Part shown: piece after piece, positions 1-64,000 of the stretch
How the letters are laid out: the number at the start of each line of letters is the position of its first letter
Numbering within the stretch: position 1 is the first letter of the stretch
DNA from: a virus
IMG/VR virus record: IMGVR_UViG_3300031525_000001
Location: 122,276 to 186,275 of that record
Length of the DNA stretch: 64,000 nucleotides
Reading direction: 5' to 3' (one strand)
The notes under the pieces: model-generated
Told to the model about the DNA's origin: nothing
Seen by the model: only the letters and a program-made list of their open reading frames with translations
The model's database searches: none
Program-made: the position numbers and the translations under genes

Positions 1-75
1 ATAGGAACTGAAAGTCAGAAAAGCGGTTTGTTTCCCGAAAATCAACTATCGGATGCTACTTCAGAGGGTAACAAC

Positions 76-393
76 ATGGGCAAGCTTCGTGCGGCGACAA
101 CTTTCGGATTAGGGGCTCAAAAATCCGCTGATTCCAGCGTTTTCACGGTTAATCACTTCATTTCCAGCACCCCCGTACCCCCCGCCCTCAAGCAAAAGAT
201 CGCCAGCATGGGACTTGAACGGATAGCTGGCAATATATATGAATCACCGAGCACTCGGGATTTTTGGAAAGTAAAAGGAAACAGTATCATAAAGCTAGTT
301 GGCGATGAGGTAGACAATGGAGAGTCAATCGCCGCCGCCCCTAAAAACGACCCTATGGGTTTTATGGGTGCTTTTGACGATATCGAGTTCTAA
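76..393 (+). CDS. hypothetical 105-aa protein (possible small virion protein)
   Basis: The ATG at 76 is preceded by GAGGG seven bases upstream, a better start than the TTG at 28. No family is recognised. It begins MGKLRAATTFG and has a QKSA element near residue 15 that resembles the K-(T/S)-A elements scattered through the giant proteins downstream. The C-terminus is acidic (GAFDDIEF). It lies at the head of a run of probable structural genes, one base before an inserted GIY-YIG gene, so a virion role is only a contextual guess. Confidence 0.6.
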   Translation: MGKLRAATTFGLGAQKSADSSVFTVNHFISSTPVPPALKQKIASMGLERIAGNIYESPSTRDFWKVKGNSIIKLVGDEVDNGESIAAAPKNDPMGFMGAFDDIEF

Positions 394-394
394 C

Positions 395-1015
395 ATGCTG
401 ATTTACAAGCTCACAAATCGAATCAACGGTGGGGTCTACATCGGCAAATATGTCGGAGATGAGGCAGACGCTCGTTTTCAACAGCACGTTCGCGAAGCGA
501 GACGGGGTGGGGATCGTTACCTATGCCGCACTATTCGCAAGTACGGCTCGGATGCCTTCAAGGTCGAAGTGATTTATCGTGCCAAGACCGCTGATGAACT
601 CTCCAAGATGGAGACCTTTTTCATCGTTCTCCATCAAAGTCATAAAGTTGAGAACGGCTACAACATGACGCTGGGCGGTGAGGGAACTGTGGGCCGGATT
701 ATTTCGGAAAGAACAAGACAGCTTTGGAGTGAGCAGCGTAAAGGAAGACCTGTCACAGCGCAACAGTTGAAAAACCTAGCTCTTGGGCATCATCGACCGA
801 AAAAAATAGTTGCGGTTAAACCCGCCGAAGAAGTGGAAGCCGCAATGAAAGCAGCGATGCGGGCTGCATGGACTCCCGAACGTAGGGCAGCACAAGCACA
901 GCGGATAGCAAATCGGAATCGTCTTCGTGTTGGAAAACGTGGAGCATTATCTACGGAATGGAAGATGGCGATTTCAAATGCAAAGAAGGGGAAAGCAGCT
1001 TCGGCTGCGGCATAA
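395..1015 (+). CDS. GIY-YIG homing endonuclease
   Basis: This 206-aa protein starts at the ATG at 395, one base after the previous stop; the longer frame upstream overlaps that gene and lacks the fold. The N-terminal GIY-YIG nuclease is clear: IYKLTNRINGGVYIGK with the GIY and YIG halves, a conserved Arg in the helix, IRKYGSDAF, the Glu-containing METFFI segment and GYNMTLGGEG. After residue 110 comes a basic tail with short repeats like those of Seg-type free-standing homing enzymes (NUMOD-like, inferred). Such enzymes cut an allele lacking the gene and spread by repair. It interrupts a block of probable structural genes. Confidence 0.9.
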   Translation: MLIYKLTNRINGGVYIGKYVGDEADARFQQHVREARRGGDRYLCRTIRKYGSDAFKVEVIYRAKTADELSKMETFFIVLHQSHKVENGYNMTLGGEGTVGRIISERTRQLWSEQRKGRPVTAQQLKNLALGHHRPKKIVAVKPAEEVEAAMKAAMRAAWTPERRAAQAQRIANRNRLRVGKRGALSTEWKMAISNAKKGKAASAAA

Positions 1016-1019
1016 ACCT

Positions 1020-2963
1020 ATGGCAGAAGAAAAGAAACCGTACACTAGCATCGTTGACGCATTCTTGGATGACCGCGAGCCCGCATGGAAGGACCTCGGC
1101 TTGAAGGACGCACAGGACTCAGGTGAAGAACAATTGGATCGTTCTCACCAGTACATCGATGATGAGTTCATGGACGACATCGCTGAGAGCGCCAGCAGGC
1201 ACACCCCACTGTGGCCGGGTCGCACTGGTTCAGCCGAGAAGAATGCTCAGCGGGATAGTCTTGAACGGGCTCGCGGTACGCATCTTGAGCGCATGGCTGC
1301 AAAGGACGGCACGGATGTATTCGAAGGTAGCAGTGTAAAAGGCTCAAGCGCCAATTGGCGTGTACAGGCAACCCAGCATCAGGAAGACTACAGTGGGAAG
1401 CTGGGCGACGATGACTCGCTGTTCGCCGAAGTAACGGAAACACTGGAATCGGCAGCCTCCACAGGCAAGGTCGAGAAGAAGAACGTGTCGGACGCACAGG
1501 TTTTGACTTACGTCCACAGCCTGCTCAATCAGGGTATGGCACCGTCAAAGATCGCCGCAAAGCTGAAGAAGCTGGCTGAGATCGAGTTGTTCAACCACCA
1601 GATGGCGACTCAATACCTGCAAGAGAACGCAGGACTGGTAGGCATGGCGTTCCTCGAACCCAACACCTACATGGACAAGAATTCCCCGACTTATGAACGA
1701 GAGAAGCACGGCAGTTCGAGCAACGGCTGCGTAGCGCAGAAGACGGCGTGGGACAAGGCCGGCATTAAGCCCCGAGCGGCATCCGTAAAGCAGATCAGCG
1801 CGTGCGAAGGATGCCAGTATTTCTCGAAGAACGGCAACGTTAAGTCCTGCGGTGTCTATCACTTACCAGTGGTAGCGACCACCAAGGAGCTTACACCCAT
1901 CGTGAATAAGCTCACGGCTGGCGTGCCGAACAAGCAGAAGCGGGCAGCATTGGTTCAGATCGCCAATGGCAACGACGGCACCAAGGTCGGTTCCATGCCC
2001 ATTGCTCCGAAGACAAGCTCCTCCGTTTCCCGTCACCCGAGTCTCGGCGGCGTGGAAGCGCAGGCAAAGCGTGTGGGTCGCGTGATCGCGACTGATTTCG
2101 ATTCTTCGCACATTGCTGCGTTGCATGAGAAGGGTCACTCACTGGCGGTTATCGCTCGTGCGGCTGAAAAGCGGTACGGTGCGTTTGCGGCGGGCAAGGC
2201 GGTACGTGAGTTCGTAGGCAGCTTGCGGCCGAACGTGAACGGACAGATCGTTCTGGCAAAGGCTGATGCGGAGTTCCTCGCAAAGGCCGGTATGCATAAC
2301 CAGAATTTTGTGGCGGGTGCGAAGTGTGCATCCTGTGCCACACACTCGGCAGTGGTACAGAAACACAAGGTGACGGCGAACGCTAACTATGCCTCCCGTG
2401 TTCCACACGCAGGGTTCCACGAGAGCAACCCCGATCAGGTACGTCACGCACACCGTGCGGCTGCACCTGAACTTGATGCCAGCGTCATCGAGCGGTATCA
2501 CAAGAAGGGTCACTCGATGGAGAAGATTTACAAGCAGGCGGCAGCGAAGTTCGGCACCGCTCAGGCAAGCAAGGCAGTGAAAGAGTTCATCGCCAGCCTG
2601 AAGAAGAAGCCGATCAAGGTTGCGCTATCGCAGATCGACTGCACGTTCCTCAAGAACAAGCTTGCCGATCACAACCCAATTATCGGGGCACACAAGTGCG
2701 GCTCTTGCACGTATCGCAAGGGGATGCACTGCGGTCTCACTGGCGGAACTCTCTTGAGCTTCCCCGGTATGGACAAAACGGCGTCCAACCACAAGGTCGG
2801 GGAGGGTGCGCCAGAGGATGGACGTACAATTCTTGCTGAGTTTGACTTGATGCCGAATAGTGGGCGTCCGGGCGACACGAAGATGGCCGACATCGATATG
2901 AATCCTCCCGCACGTCAAGACGTGCAGATAGGTAGCTCGTTTGAGCTAGGAGACATAGAGTAA
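1020..2963 (+). CDS. 647-aa probable virion protein with duplicated helical/Cys-pair module
   Basis: The ATG at 1020 follows the GIY-YIG stop by four bases; an upstream in-frame extension overlaps the endonuclease and looks spurious. Residues about 359-450 and 483-570 are two diverged copies of one module: (D)-x-S-x-I-x-x-x-H-x-KGHS helix, KAV-(R/K)-EF-(V/I)-x-SL, then a CxxC pair (CASC, CGSC). A third Cys cluster, CEGCQYF, lies near residue 294. This suggests three small zinc-binding sites. K-T-A elements occur near the end (DKTASN). The 3' end overlaps the next start by one base. Function unknown; the position beside other large proteins suggests a capsid or internal virion role. Confidence 0.65.
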   Translation: MAEEKKPYTSIVDAFLDDREPAWKDLGLKDAQDSGEEQLDRSHQYIDDEFMDDIAESASRHTPLWPGRTGSAEKNAQRDSLERARGTHLERMAAKDGTDVFEGSSVKGSSANWRVQATQHQEDYSGKLGDDDSLFAEVTETLESAASTGKVEKKNVSDAQVLTYVHSLLNQGMAPSKIAAKLKKLAEIELFNHQMATQYLQENAGLVGMAFLEPNTYMDKNSPTYEREKHGSSSNGCVAQKTAWDKAGIKPRAASVKQISACEGCQYFSKNGNVKSCGVYHLPVVATTKELTPIVNKLTAGVPNKQKRAALVQIANGNDGTKVGSMPIAPKTSSSVSRHPSLGGVEAQAKRVGRVIATDFDSSHIAALHEKGHSLAVIARAAEKRYGAFAAGKAVREFVGSLRPNVNGQIVLAKADAEFLAKAGMHNQNFVAGAKCASCATHSAVVQKHKVTANANYASRVPHAGFHESNPDQVRHAHRAAAPELDASVIERYHKKGHSMEKIYKQAAAKFGTAQASKAVKEFIASLKKKPIKVALSQIDCTFLKNKLADHNPIIGAHKCGSCTYRKGMHCGLTGGTLLSFPGMDKTASNHKVGEGAPEDGRTILAEFDLMPNSGRPGDTKMADIDMNPPARQDVQIGSSFELGDIE

Positions 2964-3505
2964 TGAGTGAAAACATTGAGCGTGCAGAACTGGTAGTTGA
3001 TTTAGAGGGAAAGTACAACTCGGCGGCAGAAGACAAGAAACCGGGCAAGCGTGTCGAAAGTTCCAAGCTGACGGAGATTCGGACAAAGATTGAAGACCCG
3101 AATGTAAGTCAGGCGGAACTCAGCAAACTCATTGCCCTCGAAATGGCGGCGATTCTGGATGGCATGAACGAGCATCTGGATAAACCGAATTCGGGTATTA
3201 AAGGGATGGACGCTAACATCGCCATCAAGAGTCTCAGCGAGCAACTGAAGGGCGTTCGTGAACTCGGTCGTCAGATCATTGAGATGGACAACCAAGCGAA
3301 GCGTGACTTCATTAACTTCGACGGCGAGAAGTTCCAGTTTGTTGCAAGCCAGTGGATGCAGATGGGCGTTGCAGCCCTCCGTGCCATGGGCTGGGATGAA
3401 CACACGGTTACCAGCTACGTCAAGCAGTTCCGTAGCCAGATCGAAATGAACGAACTCCGCATCCGCAAGGAAGCGGAAAACATCGGCACAAACAAACAGA
3501 AGTAA
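2963..3505 (+). CDS. hypothetical 180-aa helical protein
   Basis: The start ATG shares its A with the TAA of the preceding gene, so translation is probably coupled. The protein is predicted mainly helical and charged, with a region LGRQIIEMDNQAKRDFI suggesting coiled coil and a C-terminal lysine-rich tail. No catalytic motif was recognised. It could be a scaffold, chaperone or small structural partner of the flanking large proteins; this is inferred from position only. Confidence 0.6.
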   Translation: MSENIERAELVVDLEGKYNSAAEDKKPGKRVESSKLTEIRTKIEDPNVSQAELSKLIALEMAAILDGMNEHLDKPNSGIKGMDANIAIKSLSEQLKGVRELGRQIIEMDNQAKRDFINFDGEKFQFVASQWMQMGVAALRAMGWDEHTVTSYVKQFRSQIEMNELRIRKEAENIGTNKQK

Positions 3506-3526
3506 CGACGCAACAGAAGGGGAACT

Positions 3527-3985
3527 GTGGGCACCACTGAGCAAGCTAAAGAACGTCGAGATTCCCGCCGAGCCGCTGGATTATGTGGTAAGTGCTCCAA
3601 TCCAGCATTGCTCGGTAAAAGCCTGTGTGAGCTGCATCGGCAGCAAGACCGTAAGATAAACAAACGGTTTAGGGTCAATCAAAAACAGCGTGTGATCGCT
3701 GGCTATGGCGGAAAATGCCAGTGCGAAGGTGGGTGTGATGAATCGAGATTTGAGTTTTTGACGATAGATCATGTCAACAACGACGGTGCGGAACACCGTA
3801 GAAACCTCGGAAGTGGCGCAATCGGACCCATGTTGTATAAGTACATTATCGATAACAATTTTCCCGAGGAGTATAGACTACTCTGCTGGAATTGCAATTG
3901 CGCTAAGGGACACTATGGTGAGTGTCCTCACGTAAATGAAAAGAATGCTGTCGCTGCGATGTCAGTTTCGGCAGGAGGAAAGTAA
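3527..3985 (+). CDS. HNH-type homing endonuclease-like protein
   Basis: GTG start at 3527 with AAGGGGA upstream. The 152-aa product has an N-terminal CGKC...C..H zinc-ribbon-like element, a basic stretch, then the nuclease-like core: LTIDHVNNDGAEH followed by LLCWNCNCAKGHYG. The IDHVNNDG/WNCNCAKG pairing is common in phage HNH-like proteins, where the Asp-His pair and the Cys pairs bind metals. It sits between structural genes exactly as inserted homing genes do, ending one base before the next start. Confidence 0.8.
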   Translation: MGTTEQAKERRDSRRAAGLCGKCSNPALLGKSLCELHRQQDRKINKRFRVNQKQRVIAGYGGKCQCEGGCDESRFEFLTIDHVNNDGAEHRRNLGSGAIGPMLYKYIIDNNFPEEYRLLCWNCNCAKGHYGECPHVNEKNAVAAMSVSAGGK

Positions 3986-3986
3986 C

Positions 3987-6900
3987 ATGGCACAAAGTGG
4001 AAACACCGTAGCTCTTAAATCGTTCCAGTCCTTCATGGTCAATGACGGATTGCTGAGCAAAACTGTCGAAGCTATCAAAGCTGGTGAGAAGGAAGCTCGC
4101 TCCACGGGTAATGTGCAGAGTTTCGAAGTTTTCTACAAGGGCTTTCGTCAGAACATTGCCATCGGTCGCATCTACATCGTCCCCCCATCCGTTGCCGACA
4201 AGAAGGGGCAAGACTTCCCGACCGCCCTGCTCTATGGTTGCCTTGTCCGCACCTTTGGTGGTGAGGAAATCGGCGACATGATCTCCCACAAAATCGGTGA
4301 TACCGAATGGGATGAGTATTCTCAGGCGTCCTACGCATCGATCAAGAAAGAACTCTTCGGCACCGAAAACGACAAGTTCGCCGCCCTCATTTTGTTTGCC
4401 CCCAACTGGGTCAATAAGCGTGAGTACATCGGCTTCCAGTTCCCGAAGGATGACAACGAGCTTGCGAACCTGACTCGTCACTTAGTCTTCAGTTCGTACT
4501 TCGACCCCCGTCTGTCCTCGGCATTCGATGCCCTGATGACCGATGTGGAGACCTCGAAGTTCGATGTCACGGACATCACGCCGAAGATGAACTTCCCCGC
4601 CTTGGCCGAGAATCCGCTGAAGGAATTCCCACTGCTCACCAAGGAGGGTTCAAAGAAGAAAGCCCGCCTTGGGCTAACCATCAAGACCGCCGAAGAAGTC
4701 ACCAAGGCCGTACTAGAGCCGCAGGAGATGGACGTGTTCGAATCTTTGGACACGGCTCTCCGCAACAGCCTCTTGCCAAACGATTCCAAGGGCGTTGAGG
4801 ATGCTTCCGAGGGTAAGGCTCCGACAAAGGGTGAAATGGTTCCACGTCTCTCATCCAAGAAGGGTTCCGCCAAGGTTGCTCATGGCTACATCGCGTTCTA
4901 CGGCGGCAAGCGCATTGAGATTCAAGCCGACTCCCTCTATGGGGCGAAGTTGAAAGCCATCGAGATGCTGAAGGTTCCGAAGTCCAAACAGGGCTTGCTC
5001 GCGGTCGAGCTTGCCGAAAAGGACGGAGAACAGGTCACCACAACAATCACGTCGTCCGCCACTGCGGTATTCGAGACCCCGATTACAAACGTTGGTCCGG
5101 GTACTGAAGCCCATGACGAAGCCAACCAGCGCACCGAAGGCTACAAGGATGAGAAGGACACGCCAAAGGTTGTCATCAACAGCGCACCGATTGGTATCGC
5201 TCTCGACGAGACTGGTGTACCCCGCCGTCCAGAGGAAGAGCGTAAGTCCGCCGCAAGCAGTTACTACCCTGCTTCCGCTGGTAAGGCTCAAACTGAAAAC
5301 GCTGCGGTCGTGGAGAAACACGGTTATACCCAATTTAATTCCAAGCCAGACGGAACTTCCTTTTGGAAGAGTCCTATCGGAACTACCGCTGTTCTATACC
5401 CAAACGGAAGCTGGATGCACACAGGCGGTAAGGGAGATGGGGCAAAGGCCCTTAGCGAGCTTCTCATAAGCTACCACCACGAGAGAGTGCCAAAGGTCAG
5501 CAAGTCAGCAGCGTATGGCGACCGTCGCGATTTTCGGAAGATCGATATCTTCGTTAGCGGCAAGTATGTCGCAAGCACGACATGGGCTAGTTCCATAAAG
5601 GAAGCAATCCAAAAATACGAGGAAAAGAACCCGGGCTCGTGGGCTGGTGAAGTTAAGGCTCAATTTGATAAGAAAGGCTCGGCTGATAAAACTGCCGTAG
5701 ACTACAGCGGCAATTACCCCGAGGCAATCGGCGGTGGTTGGAATAAAGCGACGGCAGATGATCTGTCGAGCGGCTATTCCAAGCAGGTCGGCAACGGTTT
5801 GATGGATGAGACCCCCGACAAAGTAAAGGAACATTTGAAGAAAAATGTCAGTCAAGCCCGTCAGGGTCAGGATGCCCTGAAGGATCACAATGCATCATTT
5901 GACGCCGCCAAGTGGGGCGGACTGGGTGTGAAGCAGGCTTCCTCCCTGTGGGTAGGTTCCGCCAAGAAGGTTGCAGCCAATCTCGATGACTTCACTAGCC
6001 AGTACATTATAACCGCTCTATGGTCTTCGAATGATGAATCTGACCCCAGCGGCGGTGAGCCGTTGGATTCAAACTACGATATCCTCGATCTCGCACCGTC
6101 CTGCTTGCAGGCAATGACCGAAGATTGCGCGGGCTTCCAAGCGGAGAATCAAGAGCTTCTGGCTGCGGCATCCGAACAAGATGGTCAGGACGCCGAGCGT
6201 CAAGGTCATGATTTCTGGCTCACCCGCTGCGGTCATGGTGCGGGCTACTGGGATGGCGATTATCCGACAACGGGCGATGGTTTGACTGAAGCCGCCAAGA
6301 AATGGGGTAGCGTTGATCTGTACGTCGGTGACGACGACATGATCTATCAGATGGGGGCAGAAGACCCGAGTTCGCGTGGTTACGGACAGAAGGGCGGGCC
6401 TGCAAAGGCTGGCTCGAAGATGGCTTCCAAGAAGACCGCCTCGCAAAATGATGCATCATACATCGCCAGCTTGATCGGCGGCGGGGTGCATAGTGAAGAT
6501 TATGACGCTCGTTCGCAGCACTCCAGAACGGCGGCACAGAAGCGCGAAGACGAGATGGCTCGCAAGTATTCCTCTCAGCGTAAAAAGTTTGCCGACGTTC
6601 CTCAGGACATCGAAGACATTTGGTCTGAGACGATGGAAGACATGGGGCCAGCACCCGAGATCAGACTCCCGGGCGAGAGTGAGGACAACGAAAAGTCCAC
6701 CACAGGGGAGCACGAGATCGAGGCTCCAGAGATGGGCGCGGATTCGAGAAGCGACGTTCCTGAGCAGGTCAAGGGCGATCAGGAAGAGCCGACCGTAAAG
6801 GTTGAAGAGGCTCTTGAGAACGACACCACCAAGTCCGAAGAGGACGAGCCCAGCACGGGCGATGGTGGAGCGTCGGCGGACAGCGGTGAAACAAAGTCCG

Positions 6901-9770
6901 AAAAGAAGTCCGAGGGTGGTTCCCAGTCCGAATGGGCGAAGAACCGCAGCAAGGGTAAGTCCGAGAAGAAGGACGAGTCCGAAGAGTCTGAGGAAGAGCC
7001 GAAGGAAGAGGAGTCCAAAACGGCTGCTCGGCCCGGTGCCCGTCCTGCCAGACAGCGTGTCCGTTGCGATCAGTGCGAGATGTTGAGCATCAATGGCACG
7101 GCGACTCACGAGACAGGCTGCCCAAACCAGAATTCCCGCTGGGATGCTGACCGACAGGATTGGGTAAAGCAGCGTCGTTGCGGCGAATGCGGCATGGACG
7201 TTGACGCCGATGATCCGTGTTGTTCTGCGGAACCTGACTTCGACAACGGTTACGACGAAAACGATGAGCATTTTGGTGGGCTCGATGCTATCCTCGCTGA
7301 CGACACCGATGCAGTAATGGAGCAGGCGGAAGAAGCCGCAACAGCAGCCCCCGCTGTGTTCTATGAGTGCGGAGCCTGCGGCGGCGTGCACCCGTCCTTG
7401 GAGACTTCCGAAAGGCTCGGTCTCGGTTGGAACGGTGATTGTCGTGATGAGGTTGGTCACTTCGAAGACAGCGACGTTCCTTACGGAGACAACACTCAGT
7501 TCGTCACCTTGGAAGAGCAGATGGCTCCAGACTTCGATGACGCGATTCTGGCGTCTAAGACTGCGGACTATGCCGAGGGCGACCTTGAAACTTACTTCGA
7601 CGAAGGAAAGACGGCGGATTACGCCGAGGGCGATCTCGAAACCTACTTCGATGAGGGGAAGACGGCAGACTACGCCGAAGATGATTTTGCATCTTACTTC
7701 GGAGAGGAAAAATCGGCGGGACGTTCCACCACACCGAAGTACGTCATTCGTATTCCGGGTTCGACCGATGCCGCATGGAACGTGAGCGGTTACGGACAAC
7801 AGCGTGGTGCGGGCCAGCCAAACCAAGCGAACCTCGCACGGTACATGGAAGCTCTCTTGAAGAGCATGGAACCGGGCGGGCACAACGAGCATTTGGTGGG
7901 TCATTTCGACCCATCCGAAGCTGCGGTTTATCGCAACGACGGCACCTACAAGAACCCGTTGGCTACATGGTCGAAGGGTGAAGCGAAGCAGGGTGCGGAT
8001 GTCTCGGGCGATTTCTCGGAAGCGCATTCCGAGGTTGACAGCCCAGACACCGTGGATCAGGACATCAAGCAGCCGACCGAATCGGTAGGCGAAGCTGGTA
8101 AGAGAAAGAACGCTGATGTGGCGGAAGAAACCAAGGAAGAGCGGGCGAAACGTCTGGAAGATCAGCGTCAGCGCGATGCTCGTGAACTGACACGTCGCAA
8201 GGCGGCTGACATCTCGGGGGACATCTCTGAGGCTAAGTCGAACACGGAAAGCCCTGACGGGGTGGACGCCGACATTAAGCAGCCTACGGTTTCGGTTCCC
8301 GAAGCGGCACGCAAGAACGCTAAGGTGGGATTCACGTTCAATGGACAGCACCGTGAAGCTGCCTTTAGCGATCTCACACAAGCGGGGAAGTTCATAGCGG
8401 TAGCCTCGGCCAAATTTGGAAAATTGGCTAGTGACTGGACGATAACCGCAGCCGATGACGATGATGCGGCGGAAGATCAGTCCGTTGATTCGAAGAAGCC
8501 CGATGACGCTGAAGCTGACGAACCAGCCGAAGCTGCAAAGCCTGCGGATTCGAAGAAGCCTGATGAGACGAAGGGCAAGAACAAGCCCGCCGTTACTCCT
8601 CCCGCGAAGGCTGAAGCACCAGCGGCAGCACCAGCAGCACCCGCAGCGGCGGCGGTTCCAGCGGCGGCACCAGCCGTAGCAGCGCCAGCAGATGGTGCAG
8701 GTGGTAATGGAACCTCGGAAACTTCTGGTAACGAAACATCGACTGAAACTGGCGGTTCAAGTCCGGGTGGTGCATCAACTGGCGGCGTAGGTAGCGGCAT
8801 GGGTGGTGCAGGTACAGGCGGGGCTGGCACAGGCGGTGCCGCGACTAGCACGGGAACAGGCGGGGCTGGCACGGGTGGAACTGTGAGCATTGCACCAACG
8901 AGCACAAACTCAGCGGGTGGTGACGAAGGCGGCGGTGAAGACGGCAGCGTACAAGCTGCTGGTCAACCTGCTGGTGGGGCACAACCTAAAACCCCGACCA
9001 TCATCATCTACAACGGCGGCACGGGCGGTGCATCTACCGTCGATACGGATAGCGGTTCGGGTCCGGGCGGCGATGGGCCGGGTTCTGATGGAACTGGCGG
9101 CACGGGCGAAGGCTCTGGCGGCGGTGGAGGCGGCGGGGGTGGACGTGGAACTCCGCGCAACCCTGAACAGGCAGCGGATGCCGTTTCTCCGGGAGTTGAC
9201 AGCGACAATCGTCAACAAGGTGACTTGGCAGAACCACAGGGCAACCAGTCAAAGGGTAAGCCTTTGGCAACGAAGCCTGAAGGACAAGACGATCAGTTAA
9301 AGGGCAATGATAAGCCCGAGCTACGCGGTGACGCGCCTGTGGAGCCTCAGGAGCCACAGCCTCCACACGAAGACGCAGCAGACGACACGAAAGAAGCTGC
9401 CGCAGGAATGCCAGCCGAAGTCGGGGAATTCCCGTATGTCGAGACGCTGGTAGGTATGGGTTGGAGCGACGAGGGCGAACCGGGGCATTTCATGCTCGGC
9501 GATAGCCGTGTCGAAGTCCTGACGTACACCGATGGCTACGAAGTATACGTAGACGGCGAACTGTACGAATCAGGCGACAACGTGGATGAACTCCAGAACA
9601 CACTGGAACTCGTTGCCGAACTCGGTGTGGATGCGTTGAATGCACATCAGGCCTCAGATGACAAAACAGCATGTGCGGGCTACGGTGACGAAGAAGATGA
9701 AGAGCGTCCAATCGATCTCGGTATCGGCGATCTAGCGGACTTGGTTGTGGAGAAGGAAGATGCCCATTAA
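3987..9770 (+). CDS. 1927-aa giant virion-like polyprotein with repeats and Gly-rich segment
   Basis: The ATG at 3987 has a strong AGGAGG site. Visible parts: a folded N-terminus (1-220); a small module near 299-340 (YIAFYGGKRIEIQADS) of a type seen in several phage proteins; a module near 673-780 with DFWLTRCGHGAGYWDGDYP and VDLYVGDDDMIY, a recurrent phage domain of unknown function; an acidic Glu/Ser/Lys stretch (880-1010); a CxxC region near 1020-1080; three 17-residue repeats (1191-1241); two 44-residue ADxSGD repeats (nt 7987-8330); an Ala/Pro then Gly-rich low-complexity zone (nt 8590-9160); and a small C-terminal module. K-T-A elements recur between parts. Exact role unknown; large repeat-rich virion or injected protein is the best guess. 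Confidence 0.75.
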   Translation: MAQSGNTVALKSFQSFMVNDGLLSKTVEAIKAGEKEARSTGNVQSFEVFYKGFRQNIAIGRIYIVPPSVADKKGQDFPTALLYGCLVRTFGGEEIGDMISHKIGDTEWDEYSQASYASIKKELFGTENDKFAALILFAPNWVNKREYIGFQFPKDDNELANLTRHLVFSSYFDPRLSSAFDALMTDVETSKFDVTDITPKMNFPALAENPLKEFPLLTKEGSKKKARLGLTIKTAEEVTKAVLEPQEMDVFESLDTALRNSLLPNDSKGVEDASEGKAPTKGEMVPRLSSKKGSAKVAHGYIAFYGGKRIEIQADSLYGAKLKAIEMLKVPKSKQGLLAVELAEKDGEQVTTTITSSATAVFETPITNVGPGTEAHDEANQRTEGYKDEKDTPKVVINSAPIGIALDETGVPRRPEEERKSAASSYYPASAGKAQTENAAVVEKHGYTQFNSKPDGTSFWKSPIGTTAVLYPNGSWMHTGGKGDGAKALSELLISYHHERVPKVSKSAAYGDRRDFRKIDIFVSGKYVASTTWASSIKEAIQKYEEKNPGSWAGEVKAQFDKKGSADKTAVDYSGNYPEAIGGGWNKATADDLSSGYSKQVGNGLMDETPDKVKEHLKKNVSQARQGQDALKDHNASFDAAKWGGLGVKQASSLWVGSAKKVAANLDDFTSQYIITALWSSNDESDPSGGEPLDSNYDILDLAPSCLQAMTEDCAGFQAENQELLAAASEQDGQDAERQGHDFWLTRCGHGAGYWDGDYPTTGDGLTEAAKKWGSVDLYVGDDDMIYQMGAEDPSSRGYGQKGGPAKAGSKMASKKTASQNDASYIASLIGGGVHSEDYDARSQHSRTAAQKREDEMARKYSSQRKKFADVPQDIEDIWSETMEDMGPAPEIRLPGESEDNEKSTTGEHEIEAPEMGADSRSDVPEQVKGDQEEPTVKVEEALENDTTKSEEDEPSTGDGGASADSGETKSEKKSEGGSQSEWAKNRSKGKSEKKDESEESEEEPKEEESKTAARPGARPARQRVRCDQCEMLSINGTATHETGCPNQNSRWDADRQDWVKQRRCGECGMDVDADDPCCSAEPDFDNGYDENDEHFGGLDAILADDTDAVMEQAEEAATAAPAVFYECGACGGVHPSLETSERLGLGWNGDCRDEVGHFEDSDVPYGDNTQFVTLEEQMAPDFDDAILASKTADYAEGDLETYFDEGKTADYAEGDLETYFDEGKTADYAEDDFASYFGEEKSAGRSTTPKYVIRIPGSTDAAWNVSGYGQQRGAGQPNQANLARYMEALLKSMEPGGHNEHLVGHFDPSEAAVYRNDGTYKNPLATWSKGEAKQGADVSGDFSEAHSEVDSPDTVDQDIKQPTESVGEAGKRKNADVAEETKEERAKRLEDQRQRDARELTRRKAADISGDISEAKSNTESPDGVDADIKQPTVSVPEAARKNAKVGFTFNGQHREAAFSDLTQAGKFIAVASAKFGKLASDWTITAADDDDAAEDQSVDSKKPDDAEADEPAEAAKPADSKKPDETKGKNKPAVTPPAKAEAPAAAPAAPAAAAVPAAAPAVAAPADGAGGNGTSETSGNETSTETGGSSPGGASTGGVGSGMGGAGTGGAGTGGAATSTGTGGAGTGGTVSIAPTSTNSAGGDEGGGEDGSVQAAGQPAGGAQPKTPTIIIYNGGTGGASTVDTDSGSGPGGDGPGSDGTGGTGEGSGGGGGGGGGRGTPRNPEQAADAVSPGVDSDNRQQGDLAEPQGNQSKGKPLATKPEGQDDQLKGNDKPELRGDAPVEPQEPQPPHEDAADDTKEAAAGMPAEVGEFPYVETLVGMGWSDEGEPGHFMLGDSRVEVLTYTDGYEVYVDGELYESGDNVDELQNTLELVAELGVDALNAHQASDDKTACAGYGDEEDEERPIDLGIGDLADLVVEKEDAH
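7557..7709. repeat. three in-frame 51-bp repeats encoding KTADYAEGDLETYFDEG units
   Basis: Inside the 1927-aa gene, codons 1191-1241 encode two units KTADYAEGDLETYFDEG and a third diverged unit KTADYAEDDFASYFGEE. The DNA copies differ mostly at third positions, so the repeat has been kept under protein-level selection rather than freshly duplicated. Each unit begins with the K-T-A tripeptide that marks module boundaries in the other giant proteins. Confidence 0.9.
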
Positions 9771-12700
9771 GATCGATGACTTGCACGCCGCTGCCGCTCG
9801 TATGGCGGCGGACATCATGCACAGCGACAATGATCTGTCTCAGAAGCTCGAAACGGCGACCCCCGCAGCGGCGGAAGCTGGACCGAGCCACGATGAGTTG
9901 GTTGAGAATTCCCACAGCGAAAGCGGAGTTGGCGTAATCGACGGTGAAATCCGTCCGCCTGAACGTCAGAACGTCTCTGCCGTCAAGGATGCCATTGAAG
10001 CTCAAGCCGAGATGGAAATCGGTAAGACCATCGGAGAAAAAGAAGAAGAGATGGAGGCTCGTGGCGACGGTCCTTACGGTGACAAAGAAGTCAAGGACAC
10101 CGCAGGCGCGACCGAAGTTACCGCCAAGCCGGGAACTCAAATCATCATCAACGTTGCGGGCAAGAAACAGGCTGCCCGAGAGTTCGTTGTAAAGCACACG
10201 ACCGTAAACGACTCCCGTGGTCCGAAGACAGGCTGGTGGATTTTCGAAGATGGTCGGCCTTCGGGTATGCGTGCTACGCAAGAGGAAGCAGTGCAAGCTG
10301 CCGAGGCTACCGCACAACTCCGCATAGTTAATGGGCAGGTCGCCCCAGTTCGTGTTGAAGCAGGTCAGAAAGAGCAACCCATCGGTGGTGAGAAGCAGCA
10401 CCCAAGGGAAAACACCTCAGCCAACGGTATGTTCGGCGGTACGAACTTGTCGGCAACCCCGAATTTTGAGAAGCACTCCGAAGAGGGTGCCCCCGATCCT
10501 GACACGGTTGCCCGTGTTCGTGGTCAGTACACATCCGGCATGGGGCGTAAATCCTGCATGGAGCACTTCAAGATCACGGAACAGCAGCTTGATGACATCC
10601 TGAGCGGGAAGTATGGCAAGGGAAAGTTCGCCTCGTATCACGAAGTTAAAGCAGCCTTCCTCAAGAAGGGTAGCTTCCTGACGATTGATGAGGTCAAGAA
10701 AGCAGGACAGGAATACCTGCACATGATCCGCACCGCTGCGATTAGCGTGGCACAAGGTCAGGACGAGCAAGGGTTCCACATGCTGCTGAGCATGAACGGG
10801 CGTGAGTACGTCCTTCGTGGGGCGGATGCGGACAGTTTCCGTAAAGAGTATGCCGCGATTCCAAAGCCCGAAGCGGCTGTCAACAAGCTCGTTGAAAAGT
10901 ATTTGTGGAAAATGCAGCCGTACCAGAAACAGACCATTCAGCACCCACCGTCCGAGACGAAGCAGGACCCGAACAGTCAGGCACTTCGCCGCCAGCGGTC
11001 GGAAGGGTTGGCGGATGCGGATGCTTATTGGGCAGGCAAGGAAAAGCAGCCGAACGATTACAAGCGGTACATGACGCAGCACGCTTCCGCGAAGATCGCC
11101 GCAACATCATACGCGGAGTACCAGAAGTTGGTACAGGAGCGCAACCAGATTATCTCTCAGAATCGTAGCCGCCAGATGAAGGGTCAACCACCCGTGCCAG
11201 TGCCACCGAAGCCAGAGGTGCCGATGGTTCCAGTGGCGTATGCTGCGGATGGGACGTATGAGGGTCGGCTACAGGACCCAGCGGATTGCCCACCGGGTTG
11301 CACCGTAAAGTGGGAGCCTTCCAAGGGAGCCAGTATGATGACCTTGGCTAAGCTGGCGGCTGATTATTTCGGCTACGATGATTGGATCACAGGGCACACC
11401 GCTCTGATGATTAACAATGATTCGGCGGGACTTACGACGCTGCACAATTTGGTCCGCAGTGCCCTGAAGAACAAGAAGACTCCGAAGATGTTGGCGGGTC
11501 AGCTTGCGAAGTTCTTCAAGAAGTTCGGCGACCAGAGCAAGAAGTTCTACGCGGAGAACGCCGACAATGCTCGGGGCGAGCGTGGTAAGCACGAGCGTGA
11601 GCAACTCGAAGGCGTGGTTAAAGCGCCAAGCGGCGACAAGGCCCGTGATTTCGTCGATAACCTGACGAACATGTGGTACGACGCGGGTGGGCAGAGTGAC
11701 TGGGAGCAGCCAGCGGGTGAAGTTAACTGGGAGGAGATCGCCTCTGCGGAGATGGAGTCCGAGCGTGCGGAGAACCCAGACAAGTACCCGAAGACAAACA
11801 AGGAAGACGACAAATTCATGGAAGGTGTGGGGATGAAGATGGAATCACTCAGGACAGCAACGGCAGTATTAGCAAGAGTCGCCGCTATGAGCGTGGGTGA
11901 CAAACATCAGCTTCGCATCGCAATCGACTCTCTCAAAATGAACCCCGCTATGCTGGGCGTCATGGGGGGACCTGACAAAGAACAAGCTTTGGAAATCTTA
12001 GCTAGGCACGGTTTACGCTGGGACGAAGCAGGAGGTAAGGCTGTGAAAGCAAACGATAAGAAGGCCGCTGCTGGTTGCGACTGGCAGACCGAATACGGAA
12101 TGGGTGCTGGCGATGCCCGCTGTGGACAGCCGACCACGGGTAATTCTCCGTGGTGTGCCGAACACATTCAGGAAGCCAAAGACAACTACCCGCAGCACGC
12201 CCTCCCGACCAAGAATGGTGGGGAAGGTGCGGCTAAGACCCCAGAAGAGATCGAAAAGGAAGCAGGCTTCAATTTCTTCTTCCCGGGTCAGGTACTTCGT
12301 GAGGTTGCCCCCGAGATGCAACATGAACTCGTGGACTATCCAAACCAGACCAACACCCCAATGCAGTATCCTGACATCGTTGGTGACGGGGAAGAGGTTC
12401 CAGAAGAGATGGCTCTTGCAGCCGCTCTCGAAGGCGCTATGGATACAACCATCATCGCTTACGTCAGCACCAGCCCCGCCGCTGCCGCAGGTATCGGTCG
12501 TGACGGCAAGACTGAAGTGCTCGAAGGGGCCCCGCTCCGCAAGGAAAACGACATCCGTGGTATGATGTTCACGGACGAGTTTTACGGTCAGCAAGAGGGC
12601 GTCCCGGGTGCGGCATTCGCAAGCACCAAGGCCGCAGGTGGATTCGCCCGTCCGGGTTCGGCGTTCAAGTTCCTGAAGAGTCTCAAGCTGGGCAAGACGG

Positions 12701-13092
12701 CAGGTGCCGACGAAGCCAAGCAGTTCTCGATCTTCCTTCAGTACGTTTGCGGTGAGATCGCGGCTACTCTCGTGGCGTTGTTCAAGGTCACCTATCGTCC
12801 GATGCTGAACCAAGTTCCGGGCAAGGGTGAGATTCAACTGGCTCAGGTCGAACAGCCGCAAGGTCTGTCGAGCTTCAACATCTACAATCAGGCGAGCCGT
12901 GTGAAGTACCTGATGAACAAGCTCACCGACAGCGAGATCAAGGACGCCATCAATAGCTCCTCGGCTCAGGGTGCGGTGTGGCACGAAGGTGAAGAGGGCG
13001 GCTACGTGTACGAAGTTTTCGTCCGTATCGACGACATCGACACTGAGAGCCTGATCGCGACGTATAGCTTTATTTGCGGCACGAAGGAATAA
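9760..13092 (+). CDS. 1110-aa giant virion-like protein
   Basis: ATG at 9760 with AGAAGGAA just upstream; it overlaps the preceding gene by 11 bases. Visible parts: a module around nt 10180-10330 (GWWIFEDGRPSG); a short helix-turn-helix-like segment around nt 10480-10620; a Gln/Pro-rich linker; a Cys/His site near nt 12080-12160 (CDWQTEY, CGQP, WCAEH); and a C-terminal domain starting FNFFFPGQVLREVAPEM, containing YVSTSPAAAAGIG and ending IATYSFICGTKE. K-T-A or related elements occur at several joints (IRTAA, LRTATA, GKTAG). The C-terminal third looks folded and ordered. No family recognised; large structural or internal virion protein is inferred from the neighbourhood. Confidence 0.7.
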   Translation: MPIKIDDLHAAAARMAADIMHSDNDLSQKLETATPAAAEAGPSHDELVENSHSESGVGVIDGEIRPPERQNVSAVKDAIEAQAEMEIGKTIGEKEEEMEARGDGPYGDKEVKDTAGATEVTAKPGTQIIINVAGKKQAAREFVVKHTTVNDSRGPKTGWWIFEDGRPSGMRATQEEAVQAAEATAQLRIVNGQVAPVRVEAGQKEQPIGGEKQHPRENTSANGMFGGTNLSATPNFEKHSEEGAPDPDTVARVRGQYTSGMGRKSCMEHFKITEQQLDDILSGKYGKGKFASYHEVKAAFLKKGSFLTIDEVKKAGQEYLHMIRTAAISVAQGQDEQGFHMLLSMNGREYVLRGADADSFRKEYAAIPKPEAAVNKLVEKYLWKMQPYQKQTIQHPPSETKQDPNSQALRRQRSEGLADADAYWAGKEKQPNDYKRYMTQHASAKIAATSYAEYQKLVQERNQIISQNRSRQMKGQPPVPVPPKPEVPMVPVAYAADGTYEGRLQDPADCPPGCTVKWEPSKGASMMTLAKLAADYFGYDDWITGHTALMINNDSAGLTTLHNLVRSALKNKKTPKMLAGQLAKFFKKFGDQSKKFYAENADNARGERGKHEREQLEGVVKAPSGDKARDFVDNLTNMWYDAGGQSDWEQPAGEVNWEEIASAEMESERAENPDKYPKTNKEDDKFMEGVGMKMESLRTATAVLARVAAMSVGDKHQLRIAIDSLKMNPAMLGVMGGPDKEQALEILARHGLRWDEAGGKAVKANDKKAAAGCDWQTEYGMGAGDARCGQPTTGNSPWCAEHIQEAKDNYPQHALPTKNGGEGAAKTPEEIEKEAGFNFFFPGQVLREVAPEMQHELVDYPNQTNTPMQYPDIVGDGEEVPEEMALAAALEGAMDTTIIAYVSTSPAAAAGIGRDGKTEVLEGAPLRKENDIRGMMFTDEFYGQQEGVPGAAFASTKAAGGFARPGSAFKFLKSLKLGKTAGADEAKQFSIFLQYVCGEIAATLVALFKVTYRPMLNQVPGKGEIQLAQVEQPQGLSSFNIYNQASRVKYLMNKLTDSEIKDAINSSSAQGAVWHEGEEGGYVYEVFVRIDDIDTESLIATYSFICGTKE

Positions 13093-13110
13093 CGGCTACC
13101 GAAGTTCTTC

Positions 13111-13135
13111 AACTTCAGTATTCATAGTGTAGGGG
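13111..13135 (+). promoter_or_regulatory. ACTTTC-type phage promoter-like motif
   Basis: AACTTCAGTATTCATAGTGT followed by AGGGG, in the 50-bp gap before the HNH gene at 13143. It matches the recurrent intergenic motif described in the findings. Confidence 0.5.
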
Positions 13136-13142
13136 CATATCT

Positions 13143-13667
13143 ATGAGTAGCCTACCGCAGTATAAAGGTAAAACTCGTCAGCAGTACATGAGTGAGTGGC
13201 ATAACAAGTATCGTGCATATTGGAGCACGCACGATGCGTATGTTGAAACCAAGTCCAAAATTTGCGTGTACTGTGAAAAGGAAAAGCCGAGCGTTGCTTT
13301 TTCCAAGGCAAACACGAACAAGGATGGGTTACAGGCATACTGTATCGACTGTCTCAAGCAGTGGCACATCGATGATCCAACACGTCAAATGCTGCTCAAC
13401 GCCCGTGCCCGAGCCCGTCGTTTGGGAATTGAATTCGCTCTTGATGCAAAGGATATAGTAATTCCGAAAGTTTGCCCCGTTTTGGGTATCCCGCTTGTCG
13501 TGAGATCAAAGGGGAAAAACAACTCTCCGAGTCTGGATAGGAAGGATAACTCTAAGGGATACACCTCAGATAACATTCGAGTGATCTCGTGGCGGGCAAA
13601 TGATATCAAGGGGAACGCCACTGTCGCTGAGCTAGAAAAAGTGTTAGAATACATGAAGGAAGCATGA
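13143..13667 (+). CDS. HNH-like endonuclease (174 aa)
   Basis: ATG at 13143. A first zinc element CVYCEKEKPS...YCIDCLKQ is followed by RARARRLGIEFAL, CPVLGIPL and then SPSLDRKDNSKGYTSDN and IRVISWRANDIKGNAT. This arrangement (SLDR-(I/K)-D...GY...N(V/I)-RVISWRAN) is typical of a widespread phage endonuclease-like family related to HNH/Vsr folds. It is most likely a mobile homing gene. Its stop overlaps the next start (ATGA). Confidence 0.8.
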   Translation: MSSLPQYKGKTRQQYMSEWHNKYRAYWSTHDAYVETKSKICVYCEKEKPSVAFSKANTNKDGLQAYCIDCLKQWHIDDPTRQMLLNARARARRLGIEFALDAKDIVIPKVCPVLGIPLVVRSKGKNNSPSLDRKDNSKGYTSDNIRVISWRANDIKGNATVAELEKVLEYMKEA

Positions 13668-13885
13668 AGATCGGGGTCAAAACCTCGTCGAAATCAGGTC
13701 GTGTTCTCGCCAAAGGTCTCGGTAAAGATGGCTGGAAGGACACGATTGATCTCATTGAGTGCGACCAAGATGAGTGGGATGATTGGCTTGAAACCCCATC
13801 CGCTCAAGCGGGCGGCGGTCAGGGCCGAGTAAGATTCGTTCGGGCTGATCTAAGAAACCCAGTATTAAATCGAAGGGGGCGATAA
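13664..13885 (+). CDS. hypothetical 73-aa protein
   Basis: Starts inside the ATGA overlap with the HNH gene. Basic N-terminus, acidic middle (LIECDQDEWDDWLE), Gly/Gln-rich C-terminus. No family recognised. A 13-codon reading frame (13885-13926, MDYIDAEVDTTVL) begins at its stop and overlaps the next start; it may be just a coupling spacer. Confidence 0.45.
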   Translation: MKIGVKTSSKSGRVLAKGLGKDGWKDTIDLIECDQDEWDDWLETPSAQAGGGQGRVRFVRADLRNPVLNRRGR

Positions 13886-13925
13886 TGGACTACATCGACG
13901 CTGAAGTAGACACAACGGTACTGTA

Positions 13926-14102
13926 ATGAGTAGCGAAATCATCAGTGAAGTCAACGAGAACGACCCTTGGGATGTGTTCCAAGAGAAGCATCTTCCAGAA
14001 GACGAAGAGCGGCAAGATATTGGGATCAAAGGCGGGCCTCGCAGGGTAACAGTACGCCGCGCAGACAAGGCTCAGCGTCCCGTGTTTCGGAGATCGGAAT
14101 AA
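13926..14102 (+). CDS. hypothetical 58-aa protein
   Basis: ATG at 13926 overlaps the stop of the 13-codon frame. The product is acidic in the first half (NENDPWDVFQEKHLPEDEE) and Arg/Lys-rich in the second half (RRVTVRRADKAQRP). Unknown function; such small charged proteins are common near terminase genes. Confidence 0.45.
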   Translation: MSSEIISEVNENDPWDVFQEKHLPEDEERQDIGIKGGPRRVTVRRADKAQRPVFRRSE

Positions 14103-14104
14103 CC

Positions 14105-14386
14105 ATGTGCGGAGGAGTAGGACATCGAAGTTACCGACGCCTAGCAACGCTGCCGATTGATCCGAGCCCCACTCCGTGGGATTTCAACACGTGGGGGTTC
14201 TTCTGTGATAATTGCATGACGTTCTTCGACTTGCTGCAACACGGCAAGGTCCTCACGTTTAAGGGCGAGGACGGAGAATGCTGGGCTACTTACGAACACA
14301 AGTGTGGTCAGCCAGCCCGATATATCGGATATTGTCGTGACACAGAGTTTACTCGCGTAGCTCAATTGCAGAGCACTTCATTCTAA
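14105..14386 (+). CDS. hypothetical 93-aa Cys-containing protein whose end overlaps a tRNA-like gene
   Basis: ATG at 14105, two bases after the previous stop, with GGAGGA lying just inside rather than before the start. Contains CDNCMTFFDLL and further Cys residues (C-x17-C). Its last 12 codons and stop run into the tRNA-like gene at 14351-14425, with the TAA formed by the anticodon loop. This overlap means either the protein end or the RNA could have been captured secondarily. Confidence 0.5.
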   Translation: MCGGVGHRSYRRLATLPIDPSPTPWDFNTWGFFCDNCMTFFDLLQHGKVLTFKGEDGECWATYEHKCGQPARYIGYCRDTEFTRVAQLQSTSF

Positions 14387-14425
14387 ACGAAGGGGTTGCG
14401 GGTGTAAGTCCCGTCGCGGGTTCCA
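14351..14425 (+). tRNA. tRNA-like gene with anticodon CUA and encoded CCA (possible amber suppressor)
   Basis: A 75-base cloverleaf can be drawn by hand. Acceptor ACTCGCG pairs with CGCGGGT (six Watson-Crick pairs and one G-U), followed by T and an encoded CCA at 14423-14425. D stem GCTC/GAGC; anticodon stem CTTCA/CGAAG with one A-C mismatch next to the loop TTCTAAA, giving CUA at positions 34-36; variable region of five; T stem GCGGG/CCCGT. Weak points: the T loop TGTAAGT lacks the usual T55 and C56, and the D loop has GC instead of GG, so the usual elbow contacts are altered. It may be a degenerate or specialised tRNA. Confidence 0.6.
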
Positions 14426-14458
14426 AGTGCGGCCCTACCATGCGTGGGTGCCGTTTTA

Positions 14459-14499
14459 GGGGGCGGTTCTCTCCACTACGCAGCCGCCCCCGGTTTTTC
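14459..14499 (+). terminator. intrinsic terminator downstream of tRNA-like gene
   Basis: GGGGGCGG pairs with CCGCCCCC across a 17-base loop, followed two bases later by TTTTT. It separates the preceding small-gene operon and tRNA from the zinc-finger gene and terL. Confidence 0.75.
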
Positions 14500-14501
14500 T
14501 T

Positions 14502-14675
14502 ATGAACTGTATCAACTGCGGTAAACCCCTCGAAGAAGACCTCGTGAAGAAGCTCCAAATCATGGCCGAACTTTTCGGCGAAGACTTCACCTCACACTTC
14601 GTCTGCGACGATTGCTACGTGCCCACTCCCTGCCCGCCTGATTGTGAGGGTTGCGCCTTCGAACGCGGCGAATAA
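14502..14675 (+). CDS. 57-aa zinc-ribbon-like protein
   Basis: ATG at 14502, directly after the terminator, with no clear ribosome site. The product has four CxxC-like pairs: CINC near the start, CDDC in the middle, CPPDC and CEGC near the end. This spacing suggests a small treble-clef or zinc-ribbon protein. Function unknown. Confidence 0.5.
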   Translation: MNCINCGKPLEEDLVKKLQIMAELFGEDFTSHFVCDDCYVPTPCPPDCEGCAFERGE

Positions 14676-14720
14676 CCTCTCCAAATCCTCCTAATACGTA
14701 ACCCTTTTATAGGGAGCAAC

Positions 14721-16853
14721 ATGGCTGACAAGAAAGTCAAAAGTACAACTTGGACAAAGCTCGCAGACAATCTCCTGCCTGACGCGACAAAGAAGATCAA
14801 TGCCATTGACTTCATTGAAGGCCCGGGTGGGACAGGTCTCGTTCTGCGTCCTGTTCAGCGTGTTCTTGTCAAAGCACTTTTCGCCGTTCCCTTTGACTAC
14901 CGCCCCAAGTGGGCAGACTCCATCGACAACTGGGGAATGGTGGAGATGTGGAATCCCTTCCGTGATGAGCTACTCCGCACGGTTACGGAAGAAGAGTATC
15001 TCCACATCGTTCACGAAGAGGGTCGCTGCAACGTCGGAGACTGGCGGGACATACCACAAAGAGGATTCAACGAAGGCGTCATCTTCTGCGGTCGTCGTGG
15101 TGGTAAGTCCGAAGTCGTCGCCGCCATCGCCGCCTACAAACTCTACCTCACTTTGTGCATCAACTCGCCGCAGAAATTCTTCGGCTTGGCTGAGGGTTCC
15201 AAGATCGACTTCACCTTTCTTGCACAGGACGAAACAGGTGCGGGTCGATTGTTCCAAAAGCTTCAGGCCGCTGTCACCCGTGCCACGTGGTTCCACACCT
15301 ACATCAAGGACAGCAACGCCAAGAACCTGACGTTTACTTGCGAAGCTGATCGTCACCATAAGGTCGATGCCAAGCCGTCTATTCAAGTCGTATCGCTGCC
15401 CTGCACCACGAACGCCGTCCGTGGTCCTTCGTCCCTCTTCCTCGCCCTTGACGAGTTTGCCCACTTCCGTTCCGAAGTAGGCTCCACGTCTGAAGACATG
15501 TACGTAGCCGCTACGCCTGCCGCTGGCGACTTCCACCACGAAGAAATCACCGCCCCTCCCGTGCTCCATGAAGCCGACTTTCACCAAGCTGGCGATTTTA
15601 AGCACGCGGAACCAGTTGGTACAGAAGGCAAGGTTGAAGTTCAGGACTCACTGATTCTGAGCATCTCGTCGCCACTGAAGAAAGTCGGTATGATGTACGA
15701 TCTCTACCGCATGGCGATGGAGGACGGCATCAACGAGGACAACCCGACGTTCGCCCTCAGTTGCTCATCGGCGGAAATGAACCCCAAGCTCAAGGCCGGG
15801 TTCTTGCGTGATAAGGCTCGTAAAAACCCCCTCACGTTTAAGGCTGAGTACGGCGGACAATTCTTGGAATCTACGGAATCGTTCGTTCGATCCATCGACA
15901 TCATGACCTGCACGGATGTCACCGCGTGGGATGTCAAAACCGAACCCACATTCGGCGTTCTTGCGCCCGCACCGGGAGCAATCGTTCGTCAAAACTGCGT
16001 GCGATTCAACGGAGATCAGGTGGGCTACAACTACTTCTGGGGTCTTGATCTTGGCGGCGTGAACGTCACCGATCCTGATAACAGCCGACCCGATGGTTGC
16101 GCGTTGGCGATTGGACATCTTGAGGTTCGTCAATCGACTAATCCGACGCCCGGGTTGACGCATGGTTTTCATTTGGTGTTCGACTACATCGACCGCATGA
16201 TCGCGGGAGAACTTTTCGAAGGTCCCGGCGTCACCGTCTCGACGCCTGAGGGTATGAAATACACGGATTTTCAACTCCTACCCGTGAAGGACATTCTGCT
16301 CTGGTTGAAGGAGATGAACAAAATCCTCCCATGCTACAAAGGCTCAACCGATCAACACGCAGGTCGTCAGCTTATCACCTTGCTGGAACAGAATGAAATC
16401 AACAACATGGAGTTGGTGAACCTCACACCTGCCATCAACTCGGAAATGGCGTATGCGTTGCGCTCGTTCATCAACGACCACACCGCCAACTTTCCGTATG
16501 TGCCCAAGTTCATCCATGAAATCAAAATGGTTGAGACCGACGTGGTTGCCAAATACCGTATCCGCGTCCATGCTCCTCTGGAAAAGGGAGCCCACGACGA
16601 CATGGTAGATGCGGTCATGCTCGTCGCTATGCAGGTTCAGACGTGGTTGATAGACGAGGGTCACCTCAAGATGGACCCCACGGGGCAGAGCCTCATCATG
16701 CAGCGTCAGCAAGCACTTCCGAAGAGATCGATCCTCAACATAGACGCCATGAGTATGAGCGACTTAAAGGCGAGTGAACGGGCGTACCAGATGAGCAAGT
16801 TCAAGTTTGGCGGCGGCAGCCACAGGGTTGCTAGAGGCCGACGAGGACGTTAG
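14721..16853 (+). CDS. terL: terminase large subunit (DNA-packaging ATPase/nuclease)
   Basis: 710 aa, ATG at 14721 with AGGGAG upstream. The ATPase half has Walker A CGRRGGKS (123-130), Walker B LFLALDEFAHF with the Asp-Glu at 244-245 and a coupling-type segment SISSPLKK (about 315-321). The nuclease half has FWGLDLGG (Asp 443), TDQHAGRQ (543-550) and the terminal HDDMVDAV (625-632), which carry the acidic metal ligands of the RNase H-like nuclease. Between Walker B and the coupling motif is a His-rich insert (about 265-310) not usual in the family. TerL powers genome translocation into the prohead and cuts concatemers. A small subunit was not identified nearby. Confidence 0.95.
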   Translation: MADKKVKSTTWTKLADNLLPDATKKINAIDFIEGPGGTGLVLRPVQRVLVKALFAVPFDYRPKWADSIDNWGMVEMWNPFRDELLRTVTEEEYLHIVHEEGRCNVGDWRDIPQRGFNEGVIFCGRRGGKSEVVAAIAAYKLYLTLCINSPQKFFGLAEGSKIDFTFLAQDETGAGRLFQKLQAAVTRATWFHTYIKDSNAKNLTFTCEADRHHKVDAKPSIQVVSLPCTTNAVRGPSSLFLALDEFAHFRSEVGSTSEDMYVAATPAAGDFHHEEITAPPVLHEADFHQAGDFKHAEPVGTEGKVEVQDSLILSISSPLKKVGMMYDLYRMAMEDGINEDNPTFALSCSSAEMNPKLKAGFLRDKARKNPLTFKAEYGGQFLESTESFVRSIDIMTCTDVTAWDVKTEPTFGVLAPAPGAIVRQNCVRFNGDQVGYNYFWGLDLGGVNVTDPDNSRPDGCALAIGHLEVRQSTNPTPGLTHGFHLVFDYIDRMIAGELFEGPGVTVSTPEGMKYTDFQLLPVKDILLWLKEMNKILPCYKGSTDQHAGRQLITLLEQNEINNMELVNLTPAINSEMAYALRSFINDHTANFPYVPKFIHEIKMVETDVVAKYRIRVHAPLEKGAHDDMVDAVMLVAMQVQTWLIDEGHLKMDPTGQSLIMQRQQALPKRSILNIDAMSMSDLKASERAYQMSKFKFGGGSHRVARGRRGR

Positions 16854-16877
16854 GGCAAGTTTTGCCATTTATTTACC

Positions 16878-16900
16878 CACTTTCGGACTCTTAGGTAGGG
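16878..16900 (+). promoter_or_regulatory. ACTTTC-type phage promoter-like motif after terL
   Basis: CACTTTCGGACTCTTAGGTA then GGG, in the 69-bp gap after terL. A small hairpin GGCAA-GTT-TTGCC followed by ATTTATTT (16855-16872) just before it may be a weak terminator, so transcription could restart here for the membrane-protein genes. Confidence 0.5.
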
Positions 16901-16922
16901 ACAAAACTACTCGGGGAGACGT

Positions 16923-17153
16923 GTGGATTACATAAACGCCATCATCGCAGGCACATCGGTCATCGCACTGGTGGTCAGCATTTACCAGCACATGCGCGTG
17001 ACGGCGATGCCCAGCAAGATTAAAGCCGAGATTCAGGCGGACGCTCTCAAAGCCGCCGCCCTGATGTTAGCTGATTCCGTGCTTGCCGCAGCCAAAATCA
17101 AGGCCGATGCAGTCGTAGCCGCAGACAAAATCAAAGCAGACGCGAGGTCTTAA
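16923..17153 (+). CDS. 76-aa small membrane protein with Ala/Lys-rich helix
   Basis: GTG start at 16923. One N-terminal transmembrane segment (about residues 4-22, INAIIAGTSVIALVVSIY) then a long amphipathic helix with repeated IKADA/AAxKIKAD elements. The repeats suggest coiled-coil assembly. It overlaps the next gene (TAATG). Position after terL with another one-TM protein could suggest lysis or membrane-tethering roles, but no family is recognised. Confidence 0.55.
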   Translation: MDYINAIIAGTSVIALVVSIYQHMRVTAMPSKIKAEIQADALKAAALMLADSVLAAAKIKADAVVAADKIKADARS

Positions 17154-17596
17154 TGCTGATCGCACTTCTACAAGCCGCCACAGCGCCCGTACCCGTGCCC
17201 ACTCCGTGGGACTGGGTTATTGCTCACCTTCCGCTGGTTGGGTGGCCAACAGTCATAATTGGGGTCTATAAGGCTACTCGGTTCCTTACCAAGGTAGAAG
17301 ATCGAGCAGTAGCGTCCGAAGAACGGCTGAAGTTGATAGCCGACAGCAACACCGAACTCAAAGAAACCCTCGAAGGTCAGGTGACCGCCCAAAGAGAACT
17401 CGCCGTAAGCGTCCATCAACTCGCTGAGGCGATGCACCACCAATCCGAATTACACTCCGAACAACTTCAACTGATCCGTGAAATGAGTGGCGAGCAAAAG
17501 CTCCTCGCTCAGAACCAGATGACCATCATGAATGGCTTCCAGCGAGTCGTGGAACAGTTGATTGATGTGGTGAGTGATAAAAACGAGAAGGCATAA
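17153..17596 (+). CDS. 147-aa membrane-anchored coiled-coil protein
   Basis: Starts in the TAATG overlap. Begins with a hydrophobic leader and a second hydrophobic stretch (PLVGWPTVIIGVYKATRF), then a long heptad-rich helix from about residue 45 to the end (ERLKLIADSNTELKETL and onward). Topology suggests an N-terminal membrane anchor with a coiled coil outside or inside the cell. Holin/spanin-like or host-membrane remodelling roles are possible; no motif decides. Confidence 0.55.
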   Translation: MLIALLQAATAPVPVPTPWDWVIAHLPLVGWPTVIIGVYKATRFLTKVEDRAVASEERLKLIADSNTELKETLEGQVTAQRELAVSVHQLAEAMHHQSELHSEQLQLIREMSGEQKLLAQNQMTIMNGFQRVVEQLIDVVSDKNEKA

Positions 17597-17606
17597 GGAG
17601 ATAGCT

Positions 17607-17810
17607 ATGGCTGTTGAAAAGACCGCACTCGATCTAACGTATTTCGATCCAATCACAGCCAGCAGGACGGCGTTGGAGAACACCCTTGATCGGTTCCAAC
17701 AGACGTTTGAAGCCCACTCGAAGCCCGAGTTGCGGCGACGACTGAAAGAAAAAGTCGGAAAAATAAGCATCGTCGTTGCACCCAACGGCATCGAAAAGAA
17801 AGCTGAGTAG
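17607..17810 (+). CDS. hypothetical 67-aa protein
   Basis: ATG at 17607 preceded by AAGGAG, ten bases after the previous stop. Helical, with a basic stretch PELRRRLKEKVGK and C-terminal IEKKAE. Begins MAVEKTALD, again with a K-T-A element. Last gene before the change of transcription unit at the sigma-factor promoter. Confidence 0.55.
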   Translation: MAVEKTALDLTYFDPITASRTALENTLDRFQQTFEAHSKPELRRRLKEKVGKISIVVAPNGIEKKAE

Positions 17811-17829
17811 TGACGCTCGTAACTTCCAC

Positions 17830-17858
17830 TTGATAAAACCCAAGCCTTGGTGTATAAA
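17830..17858 (+). promoter_or_regulatory. consensus sigma70-type promoter for the sigma-factor-like gene
   Basis: TTGATA (17830-17835), exactly 17 bases, then TATAAA (17853-17858). It lies about 100 bp upstream of the sigma-like gene, implying transcription by host holoenzyme. The leader between them holds a hairpin GTGCCT...AGGCAC (about 17890-17909), which may control translation. Confidence 0.65.
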
Positions 17859-17959
17859 CTAGATATGCCCTATGTACTAAAGGGTTAACGTGCCTACAGT
17901 GGGAGGCACTCGCTGAATTCCTGTGGGGTTCAGTATCTTCGAAAGTTGCTGGAGAACTA

Positions 17960-19015
17960 ATGGTTCCGTTAGAGACCACTGCATTCGCATTTTCTTCCCT
18001 CAAATTTGGCAATCTCTTAGCTGTAGCCCTCTTTCAAGGCCCTAAACGAATCGACCAACTCTTCACCCTCGCACAGGAACGACTACCGCAGGAATGCGGC
18101 GACAAGTGGCAATACGAACTCATCCAAACCCTCATCGCCATTGGTGAAGAGGTCGATGGCGTGTGGCACGTCCGCCGCACAATGCCGATGGACGTGATTC
18201 CCGTCACCACACCCCCGCCCTCCAAACCCGACAGCCAGTACGACAAGATTCAGTATGATCCACGCACCGGGCACCACATCGGCGATGATGGGTTCCGTGT
18301 CCCGAAAGACTTCCTCGAATTCTACGAACGCTACCCGAACTACATCCGCAATTGGGTGAAGAAACGTCTCGCCCGCTTCGTAGTGGATGAGGATGTCGAA
18401 GACTGGACGCAGGACCTTATCATCCACATGAAGTACCTGCCGCAGACCAGCAAGCACCGCAAGCCGGGTGCGAATGACCGCGTGAATGGCTGCACGGACG
18501 TGATTGAGACGTTCAACCCGATTAGCCAGTATGGGGCATCCGAGCGTCGATTCCGCTCCTACGTCAACATGTGCCTCACGAACAAGTTCAACACCGTGTA
18601 CTCGAAGCGCAACAAGAACCCAATCTGTCGGCAGGGCAACGTCACCATCGTGACGAACGTTGATCCCAGCCATGAGAATGGTGAGTACGACGTGGTGGAC
18701 GATGCGTACTGCCATGTGCACTCAGACTACCTCAGCAACGCCACGGCACGCACGGCACAGCAGTACGAAAACTACCTGCTCGCCAATGAGTTCCGCCGTT
18801 ACGTCGAGGCGAAAGACCCAGAGTTGGCACCCGTGGTGGATGCGATCCAGCAGGCATCGTCCCAGCACGAAGCTGCTCGTTCTTTGGGCATCAGTGAGAC
18901 CCTTTTCGCTCGTCACCGCACGCGACTGAAAGAGTTGGCCCGGAGCTTCCAGAACAACGATGTGGGAGAATCCAAGCGTAAGCGAGGGCGACGGAAAACA
19001 GCGCAAGTGGTATAA
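17960..19015 (+). CDS. phage RNA polymerase sigma-factor-like protein
   Basis: 351 aa, ATG at 17960 with CTGGAGAAC upstream. Residues 118-215 resemble sigma region 2: RYPNYIRNWVKKRLARF, DEDVEDWTQDLIIHM (compare the acidic-Asp-Val-Gln-Asp helix of ECF factors that grips the core clamp) and the aromatic/basic FRSYVNMCLTNKFNTVYSKR. Residues 300-330 (SQHEAARSLGISETLFARHR) look like the region 4 helix-turn-helix. The first 110 residues are an extra domain. The likely job is to redirect host core polymerase to phage promoters. It has its own sigma70-type promoter. The C-terminus is basic (KRKRGRRK). Family-level match is inferred by eye; sequence is divergent. Confidence 0.7.
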   Translation: MVPLETTAFAFSSLKFGNLLAVALFQGPKRIDQLFTLAQERLPQECGDKWQYELIQTLIAIGEEVDGVWHVRRTMPMDVIPVTTPPPSKPDSQYDKIQYDPRTGHHIGDDGFRVPKDFLEFYERYPNYIRNWVKKRLARFVVDEDVEDWTQDLIIHMKYLPQTSKHRKPGANDRVNGCTDVIETFNPISQYGASERRFRSYVNMCLTNKFNTVYSKRNKNPICRQGNVTIVTNVDPSHENGEYDVVDDAYCHVHSDYLSNATARTAQQYENYLLANEFRRYVEAKDPELAPVVDAIQQASSQHEAARSLGISETLFARHRTRLKELARSFQNNDVGESKRKRGRRKTAQVV

Positions 19016-19016
19016 T
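19011..19016 (+). promoter_or_regulatory. extended -10 TGG-TATAAT at the end of the sigma-like gene
   Basis: TGGTATAAT ends inside the overlap of the sigma-like stop and the next ATG. It would start RNA near the GTG at 19027, which is in frame for the 69-aa gene. Confidence 0.45.
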
Positions 19017-19224
19017 GGGAGAATCAGTGATTGAGACCGTAACAATTCCTAAGTTTCGTTTAGCCGCGATCATCAAGAAGTTCGGCAAACCCGTGGAGGC
19101 TGGAGACGGTTACATCTTGTCGGTGCCACTCGAAGACTGCATTGGGGTGAGTAGCCTTGAAGTCATTCCCGCCGATGGTGCTGACGGTTTGGCAATCTCG
19201 TATGTTGCTCACGAGAGGGCGTAA
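19015..19224 (+). CDS. hypothetical 69-aa protein
   Basis: ATG at 19015 overlaps the TAA of the sigma-like gene; a GTG at 19027 could also serve, given the TATAAT just before it. Compact alpha/beta-looking sequence (VTIPKFRLAAIIKKFGKPV). No family recognised. Being coupled to the sigma gene, it may be a small regulator. Confidence 0.45.
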   Translation: MGESVIETVTIPKFRLAAIIKKFGKPVEAGDGYILSVPLEDCIGVSSLEVIPADGADGLAISYVAHERA

Positions 19225-19270
19225 GGGAACAAATCCAAAGACTTTGGGTTCTAATGATTATGGGGGCCAC

Positions 19271-20014
19271 ATGTTCGAAGACAGCCTATTAGAGTCTGGC
19301 GGTAAGCTGAAGGATAAGCGTGGGCGGTACACATCGGTCGCATTCCTGATCGAAGCGGTGCTCCTCGGCATAGCTCTGTTGATTCCCCTGTACTACACCG
19401 AAGAACTGCCCAAGGCTCAACTCTTTACGTTCTTGGTTGCCCCTCCCCCACCCTTGCCGCCGCCCCCTCCAGCGGCCGCAGTTGTGCATGTGCAGCACGT
19501 TGTCCAGACTGACATCGTGAACGGGCAGCTACGCACGCCCACCCGTATCCCGAAGAAGATTCAGCAGATCGTAGAGGATACCGCCCCGCCGCCAGTCAAT
19601 ACTGTTCAAGGCGTGATTGGCGGCGTCCCGGGTGGTGTCCCGGGAGGGGTGCCAAACGGCGTGATCGGCTCAATCATCAGCGCGGTCCCGCAGTCGGTGC
19701 CGCAACTCGCACCACCCAAGGTCGTGAGGGTATCATCGGGCGTGTCACAAGGAATGTTGATCCGTAAGGTGACGCCGAACTACCCCCCGTTGGCACGTCA
19801 GGCCCGCATACAGGGCTCCGTGAACCTCGAAGCTGTGATCTCTACGGATGGCACCATCGAAAACCTGAAGGTCACCAGCGGGCACCCGATGCTCGTCCCC
19901 GCCGCGATAGATGCCGTTAAGCAGTGGCGCTACAAGCCGTACTTGCTCAATGGTTCGCCTGTCGAAGTGCAAACAACCATTCAGGTGAACTTTACCTTGG
20001 CGGGTGGTTCCTAA
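19271..20014 (+). CDS. tonB: TonB-family energy-transducing protein
   Basis: 247 aa, ATG at 19271 with GGGGG seven bases upstream; the longer frame upstream overlaps the previous gene. Order: short cytosolic start MFEDSLLESGGKLK, one transmembrane helix (about 23-42), a proline run (57-68), a periplasmic linker with PGGVPGGVPNG repeats and a C-terminal TonB domain (about 160-247) with YPPLARQARIQGSV, DGTIENLKV, AAIDAVKQWRYKPY and a final beta strand. TonB couples the proton-driven ExbBD motor to outer-membrane receptors. The N-terminus and proline segment look like Acidobacteriota TonB proteins. No exbB/exbD is nearby. Presence in a phage is unusual and points to a captured host gene. Confidence 0.9.
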   Translation: MFEDSLLESGGKLKDKRGRYTSVAFLIEAVLLGIALLIPLYYTEELPKAQLFTFLVAPPPPLPPPPPAAAVVHVQHVVQTDIVNGQLRTPTRIPKKIQQIVEDTAPPPVNTVQGVIGGVPGGVPGGVPNGVIGSIISAVPQSVPQLAPPKVVRVSSGVSQGMLIRKVTPNYPPLARQARIQGSVNLEAVISTDGTIENLKVTSGHPMLVPAAIDAVKQWRYKPYLLNGSPVEVQTTIQVNFTLAGGS

Positions 20015-20030
20015 AAGTCTCGGACTATGG

Positions 20031-20036
20031 TATTAT
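20031..20036 (+). promoter_or_regulatory. extended -10 TGG-TATTAT for short RNA unit
   Basis: TGGTATTATTATAG 14 bases after the tonB stop, followed within about ten bases by the hairpin GGGAGG-TAAT-GCCTCCC and then a strong terminator. Confidence 0.5.
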
Positions 20037-20044
20037 TATAGTGC

Positions 20045-20131
20045 ATGGGAGGTAATGCCTCCCGAAACGTTGTTCATCATGGCTAGTTCCAATGAGTTCC
20101 GTTCGAATCGGGCTTGGAACTAGCCTTTTTT
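20045..20131 (+). ncRNA. candidate small RNA of about 90 nt
   Basis: Between tonB and the next gene lies a self-contained unit: extended -10 at 20031-20036, a perfect hairpin (GGGAGG/GCCTCCC, about 20047-20063) and a 12-bp terminator stem. No credible reading frame is enclosed. It could simply be tonB's 3' untranslated region, but the extra promoter argues for an independent transcript. Confidence 0.4.
20081..20131 (+). terminator. strong intrinsic terminator
   Basis: GGCTAGTTCCAA (20081-20092) pairs perfectly with TTGGAACTAGCC (20114-20125), followed by TTTTTT. The loop itself contains a small CCG-TTCGAAT-CGG hairpin resembling a tRNA T arm, probably by chance. Confidence 0.9.
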
Positions 20132-20143
20132 CTTTGCTCGTGG

Positions 20144-20149
20144 TATCAT
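20144..20149 (+). promoter_or_regulatory. extended -10 TGG-TATCAT
   Basis: TGGTATCAT 19 bases before the ATG at 20169, with a GGAGG site between them; promoter for the next gene. Confidence 0.5.
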
Positions 20150-20168
20150 CGGCAAAGTGGAGGATCGC

Positions 20169-20762
20169 ATGTTTGGATCAAAGACAGTCAAACGCAACGG
20201 CACTGAGTTCTTCGTGCAGGGCAACATCTCGGACGGCAATGTCATTATCGTGACTAAGGACGGCAAAGAACATCGCTGCGACCGTCCCAACCGCCTCGGC
20301 GTTCAAGAGGAAACACCATGGCTCAGGAACCTCGGCGAGGATTCCCGTGACGGCGACCGCTGCTGGAATATCGATCCTGTTGAAATCATGAACAAGTTCA
20401 ACTCGGGCGACTATTACCAAACCAAGGCTTTCTTCGTCATCGGCAAGTGGGGAACGGGCTACAACACGGACGACGGCGTTCTGGACACCGTGCGCCTGTC
20501 GGATGTCGCGGGCTTTAAGCAACTGGTGAGCGAAGTCCCGTGCGACCTCGGTTGCGACTGGCCGAAGGGACATGCGGGCCACTGCTGGGTCACCCCGAAC
20601 CAATTGGTGAAAGACCTGAATCTCTCCAAACAAGACGTGATCGCCATGTTCCAGAAGTGGTTCGACGGCCTCGACGCGGGTCAAGTTGTCGATCTGGGGT
20701 ATAAAGTGGGACTTACGAACGAGCAGTTAATCGCCATGGTCAAGGACGTTCGGAAGGGCTAG
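20169..20762 (+). CDS. hypothetical 197-aa protein
   Basis: ATG at 20169 chosen because GGAGG lies five bases upstream; a GTG at 20157 is the alternative. N-terminal beta-rich part (FFVQGNISDGNVIIVTKDG), then WNIDPVEIMNKFNSGDYYQ, a CDLGCDW...H..HC cluster that could bind a metal, and a helical C-terminus with two short MF/MV helices. No family recognised. Confidence 0.6.
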   Translation: MFGSKTVKRNGTEFFVQGNISDGNVIIVTKDGKEHRCDRPNRLGVQEETPWLRNLGEDSRDGDRCWNIDPVEIMNKFNSGDYYQTKAFFVIGKWGTGYNTDDGVLDTVRLSDVAGFKQLVSEVPCDLGCDWPKGHAGHCWVTPNQLVKDLNLSKQDVIAMFQKWFDGLDAGQVVDLGYKVGLTNEQLIAMVKDVRKG

Positions 20763-20767
20763 GTCTC

Positions 20768-21109
20768 GTGCAACCCTACTCGTGGGTATGGTTCCCGAGC
20801 ACAAAAGGCAGCGGCCCGCCCTATGGCTGGTACATGCCGTTGGGCGAGCGTCTATGGCGTGCCCTCACCTATAACCACGCCCACCAGTCGGAAGCCTTCA
20901 CGGGCAACCCCAAGAAAAAGAAGCTTCCTTGGCCTCGATGGAGGAAGGAAGTCGCTCGCATCCTCATCATTCTAGACGTGTTCCTGAGCCAGCCCGAATA
21001 TTGGCTAGTCAATCACTACGATCTCACCTACCCCCAGTGCTCTCGCCTGAGACGCCTCCTCCTTTGGGAAACCCGCTTCTACCTCTGGGCGGCTGGTTTC
21101 TCCGAATAA
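20768..21109 (+). CDS. hypothetical 113-aa Trp-rich basic protein
   Basis: GTG start at 20768, five bases after the previous stop. Rich in Trp, Pro and Lys (WPRWRKEVARILIILDVFL), ending in an amphipathic helix RLLLWETRFYLWAAGF that might contact membrane. No family recognised. Confidence 0.5.
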   Translation: MQPYSWVWFPSTKGSGPPYGWYMPLGERLWRALTYNHAHQSEAFTGNPKKKKLPWPRWRKEVARILIILDVFLSQPEYWLVNHYDLTYPQCSRLRRLLLWETRFYLWAAGFSE

Positions 21110-21147
21110 AATCTGCCTACCGTCCTTCTTGTTAGGGGGACATTCAC

Positions 21148-21288
21148 ATGTTCAGTCTAATCAAGATTGCTATTGAAGCCGCGTTTGCGGCAGCGTTGTT
21201 CATCGGCGGTGTCAAATTTGGGATTGCGTATCCCACTATCGGCACCAAAATCGATACGCTCTTTAGCTGGGCGAAGTCCGTTCTGTAA
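21148..21288 (+). CDS. 46-aa membrane peptide
   Basis: ATG at 21148 preceded by AGGGGGA. Starts MFSLIKIAIEAAFAAALFIG, a single hydrophobic helix, then a short amphipathic tail. It opens a three-gene run with the next two genes. Possible small holin-type or membrane accessory protein; not assignable. Confidence 0.5.
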   Translation: MFSLIKIAIEAAFAAALFIGGVKFGIAYPTIGTKIDTLFSWAKSVL

Positions 21289-21296
21289 GGCGAACT

Positions 21297-21596
21297 ATGA
21301 GCCCGATTAAAGACATTTTGCAGATCGCGGAGAATGTCACCGTTCTTCTGGCTCTTCTTGGAGGAGCGGCGGGCGGCATCAACTGGTACGTCAAGCGGCA
21401 TGACCGTCAGGCGGCGGGGCAGAAAGCCGTCACTCAGATCGATACTCTGGCGACTGGCTTCCCCAATATGGTCGCGGACATGGCGGTTGTGAAGAAGACT
21501 AACGAGAAAGCCGTCGATCTTCTGACCAGCATGGACAAGGGAATCGCGGTGATGGCTGCACGAAGCGAGGGTTCTCGAACACGGAGAACCGACTAA
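21297..21596 (+). CDS. 99-aa membrane protein, holin-like topology
   Basis: ATG at 21297, eight bases after the previous stop. One hydrophobic segment (about 14-31, VTVLLALLGGAAGGINWYV), then a helical tail with Lys/Asp/Arg. Topology and position right before fibre genes resemble small phage membrane proteins, but no endolysin gene is near, so a lysis function is speculative. Confidence 0.5.
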   Translation: MSPIKDILQIAENVTVLLALLGGAAGGINWYVKRHDRQAAGQKAVTQIDTLATGFPNMVADMAVVKKTNEKAVDLLTSMDKGIAVMAARSEGSRTRRTD

Positions 21597-21605
21597 GGAG
21601 ACACG

Positions 21606-22136
21606 ATGGCGAGAACGCAGGTAATCAATAACGCACCGATCACGCTCAGCCCCACGTTTGGGACGACAGGTACGTCAACGGGATTGAACCCGCTTTACAC
21701 TGTCTGCGATGTGGCGAACGGCAACTATTTCCTGACCACAGGGCGAGATTTGGTGACCTTCTATTGCGCTGCCGCCTCTACCGCTCCCGCATGGTCGGGC
21801 ACGACGCAATATCTCCCGGGGCAGGTGGTCAACTACTCAGGTCAGGCGTACATCGCCCTCGTCGGCAATTTGGCTCAGCCGCCATCCTTGTCGCCCCCAT
21901 CGACATACTGGGGCGCTTATGCGGATGGAGATTCCACGATCACACTTCTCTCGGCTCCCGATGCTTGTACGGCCCGCACGTCAGATGTTGACGATTACGT
22001 TGTGCCAGTCACTACGGAGCTTTATCCGGGTACGGAATTTTTGGTACTGCCGACCTCGGTATTTACACAGTCGAATCAGCAATTTCAGTTTCAAGCCAGT
22101 TCGAGTCTGGTGAGCGTTTACGTAAGGTACTTCTAA
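21606..22136 (+). CDS. virion/fibre-like protein with CBM5/12-type motif
   Basis: 176 aa, ATG at 21606 with TAAGGAG. Ser/Thr-rich, beta-type. The segment WSGTTQYLPGQVVNYSGQAY-IAL, followed by PPSLSPPSTYWGAY, matches the small aromatic-rich carbohydrate-binding module found in chitinases and phage fibres. The C-terminal half is another beta domain. Likely exposed on the virion and binding host polysaccharide. It is followed 16 bases later by the larger fibre gene. Confidence 0.65.
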   Translation: MARTQVINNAPITLSPTFGTTGTSTGLNPLYTVCDVANGNYFLTTGRDLVTFYCAAASTAPAWSGTTQYLPGQVVNYSGQAYIALVGNLAQPPSLSPPSTYWGAYADGDSTITLLSAPDACTARTSDVDDYVVPVTTELYPGTEFLVLPTSVFTQSNQQFQFQASSSLVSVYVRYF

Positions 22137-22152
22137 AGGAGCACAGGCAATC

Positions 22153-23763
22153 ATGGCAAACACACCCACTATCATCAAAGGTCAGCTAACATTCGTAGGC
22201 GCGATCACTGGACAGGTGTCTGTTCAGGCACAGCCCGTCGCGGGCAATAACCTGCTCTTCAATCTGCCCAACACGGTGCCGAATCCGAACCAAGTGATCT
22301 CGGTAGTCTCGGTCGTTGGCAGTACGGTCACCCTCGGGTTCACCCCGCCATTTCCGACCACTTGGAGCTTCTCGCAGATCACTGGCACCATCGCTACCTC
22401 GCAACTCGCCAGTCGCGAGGGTAACGGTTCCAAGGTGCAAACGACAAACCAAGGACTCACGGTCGCGGGCGATGTCGTTACTTATGACGGCTCGGGCAAC
22501 ATACAGGATTCCGGCGTTGCATTAGCCCTTCTTCTTGCTGGTGCCGCACCGTCCCCCGTAACCCCGCATTTGGGCTCGGCTGCTCAGTACGCTTTGCTCG
22601 GCACCACAATCACAAACTCGGATGGCGCAGGCACCGTAATCAGCGGCGGGAACATCAACGGCACGACCATCACGCCCGCTGGCTGGACCTTGACCCCACC
22701 TACGTCGGTCAGTTCTCCAGTTTCCTCTCAGGCATTGACGGACCTCAACACGGCGATCACCTACTTCGGTGGTTTGACCTCGACAGCAATCACGACAGCC
22801 GACCTCGGAACGCAGGGTAATGGTTCGGCTGCCAACGTGTTCAACGCAGGTGTTTACAAGAGCGGTAGTTCCATCAACATCGCTACCAGCATCGTTCTCG
22901 ACGGTCAGGACAACCCGAACGCCATGTTCGTGTTCATCGCTACCGCTTCGACCGTCACGCAGGAAAGTGGCACGTCGATTACTCTCATCAACGGCGCTCA
23001 GGCCGCAAATGTGGTCTGGGTCGTTGGGTCTTCATGGACCTCCATCACCCCAAGCACGACAGTAGGTAACATCCTTGCAGTCGCGTCGATCACATTGGGT
23101 GGTGGGACACTTCAGGGTCGCGCACTCGCCGCTGCCGCTATCACTCTCGCTGCCGCAGGCACCATTGTTTCGGCACCCCCAGCAGCACCGCCAATGGCTC
23201 AGACGTTCACCCCAGTTGTGGGCGGCTCACCAGCGGGACCAATTGAGTTTCTGACGGGCTACAACGCAACCACAGGATTGTTCTCGGCGGCTACGCCTCC
23301 GTATCCTGTAGCGTCCGTCAACGGTCAGACTGGCGTTGTCGTTCTCACCGCTGGATCAGTTGGTGCGGACGCATCTGGCGCTGCGGCTGCTGTTCTGGTG
23401 GAAACGGATCGCGCTGAAGCTGTGGAAGCTACTATTGCGGCTTCTGTTCCAGTCCTTTACGACGGAGCGGGAAATCCTGCGGCAGAAGCTTCGGGCTCAC
23501 CAGCGTCGAATGGTGACAACCATATCGCAAGTGGAGCGGCTACGCTCGTGGTTGATGGCAGTCCCCCAAATAGTTCGGTGACGGTCACGATGACGGGTGC
23601 ATCCGCATTTGCGAACAACTACTATGTGTACCTAACGTACTTGGGTGTTCCGATTAACCCCGGCCATTTGTACTACATCCCGATCTCGGGTTCATCGTTC
23701 ACGATTTACTCCGACAACGGTGCGGATGTTTCGACCGTGGCATGGACGGCAGTCGGTTACTAA
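22153..23763 (+). CDS. fibre-like protein containing a DUF3494 ice-binding-protein-like domain
   Basis: 536 aa, ATG at 22153 with AAAGGAG upstream. Residues about 140-340 show the DUF3494 beta-solenoid hallmarks: LGSAAQYALLGTTITNSDG, AGVYKSGSSINIATSIVLDG, DNPNAMFVFIATASTV, SGTSITLINGAQAANVVWVV and VGNILAVASITLGGGTLQGR. This family includes ice-binding and adhesin proteins of cold-living microbes. After it come a typical fibre linker (SVNGQTGVVVLTAGSVGA, about 385-402) and a C-terminal beta domain. The N-terminal 130 residues also carry fibre-like Gly/Thr/Val repeats. Probably a receptor-binding or decoration protein; ice binding itself is not shown. A terminator follows. Confidence 0.85.
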   Translation: MANTPTIIKGQLTFVGAITGQVSVQAQPVAGNNLLFNLPNTVPNPNQVISVVSVVGSTVTLGFTPPFPTTWSFSQITGTIATSQLASREGNGSKVQTTNQGLTVAGDVVTYDGSGNIQDSGVALALLLAGAAPSPVTPHLGSAAQYALLGTTITNSDGAGTVISGGNINGTTITPAGWTLTPPTSVSSPVSSQALTDLNTAITYFGGLTSTAITTADLGTQGNGSAANVFNAGVYKSGSSINIATSIVLDGQDNPNAMFVFIATASTVTQESGTSITLINGAQAANVVWVVGSSWTSITPSTTVGNILAVASITLGGGTLQGRALAAAAITLAAAGTIVSAPPAAPPMAQTFTPVVGGSPAGPIEFLTGYNATTGLFSAATPPYPVASVNGQTGVVVLTAGSVGADASGAAAAVLVETDRAEAVEATIAASVPVLYDGAGNPAAEASGSPASNGDNHIASGAATLVVDGSPPNSSVTVTMTGASAFANNYYVYLTYLGVPINPGHLYYIPISGSSFTIYSDNGADVSTVAWTAVGY

Positions 23764-23780
23764 CCTTAACCTTTTCAACG

Positions 23781-23806
23781 AGCCCCAGCTTCGGCTGGGG
23801 CTTTTT
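23781..23806 (+). terminator. intrinsic terminator after fibre gene
   Basis: AGCCCCAGC-TTCG-GCTGGGGCT followed by TTTTT; a UUCG tetraloop hairpin with nine pairs. Confidence 0.92.
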
Positions 23807-23868
23807 ACTGCCCAAACCAAAGTAATGCCAGACCCCCAGAAACCTGCCTGAACGTGTTATGCGGTTGG

Positions 23869-23874
23869 TATAAT
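23869..23874 (+). promoter_or_regulatory. extended -10 TGG-TATAAT, leaderless
   Basis: TTGGTATAAT with only six bases before the ATG at 23881 and no ribosome site between, so the mRNA would start at or next to the start codon. Confidence 0.6.
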
Positions 23875-23880
23875 AGTGGC

Positions 23881-24027
23881 ATGGACAACCTAATCATCGC
23901 CTTCCGCCGCGTCTTCAGCCCCGACAAGAAATGCGACACCTGCCGCCGAATATGCGCCGACGTACCCCTGTTCGTTTTCTTTTACAAGGACGGGACGAAA
24001 AAATGCGTTCATGCCGAGTGCAAATAG
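23881..24027 (+). CDS. 48-aa zinc-binding-like peptide
   Basis: ATG at 23881, six bases downstream of a TATAAT. CDTCRRIC and CVHAEC pairs suggest a small zinc ribbon. The start is supported by the promoter. Function unknown. Confidence 0.5.
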   Translation: MDNLIIAFRRVFSPDKKCDTCRRICADVPLFVFFYKDGTKKCVHAECK

Positions 24028-24096
24028 CGATTTTCGAGTATTAGACACCTAGAAATGCATTTTCCGACTATCGAAATGCATGTTTAGGAGATGCAC

Positions 24097-24210
24097 ATGG
24101 CAAAAAAGAAGACCACTACCCCCAAAATCAAGAAACAGCGACAGACGAAGTACACAAAACTCGCCCTCGTATGGGCCTTAGCCAGTCGTTTCTCAGCCGC
24201 AACCAGTTGA
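24097..24210 (+). CDS. 37-codon basic frame, possibly the true start of the following gene
   Basis: ATG at 24097 with TTTAGGAG upstream is the only good initiation signal for the next gene. The frame encodes a Lys-rich start MAKKKTTTPKIKK and stops at 24210 after overlapping the following frame by 40 bases. Codons 2-4 read GCA AAA AAG, forming A-AAA-AAG, a classic -1 slippery heptamer; slipping there enters the frame of the 208-aa protein. It may therefore be the 5' part of one frameshifted or indel-broken gene. Confidence 0.4.
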   Translation: MAKKKTTTPKIKKQRQTKYTKLALVWALASRFSAATS

Positions 24211-24797
24211 CCCATCAAGAACTCCTATCCGAGGTCGCTCGGTTGGATATGCTGGATCGCAGCCTCAAGGCGGTCAACGACAAGACCCAACCACCCCAGA
24301 ACATCAAGTACGTCTACACGTACCCGCAGTGGGTCTGGAATCCCCCGTACACCTACAACGTTCCGAACAACGGTCAGTGGACGATCACGACTACGCCTAC
24401 TTGGGTCGGCTACAACACGCCGAATACCAGCGGCGGCACTGGTATCGTCAACGGCGGACTCAATGGCGGCAATTTCCAAGGCGGTAGCCTGCTCACCAGC
24501 AATGGCAGCGGCCTAAGCCCCACGGTGAGTTGCACGCTGGCGAACGCTGGGGATGCTTTCACGTTCACCAACAGCGGTAACGTGCAGATCGGCGGCACCC
24601 AGACCACTCCATGCGGCAGCGGCTTGCCTGACGCAGGCACCGTGCTTGCGCTCGACGGTTGCGGCAACGCCAACTGGACGGCGGCACCCAACGACGGGTC
24701 TCTTGTTGTAGACCTGACGACTCACGAGCCGTATGAAGAGTCGGCTAGGTCCGAGGAAATGCCGAAGGTGATGTGCGACGATCTCGTCGAGGCGTAA
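24171..24797 (+). CDS. 208-aa fibre/virion-like protein without its own ribosome site
   Basis: The first in-frame ATG is at 24171, but no ribosome site precedes it. The open frame continues upstream without a stop to the slippery heptamer at 24102-24108. Composition: helical start (QSFLSRNQLTHQELLSEVARLD), then Tyr/Trp/Pro-rich (YPQWVWNPPYTYNVP) and a Gly/Asn/Ser-rich beta part (GGTGIVNGGLNGGNFQGG) typical of fibre tips. Probably virion-associated. Confidence 0.55.
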   Translation: MGLSQSFLSRNQLTHQELLSEVARLDMLDRSLKAVNDKTQPPQNIKYVYTYPQWVWNPPYTYNVPNNGQWTITTTPTWVGYNTPNTSGGTGIVNGGLNGGNFQGGSLLTSNGSGLSPTVSCTLANAGDAFTFTNSGNVQIGGTQTTPCGSGLPDAGTVLALDGCGNANWTAAPNDGSLVVDLTTHEPYEESARSEEMPKVMCDDLVEA

Positions 24798-24829
24798 CCC
24801 GACTTCCCTTTTCATTGAAGGGGGAATCA

Positions 24830-25192
24830 ATGCACCAACACTTTGAACCCGAGGATCGCCCCCACCGTAGTACAAACCGTGGGGGCGATTCACGTTACTG
24901 GGAACTGTACTGCCGAGGATTCGGGGCCGACCCCGATATCGCACGTTCTCGTCATGAAGAAGATGAGCCCCTTTTCTATACCCGCACCCGCCACGCCCTA
25001 GATTTCAAATGCCAATGCTCCGTTTGCACCCGCAAGTGCACAATCACGATGGATGACGCCAAACTTCTCCGCACAATGGGTATTATGTGGAGAGGACCCC
25101 ATGTTTCTGCTGATGGGAGCGGACGGCTGGATTCGAGCAAGCAAGACACCCGGGAAGCTGGGCGGGCACAGGCAACTCAAAATATACGGTAG
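24830..25192 (+). CDS. hypothetical 120-aa Cys-containing protein
   Basis: ATG at 24830 with AAGGGGGAA. Middle part has FKCQCSVCTRKC, a four-Cys cluster that may bind zinc. The last 31 codons overlap the Ada-like gene in another frame and look low in structure, so the natural end may be uncertain. Confidence 0.5.
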   Translation: MHQHFEPEDRPHRSTNRGGDSRYWELYCRGFGADPDIARSRHEEDEPLFYTRTRHALDFKCQCSVCTRKCTITMDDAKLLRTMGIMWRGPHVSADGSGRLDSSKQDTREAGRAQATQNIR

Positions 25193-25370
25193 ACTAGACT
25201 GCCCTTCTGCTCTTCGTTTCATCGCCGCAGGACACTACGTAAAACACAGGGTTTTCTTCAAGGATGAAGCCACGGCTATTGCTGCTGGGTTCCGCCCTTG
25301 TGCTAAATGCCTGCCTGAAAAGTACAAGGAGTGGAAATGCCAAACCTCGACGACAACCCGCCCGAGATAG
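25101..25370 (+). CDS. Ada metal-binding-domain-like small protein
   Basis: 89 aa, ATG at 25101 with GAGAGG upstream. The segment KIYGRLDCPSALRF...VFFKDEATAIAAGFRPCAKCLPEKY matches the zinc domain at the N-terminus of Ada DNA-repair regulators (usual pattern Y-C-R-P-x-C ... AGFRPCxRC). The first Cys, the methyl acceptor in Ada, is Gly here, while the other three remain. So it may bind DNA or metal but not repair methylphosphotriesters by the Ada reaction. It overlaps both neighbours. Confidence 0.6.
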   Translation: MFLLMGADGWIRASKTPGKLGGHRQLKIYGRLDCPSALRFIAAGHYVKHRVFFKDEATAIAAGFRPCAKCLPEKYKEWKCQTSTTTRPR

Positions 25371-25696
25371 TGTACGGGGAGTTTATTGACGCCTGCAATC
25401 CGAATGACGAGATTGTCGGCAAATCCCTGAAGTACGCTGAGGATGTTCAGAAAGAAGTCATCCTTAAAGTTGCCCGCCAGATCGCGGCGGCGAACGATGA
25501 CGAGGAACAAGCGGGTCTTTTCTTCACGCGGGTCGTCCAAGCCTTTGTCCTGTTGGATCAAATGGCACCTCGGTTTATTGAGTTGGTGGACGAGTACCAC
25601 ATCGGCGAAGACATGCACAAGACGAACTGTCATCTGTGCAGGCTCCACACGGCGGCGGAAGAATACTTGGCCGAGCGAGAGAAGACCAATGTCTGA
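25337..25696 (+). CDS. hypothetical 119-aa helical protein
   Basis: ATG at 25337 with AAGGAG; overlaps the Ada-like gene by 34 bases. Acidic and helical throughout (DEIVGKSLKYAEDVQKEVIL), with a single CHLCRLH element near the end. No family recognised. Part of a tightly overlapped run of four small genes leading to the nuclease gene. Confidence 0.55.
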   Translation: MPNLDDNPPEIVYGEFIDACNPNDEIVGKSLKYAEDVQKEVILKVARQIAAANDDEEQAGLFFTRVVQAFVLLDQMAPRFIELVDEYHIGEDMHKTNCHLCRLHTAAEEYLAEREKTNV

Positions 25697-25865
25697 GATT
25701 GAAAGATTCCTAGCTCGCTTCCCCGACTACCAGACAACGCCTGCTCAGCTTGCCTTCGCTAAATATTTGGAACAGCAGGGGTTGAGGTTCCTTATTGACT
25801 TTGGTTTTGAGAATGCCGAGCGCATCACTTGGGAACTGATAGAGGTTGATGGGGTACTCCAATGA
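25689..25865 (+). CDS. hypothetical 58-aa protein
   Basis: ATG at 25689 overlaps the previous stop by eight bases and its own stop overlaps the next start (ATGA). Short helical protein (IERFLARFPDYQTTPAQLAFAKYLEQQG). Unknown function. Confidence 0.5.
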   Translation: MSEIERFLARFPDYQTTPAQLAFAKYLEQQGLRFLIDFGFENAERITWELIEVDGVLQ

Positions 25866-26068
25866 GATTGACACAAGCTCAGCAGAAAAAGATTCTCGAA
25901 ATCAGCGTGAGTGATTTGTATCGGCACGAACGCAAAGCCATCCGCAGGGTGTTCGAAGCCTGTGAGTCAGACCATTACAATGTGTTGGGCTATCGACATG
26001 TGCTCGAACGTGCGACCAAGATTCTCACTCGGGCCGTCGCCGCTATTGAAGCAATGGAAAAAGAATGA
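25862..26068 (+). CDS. hypothetical 68-aa protein
   Basis: Starts and ends in ATGA overlaps, so it is translated with its neighbours. Basic, helical (RLTQAQQKKILEISVSDLY). Unknown function. Confidence 0.5.
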   Translation: MRLTQAQQKKILEISVSDLYRHERKAIRRVFEACESDHYNVLGYRHVLERATKILTRAVAAIEAMEKE

Positions 26069-26841
26069 GCCTTTTCGACGACCAGAATAAGACAGAGATC
26101 ACGAAACAGATCACCGCCGCGTCCTGTTTCTGGCTCGACGAACGCGGAGTTAAGCCCGTCGAAACGGAAGTCGGCGTAGCGGATGGGTGGATCGCTGACA
26201 TCGCGGGAGTTTTGTGCCCTACTGAAACCGAACTGCAAACCCTGAAGCTGATTCGCCGAAAGCCCAAATGGAAGAAACCGCAGGAAGAGAAAGACGCTTG
26301 GCAGGTAGAAGCAAACATCCTAAACCGAATGATGACCGTGATCGTCGAGGTCAAGACTTCACGCGGCGATTTTCGCGGCGACAAGAAGTGGGAGTGGGAA
26401 CCACCAGCAGACCTATGCTGGCTCGCGGCTCCCGCTGGATTGATCGCGGAGACGGAGAGGCCGAAGGGTTGGGGAATTCTTGAGTATAGCCCCACACGGG
26501 ACTGCATGATTAGCCGCCGTGTCCCCGAGGTCAGGACGACCACAGCAGAGAGGCAACGGAATTTGGTTCATGCCGTAGCCTGCCGCCGTGACAATCAGAC
26601 TCGCTATGAGCACCTTCGTCGGCTACAAAAGGAATATCGCGAGGACGACAAGCAGCGCACGTCGCTGACCCGCGTGCAGGATGCCATGCGTGCCGCCCTG
26701 AGCATCGCACGTGGGGAGCATGGATCGGTCGAGGGAGCCCTTGAGTATCACCGCATCAAGCTGAAGGGCGTCTATCAACTGGAAATGCTAGGGCTTACAG
26801 CCCTCTGGGGCGTAGCAAAGAAAGAAACCAATGGCGCGTAA
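26065..26841 (+). CDS. PD-(D/E)XK nuclease-like protein (MmcB-like)
   Basis: 258 aa. The catalytic layout is visible: GVADGWIADIAGV (acidic ligand), then VIVEVKTSRGDFRGDKKW (E-x-K) and a following beta strand with PADLCWLAAPAGLIAETERP-KGWGIL. Known relatives are MmcB-type and phage restriction-like nucleases. The C-terminal 35 residues (GSVEGALEYHRIKLKG...LTALWGV) are repeated, in diverged form, as the whole of the next small gene, suggesting a separable helical module. Likely acts on DNA repair or host DNA. Confidence 0.7.
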   Translation: MSLFDDQNKTEITKQITAASCFWLDERGVKPVETEVGVADGWIADIAGVLCPTETELQTLKLIRRKPKWKKPQEEKDAWQVEANILNRMMTVIVEVKTSRGDFRGDKKWEWEPPADLCWLAAPAGLIAETERPKGWGILEYSPTRDCMISRRVPEVRTTTAERQRNLVHAVACRRDNQTRYEHLRRLQKEYREDDKQRTSLTRVQDAMRAALSIARGEHGSVEGALEYHRIKLKGVYQLEMLGLTALWGVAKKETNGA

Positions 26842-26977
26842 AGGACAGCACGGTTCGGTTCAGAACGCCCTCGAATATCACGGCATCGGGCATCCACACG
26901 TTGGGCATCTGCCAGAATACTACATAAAGACGTTGGAGACGCTGTGGGCGATTGTTCCCCCACCCACCATATCATGA
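26831..26977 (+). CDS. 48-aa paralogue of the nuclease C-terminal module
   Basis: ATG at 26831, overlapping the nuclease stop. GSVQNALEYHGIGHPHVGH...IKTLETLWAIV aligns with the nuclease tail GSVEGALEYHRIKLKG...LGLTALWGV. A tail duplication that became its own gene. It ends next to the convergent HNH gene. Confidence 0.5.
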   Translation: MARKGQHGSVQNALEYHGIGHPHVGHLPEYYIKTLETLWAIVPPPTIS

Positions 26978-27364
26978 CTAATACTGCGGATTGCTTGGCG
27001 AAGTATGTGTTTTAGCGCGGGTTTTTCTCATCTTCGCCGTTTTTGTTTTGTGGCAAGGGGTGCATAAAGTTCTCAAGTTCGATGGCTCCCACCAGCTTCC
27101 GCCGTCCACCAGTTCGACGATGTGGTCAACTTCTCGTCCTCGATTTCCGCACAGCACACACGTATAATGATCCCGCCGCCGGATAGTTCTTCTGATGTAG
27201 TTCCAATCAACCATAAGCTTGACATCTTTAAGGCATTTCGGGCCACACCACGCGGTTTTCTTACCCGTCAAGACCGTGCCGCATTTTCGACAAAGCGGAT
27301 GTCCGTCTTCGTTCTTCCTGCGGGGAAAATCGTCCCAAGACAATGCTCCTTTACGCCTAGACAT
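26978..27364 (-). CDS. HNH endonuclease
   Basis: 128 aa. Core: RRRDHYTCVLCGNRGREVDHIVELVDGGSWWEPSNLRTLCTPCHKTKTA, the classic Cys-x2-Cys, Asp-His, Asn, Cys-x2-Cys HNH pattern. An N-terminal CRKC...WCGPKC zinc element precedes it. Its start overlaps the end of the next minus-strand HNH gene. Most likely a homing or packaging-type HNH nuclease. Confidence 0.88.
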   Translation of the reverse strand: MSRRKGALSWDDFPRRKNEDGHPLCRKCGTVLTGKKTAWCGPKCLKDVKLMVDWNYIRRTIRRRDHYTCVLCGNRGREVDHIVELVDGGSWWEPSNLRTLCTPCHKTKTAKMRKTRAKTHTSPSNPQY

Positions 27365-28115
27365 GGAACACCTGCCGCTGTTCTTTTACACACTCAATGA
27401 ATACGGGCAAGGCTTCATCACGCATTCTCCTGATGAAAGGAAGCAAGGCACCCCTCGCCCGATTACATGGATTGCAGGAGACTACGAGGTTCTCAAAACG
27501 ATTGTCGTCCTTAATTTCGTTCAAATGGTCGATGACTATTTCGTCCCAGTCTTGTAACTGTTGAGCACACCAGAAACAGGGATGCGGTCCGACCCCTATT
27601 CTATCGAAAACAACCTTGCGATGTTCATAAAGGCGTCCATTAGACGAGATCAACGGGTGTTCGGCGATTATGACGATGTAACCTTCTTTGTTTTTCCTTC
27701 GCAGCTTTGCTCCTTTTCGGGCAACGCTGCCTGTTCGCCGAAGTCGGCCATAACAGGCTTCACACAACCCCAAACCTACACGGGTTGCCAGTCCGACGCA
27801 CTTCGGTGTGCTGCAAGGTGGATAGTGCCTCGGTCGTTCCCTCTGCAACCGCACCGTATTTGCGGTATAGCAGGTTTTAGAGCAAAATTTTCGATCTCTG
27901 CCTTGCGCGATTTCGTAGGAAAATTCGAGATTACAGACTGGGCAAGTTCGGGTTCTGACGCGACCTCTTTTTGCCTGTTTTCGTTCCTGAGCGCGTTGTT
28001 CTTTGTGTTTAGCTCTGCACTCGGGGGAGCAGTGGAACCTTCGCCCGCCAGTTGGGGCGGTATACGAAAATCCGATGTTACAGGTGATGCACGTTCTTGA
28101 CTGGATTTTTGCCAC
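27357..28115 (-). CDS. HNH endonuclease with tandem zinc ribbons
   Basis: Chosen start is the GTG at 28115 (252 aa) because a minus-strand TATTAT lies five bases upstream; an in-frame start at 28181 lies upstream of that promoter. Two CxxC-FSY-type zinc ribbons (CITCNIGFSY, CPVCNLEFSY) and another Cys cluster precede the nuclease core EIVIDHLNEIKDDNRFENLVVSCNPCNRARG. The zinc fingers probably recognise DNA. Overlaps the preceding HNH gene, so the two sit as a pair on the strand opposite to the surrounding genes. Confidence 0.82.
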   Translation of the reverse strand: MAKIQSRTCITCNIGFSYTAPTGGRRFHCSPECRAKHKEQRAQERKQAKRGRVRTRTCPVCNLEFSYEIAQGRDRKFCSKTCYTANTVRLQRERPRHYPPCSTPKCVGLATRVGLGLCEACYGRLRRTGSVARKGAKLRRKNKEGYIVIIAEHPLISSNGRLYEHRKVVFDRIGVGPHPCFWCAQQLQDWDEIVIDHLNEIKDDNRFENLVVSCNPCNRARGALLPFIRRMRDEALPVFIECVKEQRQVFHV

Positions 28116-28120
28116 TCTAT

Positions 28121-28126
28121 ATAATA
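28121..28126 (-). promoter_or_regulatory. minus-strand -10 TATTAT, leaderless HNH promoter
   Basis: Reads TATTATATAG on the minus strand, five bases before the GTG start at 28115. Confidence 0.5.
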
Positions 28127-28253
28127 CGGACGGTAGTCTTCTTTTTATCGTGACGAATAGTTTTATTTTTGTGGCACGCAAGGCACGGGCTGAACGTAAG
28201 AAATTAGCAGAAAAATCCGCATAAATGCGGTATTAGGGAGTAAGGAGATCATC

Positions 28254-28607
28254 ATGGGCGCAAAGTTTTCGGCAATCAAGCAGGGTGAGTTTTTCTACAT
28301 CGACGGCGAAACGTTTAAGAAGACCACGGACATCAGCTATGAAGACACGGCAGGGTTCGAAATCTACCTTGACCCGATTCGCGAAGCCAAGATGACCACC
28401 GTCAATCCCGCAGCGGCAGCAGCGGTTAAACAGGGTAAGGGGCCGCTCATCGACTCACAAGCCTACATCACCGATCCAGCGACCCGCGTGCAGACCAAGA
28501 ACCCGAACTTCGGCAAGAAGATCAAGAAGACGAAGACTCAGGCAGCGGGAGCCGCGCTCACTCAGCCACAACCACCGAAGAAGATTGCCACTCCCAAGAA
28601 GAAGTGA
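28254..28607 (+). CDS. hypothetical 117-aa protein
   Basis: ATG at 28254 with TAAGGAG. The first part (FSAIKQGEFFYIDGETFKKTTDISYED) resembles small phage proteins with an 'F-x-Y-I-D-G-E-x-F-x-K' beta unit. C-terminus is Lys/Gln/Pro-rich. A hairpin CCGCA-TAAA-TGCGG (about 28218-28231) lies in the leader. Unknown function. Confidence 0.55.
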   Translation: MGAKFSAIKQGEFFYIDGETFKKTTDISYEDTAGFEIYLDPIREAKMTTVNPAAAAAVKQGKGPLIDSQAYITDPATRVQTKNPNFGKKIKKTKTQAAGAALTQPQPPKKIATPKKK

Positions 28608-28622
28608 TAAAGTAGGAACTGC

Positions 28623-28877
28623 ATGTGTGAAATTTGCAATCAGATTCCCTGCAAAATGTACGAGGCGTACCAGTCCAAGCCGCCCCGCGAATTTCACTGG
28701 CGTCGGGATTTTTGGTTCCCCATTTACTACTTTTTCTGGCACAACACGTGGTGGTTCCGCCGCATATACTGCAAGCACAACGGCGTCCACTTCTCAGATT
28801 CCAACAAGGGGCCGCACACGATGTGCGCTACCTGTTACAGCAAAGACGTGCCCCAGTGCTGCGGGCAGAGGGCTTAA
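28623..28877 (+). CDS. 84-aa Cys/Trp-rich protein
   Basis: ATG at 28623. CEICNQIPC at the start and CATCYSKDVPQCC at the end frame a Trp/Tyr/Phe-rich middle (WFPIYYFFWHNTWWF). Likely a zinc-binding fold. Stop overlaps next start (TAATG). Confidence 0.5.
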   Translation: MCEICNQIPCKMYEAYQSKPPREFHWRRDFWFPIYYFFWHNTWWFRRIYCKHNGVHFSDSNKGPHTMCATCYSKDVPQCCGQRA

Positions 28878-29251
28878 TGAGCGTATATCCTCCATACGGT
28901 AGCGGCTTTGGCAAAACGGGCACTACGCTTCCAAGTGGGGAGGTTGTGGTCACGTCTGAAGGTCTTTACGCCAGCACGTGGCTCTCAGTCAGTCGGCATT
29001 CATCGTATTGCACCTGTTCATTCTGTGAGCCGTGGTCGATGAAGACGTACAAGAAACTTCCCAAACCCGGGAGGTTCGGAATCGACGTTCCCGCATCGCA
29101 CAATCCGTACCGCTGGACGCACATTCATCTGCGGTGTGGCAAGTGGATTTACTTCGTAACGTCGCAAATTCAGTTTTTCCCCAGCGTTTGGCCGTTCTTT
29201 CACGCCGAACAATGGGAAGAGAAGACCTGTGAAGTTCAAAGGAGCAACTAA
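28877..29251 (+). CDS. hypothetical 124-aa protein
   Basis: ATG at 28877 in the TAATG overlap. Gly/Tyr-rich start (VYPPYGSGFGKTGTTLPSG), CTCSFC pair, then WTHIHLRCGKWIYFV. Ends in overlap with the next start. No family recognised. Confidence 0.5.
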   Translation: MSVYPPYGSGFGKTGTTLPSGEVVVTSEGLYASTWLSVSRHSSYCTCSFCEPWSMKTYKKLPKPGRFGIDVPASHNPYRWTHIHLRCGKWIYFVTSQIQFFPSVWPFFHAEQWEEKTCEVQRSN

Positions 29252-29952
29252 TGGGACGCAACAGCAAACGAAACAAAGCCATCACGAAGATGTACCTCCC
29301 CCGCCTCAAGAAATATTGCGAGGAGCTTGAAGCTCAACTCGAAGCTCTGAAGACAGACCCCAACACAACGCTGGGACAGGTCATCAATCAGGCTCGCGAA
29401 CTTTACACCCAGAACAGCCGTTTGTCGGTGCTCACCGCCGCGTTGCTCGAAGCGCAGGGCAACAAGGTCACGGTCAGCAAAGCTGCGATGGACAAGTTCG
29501 AGAATCACCGCGTCCTCATCAAGTGGGAACTCCCCGAAGGCGTGGAGAAGGCCGAAGACGCCAAGGAATTCGTGTTCATGTACGAGGCAGTCCCGAACCA
29601 GCCTCAGGGTCAACCGATTCAGGTTGGGCCGATGACTCACGCTTCCGTGCCGATCACCCAAGCAGGCATCGAAGGAACCGCTCCCCTCACGGTTGAAGCC
29701 GAGTGCACGTGTCCTGATTACCCCAACACGATGAGTAAAACCTGCCCCGACCACGGCTTGGATGGTGACCCATCGGTAGCTGATCCCGAGTCTGACGGAA
29801 GCAACGAGAACGAGGCCGTTTCGACCGCAGCGGACGCTGGTTGCCCGTATTGCGACGATCCGACCGAGCACAAACACAGCATCGAGGATATCGAAGAGTT
29901 GCAAGCCGATCCACTTCCTGAGTGCGATGTGCATACTCGGACCAAAGCATAA
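29251..29952 (+). CDS. hypothetical 233-aa coiled-coil/acidic protein
   Basis: Coupled start. A long helix in residues 1-70 (YCEELEAQLEAL) suggests coiled coil, then a globular middle and an acidic tail with CTCPDYP...CPDH and CPYCDDPTEH pairs. A terminator follows 26 bases downstream. Unknown function. Confidence 0.55.
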   Translation: MGRNSKRNKAITKMYLPRLKKYCEELEAQLEALKTDPNTTLGQVINQARELYTQNSRLSVLTAALLEAQGNKVTVSKAAMDKFENHRVLIKWELPEGVEKAEDAKEFVFMYEAVPNQPQGQPIQVGPMTHASVPITQAGIEGTAPLTVEAECTCPDYPNTMSKTCPDHGLDGDPSVADPESDGSNENEAVSTAADAGCPYCDDPTEHKHSIEDIEELQADPLPECDVHTRTKA

Positions 29953-29977
29953 GTAAAGAAGTGAAAATGTCTAAGGT

Positions 29978-30003
29978 GGGGCTCTGCGGAGCCCCATTTT
30001 TAT
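29978..30003 (+). terminator. intrinsic terminator
   Basis: GGGGCTC-TGCG-GAGCCCC followed by ATTTTTATT closes the small-gene operon. Confidence 0.9.
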
Positions 30004-30072
30004 TGGAAAATCCCACACTCCCACCAGTCGTCAAATCTTTCTCTTCTTCTCATCCCTGAAGTAGGGGGCTCT

Positions 30073-30840
30073 GTGAATCTCAAACAGTTCTTCAAGGCTG
30101 AACCAGTTAAAGCCTACTGGTGGAAGGAAGTACCGAACTTCGGCGATGCGTTAGCGCCATATTTACTTGAGCACTTTGCCGACATCAAGGTGGAATGGGA
30201 TACGATTTCGCACTCACAGATCGCATCCATTGGATCGGTTTTAGAGCACATCCCGCCGCTATGGGATGGCTACATCCTTGGCTCGGGCAAATTGCATGAG
30301 GACTCTCGCCTCCAGATCATGCAGATGGGGAAAATCTCGTCGAAAATTCTGGCGTTGCGTGGTCCGTTGTCGGCACGGGGCATCGGGGGGAGTTACGCTC
30401 TGGGCGACCCCGGGATACTAGCGGACGAGTTGGTTGGTGTTCAGCCGAAGCAGTGGGACTTAGGCATCCTTCCGCATTTCATGGATGGGGAGCTTGTAGC
30501 TCGGTTTGCAAAATTGATGCCTGCGGGCACAATTATCAAGGCTATCAACCCCAGCGATGATCCGCTGGAAGTTGTGCGGCAGATCGGCGGATGCCATAGA
30601 ATCGTAACCTCGTCCTTGCACGGCATGATCGTGGCTGACGGCTTTGGGATACCACGTCGCGTGGAGATGTGCTCCGCTTTGAAAAAAGACGGTGGAGACT
30701 TCAAGTTCCGCGATTACAGCGCATCTATCCAGATGAAATGGGAAGCGGGCAAGATGACGGAAGTTTCGCGGTTCCGCGTGGAGGATGTAAAGTTTGCAGT
30801 ATACGACGCCTATCGTGCACTGGGAAAGGCACTAAAATGA
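30073..30840 (+). CDS. polysaccharide pyruvyltransferase-family protein
   Basis: 255 aa, GTG at 30073 with AGGGGG upstream. Motifs of the CsaB/pyruvyltransferase fold are present: the N-terminal NFGDALAPYLLEHF and the C-terminal TSSLHGMIVADGFGIP, plus LRGPLSARGI in the middle. Family members add pyruvate ketals to surface glycans. It overlaps the following glycosyltransferase (ATGA). The pair probably modifies a host or virion glycan, for instance to alter the receptor or block superinfection; this role is inferred. Confidence 0.8.
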   Translation: MNLKQFFKAEPVKAYWWKEVPNFGDALAPYLLEHFADIKVEWDTISHSQIASIGSVLEHIPPLWDGYILGSGKLHEDSRLQIMQMGKISSKILALRGPLSARGIGGSYALGDPGILADELVGVQPKQWDLGILPHFMDGELVARFAKLMPAGTIIKAINPSDDPLEVVRQIGGCHRIVTSSLHGMIVADGFGIPRRVEMCSALKKDGGDFKFRDYSASIQMKWEAGKMTEVSRFRVEDVKFAVYDAYRALGKALK

Positions 30841-31745
30841 CTGGGGTAGTGGGTTTGGTAAAGAGGATTGTTATGACTATCGTGAGTTGGGTCGTTTCTC
30901 GGCTGTCCCGTAAGGGGCGGGGGATCAGCATCCTAATTCCGTTCCGTTGCACCGATCCAACGCATCCACGGGTAAAGAACGCGGAATGGCTCAAGCGGTA
31001 TTGGAAGGTCCAGTTGCCCGGGGCACAGATTGTCATGGGCGACGATCCGACCGATCAACTGTTCTCGAAGGCCGTTGCCGTCAACAATGCGGCAGCCAAA
31101 GCTACGGGTGATGTGTTTGTCATTATCGACGCTGACGGCTACATGTCGGCGGACTCGGTTCTTTACTGTGCGGAAGAGATTCGTACTGCTCGCAAGAAAA
31201 ACAAAAAGCTCTGGTTTGTTCCCTACCGTCAATTCTACCGTTTAACCGAGGAAGCCTCTCGCAACCTCCTGCAATCCAATCCTGCGAGCCCATTTCCGTT
31301 CTCCGAACCATTGGCGTCATCCTCCATTCTCGCCTGCGACACCGACCCGAAGGTGGGACATTGGTACGGAGCCATGGTTCAGATCATGCCCCGCGAAGCG
31401 TTTGAGGCTGTGGGTGGCTGGGACGGGCGGTTCCGTGGCTGGGGCGGGGAAGATCATGCCGCGATGCGGGCTATGGACACACTGTACGGGCTGCACAAGA
31501 CGCTGCCGGGTCAAGTCCTGCACATTTGGCATCCGCAGATTGGACCGCAGGGCACCGCCGTATCCGTCCCTTGGAATGAACGTATGTGGGAAGGTCAAGA
31601 CCATCCGGGGATAAACGACCGCCTGTCGTACCTGTACTATGGGGCTTATGGTAGGTTCGATAGGATGCGAAAGCTGGTGGACGGTGGTCATGATGCGCCT
31701 GACGATAAATTGACCCCGATCACTCACCGATCTCAATCGACGTAA
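30837..31745 (+). CDS. GT-A glycosyltransferase (galactosyltransferase-like)
   Basis: 302 aa, coupled start at 30837. GT-A features: ISILIPFRC start, DVFVIIDADGYM with the D-x-D-type metal site, and the C-terminal FEAVGGWDGRFRGWGGEDHAAMRA...VLHIWHP, typical of the Glyco_transf_7C/family 2 acceptor-side motif. An N-terminal hydrophobic stretch (VKRIVMTIVSWVV) could tether it to membrane. Works with the pyruvyltransferase-like partner. Confidence 0.85.
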   Translation: MTGVVGLVKRIVMTIVSWVVSRLSRKGRGISILIPFRCTDPTHPRVKNAEWLKRYWKVQLPGAQIVMGDDPTDQLFSKAVAVNNAAAKATGDVFVIIDADGYMSADSVLYCAEEIRTARKKNKKLWFVPYRQFYRLTEEASRNLLQSNPASPFPFSEPLASSSILACDTDPKVGHWYGAMVQIMPREAFEAVGGWDGRFRGWGGEDHAAMRAMDTLYGLHKTLPGQVLHIWHPQIGPQGTAVSVPWNERMWEGQDHPGINDRLSYLYYGAYGRFDRMRKLVDGGHDAPDDKLTPITHRSQST

Positions 31746-31779
31746 TTTCAAACTCTTTAGCATACCTTGCTGCCGTAGC

Positions 31780-31892
31780 TTCTAATGGGCTGCCCCTTCA
31801 GGGTAGAACCGACTGGCACGGTAAGCCATCAAGCGAGATGCTGATTACCTCTCTTAGGCGGAAGTGGCCCTCGCTCCACTTCCGCTATTTTC
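31780..31892 (+). ncRNA. structured 3' region with strong terminator
   Basis: After the glycosyltransferase stop, TGCCGT pairs with ACGGTA across about 40 bases, enclosing the hairpin CTGCCC-CTTCA-GGGTAG. Then GCGGAAGTGG/CCACTTCCGC (31858-31885) followed by TATTTTCTT forms a terminator. No protein frame is convincing. Could be a trailer RNA or an independent small RNA. Confidence 0.45.
31858..31892 (+). terminator. intrinsic terminator
   Basis: Ten-bp perfect stem GCGGAAGTGG/CCACTTCCGC with an eight-base loop and TATTTTCTT. Confidence 0.88.
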
Positions 31893-31922
31893 TTGTTAAA
31901 ATAGTTGTTGCGAATTTCCCCG

Positions 31923-32173
31923 ACTTCAAGTATCTACTTTGTGAGCAGGGAAATCCGCTCCTGTTCGTGGTGTAGCCTTGATGGTGTGGGCGGACAGACG
32001 GAACAAAAGACCCAGTGATTCTCCAGTCACAGGTCAGCAATTGTGAGCAAAAGAAGCAGTTTTGTTCTTTAACCTCAGTACGTTAGCTGAATATGGGAAA
32101 CTAGGTTCTCGAACGGACAGCACGCGGTGAACTTACGCCGAGGTCGAGGGTTCGAATCCCTCCGAGGCTCCCA
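31923..32173 (+). ncRNA. gene-free structured RNA segment ending in a canonical tRNA 3' half with CCA
   Basis: It starts at a promoter-like motif (GACTTCAAGTATCTACTTTG, about 31922) and holds no credible gene. Its 3' end is textbook tRNA: variable loop AGGTC, T arm GAGGG-TTCGAAT-CCCTC (32146-32162), acceptor strand CGAGGCT, discriminator C, CCA at 32171-32173. No full 5' half lies at the normal distance: GTTCTCG at 32105-32111 pairs six of seven but leaves too short a D arm. AGCCTTG at 31974-31980 pairs perfectly (with one G-U) but is 200 bases away. A hairpin GACC..GTGA/TCAC..GGTC (32009-32035) lies between. Options: tmRNA-like or interrupted tRNA, decayed tRNA, or an integration scar. Confidence 0.45.
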
Positions 32174-32194
32174 AAATTCTCCTCTCTTTATTCC

Positions 32195-32216
32195 ACGACT
32201 TTCAGTATTATTATGT
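32195..32216 (+). promoter_or_regulatory. ACTTTC-type motif before GIY-YIG gene
   Basis: GACTTTCAGTATTATTATG ends next to the ATG at 32217; best match to the motif consensus. No ribosome site is visible, so the transcript may be leaderless or the element may act otherwise. Confidence 0.55.
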
Positions 32217-32783
32217 ATGATTTACGTAGCTTCTCACGCTGTCGATGGAAAAATTAAGCGATACATCGGACAGACAACTTGGCCTTTGGAAAGGCGACGT
32301 AACCGACATGAGTGTCTTGCCCTTCGCTGCGGTAGTAAGACGTATTTCCACAATGCCCTCAGGAAATATGGTCTAAATTCATTTGAATGGGACGCTCTAA
32401 CTCTCCCCATACAGGACAAGGAAGAACGAAACGCTCAGGAGAAGCTGTTTATCCAATTGTTTCGTTCTCATGATCCCGAATGCGGCTACAACCTCACCCT
32501 CGGAGGCGAGGGCGGAATTCCTACGACGATAACACGTAGAAAATTGAGTGAAGCTAGAAACCGCAGGGTTATAAGTGAGGCAACTCGTCAAAGAACGAGG
32601 CAGTCCATGATGGGTAAGAAGAATGCCCTCGGCGTCGTACAGTCGGAGGAAGCCCGTAGAAATACAAGCTTAGCCCTCAAGGGCAAGCCCAAATCGGAAT
32701 CGCATCGTCGCAACATTGGCATCGCTCGAAAGAAAAAGTTTGACATTTTCCCAACTTCCAGTATCATAAATATTGGCGATTAA
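32217..32783 (+). CDS. GIY-YIG homing endonuclease
   Basis: 188 aa from the ATG at 32217; the longer frame upstream runs through the tRNA-like element and is spurious. MIYVASHAVDGKIKRYIGQTTWPLERR (GIY/YIG and catalytic Arg), ALRKYGLNSFEW, the Glu in EKLFIQLFRS and GYNLTLGGEGG are all present. The basic tail resembles that of the enzyme at 395-1015. It is placed immediately after a tRNA-like segment, a frequent homing site. Confidence 0.9.
   Translation: MIYVASHAVDGKIKRYIGQTTWPLERRRNRHECLALRCGSKTYFHNALRKYGLNSFEWDALTLPIQDKEERNAQEKLFIQLFRSHDPECGYNLTLGGEGGIPTTITRRKLSEARNRRVISEATRQRTRQSMMGKKNALGVVQSEEARRNTSLALKGKPKSESHRRNIGIARKKKFDIFPTSSIINIGD
32751..32775 (+). promoter_or_regulatory. ACTTTC-type motif at the end of the GIY-YIG gene
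   Basis: AACTTCCAGTATCATAAATA within the last codons of the endonuclease gene, about 90 bp upstream of the 219-aa gene. Confidence 0.45.
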
Positions 32784-32808
32784 ATTTAACCACCCCGAGG
32801 AGAACATC

Positions 32809-32826
32809 ATGTCAAGGACGCTTTAG
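32809..32826 (+). CDS. possible leader peptide MSRTL
   Basis: ATG at 32809 with GAGGAG eight bases upstream, then five codons and TAG. It lies 23 bases before the 219-aa gene. AGGAG at its stop can pair with CTCCT in front of the next ATG, so translation of the leader could open or close the downstream site. Speculative. Confidence 0.3.
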   Translation: MSRTL

Positions 32827-32848
32827 GAGACCAAAGGAACTCCTCGAC

Positions 32849-33508
32849 ATGACCGTATCTATCTGGCGGAAGCTTGATTGCTTCCTCCGCAATCGCCCTA
32901 TCCCCACCCCCAAGACCTACGCTCGTACTGTGCCTTGGGACCCCGATTTTCTCTACGACAACCCCGACCCGTGGTACACAACGGCGTACCGGACTATTCG
33001 CCGTGGAATCAAGCACATCCGTGAGTTTCCCGAGAACACTTACTACGCCATCAAGTGGTTCATTCAGCGCGGAGCCCGAGGCTGGGCACCACGCGACACT
33101 TGGGGCCTAGACTCCTACCTCGCTGGCTGGCTGCCACAGGCTCTCCGCTACCTCAAGGAGCACAAGCACGGCGTGCCCATGGCTGCGTTCCCGGAAGGTC
33201 CCGAGTACATCGACGAGACTGGCAACTACACCGATGAGGCGTTCGCAATCGCGACTGCCCGTTGGGATGTCATCATGGAGAAGATGATCGCCGGGTTCGA
33301 GGCAAGCAACCGCCTCGACGACTGCATCTACGAGAAGGAACTCGGTCCCTACCCTAGCCGCCGTCCTGTGGGCGTAAGTCCCGAGGCATGGGCTAAGGTC
33401 AAGGACGATCACTTCGTCGCTCTGCGGGCTCTGGAAGCGCGGGATCAGGCTATTCTTGAGGAGGGGCTGGCTTTGTTCGCAAAGCATTTCCAGTCCCTCT
33501 GGGACTAA
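32849..33508 (+). CDS. hypothetical 219-aa conserved-looking phage protein
   Basis: ATG at 32849. The sequence looks folded: DPDFLYDNPDPWYTTAYRTIRRG, GWAPRDTWGLDSYLAGWLPQ, MEKMIAGFEASNRLDD. Proteins of this type (W-x-P-x-D-xW-x-L-D-x-YL) occur widely in phages without known function. Its ribosome site may be hidden by pairing with the leader above. Confidence 0.6.
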   Translation: MTVSIWRKLDCFLRNRPIPTPKTYARTVPWDPDFLYDNPDPWYTTAYRTIRRGIKHIREFPENTYYAIKWFIQRGARGWAPRDTWGLDSYLAGWLPQALRYLKEHKHGVPMAAFPEGPEYIDETGNYTDEAFAIATARWDVIMEKMIAGFEASNRLDDCIYEKELGPYPSRRPVGVSPEAWAKVKDDHFVALRALEARDQAILEEGLALFAKHFQSLWD

Positions 33509-33517
33509 GGGGGAGCC

Positions 33518-33718
33518 ATGGGATCAGGCAATGCACACGCTAATCGCCACGGGCATCGTCCCGACTGTATCTTCTGCTCCATGCGTCCTAAGGAAGCACG
33601 CCGCAAGAAGGTTTATCGCAACTCATGCCACGGCTCCCGTGCCTCCAAGGGCAACGCGAGCGGTATTAAAAAGAAGAACAAGAAGGGCACGGAGGTAAAG
33701 AAGAATGCTCGGGTATAG
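33518..33718 (+). CDS. 66-aa basic protein
   Basis: ATG at 33518 with AAGGGGGAG. His/Lys/Arg-rich with one CIFC pair; ends KGTEVKKNARV. Possibly nucleic-acid binding. Ends with TAG, overlapping the next start. Confidence 0.5.
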   Translation: MGSGNAHANRHGHRPDCIFCSMRPKEARRKKVYRNSCHGSRASKGNASGIKKKNKKGTEVKKNARV

Positions 33719-33989
33719 CAAATACTGGACAGCGGGGTTCTCGGCAGGTCAATGGCACGAGATCACCCATCGCAAACAATACGGCTGGGTGGACTTCAAC
33801 CTCATCAACATCAGGCTGGGGTACGACAACCATAGCCAAGACTGGGAGTTTGAATTCTACTTGCTGGGCCTGCGGTTCTGGCTCATGATCGCCGATCCGT
33901 GGGGCACGCACCCTACGGATGTCGAAGTGGCGTTGGAGGAATTCCTCAAGGACGAACCATGCAATCAAATCCCAAGCGACCAAAAGTGA
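33705..33989 (+). CDS. hypothetical 94-aa protein
   Basis: ATG at 33705, inside the end of the previous gene. Aromatic-rich beta-type sequence (YGWVDFNLINIRLGYDNHSQDWEF-EFYLLGLRFWLMI). Resembles small phage proteins of unknown role. Confidence 0.5.
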   Translation: MLGYSKYWTAGFSAGQWHEITHRKQYGWVDFNLINIRLGYDNHSQDWEFEFYLLGLRFWLMIADPWGTHPTDVEVALEEFLKDEPCNQIPSDQK

Positions 33990-34072
33990 TTCGGCGGGGG
34001 TGTCCATGTTGCGGCACCTACCACCGCGTCATCATCAACCCACAGGGAAAGAAGATGAAAGGGAAGCACTGA
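33959..34072 (+). CDS. 37-aa basic peptide with CPCCG motif
   Basis: ATG at 33959, overlapping the previous gene; its stop shares a base with the next ATG. Arg/Lys-rich with GCPCCGTYH, a half zinc ribbon. Coding is supported mainly by the tight coupling on both sides. Confidence 0.4.
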   Translation: MQSNPKRPKVIRRGCPCCGTYHRVIINPQGKKMKGKH

Positions 34073-34224
34073 TGGTAATATTGACTGAGGAAGAAAACGA
34101 AGCCGCTATCGAGAGGCTGTTTACCCTGACTGGCAAGGCAGAGGTCACGGACGAAGAGCATGACCTCATCGAGCGCCTGACGGCGGCTATCGAGCAATTC
34201 GAAGAGAGATGGTATCCATTATGA
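34072..34224 (+). CDS. hypothetical 50-aa acidic helical protein
   Basis: ATG at 34072, coupled to the previous stop, ends in ATGA overlap. Two acidic helices (EEENEAAIERLFTLTG and EEHDLIERLTAAIEQF). Unknown. Confidence 0.5.
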   Translation: MVILTEEENEAAIERLFTLTGKAEVTDEEHDLIERLTAAIEQFEERWYPL

Positions 34225-34784
34225 AGAAACGCTATCACACAATCAGCAACGCCTATGACGCTTGGTGGTTTCTCTACTACCACCCCAAGTTCCAACGGAT
34301 GATCCGTAATCCAATTACGCCAAAACGGGCGGACAAGATGGAAGCGGCGGGCTTCCTCGTCTCCCGAGATCGCAGCGGCAAATGTTATTGGTACATGCGG
34401 CACATGCCCGTACCCGCCATCACCGAGAATCTCAGCGTCCACTACGCCAAGACCGATGGTAAGCGAGTCACCAACGACCCCAAAAAGAACGTGAACGTTG
34501 AGTGCTGGCTGGAGTTTGGTTCCGTGGAGTACGGCTACATGGCGGGAGAGATCAATGCTGATTGGGACGTGAATACAGGCGAACTCAACTACCACGACTG
34601 GAAGCTGGATTGCGGCGGTAAAACCTTCGACGAAGCTCTCGTCAAGTTGGCTCGGCTCGTCCGCCATAATTACGGGGACTATAAGCCACAGGAAGGTCGC
34701 AGCGGTAAATGTGGACCGTCGCCATGCGCCGACTGCGGTAGGACCAAGGAAACTATGAAGCGACTGGGACTGGAGAAGAAATGA
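34221..34784 (+). CDS. hypothetical 187-aa protein
   Basis: Start taken at 34221 in the ATGA overlap; 34209 is an alternative. Contains YDAWWFLYYHPKFQRMI, MRHMPVPAITENLSVHYAKTDG and YHDWKLDCGGKTFDEALVKLA, a pattern seen in conserved phage proteins of unknown role, and a Cys cluster CGPSPCADCG near the end. Last bases overlap the next start. Confidence 0.6.
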   Translation: MKKRYHTISNAYDAWWFLYYHPKFQRMIRNPITPKRADKMEAAGFLVSRDRSGKCYWYMRHMPVPAITENLSVHYAKTDGKRVTNDPKKNVNVECWLEFGSVEYGYMAGEINADWDVNTGELNYHDWKLDCGGKTFDEALVKLARLVRHNYGDYKPQEGRSGKCGPSPCADCGRTKETMKRLGLEKK

Positions 34785-35020
34785 GCACATTGACTGAACT
34801 TTTCATCTGGGAATGCCCCGGCTGCGGTATTCGCGTACAGACGCTTTTCGACCTGCACGTAAACCAACGTCCCATCTGCGTTGAGTGCAACATCGAAATG
34901 GCACGTAACGACTGTTCGCATACGTTCGTCCAATTGTCGGGAGAACCCGACATCTACTGCTCCAAGTGTGGCAGCCGTCGCCCCGCTCCGGGCTCCAACG
35001 TTCAATGGTCTGTGTTGTAA
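34781..35020 (+). CDS. 79-aa zinc-ribbon protein
   Basis: Coupled start. CPGCGIRV...CVECN and a second C-x-H / CSKCG set suggest two zinc sites. Unknown partner. Confidence 0.55.
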   Translation: MSTLTELFIWECPGCGIRVQTLFDLHVNQRPICVECNIEMARNDCSHTFVQLSGEPDIYCSKCGSRRPAPGSNVQWSVL

Positions 35021-35033
35021 CCTAACGTCGTGG

Positions 35034-35039
35034 TACAAT
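35034..35039 (+). promoter_or_regulatory. extended -10 TGG-TACAAT, leaderless
   Basis: Five bases separate TACAAT from the ATG at 35045. Confidence 0.5.
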
Positions 35040-35044
35040 AAAGC

Positions 35045-35194
35045 ATGAAACGACCCGCAGCCTTCATTGGTTATGCCCTTTCCGCTGTGCTGGTCTGGTG
35101 TGTGCTCTGGATGGTAGCTGTGCTGGTGCGAGCAATCTTCGCCCCGCCTCATCCTCCGAAGCACCGCGTCACGTGGTTGGTGTGGAAGAAATGA
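35045..35194 (+). CDS. 49-aa single-pass membrane peptide
   Basis: ATG at 35045 just after a -10 element. MKRP start, then a hydrophobic helix (AAFIGYALSAVLVWCVLWMV) and a short basic/Pro tail. Stop overlaps the next ATG. Confidence 0.5.
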   Translation: MKRPAAFIGYALSAVLVWCVLWMVAVLVRAIFAPPHPPKHRVTWLVWKK

Positions 35195-35352
35195 GTTGCT
35201 CTCGCACACATTGCGAAGTCTGGGAAGACCTGCCCGCTGGATATCCGCACTGCCTTGCGATTTAGGCCAAGAACCCCGCTCCTTGTCCTCAATGCGGGCG
35301 ACCCCTGCGGCAGTTTGTTCGAGTGGACGGAAAGCGAATCCGAAATTTATGA
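35191..35352 (+). CDS. small zinc-ribbon gene interrupted by an in-frame TAG
   Basis: ATG at 35191 (ATGA overlap) gives 24 residues ending HCLAI, then TAG at 35263-35265. The same frame continues for 28 codons with AKNPAPCPQCGRPLRQFV and stops at TGA 35350-35352. The C-terminal part carries the second half of a zinc ribbon that the first half (CSRTHC, HC) would need. Either an amber mutation, readthrough, or coincidence. The window also carries a CUA tRNA-like gene. Confidence 0.4.
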
Positions 35353-35740
35353 TCGGCTACCACTACACGTCTGCCGAAAACTACGAGAAGATCAGAACCG
35401 AAGGTTTGGCCCCGTACTGGATCAAGAAGAAAGACCTTGAGAGGAGTGGGAGAAGGAGTGCGGGCCGTTACCTAAGCCGCCCGCTGGAATGTTCAAGCGG
35501 GACTTCGAGCCCGTGATCGTCGAGACCCCTAAGCGGTCTGGCGTTGAGATTGATGAGCGAGGATTCTTTACCATCGACGGCAATCTGGTGCCCGACACAG
35601 AAGCGGGTCGCATGAGGCTCCAGTACGCGCTGATGAACCAGAACGAAGAGAGGAACCATGAGAACGAAAGTATTCAAGATCGAAGTGCTGATTGTGAACC
35701 ACGACAACCTGACGATGAACGAGATCGCGGAAACTCTTGA
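35349..35740 (+). pseudogene. ART-like small gene split by an apparent frameshift
   Basis: ATG at 35349 overlaps the preceding TGA. The first frame reads MIGYHYTSAENYEKIRTEGL-APYWIKKKDLE, the start of an ADP-ribosyl/RNA-phosphotransferase-like fold, then degenerates to Ser/Arg-rich sequence until 35516. A -1 shift near 35441 restores a sensible continuation (EEWEKECGPLPKPPAG, MFKRDFEPVIVETP) that runs to 35740. An indel or sequencing error is likely; the ATG at 35489 might otherwise start a separate 83-aa gene. Confidence 0.4.
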
Positions 35741-35876
35741 GAACGCGAACTACCCCAACGACTGCATCAACCCTCAGGTCATGGAGATCACGTCCCGCGA
35801 AGTCGAGTGGACCGACGAACATCCTCTGAACAAACAGAGCACCCAAAAGGACGCCTACCTCAAGCTTTTCGCATAG
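35658..35876 (+). CDS. hypothetical 72-aa protein
   Basis: ATG at 35658 with AGAGGAA. Alpha/beta character (FKIEVLIVNHDNLTMNEIAETL). This type of short protein (KVELLIIDHD..G..EI...IEN..YPNDCI.P.V) is common in phages. Ends in TAG, just before a promoter. Confidence 0.55.
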   Translation: MRTKVFKIEVLIVNHDNLTMNEIAETLENANYPNDCINPQVMEITSREVEWTDEHPLNKQSTQKDAYLKLFA

Positions 35877-35910
35877 CACCTTCGTGCATAGCCGCATCCA
35901 ATAACTGTGG

Positions 35911-35916
35911 TATAAT
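35911..35916 (+). promoter_or_regulatory. extended -10 TGG-TATAAT, leaderless
   Basis: TGTGGTATAAT seven bases upstream of the lipoprotein ATG at 35924. Confidence 0.6.
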
Positions 35917-35923
35917 GGTCCTC

Positions 35924-36127
35924 ATGAAGCAAATCGTGGTCTTTGCTGTCTTGATTCTCTGCGGGCTGACCGTAGCCTGTAACGACGTTAAACCCAATCC
36001 CCGATTTTACAAACGAGCGGACGGGACTACCATGCTTCACGGGGAAGATGGCTGCGACTACATCCTGAAAGACAACGGCACCTTCGTCAAAGAAGACCCA
36101 AACTGCAAATCAAAGGACGTGCTATGA
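35924..36127 (+). CDS. 67-aa lipoprotein
   Basis: ATG at 35924. Signal peptide MKQIVVFAVLILCGLTVAC with lipobox LTVAC (Cys 19 lipidated), then a small periplasmic domain with two more Cys (DGCDYIL, NCKSK). Phage lipoproteins commonly act in superinfection exclusion or lysis. Coupled to the following membrane-protein genes. Confidence 0.65.
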   Translation: MKQIVVFAVLILCGLTVACNDVKPNPRFYKRADGTTMLHGEDGCDYILKDNGTFVKEDPNCKSKDVL

Positions 36128-36381
36128 ACACATTTCTGTTTCTTCTCGACTGCGTTTGTCTCGTGATGTTAATTCGTTGCATCTACATGAGCCAGACTCG
36201 CTGGAAAGCCTTCGGGTACGCCGTTTTGGGGTTCATAATCCCAATGGTTTTGGGCGTGCTCGCCTCGCTGGTGATCGGTCATGAGTCGGCGGACAACATC
36301 GGCATCGCAATCTCCATCGCCAGCCCCATCGCTGCGGTTATCGGTGCGGGTGGGATGACTGAGACAAGGAAACCAGCATGA
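36124..36381 (+). CDS. 85-aa membrane protein
   Basis: Coupled start. Three hydrophobic segments (2-21, 29-50, 58-78). No family recognised. Sits between a lipoprotein and a large single-pass protein, so the three may form one envelope-directed set. Confidence 0.55.
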   Translation: MNTFLFLLDCVCLVMLIRCIYMSQTRWKAFGYAVLGFIIPMVLGVLASLVIGHESADNIGIAISIASPIAAVIGAGGMTETRKPA

Positions 36382-37214
36382 GTTTCTGGAGTGTCCTCTC
36401 CAATATCCGCGAGAACCTCGAAAATAAATTCACGCAGAATGCCAGCAAAGCCGTCACTGATCCTGACGAGGGGCAGCAAGCTGAGCATGACTCTCAAAAG
36501 GGAGGCGAGGACACCAGCAGCACCGCCCGCGACGGGGCTAATGACGAAATAAAGAACCACGATCCCGCGTGGAAAGGCGTGAAAGACCTCAGCGACAAGG
36601 CTCTTGAGACCGTCCCGAAAGTGGAAGCCGCCGCAAAGTACGGTTGGCTAAAGTTCATAGGCGGAATCACCGCGCTGTTCGTGTTCATCACTGCCTACAG
36701 TGTCCGCAACGATCTTGGTGGTCCGACTCCCGAACAGATCAGGATGTACAACAACGAACGGACCATTGTCATGCAAGGTGAACAGATCAGGCAGATGGAA
36801 CAGATCATGGTCAGCACCGAGGAGTTCAACATGGCAACGGCCAATTTGTTCGCGGCACCAGCGCCCGTCATTCCAGACGAGCCTGCTCCTGCCGCAGCCG
36901 CGCTTCCTCCCCCGATAGCCGCCGTTGCAGCGCAGCCCGTGCAGGTGGTGGAAACGGATTCCAACGGAGAAGTAGAGGCGGTAACCACGACCACGGTCGG
37001 ACATGCGTATCAAAGTATTCCACGGGAAGCGCAGCGGCAAATGGAGAGCAACCCGCCGCCTAAGATCGAACACGACTACGACAAGCCGAGCACGAAAAGT
37101 TGCTACCGTGACGACTGCTTAGGCGCTATCGACAAACAGTTCGGTCAGAAAAGCGCCAGCTTTACCAGCGGTGACGGCTCGATGACGATCAACGTCAATT
37201 CACCGCGTAGGTAG
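36378..37214 (+). CDS. 278-aa single-pass membrane protein
   Basis: Coupled start. Charged cytosolic N-terminus (1-85), one transmembrane helix (about 91-109, FIGGITALFVFITAYSV), then a helical stretch with a Gln/Met-rich coiled coil (IVMQGEQIRQMEQIMV) and an Ala/Pro-rich linker. Probably spans the periplasm. Together with the lipoprotein it is vaguely spanin-like, but this is inference. Confidence 0.55.
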   Translation: MSFWSVLSNIRENLENKFTQNASKAVTDPDEGQQAEHDSQKGGEDTSSTARDGANDEIKNHDPAWKGVKDLSDKALETVPKVEAAAKYGWLKFIGGITALFVFITAYSVRNDLGGPTPEQIRMYNNERTIVMQGEQIRQMEQIMVSTEEFNMATANLFAAPAPVIPDEPAPAAAALPPPIAAVAAQPVQVVETDSNGEVEAVTTTTVGHAYQSIPREAQRQMESNPPPKIEHDYDKPSTKSCYRDDCLGAIDKQFGQKSASFTSGDGSMTINVNSPRR

Positions 37215-37270
37215 CTGAAAACAGAGGCAATAAACCTCTAAAATCCTATCGATTCTCGTCTATTTTTGGG

Positions 37271-37276
37271 TATAAT
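37271..37276 (+). promoter_or_regulatory. extended -10 GGG-TATAAT, leaderless
   Basis: Six bases between TATAAT and the ATG at 37283. Confidence 0.55.
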
Positions 37277-37282
37277 AGGGGT

Positions 37283-37558
37283 ATGACGAACACGGAATTC
37301 ATCACCGCCCTCAACGTGAAATTCAACAGCATCGGCTACACCTTCCTGATCGAGCGCGAAGGCATCAAATACACACGCATCGTCCAGACCATGCGGGGCA
37401 GCAATAGCCGCAGCGTATATTGCTTCGTTGACGCCAACGGCAACATCTACAAGGCAGCGGGCTGGAAGACGCCTGCCAAGGGCGTTCGTTCGACTCTGGC
37501 GACCGTGGACATCAGCACCGTTGACCCACACGGCGCTTGGCTGTACGCGAGACGCTAA
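37283..37558 (+). CDS. conserved-type phage protein, 91 aa
   Basis: ATG right after a promoter element. CFVDANGNIYKAAGWKTPAKGVRSTL matches a motif (F-V-D..G-x-IYK..xWK-x-PAKG-x-R) seen in many phage proteins of unknown role. N-terminal helix plus small beta sheet. Confidence 0.6.
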   Translation: MTNTEFITALNVKFNSIGYTFLIEREGIKYTRIVQTMRGSNSRSVYCFVDANGNIYKAAGWKTPAKGVRSTLATVDISTVDPHGAWLYARR

Positions 37559-37831
37559 ATGATTCCCTGTTGCCAAGTCTGCGGAAGCAAGCGCACGGCG
37601 GACGCCAAACAACCCAATCTCTGCTACTACATGTGCTACTGGCTCCTAGAAGGCTGGCTCGGGTTTAACGCCCGCACGAACAAAGTCGCCATCAGGGATC
37701 AGCGTGCGTTCCAGTTCGTACCCGACAAACTTTCCTACCGCAAGACCATCGCCAAGGCCCGCTCACTCGGCTGGCGCGGTCGCGAGAACAAGATCGGAAC
37801 CTTTTTGACTACCGCCTCGCACCCGTGGTAA
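37559..37831 (+). CDS. hypothetical 90-aa protein
   Basis: ATG directly follows the previous TAA. Cys-rich start (CCQVCGS, CYYMCYW) then a basic helical part. Unknown. Confidence 0.5.
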   Translation: MIPCCQVCGSKRTADAKQPNLCYYMCYWLLEGWLGFNARTNKVAIRDQRAFQFVPDKLSYRKTIAKARSLGWRGRENKIGTFLTTASHPW

Positions 37832-37834
37832 GAT
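37829..37834 (+). promoter_or_regulatory. extended -10 TGG-TAAGAT, leaderless
   Basis: Overlaps the previous stop; six bases before the ATG at 37841. Confidence 0.4.
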
Positions 37835-37840
37835 TGGTGC

Positions 37841-38044
37841 ATGAGGACTTTCACACTGAACGATACGCAGGTAGAGCAATACTCCGCTTGGCAAGAGGAA
37901 CACCGGAAGACTTGTAAGGTTGTGCCCGACTTCTCGGGCGCACATTGCAAAGTCATCTTTGTCCCGAGCGGCCTCGGCGACAGCGCCACGGTCGAGTGTT
38001 TCTGCGGCGAGAAAAAGTATCTGGACGACGGAGTGGAACTCTAA
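37841..38044 (+). CDS. hypothetical 67-aa protein
   Basis: ATG at 37841. One CFCGEKKYL pair near the end; otherwise no hallmark. Stop shares a base with the next start. Confidence 0.5.
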   Translation: MRTFTLNDTQVEQYSAWQEEHRKTCKVVPDFSGAHCKVIFVPSGLGDSATVECFCGEKKYLDDGVEL

Positions 38045-38274
38045 TGACGAAGTTGCCTAGCAAAAGGTTCTGCAACGGCGTCAGGACGATGAGCAATGAA
38101 ACCTTGCTTCGCACCTTCGCGGAGTATAGCACCAAGATGGATGCTCTCGAAGAAGAGCGTATGCGATGCTGGAATCGCATGATGGAGATTCACGAGATTC
38201 AGGACGTGTTGGGCGGCAAATTCCAAATGGTGAGCATCGAAGCTCGCATGAACCGCAAGCTTAAAGTTTCTTAG
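38044..38274 (+). CDS. hypothetical 76-aa helical protein
   Basis: ATG at 38044. Helical (TLLRTFAEYSTKMDALEEER). Converges with the minus-strand GNAT gene, overlapping by 14 bases. Confidence 0.45.
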   Translation: MTKLPSKRFCNGVRTMSNETLLRTFAEYSTKMDALEEERMRCWNRMMEIHEIQDVLGGKFQMVSIEARMNRKLKVS

Positions 38275-38704
38275 CCATCGTCAGCGCGTGGTAGTGGAGT
38301 TTGTAGTAGTGGCGACGGAATGCGGTCACCCGGTAGCCTAGCTTGAAGTACAACACCTGCGCCGGGTTCTCGATACTGACCTCCAGTTTGATCTCCGCAA
38401 GGCCGCGCTTCTTAGCTGCCGCCTCGTACATGCCAATGAGCTTGGTCGCTATCCCCTTCCCGCGTGCCTTGGGGGAAACATCCACGGTGTCGATGTAGCC
38501 TTTGCCGAATTCTTTATCCGCCAGCAGGAAGCCCAGAATCTTGCCGTTTTCTTCGGCGACCCAGACGTTGTTCTTTTTGGCAGCTTTGAGGAGGGAGTTG
38601 TTGAAGGTCGTTTGACTCCAGAGAAAGGGTGCTTCAAAGCACCCCTTCTCGATTTCGTACAGGGCGGGGAGTTCTTCGGCGTCGAGGCTATTGCGAAAGG
38701 TCAT
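38261..38704 (-). CDS. GNAT acetyltransferase
   Basis: 147 aa. GNAT features: IDTVDVSPKARGKGIATKLI (V-x-P-x-x-R-G-x-G-x-A acetyl-CoA loop), AAAKKRGLAEIKLEVSIEN and the Y-F-K-L-GY end. RimI-like size. Many phage GNATs modify host or restriction proteins; substrate not predictable. A minus-strand -10 (TGATACACT) lies eight bases before the start. Confidence 0.85.
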   Translation of the reverse strand: MTFRNSLDAEELPALYEIEKGCFEAPFLWSQTTFNNSLLKAAKKNNVWVAEENGKILGFLLADKEFGKGYIDTVDVSPKARGKGIATKLIGMYEAAAKKRGLAEIKLEVSIENPAQVLYFKLGYRVTAFRRHYYKLHYHALTMAKKL

Positions 38705-38712
38705 CTAGCCTC

Positions 38713-38718
38713 AGTGTA
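38713..38718 (-). promoter_or_regulatory. minus-strand extended -10 (TGA-TACACT)
   Basis: Eight bases upstream of the GNAT start codon, giving an almost leaderless mRNA. Confidence 0.4.
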
Positions 38719-38727
38719 TCACAGCAG

Positions 38728-39990
38728 TTAGTCGAGGAAAATTGGCGTTGCCATTGTCTTCGAGTTGAACTTCTTGTTGATGAGGAAGAACGCCTGTGTG
38801 GGCTTCTCGAACGCTGCGCCGATGGTGTTAGCAAAGGCGTTGTAGCCGATCAAGCTGCCGTTTGTGACGAACGTTCCGCTATCAATGTACTGGTGAAAGT
38901 GACCGAACAAATCGAGGTTTGGAGTTCTCGGGTTGTTGATGTTCCAGTTGGCGATCTTCTTGTTGACAGGAATCGTGATGCCGCCAACGCCGCCGCCGTA
39001 ACCGATGGCGTGGCCGTGGTGAGTACGAAGCTTGAAGGCTCCATTGAACAGGTCGTGCGTGCTGTGGTAACCGTCAGCAATGCACCACTCGACGCGCTTG
39101 CCGTACTTCGAGTCGCCGTCAAAGATCATCTTCATTTCGCGGTACATCAACCGCTCCCACGAGTTTGAAGGCTCAGTCTTCTGGCGCTGTTTCGGTGTGC
39201 TGCGACCGTGGTTGCCCGTGTGACAGGCGACCTTGAGGACCGTGTTCTTGCTGAGGTTGTCAAGGGCGAACTTCATGCCGCTGACAAGGCGCTCCTGCAC
39301 CCACCAGATCGCATCGCCCGGACCAAGCTGATTGCTTTCAGCCACGTCGGGGTGAATGGTGTTGGTGATGAAATCGCCCAGCAGAGCCAGAAAGACGACG
39401 GGAATGTTGGTGTCCTTCTGCATGATGTCCGTCAGGCGCATCATGTTCTGCCAGTACATCTCAATGCGGTGATGCGCGGTATTCAGATCGAAGTAGTTGC
39501 GACCTTCGACATCGGCGTAATCGACCTTTTCTTCGATGTGCCAATCGCTTGCCGCCCACACTGCGACTGATTCGCTGGTGCCAGTAACAACCTTCGGCAG
39601 GATGCTGAGATGCTGCGGTGTTTTGGTGCGGAGGTCCTGCAATACCGACAGGGTTTCCTCGGCGCGTTCGGCGCGGTGAATAGCCGCTTCGTATTTGGCT
39701 TTCAGATTGGTCTTGCGGTCGCGGACTTTCTCGATCTCAAGTTCGACCTGTTTGTCGGGTGACGGCTTGGCGATCTTGGAGACTACTTTTGCTTCGGCGA
39801 GAAAGGCTTGGAAGGTCGGCCAGTAAATGTTCCAGCCGTCCTTGAACTCACTCTTGTTACGGAAAAAATCACGTGTGAGTTCGTCTGTTTGAGTTGCTAG
39901 GCGCTGGGCTTCAGCGATGAGGGTTTGCTTTGAGACTTTCTTCGAATCTTTTTTCTTAGCCAAGAACATTTCCTCCGAGAAGAGACTCAT
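38728..39990 (-). CDS. calcineurin-like metallophosphoesterase
   Basis: Up to 420 aa. N-terminal helical/coiled-coil part (1-125), then the phosphoesterase signature: SDWHIEEKVDY (about 149-159), LLGDFITN (204-210), TGNHGRS (258-264), HHGHAIGYG and FGHFHQY. These motifs hold the two metals. Could act on nucleic acid (Mre11/SbcD-like) or cyclic nucleotides. The start is unsure: 39990 lacks a ribosome site, while an ATG at 39969 has GGAGG only two bases upstream. Confidence 0.85.
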   Translation of the reverse strand: MSLFSEEMFLAKKKDSKKVSKQTLIAEAQRLATQTDELTRDFFRNKSEFKDGWNIYWPTFQAFLAEAKVVSKIAKPSPDKQVELEIEKVRDRKTNLKAKYEAAIHRAERAEETLSVLQDLRTKTPQHLSILPKVVTGTSESVAVWAASDWHIEEKVDYADVEGRNYFDLNTAHHRIEMYWQNMMRLTDIMQKDTNIPVVFLALLGDFITNTIHPDVAESNQLGPGDAIWWVQERLVSGMKFALDNLSKNTVLKVACHTGNHGRSTPKQRQKTEPSNSWERLMYREMKMIFDGDSKYGKRVEWCIADGYHSTHDLFNGAFKLRTHHGHAIGYGGGVGGITIPVNKKIANWNINNPRTPNLDLFGHFHQYIDSGTFVTNGSLIGYNAFANTIGAAFEKPTQAFFLINKKFNSKTMATPIFLD

Positions 39991-40198
39991 CTAAGCAACA
40001 CGTAGTTGCAAAAATGGTGCGCCAGCGTAGGGACAGCGTAGAGCCAGTGCGGAGCCACTTGTAAATGATAGCGCCGATGCCGATGGGGGCGAGCTGGCCT
40101 GCCGTGTTTTGAGTGCAGTCTCCCACATTTTTGTAATACCCAAGTTCCGTCACAATCTATGCGGAAAAAATTTCTGATAACCAATGCCAGCCTAAACT

Positions 40199-40226
40199 CC
40201 CCGCTTTCGGTATCTTCTATGAGGGG
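40199..40226 (+). promoter_or_regulatory. ACTTTC-type motif before the RelA/SpoT-fusion gene
   Basis: GCTTTCGGTATCTTCTATGA then GGGG; sits in the divergent gap (39991-40226) between the phosphoesterase and the polyvalent operon. Confidence 0.55.
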
Positions 40227-40292
40227 ATGCTGCTGGACCGAACGTGTTACCCAGAGACCCCCAAAACCACAGAAAACAGGGCATTTTCGTGA
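40227..40292 (+). CDS. 21-codon leader frame coupled to the next gene
   Basis: ATG at 40227 follows the promoter-like motif's GGGG. Its TGA (40290-40292) overlaps the GTG start at 40289 (GTGA), so the leader probably delivers ribosomes to the main gene. Confidence 0.4.
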   Translation: MLLDRTCYPETPKTTENRAFS

Positions 40293-42130
40293 AAATCGTC
40301 ATCGCCGACAAGCTGCCACAGGAACACTCTACCGAATTTCGGGGTCTCCCTGTTATAATTGAGTGGCCGAAGGGAAGCACCCGCGTCGGTAAGAAACCTG
40401 ACGGTACGTCGTTCAAAACAGAGATGAAAGTCGATTACGGCTACATCCCCGACACGACGGCAACCGGGGATAAGGAGAATCTCGACATCTACAGGGGTCC
40501 CAACGAAGATGCCGAATATGCCTACATTGTTGAGCAAAACACACCTGATGGAGAGTTCGACGAGTACAAAGTGATGCTGGGGTTCGACACACTAGAGGAA
40601 GCTGAAAAGGCGTACATTGGGCAAGCGGGCGAAGAACTGCTGGGCGACATCTCCGAGGTCGATTTCGAGTACCTGTTCGACACGGTGAAGGCGAAACAGA
40701 AGGACGCCGCCGCCAAGAAGCAGGCTGCAAACGAAGACCTTCAGTGGCGGATCACGGGCGATTCGACAATGTTCGATATCAACGGTCTAGACGCGAGCGG
40801 GGAGCGGCAGGGTGGTGCAAGCGTATACCGCACCCGATACAAAGGCGAGCCCGCCTATCGCCTAAAGTTCATCAGCGCACCGGAGCGTCGGAAAACCGGG
40901 CTGGGGCAGGAGATTTATGATCGGGCAATCGCCGAGGTAAAGCGCCGAGGAGCGAAGTATTTCCTGTCGGATGACCAACGCGACCCCGCTACCGCTGAGC
41001 CAGCGTGGGACCGACTCAAGAAACGGTATCCGGTCACGCATGATGAAAAGCAGAACCGTTATGTGATCGCTCTGACAGCGGCCGGTGAGAAGTACACGGT
41101 CATCGAAGCCTTTTTGAAGAACTACAAGCACGAGGTGGACTTCTACGATGAAGTCGCGCACCTCGTACAGGACAAATTGGATCAGGCTCTTCAGGATGCG
41201 GGGATCAAGGCGGTGGTTAGCTCCCGTGCGAAGACCCCAGATCGGCTGGGGAAAAAGCTGTACAAGCGAAATCAAAAGAGGAACTATAAGACGTTCCGCG
41301 ATATTGACGACGACATCATCGATTTAGCTGGCTGCCGTGTGGCGCTTTACATGCCAGCCGACCGCGATGCGGTTGGACAGATCATTGAAAAGTTATTCGT
41401 CCCCGTGCGACCCCCAAAGAGCTTCCCCGAAGCCAGCAAGCCCGAGGAAGGCGATACGCTGGGCTACACGGCAACCCACTATCTGGTGCGCCTGCGCCCC
41501 GAGACGCTCCGCAAGAAGGAGCTTCGGTACGCCGACACGCAGATCGAGATTCAGGTAGCATCCGTCCTGATGCACGCATGGGCCGAGGTCACGCACGACC
41601 TGCTTTACAAGCCCACAAAGGGCGGATTGACGCCCGAAGAGCACGAAACTCTGAGCAACCTGAATAAGTTAGTGCAGGAAGGGGAACGGGAGCTTGAAAA
41701 GCTTCAGTTCGCCATCGAAGGTCGCACGGATGAAAGCCTTCGGTTTGAAATTGCAGCAGCTTTGGCAACGAGTCTCAAAGCCCGGTCGATGGGAAAGACT
41801 GCCTCCCTGACCGTAGGCGACATTGAGACGGCTGTCAGAGCTATTGTTGGAAGCAAGACATCCCTGTGGTCGATTTACATGAAAGCCACGGAGACGCTCA
41901 GGAAAGCGCGTTGGGAAAAGCCCGACGATGAGAAGTACCGCAAAGCATGGGAAGCTGCTGGGTATCACAAGCCCGAGGAATCGCCCGCGAGTGAGACGCA
42001 TTACATTCGTGAGGCCATGGAGAGACTTGCTCCGGGTAAACCAGTCAGCACGCTGTGGGTTCTGCCAAACCGCAGTGAGGTTATAGCTCTTGCTCAACAG
42101 TTGAAAGCCGAGGCAACAAAGGAAAAATAA
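40289..42130 (+). CDS. polyvalent protein: InPase-like, GNAT-like and RelA/SpoT nucleotidyltransferase domains
   Basis: 613 aa from the GTG at 40289; an in-frame GTG at 40244 adds 15 unlikely residues. Residues 1-115 (KIVIADKLPQ...VDYGYIPDTTATGDKENLDIY) match the inorganic-pyrophosphatase-like module of phage polyvalent proteins. About 150-255 (SVYRTRYKGEPAYRLKFIS, RRKTGLGQEIYDRAIAEVKRRG) looks GNAT-like. About 285-470 is RelA/SpoT: DDIIDLAGCRVALY, LGYTATHYLVRL and IEIQVASVLMHAWAEVTHDL, the folds that transfer pyrophosphate to GTP/GDP or to tRNA CCA ends in toxic forms. A K-T-A element (MGKTASL) precedes a helical tail. A host-takeover or toxin role is inferred. Confidence 0.85.
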   Translation: MKIVIADKLPQEHSTEFRGLPVIIEWPKGSTRVGKKPDGTSFKTEMKVDYGYIPDTTATGDKENLDIYRGPNEDAEYAYIVEQNTPDGEFDEYKVMLGFDTLEEAEKAYIGQAGEELLGDISEVDFEYLFDTVKAKQKDAAAKKQAANEDLQWRITGDSTMFDINGLDASGERQGGASVYRTRYKGEPAYRLKFISAPERRKTGLGQEIYDRAIAEVKRRGAKYFLSDDQRDPATAEPAWDRLKKRYPVTHDEKQNRYVIALTAAGEKYTVIEAFLKNYKHEVDFYDEVAHLVQDKLDQALQDAGIKAVVSSRAKTPDRLGKKLYKRNQKRNYKTFRDIDDDIIDLAGCRVALYMPADRDAVGQIIEKLFVPVRPPKSFPEASKPEEGDTLGYTATHYLVRLRPETLRKKELRYADTQIEIQVASVLMHAWAEVTHDLLYKPTKGGLTPEEHETLSNLNKLVQEGERELEKLQFAIEGRTDESLRFEIAAALATSLKARSMGKTASLTVGDIETAVRAIVGSKTSLWSIYMKATETLRKARWEKPDDEKYRKAWEAAGYHKPEESPASETHYIREAMERLAPGKPVSTLWVLPNRSEVIALAQQLKAEATKEK

Positions 42131-42136
42131 GTCATC

Positions 42137-42679
42137 ATGGCAGTCGCACCCTTCACCCGCATTGTGGTCGATAAGAAGGAGGAGGCGAAGTTCCGTCGCC
42201 GAGCCCTGAATCATTACCCATTGGAATACATGGAAGCCCTGTGGGGCAAAGTACGCAGCGATATCCTCTACATTCATGCCTTTGTGAAGGTCGATCACAA
42301 GCCCGGAAAACGCACCCTTCGGTACGAGGATTACGAGATCGATGAACATGAAGAGGACGCAGCCGAGATCGGGTTGACTTACCTCGGCACCATTCACACC
42401 CACCCGAACGCCAACGACGCCCAGTTCAGCGAAGTTGACTGTGAGCAGTCGCAGGATTCTCAAGACGTGATGATGGGTATCTGTGCCATCCAAACTACCT
42501 ATCTTGATGAGGAAACCAAGACTCAAAAGCCCCTGAACCGCAAGGTCGTCCGCGTTGAATACTGGCCTACTGTGACCCCGCTCATCGCAATTCGCCGCGA
42601 TACACCGCCCTCAAGGTCGGTCAAACGAGCCCTCAAAAGGGGCTATAAACTGGCGAAAAAGAAGAAGTCCCGCCGTTGA
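42137..42679 (+). CDS. JAMM/MPN-like metalloprotease
   Basis: 180 aa, ATG at 42137, six bases after the RelA/SpoT fusion. YLGTIHTHPNANDAQFSEVD supplies His 87, His 89, Ser 98 and Asp 101; an upstream Glu (EYMEALWGKV, about 30-33) completes a JAMM site. The spacing between the second His and Ser is one residue longer than usual. Related phage/prokaryotic JAB domains cleave isopeptide or C-terminal tails. Its place right before the giant polyprotein makes processing of it an attractive but unproven idea. Basic C-terminus. Confidence 0.7.
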   Translation: MAVAPFTRIVVDKKEEAKFRRRALNHYPLEYMEALWGKVRSDILYIHAFVKVDHKPGKRTLRYEDYEIDEHEEDAAEIGLTYLGTIHTHPNANDAQFSEVDCEQSQDSQDVMMGICAIQTTYLDEETKTQKPLNRKVVRVEYWPTVTPLIAIRRDTPPSRSVKRALKRGYKLAKKKKSRR

Positions 42680-42700
42680 ACTTCCACTTTCTATGGTAGG
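42680..42700 (+). promoter_or_regulatory. ACTTTC-type motif before the giant polyprotein
   Basis: AACTTCCACTTTCTATGGTA then GGACG, beginning right after the JAMM gene stop and ending nine bases before the ATG at 42709. Confidence 0.5.
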
Positions 42701-42708
42701 ACGCTAGA

Positions 42709-45700
42709 ATGAACCCATTGCTTCGGAAGATAGCCAAACAGCCCGCGACCACGACCTCATTCTTTGAGACAGACGGCTTTCTCTATCACGGCACCACGTT
42801 ACGAGACCTCAAGTCCATCCTGACCGAAGGGAAGGTGGAGGGGCACAGCTATTGGGGCGTGAGGGAGACGGCGGACATGTATGAGGGCGGGGCCATGTTA
42901 CGGCTGCCCGTTAGCAGGTTCAACGAAGCCTTTCTACTCCCTGACGAGAACATGATTCAAGACCCGTATTTCATGGAAGACGAGAACGGGGATTACGATC
43001 AGAAGAAAATGAACGCCACGAATCGTGCGTGGAAGGCGAGCAAGAAGACGTGGATGGATTCGCTGAAGATTTGGGGAGCGGTCATGTACGATGAGGATAT
43101 GCCCGTCACACCAGCCGATGCTATCGAAGGTCGGCAGGTTATGGCGAGCAAGACCGCAACCGAGTTGCCGCCGCTTAAGTTCACCCAACCATCGGATAGG
43201 AAGCTCGAAGACTACGAGCTAGTTTGGGTTGATACGCAAAAGTTAGATCGCGAGTGGTCGAAGGACAAACACCTGTACCTCGCTCCGGGGGATAAAACCA
43301 ATCACATCGGCGACCGCTACGCTCGCTTTACCCAGTGGCGGCAGGACAACCCCAACACCCCAGTTGAGGCTCCTATTGTGTCGTGGAGCGACAATGCGGG
43401 TGGTGAGGCGCATTTCACCAACGGTCGGCACCGCTTCTCCGTGCTCCGCGATCAGGGTTACCCAAAGGTTCAAATCATGGTGCCGCAGAGCCAAATCGAG
43501 ACGTTCAGCAAACTGGCATCCTCTTCGGTACGGGAAATCAACATCTCGGAAGATCAGGGTTCCGCAGAAGGGTACACAGCGGACACCAATGCGGAACAAC
43601 TCCAGAATTGGCTCGACCGTTTCGGCTACACGAACAAAGAGTTTGTTGCCGACCTGCGGAAGAAGTATGACACCTTCGCCGTTCTAAACAACATCAACGT
43701 ATACGAGGATTCCCGTGGCAAGGGCTACGGGGACTATCTGCTTGCCGAGTTCTTGCGAGAAGCCGGGGATCGCGGTGCGGGCATCTGTCTGTTGGTTGCC
43801 GACACCGCTGAGGAACAAGCCCAAGGCTTCAATTTGGTGGAGTGGTACGAACGCAACGACTTTGAGCAGGTTGCCTCGGTCTACGGCGGGGAACTGATGA
43901 TAATGGGCATCATGAATCCCAAGGTTGCGGCACAGAAAACCGCCGCCGATATCGGTCAGGTCAAGAACATCATTAACGAAATGATGGGCGTGCTCGCTTC
44001 CGGGCTCCCGCATCCCGAAGTCAAGATCGTAAACCAGACCAACCGTATGCTGGGGTACGATGTGTGGGAACGGGGTAGGGATGAGGCGGGTAACACTTGG
44101 GGTGCGGACAACACCACAATCGGCATTCAGAAGTCCATACTGGGGCACGAGGAATCGCTTCGCCGTACTATCGCTCACGAACTGTGTCATCATGAAGTGG
44201 CTCTGCTTATTGGGAAGCCGAAACTCATGGAAGTCGGGTTCGACGCCTACAACAAATACAAAAAGCTACTCGCACCCGAGGGACACGGCAAAGAATGGCA
44301 GGCCGTCGCCGCTCGCTTCAATGCGAAGTACGGAGCGGACTTCGTGACCGAGTTCTCCGATCAGAGTGTCATCAGCGATGAGCCAACGAAAGAATACTGG
44401 CTCCTGCTCAATAACTACGTCTACGGTCGGCACAAGCAACGTTTGGGCTGGCAATGGGCGCTGGGGCTCAGCCGTCAGGCTATGGCGTACCTCGATGGAC
44501 TCGATTGGACTTCGGGAGAATTCAAGCTGGTCAAAACGAACGACCACGTGTTTACTCGTGGGCGTGGGCGTATCAAACAATACGGCGGATGGAATCTGCC
44601 CCGCACCCCAGAGCAGGAGCAGAAAATTCAGGACCTTTGGGCGAATGCTCCGATGGCGAAGTTCGGTTGTTCCGCCGCTCAGGATGAAGCCGACATTGAG
44701 GCAGCAAAGAAAGCCAAGTCAGGTCCCCACAAAAACGCCACGTCTCAAATCAACCTGCCGCCTGATGCCGCCTCCGGGATGATGGAAGCCGCCAAGCAGA
44801 TTCCAGATGAGGAACTCGGCAAGGATGGTCGTGAGGACGATCCACACATCACAGTTAAGTACGGGGTAAAGCCCGACCCCGCTCTGTTGAGTCAAGTTGT
44901 AGGCGAGCAGCAACCGTTTACGGTCACGCTAGGGAAGACGCACGTATTCTCCGTGAGCGAAAGCTCTGACGCCCAAGCCCCCATCGTGGTTCAGTGTCAC
45001 GCTCCCGAACTTGAGGCTCTCCACAACAAGGTCGCAGAAGCGATGGGCACCCGCAAAGATGATTTTCCCTACGTACCGCACGTGACCCTTGCCTACGTCA
45101 AGCCTGACGCTGCCGCCAAATATGAGGGAATGGATTGGGCCGAGGGCATTTCCTTCCAAGTGGACAGCATCACCCTGAGTACGAAGGGTGGTGGTCAGGT
45201 TCGAGTACCTTTCGGTAAGCCGCGAAAGTCAGCATCCCACAAGACGCCGCCGATGAGCGACACGCAGTACAGGAATCCCGAGATGGGCGAGGAGACGAAT
45301 GCTTACGCCGACATCCCCGAGCGTGTGATGGGTGTGGAAGACCTGCCGTCGCTTGAATCGCTTTCACCCGACCTGTTCAAGACGGGAGCGGGCAGCGTGT
45401 ACGATCTTGATTTACAGGACGTGGTTGCTTGGGGTGGTAGCCTCAGCGAGGCACAGGGCGATTGGGATAAGATCAGGTCCGAAGCCGCTGGACGTGCGAA
45501 AGCCGAAGGCAAGGATTGGGAGAAGATGCCCGAGGCTGAGCAGGAAGTGTGGCTCGACAAGATCGGCTGGGAGTGGCTCGGGGCGACATGGGAAATCACT
45601 ATGAATCGCCTTCAATCCCTGAAGTTCCCCCTCACGGTTTACCGTGGGCTGGGCTCGGTGAGCCTTAAGGAAATCAACAAGGGTCAATACGCGGAGAAGG

Positions 45701-48700
45701 GGACTGGCATCTATTGGTCCTACGACGAGAATAACGCCTATGTGCACGAAGAACTCGCTGCTGGGCACCCGCACATCGTAATCCTGCGTGGCGTCGTGAG
45801 TTCGCCCAAGCAGATCGACTGGATTCGCACTGCCTACGTGAACCTCGTGGCAGCCGATGAGCGGGAGATCAACATTCATCCGGGTGAAGAAATCCAGATC
45901 ACGGGCTACAAATACAAAGGTGAGAAGGCGTGGAAGAATCCGCCAAAGAACCTTCGCACAGTCCGTGCGGCAGCGCAGAACTTCAAGCCCATGCCGTTCG
46001 ACAACTGGTGTGACGCGAATCCGATGTACCAGCCAGACGATTTCAACGAGGCTGAGTACCGCTACGACGAGAATGTCGCCCACTTCAGCACAGTGGACTT
46101 CCCCATCACGATCTATCGTGCGGTTCAAGTTGAGCAGGGCACGCAACCGAATTTGGAAAAGGCGGGCGTCTATTGGACGTGGGTTGAGAACAGTGCCGAT
46201 GCGTACTTTGGCTCGGGGTCAATGTGGGATCAAGGTGGTCCGCACCCGAAACATCCTCAAACCTTGATCCTCAAAGCCAAGGTACTACGCTCAACCGATG
46301 TGGACTGGGACGCGACTCTTCTTGCTAACATGCTCAACGAAGATGAAAATGAGATCACAATTGAGTCGGGCGCTGAGCTTCAATTGATTGGTATCGATTA
46401 CGGGCAAGGCTATAAGAAGCCCGCTCAGAAAAGGGTCATGGCATACGGCGACGAATCCAAGAACCTGCCTTTGCGTGGTCAGAAGGGCATCGGCGGACAG
46501 GACTTCCCTCTGATGTTCGACCCGCCGTTGTTCTCCGATGAGAAGGAAGCCGCACGGAAGATGCCGAAGTTCTACCACGGCACGGCAGCGGAGAACCTCG
46601 ACGATATCCTAAAGAACGGCCTCAAAGCCAGTAAGGACGCTGCGTCGGCAAAGATGGGAATGTTTAATCCCAACCGAGCCAACGTACAGTACAAGTCTGA
46701 GCAGGGTGTAGGTGAGTGGCAGGGCTGGAACATTGATTTCAGTGCCGATCCAGTCAAGGAACACATGCTGCCCGCATCGTTCGTTCGGAAACTGAAGGGA
46801 ATCGAGCAGAAATTCATCAACGTCGCCGATGTGGTGGAAACGCAGGGCGAGCAATGGACAACTGACAGACGTGTGGACGAGATTCACACGCAGATGGAAG
46901 CGGAGAAGTGGTTCGAAGCCATCCTCGTAGATGAGTACGAAGACCAGCCGGGGAAATACTACTTGGAAGAGGGGCATCACCGCACCCGTGCGGCTAAGAA
47001 GATGGGCAAAACGACTATTCCAGCCGTGATTATGAAGTTGGAACCCCGTAAACCCCACTGGTCGTTATCGTCAGGTATCGTCAGAAAATCGTCAGATATC
47101 GCCAAGTTTGCGTTCTTCATCGAAGTGCCGAAAGAAACCCGTGGTCATTTCTGGGACGAGCCGCCCGCGCACAATCTGGAGTTCTGGGCATTCCGAAGCC
47201 GTCCGCCAGTCCTGATGAACGAGAAGGTTTACTTCACGTTCGACAAGATGCCTGTCGCAGAGACCACCGTCCTCAAGGTTGAGAAGCCGGGTGAGTCGTT
47301 GTGCGAACTGAGCGGCAAGTACGAAGACCACTGGAAGCTTTACTGGGAACCGAAGCAGTTTGTCAAGTATGCAGGCACCACAGCGCCTACGCTGTACCAT
47401 GGCACCTGCCCCGAGAACGCTGAAGCCATCATGAAGAACGGCTGGGGGCCGAATCAAGTCTCATCGGGCGGGAACGCTGGACAGCCGCAGTACCTCTATC
47501 TCACGAACTTCCCTGAGAATGCTCAGTGGTTCGCCAATGAGAAGGGGTGCGACACCATCCTTGAGGTCCGTAACATCCCGATGTCGTATCTCGAAGTTGA
47601 TCCTGAGGACGGCACTGAGGACACCATTGAGAGAGAATTGAACTTTAGCGAGAAGGCATTCCCCGGCACGGTTGTACTGACAAAGCCACTACCTGCGGAC
47701 CACTTCAAGGTGTTCAAGAGTAAGATCGGCAGCCTGAATGAGAAGCGGAATGAAAAGTGGATTTACCACCCTGACTATGGCGCGTTCTCGCAGAAGGGAA
47801 GCATAGGCCCTCATGCAACACTGATAGCGAGAACTATGGGTGAGGGCATGTCCTCTGGGCGGAAGTACGAAGAGGTACTACGGGGCTACGCGGTGATCGA
47901 CGTGGATCAGAAAACCGTGACCTTGGCAACCCCCACAAACGAGTTGATACCTAACGACGTGGTAGACCTGTTCAAAAAGACATATCCCCACTACGCCCTA
48001 TCGATCCCAGCGGAGTCGAAAGCAATCGGTGTGACCGCCGCCATGCCGAAGAAGTGGTATCACGGCACGTCCACGAAAAATGCCGAGATTATCATGGGGG
48101 ATGGTTACCTACGCCCAGATCAGGAGACCACCTACGACATCGACATCCCGCGTGACGGGGCGGTATACATCGCAGAGTTCGACGTAGCAAACCAGTACGC
48201 TATCGAGCGCGGCGGACCCGTGCTTGAGGTAGCCGCTCCTGACATCAGTAAGCTCCTGCCCGATGAGGACGATGTTTACGAACTCCTCAATGACCGTGGT
48301 GGTGAGTTGAACGCCAAGGGTTCCGCCCAAGCCAAGCGAGTTAAGGCTTTGTGGCTCAAGCAATGGAATGACGAGAATGCTTCCTACAATGAGCCCGAGA
48401 AGTTCCCGGTCTACAAAAACTTCGAGGAAGCGTGGAAAGCATGGGGCGAGATCGAGTTCGAGGGCTCGGCAGAGCTTGCGGAGCAGATGAAGTATCTGAC
48501 CGACTACATCGTCAAGAATGACCCCAAGCTCGCTCGTGCAATCATCGAACTCAGTGGCAAGGCCGCTCACATGGGACCGCTCAAGGTCGTGCGTCAAGTC
48601 AAGACCGCCGCACCGAAGTCCATCTGGTATCACGGCACCAGCATCAAGAATCTGCGAAGCATCATGAGTCAGGGGTTAGTTCCTGAAGGTACGGAAAAGG

Positions 48701-51700
48701 TTTGGGCAGACGATCCTGATGCTGGGATATCCGCACCCAGCCGTCAATCTTACGGCGGCATTTACGTGTCACAGAACCTCATGACGGCTGCGGGAGCCCC
48801 CGATACCGAGGATAGAAAGGCTCGCGGCGGCTCGCTCGTGGTTATCATGGAGCTTCAGCCGAACACCATGTACCTTGACGAGGACAACGTTACGGGGGTT
48901 CTCGGTGCTCCAATCAAGCACATGAGCGATAACACCTTCCACGTTCTCTGCTACTACTTGGCAGCTACACAGGAAGGCGCAACCCAAGACTGGCAGGATG
49001 AGATCAGGGTGATGCGGGAAGATTACGTCCGCAAGTGTTTCACGCAATGGGAAGCCAAGTTCGCTGAACGTAAGATGCCATTCCATCCCGAACTGAAGGC
49101 TGAGCTTGAGAAGCTCCTACCCAGCGTGTGGCTAGGTGCCGTCACCCGTGCGGCGGGTCACGTCAAGGACAACTACTCCTACATTCGGGCATGGGATCAA
49201 GTCTTCTACGGCACCCCTAAGGAGAAACAACGCCCCGACATGAACACCATACTCCCCGATGCGTCCGAGGGAGAGGCGGCGTTCCGCGAAGCGGCAGAGA
49301 AGGTCACCCGTACATTGCGGCTCCTAGCCCGTCCGAACACTGAAGGAAGCCAGACATACAACATTAACACCTCCCGCATCAATGAGCCGATTGGCTTCAG
49401 CGGGTCAAACCACATTCTCGCTCTCGTAGAAGTTCGGGACCTTGAAGTGCGGGCAACCCCATCGCCAGTTCGAATGCTTCTACACTGGGGCACCATCCCG
49501 CAGGATTTCTTCAGCCAGTGGAATACAAAGTACGGCAGCAAGTATGAAGTGGTGGACGCACGCAAGGGTCAGCCCAAGGCTAAGGGCGTGGCGGCATCGG
49601 CTCACGAAGACGATCCTCAGGTCTTCTACCACGGAACCTCGTGGCAGGCCGCTCAACTGATCGACAAGGAAGGTCTGAAAGCGAGCGACAACCGTCTGAC
49701 AGGCGGCAAGAAATACATCTGGTGCGCCATCGCGGAGTTCGCGGCGAAGGAATACGGTGCGAGTGTGACGGACAGCGACCAGTACGCCGTGATCGAGTTC
49801 ATCTGGGATTACGGCAAGAGCGAGCCTGACCCGGAGCATTTCGAGGAAGGCGACATGTACCGTCGCATTGAGGGCGATATCTCTCGGCAGAACATCACCG
49901 CCATCAAGTATTTCGATGGTGGGCGGATCGTCAAGACGGCTGGGTTTGAGGAAGAAATCAAGATCACCACGGCACCAGACGGGCGAATTACCGCCAAACA
50001 CGTCGATGGAAGTGCTTCCGGCACCATGGAAGACCGCGAGGGGCTGGTTAAGTGGTTTGATTGGAGCACTTTACCCAAAGGTGGGGCTGGAATTTACGAC
50101 AAAGCCTTCGTTTTGGGCACCGTAAGCGTCAAGGTCGCGACACGTCGTAATGGGCTCGGCAGGGCGCTTGTAGGGGCTGTGCTCGACGCAGCGAAGGCTC
50201 AGGGTGCCCAAGTGTGCTTCTTGCTCGCTCATTCGCTCACAGGGCTCTCTGGGAAGGAATTAAGCTCCTTCTACAACAGTCTGGGGTTCCAGCCCTACGT
50301 GATCGACCCGCCGCCACGATGGTTCGACAGCAGCACCGCAGGCATCTTCATGAAGAAGCTGGCAGGCGTGGCAAAGCTCGCCGCCATGAACCGCATTAGC
50401 CAGCAGGACGCCGTTGACCGCAAGATGTTCGGCCCTGTCTACCATGGCACCACCGAGGAGAAGCAGGAGAACATCGGGAACGAGGGCTTCAAGGTCTACA
50501 TCGGGGACGCGGGATCGGGCGACGTTGCCCACGGTTACGAAGGTAACCAACCCTACCATGACGGCATCCCAGCCCCCGTGCACCATCTGGGTTACGGCGT
50601 GTACTTCACGACCGCCAAGGCTATCGCCAAGCAGTTCGCAGGCGGCACCACGCGGGGCATGAAGACCTACTACCTCGACGTGCCACGGCTGGAGACCATC
50701 AACTTCGGAGTGCCGAAGACCATGATGAAATGGTGGATCAGTCAGGGCTACAACGCGGACCTCGCCAAGAAGAATCGCGTGGAAGCGACCAAGCCGATGA
50801 CCGAGCACCTGAAGGCTCAGTTTGACGCCGTATGGTTCAAGGGCAAGGGCATGTACAAGCTGCTCGACGGCGATCAGATTTGTGTGTTTGACGCGAGCCA
50901 CATCTATGAAGTGGACGCTGCCATGTCTAAGCCGGGTGACATCGGCTCCAAGGTCACTCGTAAGGCTGATGGGATGAAGGGTGTCATCAAGAACATCCGC
51001 AGCATTCCGCCTGATGTGGCACAACAGTATCACGGTGGGGCTGACAAGTTCTACGAGATCAAGTGGGCGAAGGGCGGCACCGACCATAACGTCTATGCCC
51101 GCGACATAGACTTCGTTGGGGCGAAGGCTCAAGGTGCAACGGCGTCGATGAAGATCGCCGAAGGATTCAATAATGAGGGCTTCTGGGCGGGCGAGGGTAA
51201 CGCCGCGTCTGGCGTGCTGCCGATCTGCACCACCACTGGTCGCATCTGTCTCGCGTGGCGGTCACCCGATGTTCACATCGGCAATTGCTGGGGCACCATC
51301 GGTGGAGCGGTCAAGCCAAAGATGAGCCTCGCGGACAGTGCCAAGGCCGAACTAACGGAAGAGACGGGCTTCACGGGCGGCATCACCATGCACCCAGCTT
51401 ACGTATTTTCAAAGGGCGGCTTTTCCTATCACAACTTCCTCGGCACCGTGGGTACGGAGTTCCGCTTCGCCCCGCAGTCCGAACATCACTGGGAAACCAC
51501 GGGTCTAGAATGGTTCACGTGGGTAGATATTCAGGAGATGGTGAAGGATAACGCCAGCGATTTCCACCCGGGACTCATCAGTTTGTTCAAGAGCGACGGC
51601 AAGAAGATCGAGCAGCTTCTCGGTAAGCCCAAGACGGCTTCGGACGACGACGGGGATATGCCGAACATGCTTCAGGTCTTCCCCGAACGTCCCGATGTGA

Positions 51701-54360
51701 TGGAGACTTTCCGCCACATGCGTCTGTTTGAGCGTGACCGTTTGATCGAGGAAGCTCAACTTGAAGAATTACATCCAGCCGATCTGAAGACGAATCAGGC
51801 GACCCTCAAGCGGAAAGACCTCCAGTATTTCTTGGACAACCCCGAGGAGATCACCAAGCCGCACAGCAATGTCGGGCTGAGTGACACGGAGCAGTTGTAC
51901 CCCCTCGTGTGCCGCACCACCGAAGGCGATTGGCTGTACGACGGCAACCACCGCGCAAACGCCGCCATGAAGCTCGGCATCTTGCTCAAGTGCAAGGTCG
52001 TGGACCTACGAGATTACGAGGAGCCACGGGGGAAAGTCTCCCGAAAGCTCGCTGCTCGCGGTGAAGTGGGTCCTGTGTATCACGGCACCGATAAGAAATT
52101 CGACAAGTTCGAGCAGAAACCCGGCACCCGATACATTCTCTTCTCCGAGATTAAGGTACAAGCTGGTGGGTTCTTCTTCACCGATGACCCTGAGGAAGCG
52201 AAAGAGTTCGGCTCAAACGTCATGACCTGCTACTTGAAGATGAAGAAGCCACTGATTCGGCAAGAAGATCAATACAATCTGAGCAAGAAACAGATCGCCG
52301 ACCTGACTTACATCTGCGAGCTATGTATGAGTGACGGCTATTCCGACTTGCAAGGCAATTCCGTCAAGACGATTGAACTGGGAGCCTTTGCCATCGATGT
52401 AGACCCAGAAGGCAACTGGCTCAACGAGATTGTGAAGCAGAACGGCCTCGATTGGAACATTTTGGACAATCAGGAAGCCGTCAACCGCATGAAGGAACGC
52501 GGCTACGACAGCACCATGGTGGATGAGTACAACGGCAAGTATAGCTATTGCGTGTTTTCAGCCGACCAGATTAGGATCGGCGGCGGTAAAGCAAAGGCGT
52601 TGACCGCAGCCACACCAGCCCGAGCCCTCAAGCTCTATCACGTCACGACAGTGCCTATTGCCAAAGACATCAAAGCTCACGGCTTCAAGCCCGTGGATCA
52701 AGGTATGTGGAAGAACTACTACGCTCCGCAGGGACGCGACGGCATCTACTTTTACGACGATTTGAAATACTCCGAGGCTTACGCCGCCTACGCTGAGGGT
52801 CAACTCTTCACACGCAACATGCAGCCAGAGAATTCGTGGGAAGAAAACAAGAAGCAAATACCTCAGATGGCAATCATTGAAGTACAGGTTCCCGAAGGCG
52901 TGGCAATCACCACCGACCAGAAGGAGGATGGGTTCTTCGTACCTACAGCCGATCTGGGTAAGGTCAAGATCACGGGTATGCACAAGTACGATTACGTCCC
53001 TACCGAGGGCAGGAAGCCCGGTGAGAAGTTCGGGGCAGCCTTCCCAACCTTCGAGCAGGTGATGGACGAATCCACCTTGGCTGATGACGAATTCATGTTT
53101 GGCAGCGACGAGGAAAGCAAACGCTGGTACGATCAGGCGTTGGCGTTCTGGAAATCCCAAAAGTTCCCGCTCACGGTGTATCGCGGCATGGCTGTTTTCA
53201 ACGAGCGTCATGACATTGACTACAGCACCTTCGGTTGGTCATGGTCTTTGGATAGGAAGTTTGCCGAGAACTTTGCGGAAGATAAGTACATCGACTACCC
53301 CGATCAACACCGCATCGAGGTCTTCGAGGGTAAGATCAAAGCGAACGCTGTGGACTGGCTTAACACCTTCAGGGCATGGGTCACTCTCCCCGAAGAGAAG
53401 GAAGTCCGCCTCAAGCCCAAGGCTCAGGTCGAACTCCCAGCGTTAGGCCGATCCGTGACCGCTGCCGATCTTCCTCGTAGCAAGTACGACAAGGTTTGCT
53501 ACACTATCGCCATGGACGATGCGCTGTACGGCTACTTCGGTCAATACGTGCAGTGTGCCGACGCCTTTGAGGACAACCCAGCGGCATCCGGTCGAGTGGT
53601 TGAGTTGGTCAAATCACTCACGCCATTCGTACCGCCGACTACTCGAAAGTGCCTCTATCGTGGGGAAGAGATTCGCATGGGCGACGACCGCGAGCCCGCC
53701 AAGTGGGAGCCACATCTTCGAGACCTGTTGTCTTGGTCGGCAGCTTACGACACCGCCAAGGGATTCTCGGGCGGACATCGGGGCATCGTGTGGCAGACCG
53801 TGGGCAAGATTCAAGGTATCGCTCTGGAGGATATCGTTCTTTGGCGTAATCGAACGCACCCCGATGAAAGCAACTATCCGGGTATGCAGTCCGAGTGGTT
53901 TGTGATGAATACCTGCAACGCGAAGGAAGCAACCCCGCCCAACGCACAGCCAGCCCGAAGCTATGTGACCGCTGCGGCTGATGGGTTCCTTTACCACGGC
54001 ATGAGCATGACGGACTACAATCGAGCCATGAGTGCTGGCGGCGTACTGCCTGAGCCTAGCTGGTGGGGCACCGCTGAGATCGCCGAGTATTACGCTGAGA
54101 CCGCTGCCGAAGAGATTGGACCCGAGGAAGAATACAAGGTTATCAAGTTACCACTCAGTGCATTCAACCCCGCGTTGCTGGAGGCCGACCAGAACTCGGT
54201 TGCTGAGCCTCTGACCTACACGCTTGGTCGTAGTGAAGATGAGTTGTATGAGGAATGGCAGAACTGCAAGGGTACGTGGCAAGACAGCCTGAGAATTTAT
54301 GGGAGCGTTGTCTACAACGCCCCCATTGAGGTCACCGCACAAACCGTCCTTTCTTCTTAG
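42709..54360 (+). CDS. 3883-aa polyvalent protein with about 14 ADP-ribosyltransferase-like modules
   Basis: One uninterrupted frame. Modules (residues): ART-like (YHGT 26); ParB-like (175-270); GNAT (275-403); SprT-type metalloprotease, H490-E491-x-x-H494 with GHGKEW at 525; 2H phosphoesterase, H713-x-T and H791-x-T; ART with YRG 978-980 and E1051-x-E1053; ART with YRA 1136-1138 and E1213-x-E1215; ART (YHGT 1289) joined to ParB-like (GHHRTRAAKKMG, about 1423); PUA/ASCH-like (1467-1557); ARTs at 1562, 1783, 1973, 2306; GNAT (2413-2555); ART 2578; Nudix (box 2864-2886, GGAVKP...ELTEETGF); ParB-like (2983-3106, DGNHRANAA); ARTs at 3123, 3309, 3490 (E3563-x-E3565), 3650, 3761. Short K/V-T-A elements join most modules. 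Likely injected or early-acting cargo modifying host targets. Confidence 0.9.
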   Translation: MNPLLRKIAKQPATTTSFFETDGFLYHGTTLRDLKSILTEGKVEGHSYWGVRETADMYEGGAMLRLPVSRFNEAFLLPDENMIQDPYFMEDENGDYDQKKMNATNRAWKASKKTWMDSLKIWGAVMYDEDMPVTPADAIEGRQVMASKTATELPPLKFTQPSDRKLEDYELVWVDTQKLDREWSKDKHLYLAPGDKTNHIGDRYARFTQWRQDNPNTPVEAPIVSWSDNAGGEAHFTNGRHRFSVLRDQGYPKVQIMVPQSQIETFSKLASSSVREINISEDQGSAEGYTADTNAEQLQNWLDRFGYTNKEFVADLRKKYDTFAVLNNINVYEDSRGKGYGDYLLAEFLREAGDRGAGICLLVADTAEEQAQGFNLVEWYERNDFEQVASVYGGELMIMGIMNPKVAAQKTAADIGQVKNIINEMMGVLASGLPHPEVKIVNQTNRMLGYDVWERGRDEAGNTWGADNTTIGIQKSILGHEESLRRTIAHELCHHEVALLIGKPKLMEVGFDAYNKYKKLLAPEGHGKEWQAVAARFNAKYGADFVTEFSDQSVISDEPTKEYWLLLNNYVYGRHKQRLGWQWALGLSRQAMAYLDGLDWTSGEFKLVKTNDHVFTRGRGRIKQYGGWNLPRTPEQEQKIQDLWANAPMAKFGCSAAQDEADIEAAKKAKSGPHKNATSQINLPPDAASGMMEAAKQIPDEELGKDGREDDPHITVKYGVKPDPALLSQVVGEQQPFTVTLGKTHVFSVSESSDAQAPIVVQCHAPELEALHNKVAEAMGTRKDDFPYVPHVTLAYVKPDAAAKYEGMDWAEGISFQVDSITLSTKGGGQVRVPFGKPRKSASHKTPPMSDTQYRNPEMGEETNAYADIPERVMGVEDLPSLESLSPDLFKTGAGSVYDLDLQDVVAWGGSLSEAQGDWDKIRSEAAGRAKAEGKDWEKMPEAEQEVWLDKIGWEWLGATWEITMNRLQSLKFPLTVYRGLGSVSLKEINKGQYAEKGTGIYWSYDENNAYVHEELAAGHPHIVILRGVVSSPKQIDWIRTAYVNLVAADEREINIHPGEEIQITGYKYKGEKAWKNPPKNLRTVRAAAQNFKPMPFDNWCDANPMYQPDDFNEAEYRYDENVAHFSTVDFPITIYRAVQVEQGTQPNLEKAGVYWTWVENSADAYFGSGSMWDQGGPHPKHPQTLILKAKVLRSTDVDWDATLLANMLNEDENEITIESGAELQLIGIDYGQGYKKPAQKRVMAYGDESKNLPLRGQKGIGGQDFPLMFDPPLFSDEKEAARKMPKFYHGTAAENLDDILKNGLKASKDAASAKMGMFNPNRANVQYKSEQGVGEWQGWNIDFSADPVKEHMLPASFVRKLKGIEQKFINVADVVETQGEQWTTDRRVDEIHTQMEAEKWFEAILVDEYEDQPGKYYLEEGHHRTRAAKKMGKTTIPAVIMKLEPRKPHWSLSSGIVRKSSDIAKFAFFIEVPKETRGHFWDEPPAHNLEFWAFRSRPPVLMNEKVYFTFDKMPVAETTVLKVEKPGESLCELSGKYEDHWKLYWEPKQFVKYAGTTAPTLYHGTCPENAEAIMKNGWGPNQVSSGGNAGQPQYLYLTNFPENAQWFANEKGCDTILEVRNIPMSYLEVDPEDGTEDTIERELNFSEKAFPGTVVLTKPLPADHFKVFKSKIGSLNEKRNEKWIYHPDYGAFSQKGSIGPHATLIARTMGEGMSSGRKYEEVLRGYAVIDVDQKTVTLATPTNELIPNDVVDLFKKTYPHYALSIPAESKAIGVTAAMPKKWYHGTSTKNAEIIMGDGYLRPDQETTYDIDIPRDGAVYIAEFDVANQYAIERGGPVLEVAAPDISKLLPDEDDVYELLNDRGGELNAKGSAQAKRVKALWLKQWNDENASYNEPEKFPVYKNFEEAWKAWGEIEFEGSAELAEQMKYLTDYIVKNDPKLARAIIELSGKAAHMGPLKVVRQVKTAAPKSIWYHGTSIKNLRSIMSQGLVPEGTEKVWADDPDAGISAPSRQSYGGIYVSQNLMTAAGAPDTEDRKARGGSLVVIMELQPNTMYLDEDNVTGVLGAPIKHMSDNTFHVLCYYLAATQEGATQDWQDEIRVMREDYVRKCFTQWEAKFAERKMPFHPELKAELEKLLPSVWLGAVTRAAGHVKDNYSYIRAWDQVFYGTPKEKQRPDMNTILPDASEGEAAFREAAEKVTRTLRLLARPNTEGSQTYNINTSRINEPIGFSGSNHILALVEVRDLEVRATPSPVRMLLHWGTIPQDFFSQWNTKYGSKYEVVDARKGQPKAKGVAASAHEDDPQVFYHGTSWQAAQLIDKEGLKASDNRLTGGKKYIWCAIAEFAAKEYGASVTDSDQYAVIEFIWDYGKSEPDPEHFEEGDMYRRIEGDISRQNITAIKYFDGGRIVKTAGFEEEIKITTAPDGRITAKHVDGSASGTMEDREGLVKWFDWSTLPKGGAGIYDKAFVLGTVSVKVATRRNGLGRALVGAVLDAAKAQGAQVCFLLAHSLTGLSGKELSSFYNSLGFQPYVIDPPPRWFDSSTAGIFMKKLAGVAKLAAMNRISQQDAVDRKMFGPVYHGTTEEKQENIGNEGFKVYIGDAGSGDVAHGYEGNQPYHDGIPAPVHHLGYGVYFTTAKAIAKQFAGGTTRGMKTYYLDVPRLETINFGVPKTMMKWWISQGYNADLAKKNRVEATKPMTEHLKAQFDAVWFKGKGMYKLLDGDQICVFDASHIYEVDAAMSKPGDIGSKVTRKADGMKGVIKNIRSIPPDVAQQYHGGADKFYEIKWAKGGTDHNVYARDIDFVGAKAQGATASMKIAEGFNNEGFWAGEGNAASGVLPICTTTGRICLAWRSPDVHIGNCWGTIGGAVKPKMSLADSAKAELTEETGFTGGITMHPAYVFSKGGFSYHNFLGTVGTEFRFAPQSEHHWETTGLEWFTWVDIQEMVKDNASDFHPGLISLFKSDGKKIEQLLGKPKTASDDDGDMPNMLQVFPERPDVMETFRHMRLFERDRLIEEAQLEELHPADLKTNQATLKRKDLQYFLDNPEEITKPHSNVGLSDTEQLYPLVCRTTEGDWLYDGNHRANAAMKLGILLKCKVVDLRDYEEPRGKVSRKLAARGEVGPVYHGTDKKFDKFEQKPGTRYILFSEIKVQAGGFFFTDDPEEAKEFGSNVMTCYLKMKKPLIRQEDQYNLSKKQIADLTYICELCMSDGYSDLQGNSVKTIELGAFAIDVDPEGNWLNEIVKQNGLDWNILDNQEAVNRMKERGYDSTMVDEYNGKYSYCVFSADQIRIGGGKAKALTAATPARALKLYHVTTVPIAKDIKAHGFKPVDQGMWKNYYAPQGRDGIYFYDDLKYSEAYAAYAEGQLFTRNMQPENSWEENKKQIPQMAIIEVQVPEGVAITTDQKEDGFFVPTADLGKVKITGMHKYDYVPTEGRKPGEKFGAAFPTFEQVMDESTLADDEFMFGSDEESKRWYDQALAFWKSQKFPLTVYRGMAVFNERHDIDYSTFGWSWSLDRKFAENFAEDKYIDYPDQHRIEVFEGKIKANAVDWLNTFRAWVTLPEEKEVRLKPKAQVELPALGRSVTAADLPRSKYDKVCYTIAMDDALYGYFGQYVQCADAFEDNPAASGRVVELVKSLTPFVPPTTRKCLYRGEEIRMGDDREPAKWEPHLRDLLSWSAAYDTAKGFSGGHRGIVWQTVGKIQGIALEDIVLWRNRTHPDESNYPGMQSEWFVMNTCNAKEATPPNAQPARSYVTAAADGFLYHGMSMTDYNRAMSAGGVLPEPSWWGTAEIAEYYAETAAEEIGPEEEYKVIKLPLSAFNPALLEADQNSVAEPLTYTLGRSEDELYEEWQNCKGTWQDSLRIYGSVVYNAPIEVTAQTVLSS

Positions 54361-54637
54361 CGTCACGCAGCCGCTTCTTCTCCGCACGCTCCTTCATAAC
54401 CTTCTGCTCGACCGCCCACAGGAACAAGCCCTCCCACGAGAAGTCGAAGGTCTGCCGCGTACCCTTCAACCGCACGGTGCCGTGGAATGCGTTGTCCACG
54501 TCCACGATGATTGCCCGAGTCACGGGGACACGTCGTGTCTTCCGCTTCTCCTTGTCTACGGTGATGCTACCCCACCCCCGCATCTCGGCATCCGTCTCGA
54601 AGCTCAGCCGTGTCTTGCGCTCGCTAATCTTGGTCAT
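54332..54637 (-). CDS. hypothetical 101-aa protein, convergent with the giant gene
   Basis: ATG at 54637 with AAAGGAGG, under a minus-strand TATAAT. Overlaps the 3' end of the giant gene by 29 bases. Beta-type middle (GWGSITVDKEKRKTRRVPVTRAI), HGTVRLKGTRQTFDF, and a very basic helical tail (KERAEKKRLRDAKKKGRF). Perhaps nucleic-acid binding. Confidence 0.6.
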   Translation of the reverse strand: MTKISERKTRLSFETDAEMRGWGSITVDKEKRKTRRVPVTRAIIVDVDNAFHGTVRLKGTRQTFDFSWEGLFLWAVEQKVMKERAEKKRLRDAKKKGRFVR

Positions 54638-54661
54638 AGTGACCTCCTTTGATCTATAACC

Positions 54662-54667
54662 ATTATA
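54662..54667 (-). promoter_or_regulatory. minus-strand extended -10 TGG-TATAAT
   Basis: AATGGTATAATGG on the minus strand, 24 bases before the start codon at 54637. Confidence 0.65.
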
Positions 54668-54773
54668 CCATTCGAGTTTTGGAAACAGGCTTAAAACGTG
54701 GCGTTTGAGCCACTTACGGACGAACAAGTCTCGTGATTTCAACGCGACATTTTTTGCTTGACAAGAATTTCCC

Positions 54774-54802
54774 ACGACTTTCGGGCTCTTTCATAGGGGA
54801 TG
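54774..54802 (+). promoter_or_regulatory. ACTTTC-type motif with an adjacent TTGACA
   Basis: GACTTTCGGGCTCTTTCATA then GGGG, six bases before the ATG at 54808. A perfect TTGACA (54758-54763) lies just upstream but has no TATAAT partner at the normal distance. Confidence 0.5.
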
Positions 54803-54807
54803 ATTTT

Positions 54808-55137
54808 ATGGGCTTTGCAGAGATTCTCAAGGAACATCGCGACAGGCTGAAGGGCTTTCTCGACAAGCTGACGAATGACTCGCACGTGCCGATTGCCCTC
54901 GTCGTCTTCGCGACAACCTCGGCGTACTGTTTCCACACTGGCAAGGATTTGCTGCCGGGGTACGTGAGTTCGCTGTACGCCTTCTACGGGTTCCTCGGCG
55001 GTCACGCCTTGGTTTACCAGAAGTGGCCTGATCCTACAACGCCCGCTCCAACGGTAGACGTGAACGTGAACAACTCGAACGCGAATACCAACACGGCAAC
55101 GGCTACCGCTGCGGCACCTGATCCCTCAAAGGGGTAA
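54808..55137 (+). CDS. 109-aa membrane protein, holin-like
   Basis: ATG at 54808 with AGGGGATGA. Two hydrophobic segments (about 30-46, PIALVVFATTSAYCF, and 53-72, GYVSSLYAFYGFLGGHALVY) and an Asn/Thr/Ala-rich tail. Similar topology to class II holins; no endolysin is adjacent. Confidence 0.55.
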   Translation: MGFAEILKEHRDRLKGFLDKLTNDSHVPIALVVFATTSAYCFHTGKDLLPGYVSSLYAFYGFLGGHALVYQKWPDPTTPAPTVDVNVNNSNANTNTATATAAAPDPSKG

Positions 55138-55139
55138 CT

Positions 55140-55802
55140 GTGGGCACTCCATGCTTCCTGTTGACGCCAATCTCTAAGATTCGTGTCTGGGCTCGCCGTT
55201 ACAACGCAGGCATTCCGAACTGTTGCCCGCTCTATCCGGGCGAATACTCCTACCACGGCAACATGAACCTCATCGGCGACTTCGACTACCCGCACGTCGA
55301 GGGGCAGTACGAGGACTGGAACGATTTCGTTGAGACCTTACGCCCGCCCGTGGGCGATCCTATTTGGCCGATGAACTGTAAGTGTGGGGCACCTATCCTC
55401 GACGAGCTACGCGGTTGTGAGAAGGGCGGACAAATGTTTGTCCATCGCATGTATCAGCGGTCGGACAACGGCGGGCTGACCACGTTGCAGGAAGCTCCTA
55501 CGGGTGCTCTTTGGTACGCATGGTGGTACAGGATGGAGAACGGCAGCTTCGGGTGGGACTGGGATAACGCATCGACACCGCCCTTGATGTGCATGTTGCC
55601 GAACAATAGAGAGTGGAACATTGATGGACGGGCGAGCAACTGCACCATGAAGGAGGAACGCACGCATCGTTGCTGGGTGCGGCATGGTGAGCCGCCTAAC
55701 ATCCACGTGGATAAGAACGGACACACCTGTCAGGCTGGGGCGGGCTCGATCCTCAGCGGGAACTGGCATGGATTCTTGCACAACGGACAATTGGTGCCAT
55801 GA
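55140..55802 (+). CDS. hypothetical 220-aa conserved-type phage protein
   Basis: GTG at 55140, just after the previous stop, with AAAGGGG. CKCGAPI and a pattern DGRASNCTM...HRCWVRHGEPP...HVDKNGHTC...GSILSGNWHGFLHNGQL, which recurs in phage proteins that carry the sequence SNCT...H.CW.RHG. The same C-terminal HGF(I/L)xNG ending appears in the next gene. Possibly Zn-binding. Confidence 0.6.
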   Translation: MGTPCFLLTPISKIRVWARRYNAGIPNCCPLYPGEYSYHGNMNLIGDFDYPHVEGQYEDWNDFVETLRPPVGDPIWPMNCKCGAPILDELRGCEKGGQMFVHRMYQRSDNGGLTTLQEAPTGALWYAWWYRMENGSFGWDWDNASTPPLMCMLPNNREWNIDGRASNCTMKEERTHRCWVRHGEPPNIHVDKNGHTCQAGAGSILSGNWHGFLHNGQLVP

Positions 55803-56143
55803 AACTAACAGACCTCAATCCGCATTGGGTTACGGTTCCTCAGGCTGCTCCCGGGTATCACGGGGATGACTCAAGCTATGTGAAGCTGTACATCGGGATT
55901 ACGTTCCGCTGCCCACATTGCCCCGTGGGAGAACGTGGCGAGGTTTTCTACATCGGGATATTCTTTGCGAATCCAGTTGACCCCGACAACTGGCTGCCAC
56001 GGATAACACCGCTCGGAAAACTGGCAGAGCATGTGTGGGCACGGACGGGCGATACTTTCGAGACCCTCAGCCTCACGCCCTCGGTGGACGCTTCCAAGTA
56101 CGGGCACTGGCATGGGTTCATTACTAACGGAGAGGTTCGTTAA
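55799..56143 (+). CDS. hypothetical 114-aa protein, sister to the preceding gene by its ending
   Basis: Coupled start (ATGA). FRCPHCPVGERGEVFYIGIFF, WARTGDTFETLSLTPSVD and GHWHGFITNGEV form a pattern known from phage proteins; the ending matches the previous gene's NWHGFLHNGQL. Convergent overlap of four bases with the next gene. Confidence 0.6.
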   Translation: MKLTDLNPHWVTVPQAAPGYHGDDSSYVKLYIGITFRCPHCPVGERGEVFYIGIFFANPVDPDNWLPRITPLGKLAEHVWARTGDTFETLSLTPSVDASKYGHWHGFITNGEVR

Positions 56144-56358
56144 TCTATCCCGTAGTAGTCGGAGAATTCGTAGAGAGCTTCGTTGATCCGTTTCATGTCC
56201 TCGTCCAACACAGTCTCAACGGTTACCCCACGACGGGCTGCTACAGCCTCAGCCGCTCTCAGATAGAGCGGCTTTCCAGTCACCTTGGTAGCTTCTTCGA
56301 GCGAGACGCCTAAACGCTTCGCACGCTTTGCCAGCACTCTTTCGTAAGCTGTGCTCAT
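56140..56358 (-). CDS. hypothetical 72-aa protein
   Basis: ATG at 56358 preferred over GTG at 56367 because AAGGGG lies upstream. Basic helical N-terminus (YERVLAKRAKRLGVSLEEAT) and acidic end. Lies 13 bases beyond the AAA+ gene on the same strand and is likely in its operon. Confidence 0.5.
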   Translation of the reverse strand: MSTAYERVLAKRAKRLGVSLEEATKVTGKPLYLRAAEAVAARRGVTVETVLDEDMKRINEALYEFSDYYGID

Positions 56359-56370
56359 TTCACCCACCCC

Positions 56371-57534
56371 TTACGCCCCCGCGCCCCCGGTTGGTTTCCG
56401 CGTGGGAATTGGGATGATGGGTCTCACGTTGATGGGTTCGCGCTGTGGAGCCGCCGAAGACCCGTAACGTTCGAGCAGCATGGGTGCCATGGCGTTCTCG
56501 GATTCCTTGATGAACGTGGTGGTCTCGCCCTCCATGTCCACACGGATGAAATCGCCCAGCTTGACTTGACCAGTGGCAACGAGGTTCGCCATCGGGAACA
56601 CCAGATGACGCTCAATGGCACGCTTCAAGTGACGCGCACCGTACTTCGGGTCCGTGCCTTCCTTGAGCAGAAACTCTTTGACAGGCTGTGTGCAGTTGAA
56701 CACGAATTGGTTCGCACCAGCGGCCATCAGCACGCGCTGTTGCACCATGCCGAGTTCGATCTCAAGAATCTGCACCAGATGCTCATCGCGGAGAGTTTTG
56801 AACACGACTGATTTGTCGATGCGGTTCATGAACTCCGGGGTGAACTTGCGCTTTGCGGCGTCAACTGCGCTGCGGTCGATCTTTGCATCCAGTGAGTCAT
56901 TGACGACGATGTTCTCACGGGAGTTACCGAAGCCCATGCCGCCATTCATCAGTTCGTTCATGTCGGCAGCACCGAGGTTCGATGTCATGATGATAATGCA
57001 CTGGCTAAGGTCTACGCGGTGGTTGTCGCCGAGGGTCAGCGTAGCCTTGTCGAGGATGCCGAGCAGGAGTTGCCACAGTGAGTCAGAAGCTTTTTCGATT
57101 TCGTCGAACAGCAGAATCGATAACTTCAACTTCTCGCTGAACCACTGGTTCAACGCTTCCTGCGTGAGGAGAGGATGGGTTTCGCGGTGACCGAGGTAGC
57201 CCGGGGGCGAACCGATCAGCTTGGCGATTTCGTGGGAATGCTGGAATTCAGCGCAATCAATCTTGATGCAGGCTCGGGCGTCACCGAAGAGGGATTCAGC
57301 CATCGCTTCTACGACGCGAGTCTTGCCGCTGCCCGTGGGACCGAGGAAGAGAAGATTACCAACTGGACGACCCGGAGCGTTCAGGCCCGCCAAGAACATC
57401 TGGTAAATCTCAACAACTTTATCGACGGCGACATCTTGTCCGACGATACGTTTACGCATGGCTTTCTCAAAATCACGCGCATCGTTTGAACGCTTGGTGG
57501 GGTCTAACTTGAGTCCAGTGCCAGTACCTTTCAT
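56371..57534 (-). CDS. AAA+ ATPase of ClpA/ClpB D2 type
   Basis: 387 aa from the ATG at 57534 (AGGAG upstream); an in-frame GTG 39 bases earlier is an alternative. IVGQDVAVDKVVEIY, Walker A GPTGSGKT (65-72), GSPPGYLGHRE pore-type segment, Walker B SILLFDEIEKA (Asp-Glu about 144-145), sensor MTSNLGA, FMNRIDKSVVFK and KYGARHLKRAIERHLVFP (sensor 2). It is a single AAA+ module without the N-domain, first ring or ClpP loop of bacterial ClpA. Phage versions may remodel or unfold proteins, for example during capsid or polyprotein handling. Confidence 0.88.
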   Translation of the reverse strand: MKGTGTGLKLDPTKRSNDARDFEKAMRKRIVGQDVAVDKVVEIYQMFLAGLNAPGRPVGNLLFLGPTGSGKTRVVEAMAESLFGDARACIKIDCAEFQHSHEIAKLIGSPPGYLGHRETHPLLTQEALNQWFSEKLKLSILLFDEIEKASDSLWQLLLGILDKATLTLGDNHRVDLSQCIIIMTSNLGAADMNELMNGGMGFGNSRENIVVNDSLDAKIDRSAVDAAKRKFTPEFMNRIDKSVVFKTLRDEHLVQILEIELGMVQQRVLMAAGANQFVFNCTQPVKEFLLKEGTDPKYGARHLKRAIERHLVFPMANLVATGQVKLGDFIRVDMEGETTTFIKESENAMAPMLLERYGSSAAPQREPINVRPIIPIPTRKPTGGAGA

Positions 57535-57649
57535 GCCTACTCCTGTTCCGTATCCGAGTCCCACAAGTACCACCTTTCTAAGGTTTGAGAAGTGACTTTC
57601 CCCGTTCTGACAGGTGCCGCCCTACCTAAAATCTCACCAATACCGCAAA

Positions 57650-58015
57650 TTACGCCTTCTGCTCCTCGGCTGTTTTGAGCCGTAATGTCACGCCGTCATC
57701 GGTCGTGAAAAGTTCCTTTGAGCACTTCGAGCAGAACTGCATCGGTTTGGGCAATGTCGTGTTCAGGCGGTCCAGTTCCATCTGGATGAACCGCTCGTGC
57801 CGCTGTGCCATCACATACGAGCATACCATGACCGTGCGGAATCGTGACCAGCCCTTTGCCCGGGCGAGTGCGAATACGCGGCTGAGGATTGGGTCGGTAT
57901 TGGCGGCGTCCACCAATGCCAGCCAGATCGAGGCGTCATTGTCCTCTTGGAGAACCTTGCTGAACTCGTCGTCGGTCAAGATGGGTTTCGATGCGGGCCA
58001 AGTCATTCCACTCAT
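57650..58015 (-). CDS. hypothetical 121-aa protein with CxxC
   Basis: ATG at 58015 overlaps the stop of the next upstream gene. Helical with LTDDEFSKVLQEDNDASIWL and a C-terminal CSKCSKELF zinc half-ribbon. Probably translated with the alpha-CTD-like gene. Confidence 0.55.
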   Translation of the reverse strand: MSGMTWPASKPILTDDEFSKVLQEDNDASIWLALVDAANTDPILSRVFALARAKGWSRFRTVMVCSYVMAQRHERFIQMELDRLNTTLPKPMQFCSKCSKELFTTDDGVTLRLKTAEEQKA

Positions 58016-58530
58016 TAGATGCCGTCCTTCGCCGCTTTGGTTTTGAATTCTTTGGCGTTGTCGTAGATGCAGAGGACACCCAGATGCTCGGTGTTGCTGA
58101 GGATCATGGTGAAATCTTTGCCGCGATAGGTGGTGTCGCTCGCCCACTTAAATTCTCCCCACGGACGATCCGTGCAATCCTGTATTGGGAGATCATTCCC
58201 CAAGTTATGGAGGACTCTATTGAATTCCTCATCGTAGCCGAAGTATTCGTAGATTCGCTTCCGAAGTAGGTTGTACCCATTCAGGAGCGGGAATCCAGTT
58301 GATGTCGGCATGAGTTTTGAGTCTGACAGAGTGAGGCCGAAGCTGTCAAGCCAAAGCTTGATGTAGCTCAGCACTTTCGTGCCCGCCCACTTCGCCCGCA
58401 GGATTTGCTCGGGTGTCAACTTGGTGACATCTTCGAGGGTCTCGCAACCCAGTCGCTTCAGAACGTTTTTTGCTCTGGTCGGCAGGTTGCTCGATTTCTC
58501 AACACTGATCGCTAATACGTAGGCATCCAT
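58015..58530 (-). CDS. RNA polymerase alpha-CTD-like protein
   Basis: 171 aa, ATG at 58530 with AAGGAG and a minus-strand TAGAAT. Residues about 14-70, LPTRAKNVLKRLGCETLEDV, then TKLTPEQILRAKWAGTKVLSYI, follow the helix-hairpin-helix pattern of the bacterial alpha C-terminal domain (L-S-x-R-A-x-N-x-LK...L...TE-x-x-L...NFG-x-KSL-x-EI). That domain binds UP elements, activators and sigma. The rest of the protein is unknown. A phage copy could act with the sigma-like factor, or compete with host alpha. Confidence 0.65.
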   Translation of the reverse strand: MDAYVLAISVEKSSNLPTRAKNVLKRLGCETLEDVTKLTPEQILRAKWAGTKVLSYIKLWLDSFGLTLSDSKLMPTSTGFPLLNGYNLLRKRIYEYFGYDEEFNRVLHNLGNDLPIQDCTDRPWGEFKWASDTTYRGKDFTMILSNTEHLGVLCIYDNAKEFKTKAAKDGI

Positions 58531-58550
58531 AGTGTTCTCCTTGCACCTCT

Positions 58551-58556
58551 ATTCTA
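58551..58556 (-). promoter_or_regulatory. minus-strand extended -10 TGG-TAGAAT
   Basis: TTGGTAGAATAGAGG on the minus strand, 20 bases before the ATG at 58530, which has its own ribosome site. Confidence 0.5.
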
Positions 58557-58560
58557 CCAA

Positions 58561-59004
58561 GGGAACCCGAGTTTTAGCTAGGAATTTGTGGCTTTAGAAT
58601 CAAAGACTTACCAGAAAAGCCAAGGGGACACCCATGAGGTGCCCCCAAGCGAAAAGATTAAGAGCCACTGGGCGGATTCCTGACTACCACCCAAGCCTTA
58701 GCTAACGCATCGTTGTTCGGTCACAACCGTATTCGGGGATCAGCCGAACACTCGCCTTGCGGCTGGTTGGGAGGATTGGGTGCCTCCAGTCGGATACAGA
58801 TGTCAGTGTCGATTTGACGATTTGTCCGAGTCTTACGGGGGTCGATCTTGGCCAAGATCGCCTTCTTCAACCTTACAACGCATTAACTGTACCACCAGAC
58901 GGCACTCTCTTCGCTTTTCAGCGGCACCGCCCGAGCTTTAGTCCCTCATCAAGGACTTGTTCAGCCACGTGGCTCACATAGAGTAATACTGAAAGTCGGA
59001 ACTA
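58561..59004 (-). ncRNA. about 430-nt structured non-coding region with phage promoter and terminator
   Basis: No coding frame over 80 codons fits. On the minus strand it begins with GACTTTCAGTATTACTCTAT (about 58980-59000), one of the best copies of the ACTTTC-type motif, and ends in a hairpin GGGGGCACC/GGGTGTCCCC (58624-58646) followed by TTGGCTTTTCTGG. Between are several inverted repeats: GCCACGTGGC, AGTCC/GGGACT, the palindrome CGATCTTGGCCAAGATCG (58847-58864), GGAGG/CCTCC and GTTCGG/CCGAAC. A structured phage RNA is likely; class unknown. Confidence 0.5.
58624..58646 (-). terminator. hairpin ending the minus-strand non-coding transcript
   Basis: Nine-pair stem with a five-base loop; the following minus-strand sequence is only moderately T-rich (CTTTTCT). 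Confidence 0.5.
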
Positions 59005-59403
59005 TTTGGATTTGAATTTTGTGGAAAACGGGGTGACCCTCACAACGACAGCCGGGACGGTGCCGAAGCCTAGCCGCTCCCACGCGACGATTCGGTGGTG
59101 CCCGTCCAGTACGGTAAGCTGCCCGTCCTTCAGTTGCAGCCAAACGGCCTCGAACTCCCCGCTGATCTTGATGCGCTTTACCAGATCAGTCACCTCTCCG
59201 TCGAACAGGGGTGTGTCCCACCTCCATTTGCCTCCGTCCGCTGGGTTCCGCTCGATTGAGGTGAGGAGCACGTCTTGGTTTTCTATGGCTAGGTTGGTCT
59301 GGTTCGAGAGGTAGAGAGACCTGAGATTGAACCATGCGACGGACCTGCGGCGAGTGTGGTCCGAGAAAGGATCGACGTAGGAGACTACGAAGGGCTCGTA
59401 CAT
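59002..59403 (-). CDS. ParB/Srx-like domain protein
   Basis: 133 aa, ATG at 59403, overlapping the HD gene end. LKDGQLTVLDGHHRIVAWERLGFGTVPAVVVR is the G-H-H-R loop of ParB/sulfiredoxin-fold proteins, which in ParB binds CTP. The domain also occurs three times within the giant protein. No HTH is present, so partition is unlikely. Confidence 0.7.
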   Translation of the reverse strand: MYEPFVVSYVDPFSDHTRRRSVAWFNLRSLYLSNQTNLAIENQDVLLTSIERNPADGGKWRWDTPLFDGEVTDLVKRIKISGEFEAVWLQLKDGQLTVLDGHHRIVAWERLGFGTVPAVVVRVTPFSTKFKSK

Positions 59404-60017
59404 AGCCTATCCAATTCCCGCTGCATATTCTCCCGAGCCAAGAGGGTGTACGCCCCGGCGAACTGAGGGCTGAAGTAAAGCTGCGGTCTGGCGAGAAATC
59501 TCTTCAGGAATGCCAATCGGCCAGCCTTCCACATCTCATCGCTGGCGAAGTTGTACTCCACGCGGATGAGGCGGGTGTTCTCGTCGTATTCCTCGGGAGG
59601 CAGCCCCAGTCCCGCGAGGTCGATATCGGTCACAAGGTTGGTGTGCTCGGTGTGAGTGGTGCTGAGAATGAGGCTGATGATCTTGTCGGCATCTTCCACA
59701 TCGAACCCCAGTACGGGGTTGTCCTTCTCGAAAACCATTGCGCTGCGAGCTTCGTTGTCGTCGCGGGTAGGCTCGTAAACCGCATCATGGTAGACCCACG
59801 CGAAGAAGGTAATGGGGCTCATTTTGTCGAAAAACTTGAAGTATTCGCTGAAGCCAAACTGGATATGCCCCAGTGTGTGATAATGGCGGTGGGGCTCAAG
59901 GTAGCGATTCATCAACGCCTTCCATACGTACCCGATTCTGATATCGGTGGGGCAGCACCTTCCCGCACGGGGAGCCGTCCGAACGAAGTCCGAGAATCTC
60001 AGGGTGTCAATCGCCAT
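59385..60017 (-). CDS. HD-domain hydrolase-like protein
   Basis: 210 aa, ATG at 60017 under a leaderless TATTAT. RHYHTLGHI (His), FFAWVYHDAVYEP (His-Asp), DNEARSA, and TTHTEHTN...DIDLAGLG (Asp) match the predicted metal-dependent HD superfamily often found in phages and bacteria. Substrate could be a nucleotide; unknown. Confidence 0.75.
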   Translation of the reverse strand: MAIDTLRFSDFVRTAPRAGRCCPTDIRIGYVWKALMNRYLEPHRHYHTLGHIQFGFSEYFKFFDKMSPITFFAWVYHDAVYEPTRDDNEARSAMVFEKDNPVLGFDVEDADKIISLILSTTHTEHTNLVTDIDLAGLGLPPEEYDENTRLIRVEYNFASDEMWKAGRLAFLKRFLARPQLYFSPQFAGAYTLLARENMQRELDRLCTSPS

Positions 60018-60024
60018 ACCCTAT

Positions 60025-60030
60025 ATAATA
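60025..60030 (-). promoter_or_regulatory. minus-strand extended -10 TGG-TATTAT, leaderless
   Basis: ATGGTATTATATAGGGT on the minus strand, seven bases before the ATG at 60017. Confidence 0.55.
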
Positions 60031-60037
60031 CCATGTT

Positions 60038-61258
60038 TTAGTAGTCTTGCTGGATCATCGCCTGCGTGAACGCGATCTTGGATGTAACCGCCGCCGTCGA
60101 TGTGAGTCCGACCACCATGTACGCCCCCACAATGCTCGTTGTCGGAGTGTGAGTCGTAATCGTCGCGACGAGAACCCCATCAATGTAAAACTGTACGTTC
60201 GGCACGCTGTCATTGCAGATGATTACGAACCTGTGGGATTTCGTGTCCGCCGTCACCCCAGAACTAACTACGGTCTGCGTGGTGCCGTCGCTAGTCACGC
60301 ACTGCCATGCTGTATCTCCCGCGACAGTCGAAAATCTGAACGCCGCGTACTGGTTGGCGTGTAACGTGTCAGAACCGAAGATGGTTGTCGTGGACAGGGT
60401 GCTGTCAAACATTCCAACCCACACACGTTCCGTCACCAATTGAACGAGGTATAAATCAACAAACAGACTGAGGTTAGCTCCGTCGAACCACCAAGGCAGG
60501 AAGGTGTTGTTCGTCGAGCTTTGGTAACCGCCCGGGGTTGCAACGCCCGTTGACTGATACCAGTAGGACGCAGCTTGCTGGCTGGCGGCAACAGGAGCCG
60601 TCGCGCCGAAGGCCCCGCCGATAGCAAGACCCGAATCTTGAATCGCGGCTGGTCCCGCTGACCCAGATAGGTAGTGGGTCGCAGTCTTGCGTGCGCCCAC
60701 CAGTGTGCCGCCGCCAGTGGGGTCTTGCCAAGTCGCTACGAGGACAGGCGGCGAGCCCACGGCTACCGCAGTCAGAACTTGTCCCACGGTTGGGGGTATG
60801 CTGCTGACTGACGTACCATAAAGCATGTTGGCGTTGATGGTGCCATTGGAAAATGTCAGGACGCCGCCTAGACCCACGGTCAGCGTGGTTGTGCTGGGGA
60901 AATTTCCTGTGATTTGGCTAAAGTCGGTCGAACCGCCGCCTCCCCCACCACCGCTGGCATGGACGAGCAAAGACCCAGTGATGGCTCCATCGGGACCTAG
61001 AACAACCACTTTTCCTGCGTCGGATGGGTCTGGGGTCGGAGGGGAATTGACGGTGCCCGCAGTTGCGCCAACAAGCGTCTCTTGGATTAGGCCGCTTGGG
61101 AGGACGATCAGTTTGGCTAATTGGAAGTCGTTGACGAACTTCATAAACTGGGCGGTAGCATCGCAGCACTGATACAGCGCCCCCGCCTGCGTGTTGTATT
61201 GCGGGTACATCTGCTTGAACCGCTCAATGAGCGACTTGAGTTGTCTCGATACCAGCAT
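60038..61258 (-). CDS. tail-fibre-like protein with C-terminal lectin-like domain
   Basis: 406 aa, ATG at 61258 with GGAGGAAG. N-terminal helical segment (1-60), a Gly run (HASGGGGGGGSTDFSQITGN) and repeat-like beta parts, then a C-terminal jelly-roll-like domain (WVGMFDSTLS, YAAFRFSTVAGDTAWQCV, DTKSHRFVIICND, VQFYIDGVLVATI) resembling concanavalin/LamG lectins. Likely a receptor-binding fibre. Separate locus and strand from the 21.6-24.8 kb fibre set. Confidence 0.75.
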   Translation of the reverse strand: MLVSRQLKSLIERFKQMYPQYNTQAGALYQCCDATAQFMKFVNDFQLAKLIVLPSGLIQETLVGATAGTVNSPPTPDPSDAGKVVVLGPDGAITGSLLVHASGGGGGGGSTDFSQITGNFPSTTTLTVGLGGVLTFSNGTINANMLYGTSVSSIPPTVGQVLTAVAVGSPPVLVATWQDPTGGGTLVGARKTATHYLSGSAGPAAIQDSGLAIGGAFGATAPVAASQQAASYWYQSTGVATPGGYQSSTNNTFLPWWFDGANLSLFVDLYLVQLVTERVWVGMFDSTLSTTTIFGSDTLHANQYAAFRFSTVAGDTAWQCVTSDGTTQTVVSSGVTADTKSHRFVIICNDSVPNVQFYIDGVLVATITTHTPTTSIVGAYMVVGLTSTAAVTSKIAFTQAMIQQDY

Positions 61259-61285
61259 CGCTTCCTCCGTTAGGCGTGTGCCGCC

Positions 61286-61588
61286 TTAGTCTTTCGCTCG
61301 TACAGGTACGCGGAACCTACGATTTGGGATCGATCTGAGCGGTCCCAATGGTACGGCTGATCGCCCCACGCAATCAATGATCTCAAATACAAACGCTTTT
61401 TCACCGTGCTTGTTGAATGCTCGTTGGAGGATCGAACAGTGATGCTTGCCTGCTCTCAGACGATTGATATGATACTGCATTCGTGATCGACAGTTTCTTG
61501 TCGATCCGATGTACTTTTTCCCATTGAAAAGATTCCTGATTCGATAGACTACTGGTTCTTGCCGATTACAAGCTGGCTCATAGTGCAT
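61286..61588 (-). CDS. short GIY-YIG endonuclease, perhaps truncated
   Basis: 100 aa. VVYRIRNLFNGKKYIGSTRNCRSRMQYH, ILQRAFNKHGEKAFVFEIID give GIY, YIG, Arg and the KHG-x-x-x-F segment, but the usual catalytic Glu/GYN region is absent; the last 30 residues are basic and unlike the fold. Overlaps the ligase end by 40 bases. Probably a decaying homing gene. Confidence 0.7.
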   Translation of the reverse strand: MHYEPACNRQEPVVYRIRNLFNGKKYIGSTRNCRSRMQYHINRLRAGKHHCSILQRAFNKHGEKAFVFEIIDCVGRSAVPLGPLRSIPNRRFRVPVRAKD

Positions 61589-62334
61589 AGTGACGCCTGC
61601 TTGTCTGTCCGTCTACGGAGTAGTTGTGGTTGGACGATGTGGTTTCTTGAAGTAGCATAAAGATATTTTACCTCTACTACGTACCCAGTAGTCAATTTTT
61701 CGTCTTTCAGCTTAATCCCGCAAATCTCATGCAGCGTGCCCCGGTCGTCATAGCACGCGAGGCGCACGCTATTCTTGTGTCGCGGGCTCGGCCCGACTAC
61801 GATAGCTTCCAGCGTCTTCCAGAACTTGACTTTCTTGTGCTGCCCTGACTCGCCCTCGACATACGGAGCGGTCATGTCCCGCACGATCACGCCCTCGGCT
61901 CCATCTTCGAGCAACTGGATCACCAGTTGAGCCTTCGCTTCATGCGTCCGGGCGGTGTACAAGGGCTGAATCAGCTTGCTGAATCCGTCGAACTCCTGAT
62001 GGTAGCGGGCTTCGCGGTGCTCGTAAGAACTGGCACCACAAATCTCGTCGCCCAGAACCAGCGCATCGAACAACTTGAAAGTTTTGTTGCCGACCAACTC
62101 GCCTGCGATGATGAATTGGTGGAGGGGATGATTCTTGAGAACAGCAATTAGACCGCTTGGTAGACCCTTGGCAGGGTCGCCGTTGCGATTGAAATCGTGG
62201 ATGCCGTTCGAATCCTTGCAGATTGTGCGATACTCGCCGTTGAACTTTTCTTGATAGCCCCAACGCGGGTCGGGGCAATAGCGAGTTAGGACCGCTTTGT
62301 CAACCTCAACAGGTAGGTCTGCACGGATCGCCAA
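61549..62334 (-). CDS. ATP-dependent polynucleotide ligase-like protein
   Basis: 261 aa, TTG start at 62334 with GGAGGGG. Nucleotidyltransferase motifs: I, EKFNGEYR (Lys 30, Asn in place of the usual Asp); III, AGEL then KLFDALV; IV, EGVIVRD (147-153); V, KKVKFWK. A C-terminal OB-type part follows (TTGYVVEVKYLY...RRRTDKQ). Short for a replicative ligase, typical of phage DNA or RNA ligases. The last residues overlap the GIY-YIG gene and could have been altered by its insertion. Confidence 0.82.
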   Translation of the reverse strand: MAIRADLPVEVDKAVLTRYCPDPRWGYQEKFNGEYRTICKDSNGIHDFNRNGDPAKGLPSGLIAVLKNHPLHQFIIAGELVGNKTFKLFDALVLGDEICGASSYEHREARYHQEFDGFSKLIQPLYTARTHEAKAQLVIQLLEDGAEGVIVRDMTAPYVEGESGQHKKVKFWKTLEAIVVGPSPRHKNSVRLACYDDRGTLHEICGIKLKDEKLTTGYVVEVKYLYATSRNHIVQPQLLRRRTDKQASLCTMSQLVIGKNQ

Positions 62335-62352
62335 GAGTTCCCCTCCACGATC

Positions 62353-62358
62353 ATTATA
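62353..62358 (-). promoter_or_regulatory. minus-strand extended -10 GGG-TATAAT
   Basis: TTGGGTATAATG on the minus strand, 18 bases before the TTG start of the ligase gene. Confidence 0.55.
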
Positions 62359-62386
62359 CCCAAATCGGAGGGTAAATCTCTAGCTT

Positions 62387-62764
62387 TTATGTCTTTGTTT
62401 TCAACTGCTTAGAGGCAGCTTTTGCCCGCTCTTTCTCCAGTGCCGTCATGCAGCCCTTGCAGTTGTCGGGGCTCTTGTCGTTGCCCTGCTCGAACTCGCT
62501 GCCGAACGTCATCCACCGCTTGCACAGGGAGCGCCCGCCACGGAAGTAATGCCACTTGGGGGAATTGAACAGGTACGTCCAGCCACGGAAGTAATGCCAC
62601 TTGGGGGAATTGAACAGGTACGTCCAGCCCTCGGTCGGCGGGGCGAGCGTAGGCTTCGGAAGCAAACGCGCAGGGGTCTCGTGCGTTGGGCCTGCGTAGC
62701 CCTCGTCGTCTTTGACTTCGTTCATAGTCGCCAGCCTCCAGCCAATTTCGTTGTCTAAGCCCAT
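62387..62764 (-). CDS. 125-aa protein with an exact internal 15-residue duplication
   Basis: ATG at 62764 overlaps the ATP-grasp stop; an ATG at 62725 is a later option. Contains GWTYLFNSPKWHYFR twice in a row, then CKRWMTFGSEFEQG...NCKGCMTALEKERAK, with Cys residues that may bind metal. Proteins with the W-x-(Y/F)-F...SPKWHYF-x...SLC..W pattern occur in phages. The duplication is recent (see repeat). Confidence 0.6.
   Translation of the reverse strand: MGLDNEIGWRLATMNEVKDDEGYAGPTHETPARLLPKPTLAPPTEGWTYLFNSPKWHYFRGWTYLFNSPKWHYFRGGRSLCKRWMTFGSEFEQGNDKSPDNCKGCMTALEKERAKAASKQLKTKT
62537..62626. repeat. perfect 45-bp tandem duplication
   Basis: 62537-62581 and 62582-62626 are identical and in frame within the 125-aa gene, beginning GCCACGGAAGTAATG on the plus strand. 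Zero divergence implies a very recent event, or an assembly artefact. Confidence 0.9.
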
Positions 62765-63609
62765 ATCTTTGCAAACTCCTCGGGCGTCCAGCCCACCAGA
62801 TCGCTCACCTGCCCGTCACCACATTCTACCACACGCGGCGTGAAATCCGCACGTGTGGCGATGTCAACGGAGAAGAACGGGGCCGTGATGCGGTGCGCTA
62901 CTTCGTTCGCCAGCGGAAGGTAGCTGGTGTTCGCCATGATGTTGAAATTGGTGTCGATCTTCGGGGCAAACACCTTCCCGTTGACGACAAAGAAACGAAT
63001 CTCGGTCTGCGGAATGTACTCCTCGAACTGGCGGATACACAGACCGCCCTCGATGGTGCCCCGGAACTTCGCCATCTCTTCCACGACGCGGCGTAAGTCG
63101 GCGGCACTGCGAACCATGGAGCCGCCAGCCGTCTTGAGGGACTTCACGTAATCCTTCACGAAGCACTCACGCCAGCCCGTGCGCTTTAAGTTCCGCTCGA
63201 AGAATCGATCCCAGAGTTCGTCGGTGTCTTCGAAGTCGATGGTCTCTTTCGGAAACACGAGGGTTTCCGCCGTCATGTCGCTGAGCATGACATGCCAGTT
63301 CGGAATGTGATGCGTCTGGTAATACTGCTCTTTGGTCGTGCGGAGCGTGCCGCCGTACCAGTCAGCCAATTCTTCCAATCGACCGTACTCGTGCTCGTTG
63401 AGCATCCAGCCGCGATAGACGATATTGTCCTGCTTGAACGGGGTCTGTGCAACCAAACCGCCCCGAGGCGACCAGACCGAATCATCTTCGAGGTTGAGTA
63501 TGGCGTAGCCATAGCCAGCATCGGTCAGGGCCTTCGCCTGTAATTGAAAGTCACAGTCGATGACACGGTGGTTCAACGGATCAGCGGGAAACAGGAAATA
63601 TGGTTTCAT
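62755..63609 (-). CDS. ATP-grasp-fold protein
   Basis: 284 aa from ATG at 63609 (ATGA overlap with the previous gene); an earlier in-frame start adds 13 residues and overlaps more. WRECFVKDYVKSLKT, GGLCIRQFEEYIPQTEIRFF, VVNGKVFAP and a final VVECGDGQVSDL give the ATP-binding Lys, the Glu-x-x-Glu region and the metal-binding acidic/Asn end of an ATP-grasp ligase. Phage relatives are uncharacterised; might ligate amino acids or modify nucleic acid or proteins. Confidence 0.75.
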   Translation of the reverse strand: MKPYFLFPADPLNHRVIDCDFQLQAKALTDAGYGYAILNLEDDSVWSPRGGLVAQTPFKQDNIVYRGWMLNEHEYGRLEELADWYGGTLRTTKEQYYQTHHIPNWHVMLSDMTAETLVFPKETIDFEDTDELWDRFFERNLKRTGWRECFVKDYVKSLKTAGGSMVRSAADLRRVVEEMAKFRGTIEGGLCIRQFEEYIPQTEIRFFVVNGKVFAPKIDTNFNIMANTSYLPLANEVAHRITAPFFSVDIATRADFTPRVVECGDGQVSDLVGWTPEEFAKIWA

Positions 63610-63845
63610 GGTTTGCCTACCAGTTCGAGATTGTTCTGCACCAACCACTCTCCGAACGATACCGTGATCTGAGCCTTTTCATACAGCCTTGTCGCTCTGT
63701 CGAAGCCGACAAGTTTCTTGTCACCACGAAGATAGCCCCGAAGACGCAAGAGTGGTATGTCTAGGCCGCAACCGCCGCACAGAATACGCCCGTCAACGAG
63801 CTTCGTCTTAGGCGTAGCGCAAATTGGGCATGGGTCCTTACCCAT
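63606..63845 (-). CDS. 79-aa zinc-ribbon protein
   Basis: ATG at 63845 with AGGA upstream. CPICATPKTK...LCGGCGLDI is a zinc ribbon; the rest is helical. Coupled to the ATP-grasp gene. A 27-codon frame (63838-63921, minus) precedes and overlaps it but is weak. Confidence 0.55.
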   Translation of the reverse strand: MGKDPCPICATPKTKLVDGRILCGGCGLDIPLLRLRGYLRGDKKLVGFDRATRLYEKAQITVSFGEWLVQNNLELVGKP

Positions 63846-63939
63846 CAGAATGTTTCCTGGAAGCCGCCGACGTTCCAGCGGCGTTGAAGGTTGCTTGGAA
63901 CGAACAGATCAACCGCATCATTGCTGCTTGAAAAGGGGC

Positions 63940-64000
63940 TTACACGCGGGCGAGTAACGCCGCCAGAATCAGAAGGCCGAGACCGAACCCACCGTCCCAC
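63940..64000 (-). CDS. C-terminal fragment of a membrane protein (partial)
   Basis: Reading in from the right edge on the minus strand, the frame ends WDGGFGLGLLILAALLARV then TAA at 63942-63940. Hydrophobic, so the end of a membrane protein continuing beyond the window. Confidence 0.4.
   Translation of the reverse strand, partial: WDGGFGLGLLILAALLARV

Follow-up and report, generated by a model that had tools for sequence, protein, structure and literature searches.

A soil jumbo phage gene joining about 13 ADP-ribosyltransferase-type modules to other enzymes in one chain, a candidate head-packaged polyprotein

The giant reading frame and its surroundings

The DNA analysed here (the window, 64,000 nucleotides) is the final 64 kb of a 186,275-b IMG/VR virus record, whose source is a soil jumbo phage and which also encodes a terminase, a sheath protein and a head protease. 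Positions 42709-54360 of the plus strand hold a single open frame of 3883 codons, hereafter P0001. The sole isolated relative found is the Tunturiibacter phage Tunturi_5 (PP885688.1), a jumbo myovirus of Acidobacteriota with a genome of 308.7 kb (PMC11924767). The modules of P0001 and two other genes are listed in window coordinates; an arrow in a linker marks a guessed cut after Ala, sequence alone being unable to place it.

3999-9770 (+): DarB-like large protein with 7 linker motifs, related to Tunturi_5 gp350 (by eye)
40244-42130 (+): polyvalent fusion of an InPase and a RelA/SpoT-type (p)ppGpp synthetase, one K-T-A-S linker, just upstream of P0001
42709-54360 (+): whole candidate polyprotein frame P0001, 3883 aa
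42709-42735 (+): N-terminal tag MNPLLRKIA, putative head-targeting propeptide
42751-43149 (+): ART1 (YHGT), paralogue of ART14, weak evidence
43150-43512 (+): ParB-like 1 (GxHR, by eye), then linker SKLA↓SS at 43507-43524
43519-43929 (+): GNAT 1, in L012 directly after the N-terminal tag
43930-44676 (+): SprT-like metallopeptidase-type module, HELCHH, linker KVAAQKTAAD before it
44677-45234 (+): 2H phosphoesterase (2_5_RNA_ligase2/LigT), then linker RKSA↓SH
45235-45969 (+): ART2 (YRG), R / W-S / E-x-E conserved, linker VRA↓AAQ at end
45970-46443 (+): ART3 (YRA), R / W-T / E-x-E conserved
46540-46644 (+): ART4 remnant, PARP-like start only, truncated relative to L012
46726-47103 (+): ParB-like 2
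47113-47373 (+): small PUA/ASCH-like module (putative name), kept in relatives, linker VKYA↓G at end
47374-47703 (+): ART5 (YHGT)
47704-48033 (+): small domain X1, then linker GVTA↓AM
48040-48609 (+): ART6 (YHGT), linker VKTA↓AP at end
48610-49596 (+): ART7 (YHGT, Tpt1/KptA-like start, helical insert), linker GVAA↓SA at end
49597-49941 (+): ART8 (YHGT), linker VKTA↓GF at end
49942-50382 (+): GNAT 2, linker AKLA↓AM at end
50383-50928 (+): ART9 (ART-PolyVal like)
50929-51159 (+): small KOW-like module (name by eye), linker MKIA↓EG at end
51160-51639 (+): NUDIX, homologous to part of Tunturi_5 gp273, linker PKTA↓SD at end
51640-52053 (+): ParB-like 3 (DGNHR, by eye), linker RKLA↓AR at end
52054-52608 (+): ART10 (ART-PolyVal, over the Pfam cut-off)
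52609-53028 (+): ART11 (YHVT), fold match PARP/MbcT/Tpt1
53029-53463 (+): ART12 (YRG), R / W-S / E-x-E conserved, linker SVTA↓AD at end
53464-53973 (+): ART13 (YRG), R / S-W-S / Q-x-E conserved, linker YVTA↓AA at end
53974-54357 (+): ART14 (YHGM), paralogue of ART1

The start of the protein encoded just upstream of P0001 resembles Tunturi_5 gp272 (by eye), and in Tunturi_5 too the gene that comes next encodes a protein of the P0001 kind. This upstream gene gave a weak PADLOC match to PDC-S33; for P0001 PADLOC returned no match. The DarB-like protein is probably another head-packaged protein. GIY-YIG-like endonuclease frames were seen by eye at window positions 317-1015 and 32127-32783 and at record positions 31314, 86204, 93998, 104189 and 120573, one endonuclease VII/HNH gene lies at window positions 13143-13667, and a run, read by eye, of sugar-nucleotide/glycosyltransferase-like genes, one of them GDP-mannose 4,6-dehydratase-like, occupies record positions 107680-120241.

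An earlier note on this DNA, made from the letters alone, had described one continuous chain and named concatenation of several genes as what would undo that claim. Concatenation by assembly is rejected because the P0001 frame recurs letter for letter in two more IMG/VR contigs (L010 and L011) and related frames stand in others; the single frame is thereby confirmed. One of these related proteins, from L012, is a continuous frame of 5484 aa that is 86% identical to P0001, while the L013 frame is broken (4132 + 577 aa) and that of L014, in a 455-kb contig, is spread over three adjacent frames; all three share gene context with P0001. The dN/dS ratio between P0001 and the L012 protein was 0.09-0.11 overall and 0.02-0.23 in the orthologous modules aligned, and every module so aligned is under purifying selection. 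Concatenation and decay are excluded for all modules but one.

The ART modules and their companions

Fourteen ART start motifs were located in P0001, at aa 26, 977, 1135, 1289, 1563, 1784, 1974, 2307, 2578, 3124, 3310, 3490, 3650 and 3762. The earlier note had counted about 14 ARTs, which stands for 13 ART-type modules and fails for ART4 (aa 1289), a 35-residue remnant. At the same point the L012 protein has about 1800 additional residues, which begin in the middle of this ART and match ART-PolyVal, GNAT and PARP, so that P0001 looks like a deletion derivative there. We accept about 13 ART-type modules and one truncated remnant, roughly ten of the modules being well or fairly supported. The number had also been called exceptional, a claim that falls: a Pseudomonas aeruginosa prophage polyvalent protein with 12 ARTs (WP_023121221.1) has been published by Iyer et al. 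in 2017 (PMC5512222), and the ART count alone is consequently not new.

Six or seven of the ART modules have family or fold support, and four (ART2, ART3, ART12 and ART13) carry a complete R-S/T-(E/Q)xE signature, with R, W-[ST] and E-x-E conserved across 19 homologues in ART2, ART3 and ART12, and R, S-W-S and Q-x-E conserved across 4 homologues in ART13. These four gave no credible Pfam or PDB profile match to known R-S-E ARTs, and profile comparison of the YRG family with ART13 revealed no link. The profiles of ART5, ART6 and ART7 are linked to one another, and the best PDB match of each is Tpt1/KptA, at weak E-values (0.06-0.76). The features of the ART superfamily (H in strand 1, Y in strand 2, ART fold) were found by family in ART7, ART9 and ART10 and by fold in ART11; support is weaker for ART5, ART6 and ART8 and weakest for ART1 and ART14, which are joined by a local profile link (69%). 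P0001 has no Alt-family match, and its linkers are of the K-T-A-A kind, not the gp21-type x-x-E.

Structure prediction left most modules, the ART12 and ART13 folds among them, unresolved: AlphaFold models of aa 3108-3883 and 1550-2412, built on alignments of 4-5 rows, had mean pLDDT values of 36 and 44, and a fold search with the second model returned helical noise. ART11 was the sole module with a usable model, of fair confidence (~70 pLDDT), and Foldseek listed PARP13, PARP10, MbcT and Tpt1 first for it (best E 0.022).

The same note had described a phage polyvalent protein in which ARTs are interleaved with GNAT, ParB-like, SprT-like, 2H and NUDIX domains, and family searches agree with this. 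Matches to ART-PolyVal, PARP, Tpt1/KptA, 2H, NUDIX and GNAT (twice) passed the family cut-offs; ParB_N and SprT fell below them in P0001, where the HExxH is intact, and the SprT module of one relative passes. Besides the ARTs the chain holds a dozen small domains, namely two GNATs, a 2H, a NUDIX, a SprT-like and three ParB-like modules together with smaller ones, and with at least two domains of unrelated activity in one chain it is a polyvalent protein. The PUA/ASCH-like domain of the earlier note corresponds to a small module that is kept in relatives, and its name has no HMM support. That note's suggestion that the chain may both write and erase modifications is compatible with the presence of NUDIX and 2H modules.

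Linker motif, start tag and head proteins

The new point, which the earlier note missed, lies in the linkers: K-[TS]-A-[AS] recurs in them, the chain starts with a tag of the LL-x-K-T-A kind, and head proteins carry the motif as well. Together these features suggest a protease-processed polyprotein, not one working enzyme. The border pattern in P0001, K/V-[TLS]-A-[AS], appears as SKLA↓SS, QKTA↓AD, RKSA↓SH, VKYA↓G, GVTA↓AM, VKTA↓AP, VKTA↓GF, AKLA↓AM, MKIA↓EG, PKTA↓SD, RKLA↓AR, SVTA↓AD and YVTA↓AA. In the clade's giant proteins K[TS]A[AS] was observed 62 times against 4.2 expected from shuffles; other first residues in place of K mostly gave 0.2-3 fold, with V at 4.7 fold. For KTA[AS] the count was 49 against 1.9 expected in 18 giants. 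The motif also marks the points at which related chains diverge in homology, 24 of 102 breakpoints lying no more than 8 aa from a copy (4.8 +/- 2.2 under circular shift; 0 of 5000 shifts reach 24). In the L012 protein, for example, the tag MNPLLQMKTAA is joined directly to the module that in P0001 comes after KLAS. The results should be read with some caution, since p-values are optimistic for a motif that was noticed before being tested: motif and tag were both spotted by inspection, and the grouping of head proteins in the phage's own genome was made post hoc. The strict motif is absent at several borders (ART3/ART4, ART11/ART12, near aa 650, aa 1468), and some relatives have few copies (L014b, Tunturi_5 gp225).

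Start tags resembling that of P0001, commonly LL-x-K-[TS]-A, recur in other giants, and a K-x-A lies within the first 22 aa of 10 of 25 giant or polyvalent proteins, as against 1 of 73 Tunturi_5 tail proteins and enzymes. The relatives in Tunturi_5 lie in or beside head/tail clusters, gp321 between the head-tail connector and tail genes and gp273 after a 'minor head' gene; nearness or fusion to virion genes is a mark of polyvalent proteins. By protein class, the motif is enriched in the head proteins of Tunturi_5 and not in its tail proteins or intracellular enzymes: K[TS]A[ASG] occurred 8 times in the head/virion-annotated proteins (1.0 expected), 4 times in tail proteins (2.2) and 5 times in intracellular enzymes (2.7). 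Counting KTA[AS], with a broader choice of head proteins, gave 8 against 0.8 for head, 2 against 0.8 for tail and 1 against 0.8 for enzymes; under a looser pattern the enzymes are also enriched, 1.9-fold. The motif or a close variant was found in the Tunturi_5 protease, scaffold-like protein, ejection protein and capsid N-terminus (LLKSAAGRQKLAAS), so that the putative site is shared with other head proteins of the same phage, as would be expected of a head-protease substrate.

A counterpart exists in phages of Mycobacterium cluster C, in which both the head protease and the capsid protein are homologous to those of the P0001 phage. In the cluster C1 phage LinStu, where the protease homologue is gp97, R[TS]A[AGS] occurred 10 times against 1.4 expected in the genes up to the capsid gene and once against 0.8 elsewhere. 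This suggests that a cut site could be predicted for cluster C1 mycobacteriophages, which would be testable in a well-studied host. LinStu (L146) gp82, gp88, gp96 and gp97 illustrate the concentration of R-T-A-G/R-T-A-A in head-region proteins. The uncultured phage LR745208 keeps KTAAG..KLAAS in its capsid N-terminus and shows a mild overall enrichment (6 against 2.8).

The capsid site is weaker as proof of cutting, because the homologous capsid of phage G has no copy of the motif at the corresponding position and because this stretch hardly varies within the clade. BcepSaruman, whose protease is a distant homologue, was dropped as a further example, the motif being absent in nearly all the head-region proteins examined. 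We regard the class comparison in Tunturi_5, the residue specificity and the mycobacterial counterpart as the strongest independent supports.

Processing of the chain and its alternatives

Since the joints mostly bear a motif that is concentrated in head proteins, the chain is probably packed in the head, cut and injected. We therefore hypothesize, and consider it fairly probable, that P0001 is a polyprotein which is packaged in the head, where the head maturation protease cuts it in trans, and which leaves the head together with the DNA. That it is packaged, cut and ejected, and what it targets, is what we infer; what was obtained here is the reading frame with its modules and the purifying selection on them, and the motif with its class-dependent enrichment and the breakpoints close to it. 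The phage would be a jumbo myovirus whose closest isolated relative found infects Acidobacteriota. P0001 would be made alongside the proteins of the head and enter the prohead core, probably by means of its short N-terminal LL-x-K-[TS]-A tag. The phage's own head maturation protease would then cleave behind the Ala in linkers of the form K/R/V-[T/S/L/V]-A↓[A/S/G], yielding some 19 pieces, each roughly 90-380 aa long. Among them would be the 13 ARTs, the 2 GNATs and the 2H, NUDIX, SprT-like and ParB-like modules; ejected together with the DNA, they would act on proteins and nucleotides of the host, modifying them during the first minutes of infection. The cut sites would also be the places where modules are gained, lost and swapped. 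With somewhat less assurance, we lean toward extending this to the clade, whose tailed phages would follow a true polyprotein strategy: up to 20-30 effectors encoded in one gene would stay fused, and perhaps inactive, while in the producing cell, the head maturation protease would separate them within the capsid by reading a portable K-T-A↓A code, and they would evolve through the exchange of cassettes at the cut sites.

The most serious competitor, which we nevertheless hold to be unlikely, is that the chain is packaged and ejected uncut and that K-T-A-A forms flexible linkers or motifs for docking to scaffold or capsid. The virion RNA polymerase of phage N4 is packaged uncut (PMC5512222), and a docking motif would likewise be enriched at borders and in head proteins; nevertheless, the specificity of the pattern (K, then T/S, A, A/S) and its presence in the protease and the scaffold-like protein fit a cut site better, and the mycobacterial phages with a homologous protease bear an R-T-A-G version. 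Cutting could instead be done by the chain itself, through its SprT-like HExxH metallopeptidase module, given that HELCHH modules occur in P0001, L012-L014, Tunturi_5 gp321 and some other relatives and that a processing role for such metallopeptidases has been proposed by Iyer et al. (PMC5512222). We judge this improbable. HExxH is missing from a relative of 3853 aa (L133:3047-14605) that carries 17 linker motifs along with GNATs, a cREC domain for cyclic-phosphate processing and three ART-PolyVal stretches, so the SprT-like module is unlikely to be the general cutter; Tunturi_5 gp273 and gp205 also lack HExxH, and the motif recurs in capsid, scaffold-like and protease proteins. Self-cutting as the sole mechanism is accordingly disfavoured by these motif-rich relatives.

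Still less probable is a cytoplasmic enzyme array that the infected cell makes but that never enters the virion: T4 ModA and ModB are examples of phage ARTs that do act without packaging, but the start tag and linker motif common to head proteins, and the head-gene neighbourhood in Tunturi_5, speak against it. An artefact, or a decaying pile-up of gene fragments joined by misassembly, might be read into the truncated ART4 and the split frames of L013 and L014; with the identical frame in two other contigs and the low dN/dS in the aligned orthologous modules, its probability is close to nil.

P0001 resembles the polyvalent proteins of Iyer et al. (PMC5512222) in combining unrelated enzymes in one chain (ART, GNAT, ParB-like, metallopeptidase and 2H, with an InPase as neighbour). 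Those authors proposed that such proteins are injected with the DNA, drew the analogy with RNA-virus polyproteins, and proposed embedded peptidases. P0001 differs in size, having about 23 modules (and the 5484-aa L012 protein more) as against the 2-15 reported, and in its repeated linker motif common to head proteins, at which the head protease, and not a peptidase embedded in the chain, would cut in trans. In T4, Alt (an ART) and IPI-III are packaged into the head by short N-terminal propeptides, which the prohead protease removes before ejection; Alt loses a propeptide of 7 residues, and for targeting 10 residues of IPIII are enough (PMC9026906). There each protein has its own gene, an end propeptide and gp21 sites, whereas P0001 has many modules in one chain with internal K-T-A-A type sites, and thus appears to extend the T4 logic from one propeptide per protein to many internal sites per chain.

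The prohead protease gp245 of the jumbo phage SPN3US cuts several head substrates, ejected proteins included, at an AXE motif, and N-terminal propeptides are lost by every substrate other than the protease itself (PMC10052503). This is the best studied jumbo case that we found, and it differs from P0001 in that only end propeptides are involved, no chain being reported to be split into many mature enzymes. P1 DarA and DdrB are head-packaged antirestriction proteins processed before or during head formation, the DarA N-terminus being cut by the prohead protease (PMC12810830, PMC5512222); they are separate proteins and not a multi-effector polyprotein with repeated internal sites. Related modules and the linker motif also occur in gp273, gp321, gp225 and gp205 of Tunturi_5, but as shorter chains (853-1489 aa) distributed over four genes.

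If the hypothesis is true, the processing of polyvalent phage proteins could be read from sequence, the linker code giving the module borders and the start tags marking proteins likely to be head-packaged, and the injected arsenals of jumbo phages could consequently be listed from genomes alone. DNA phages would then have arrived, with their capsid protease, at a polyprotein solution resembling the one used by RNA viruses, and nature would offer a model for packing many proteins into one phage head. Tunturi_5 is an isolate in which this could be tested.

Outside the window, at record positions 58026-60369 (L005:18026-20000 and on), a NAMPT gene (NAMPT_N + NAPRTase) adjoins a gene for a 313-aa protein whose C-terminal domain is a NUDIX and which is probably a fusion with an NMN adenylyltransferase. 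The two are likely an NAD+ salvage pair in a phage with many ARTs and could replace the NAD+ consumed by injected ARTs; Tunturi_5 gp217/gp218 are annotated like this pair.
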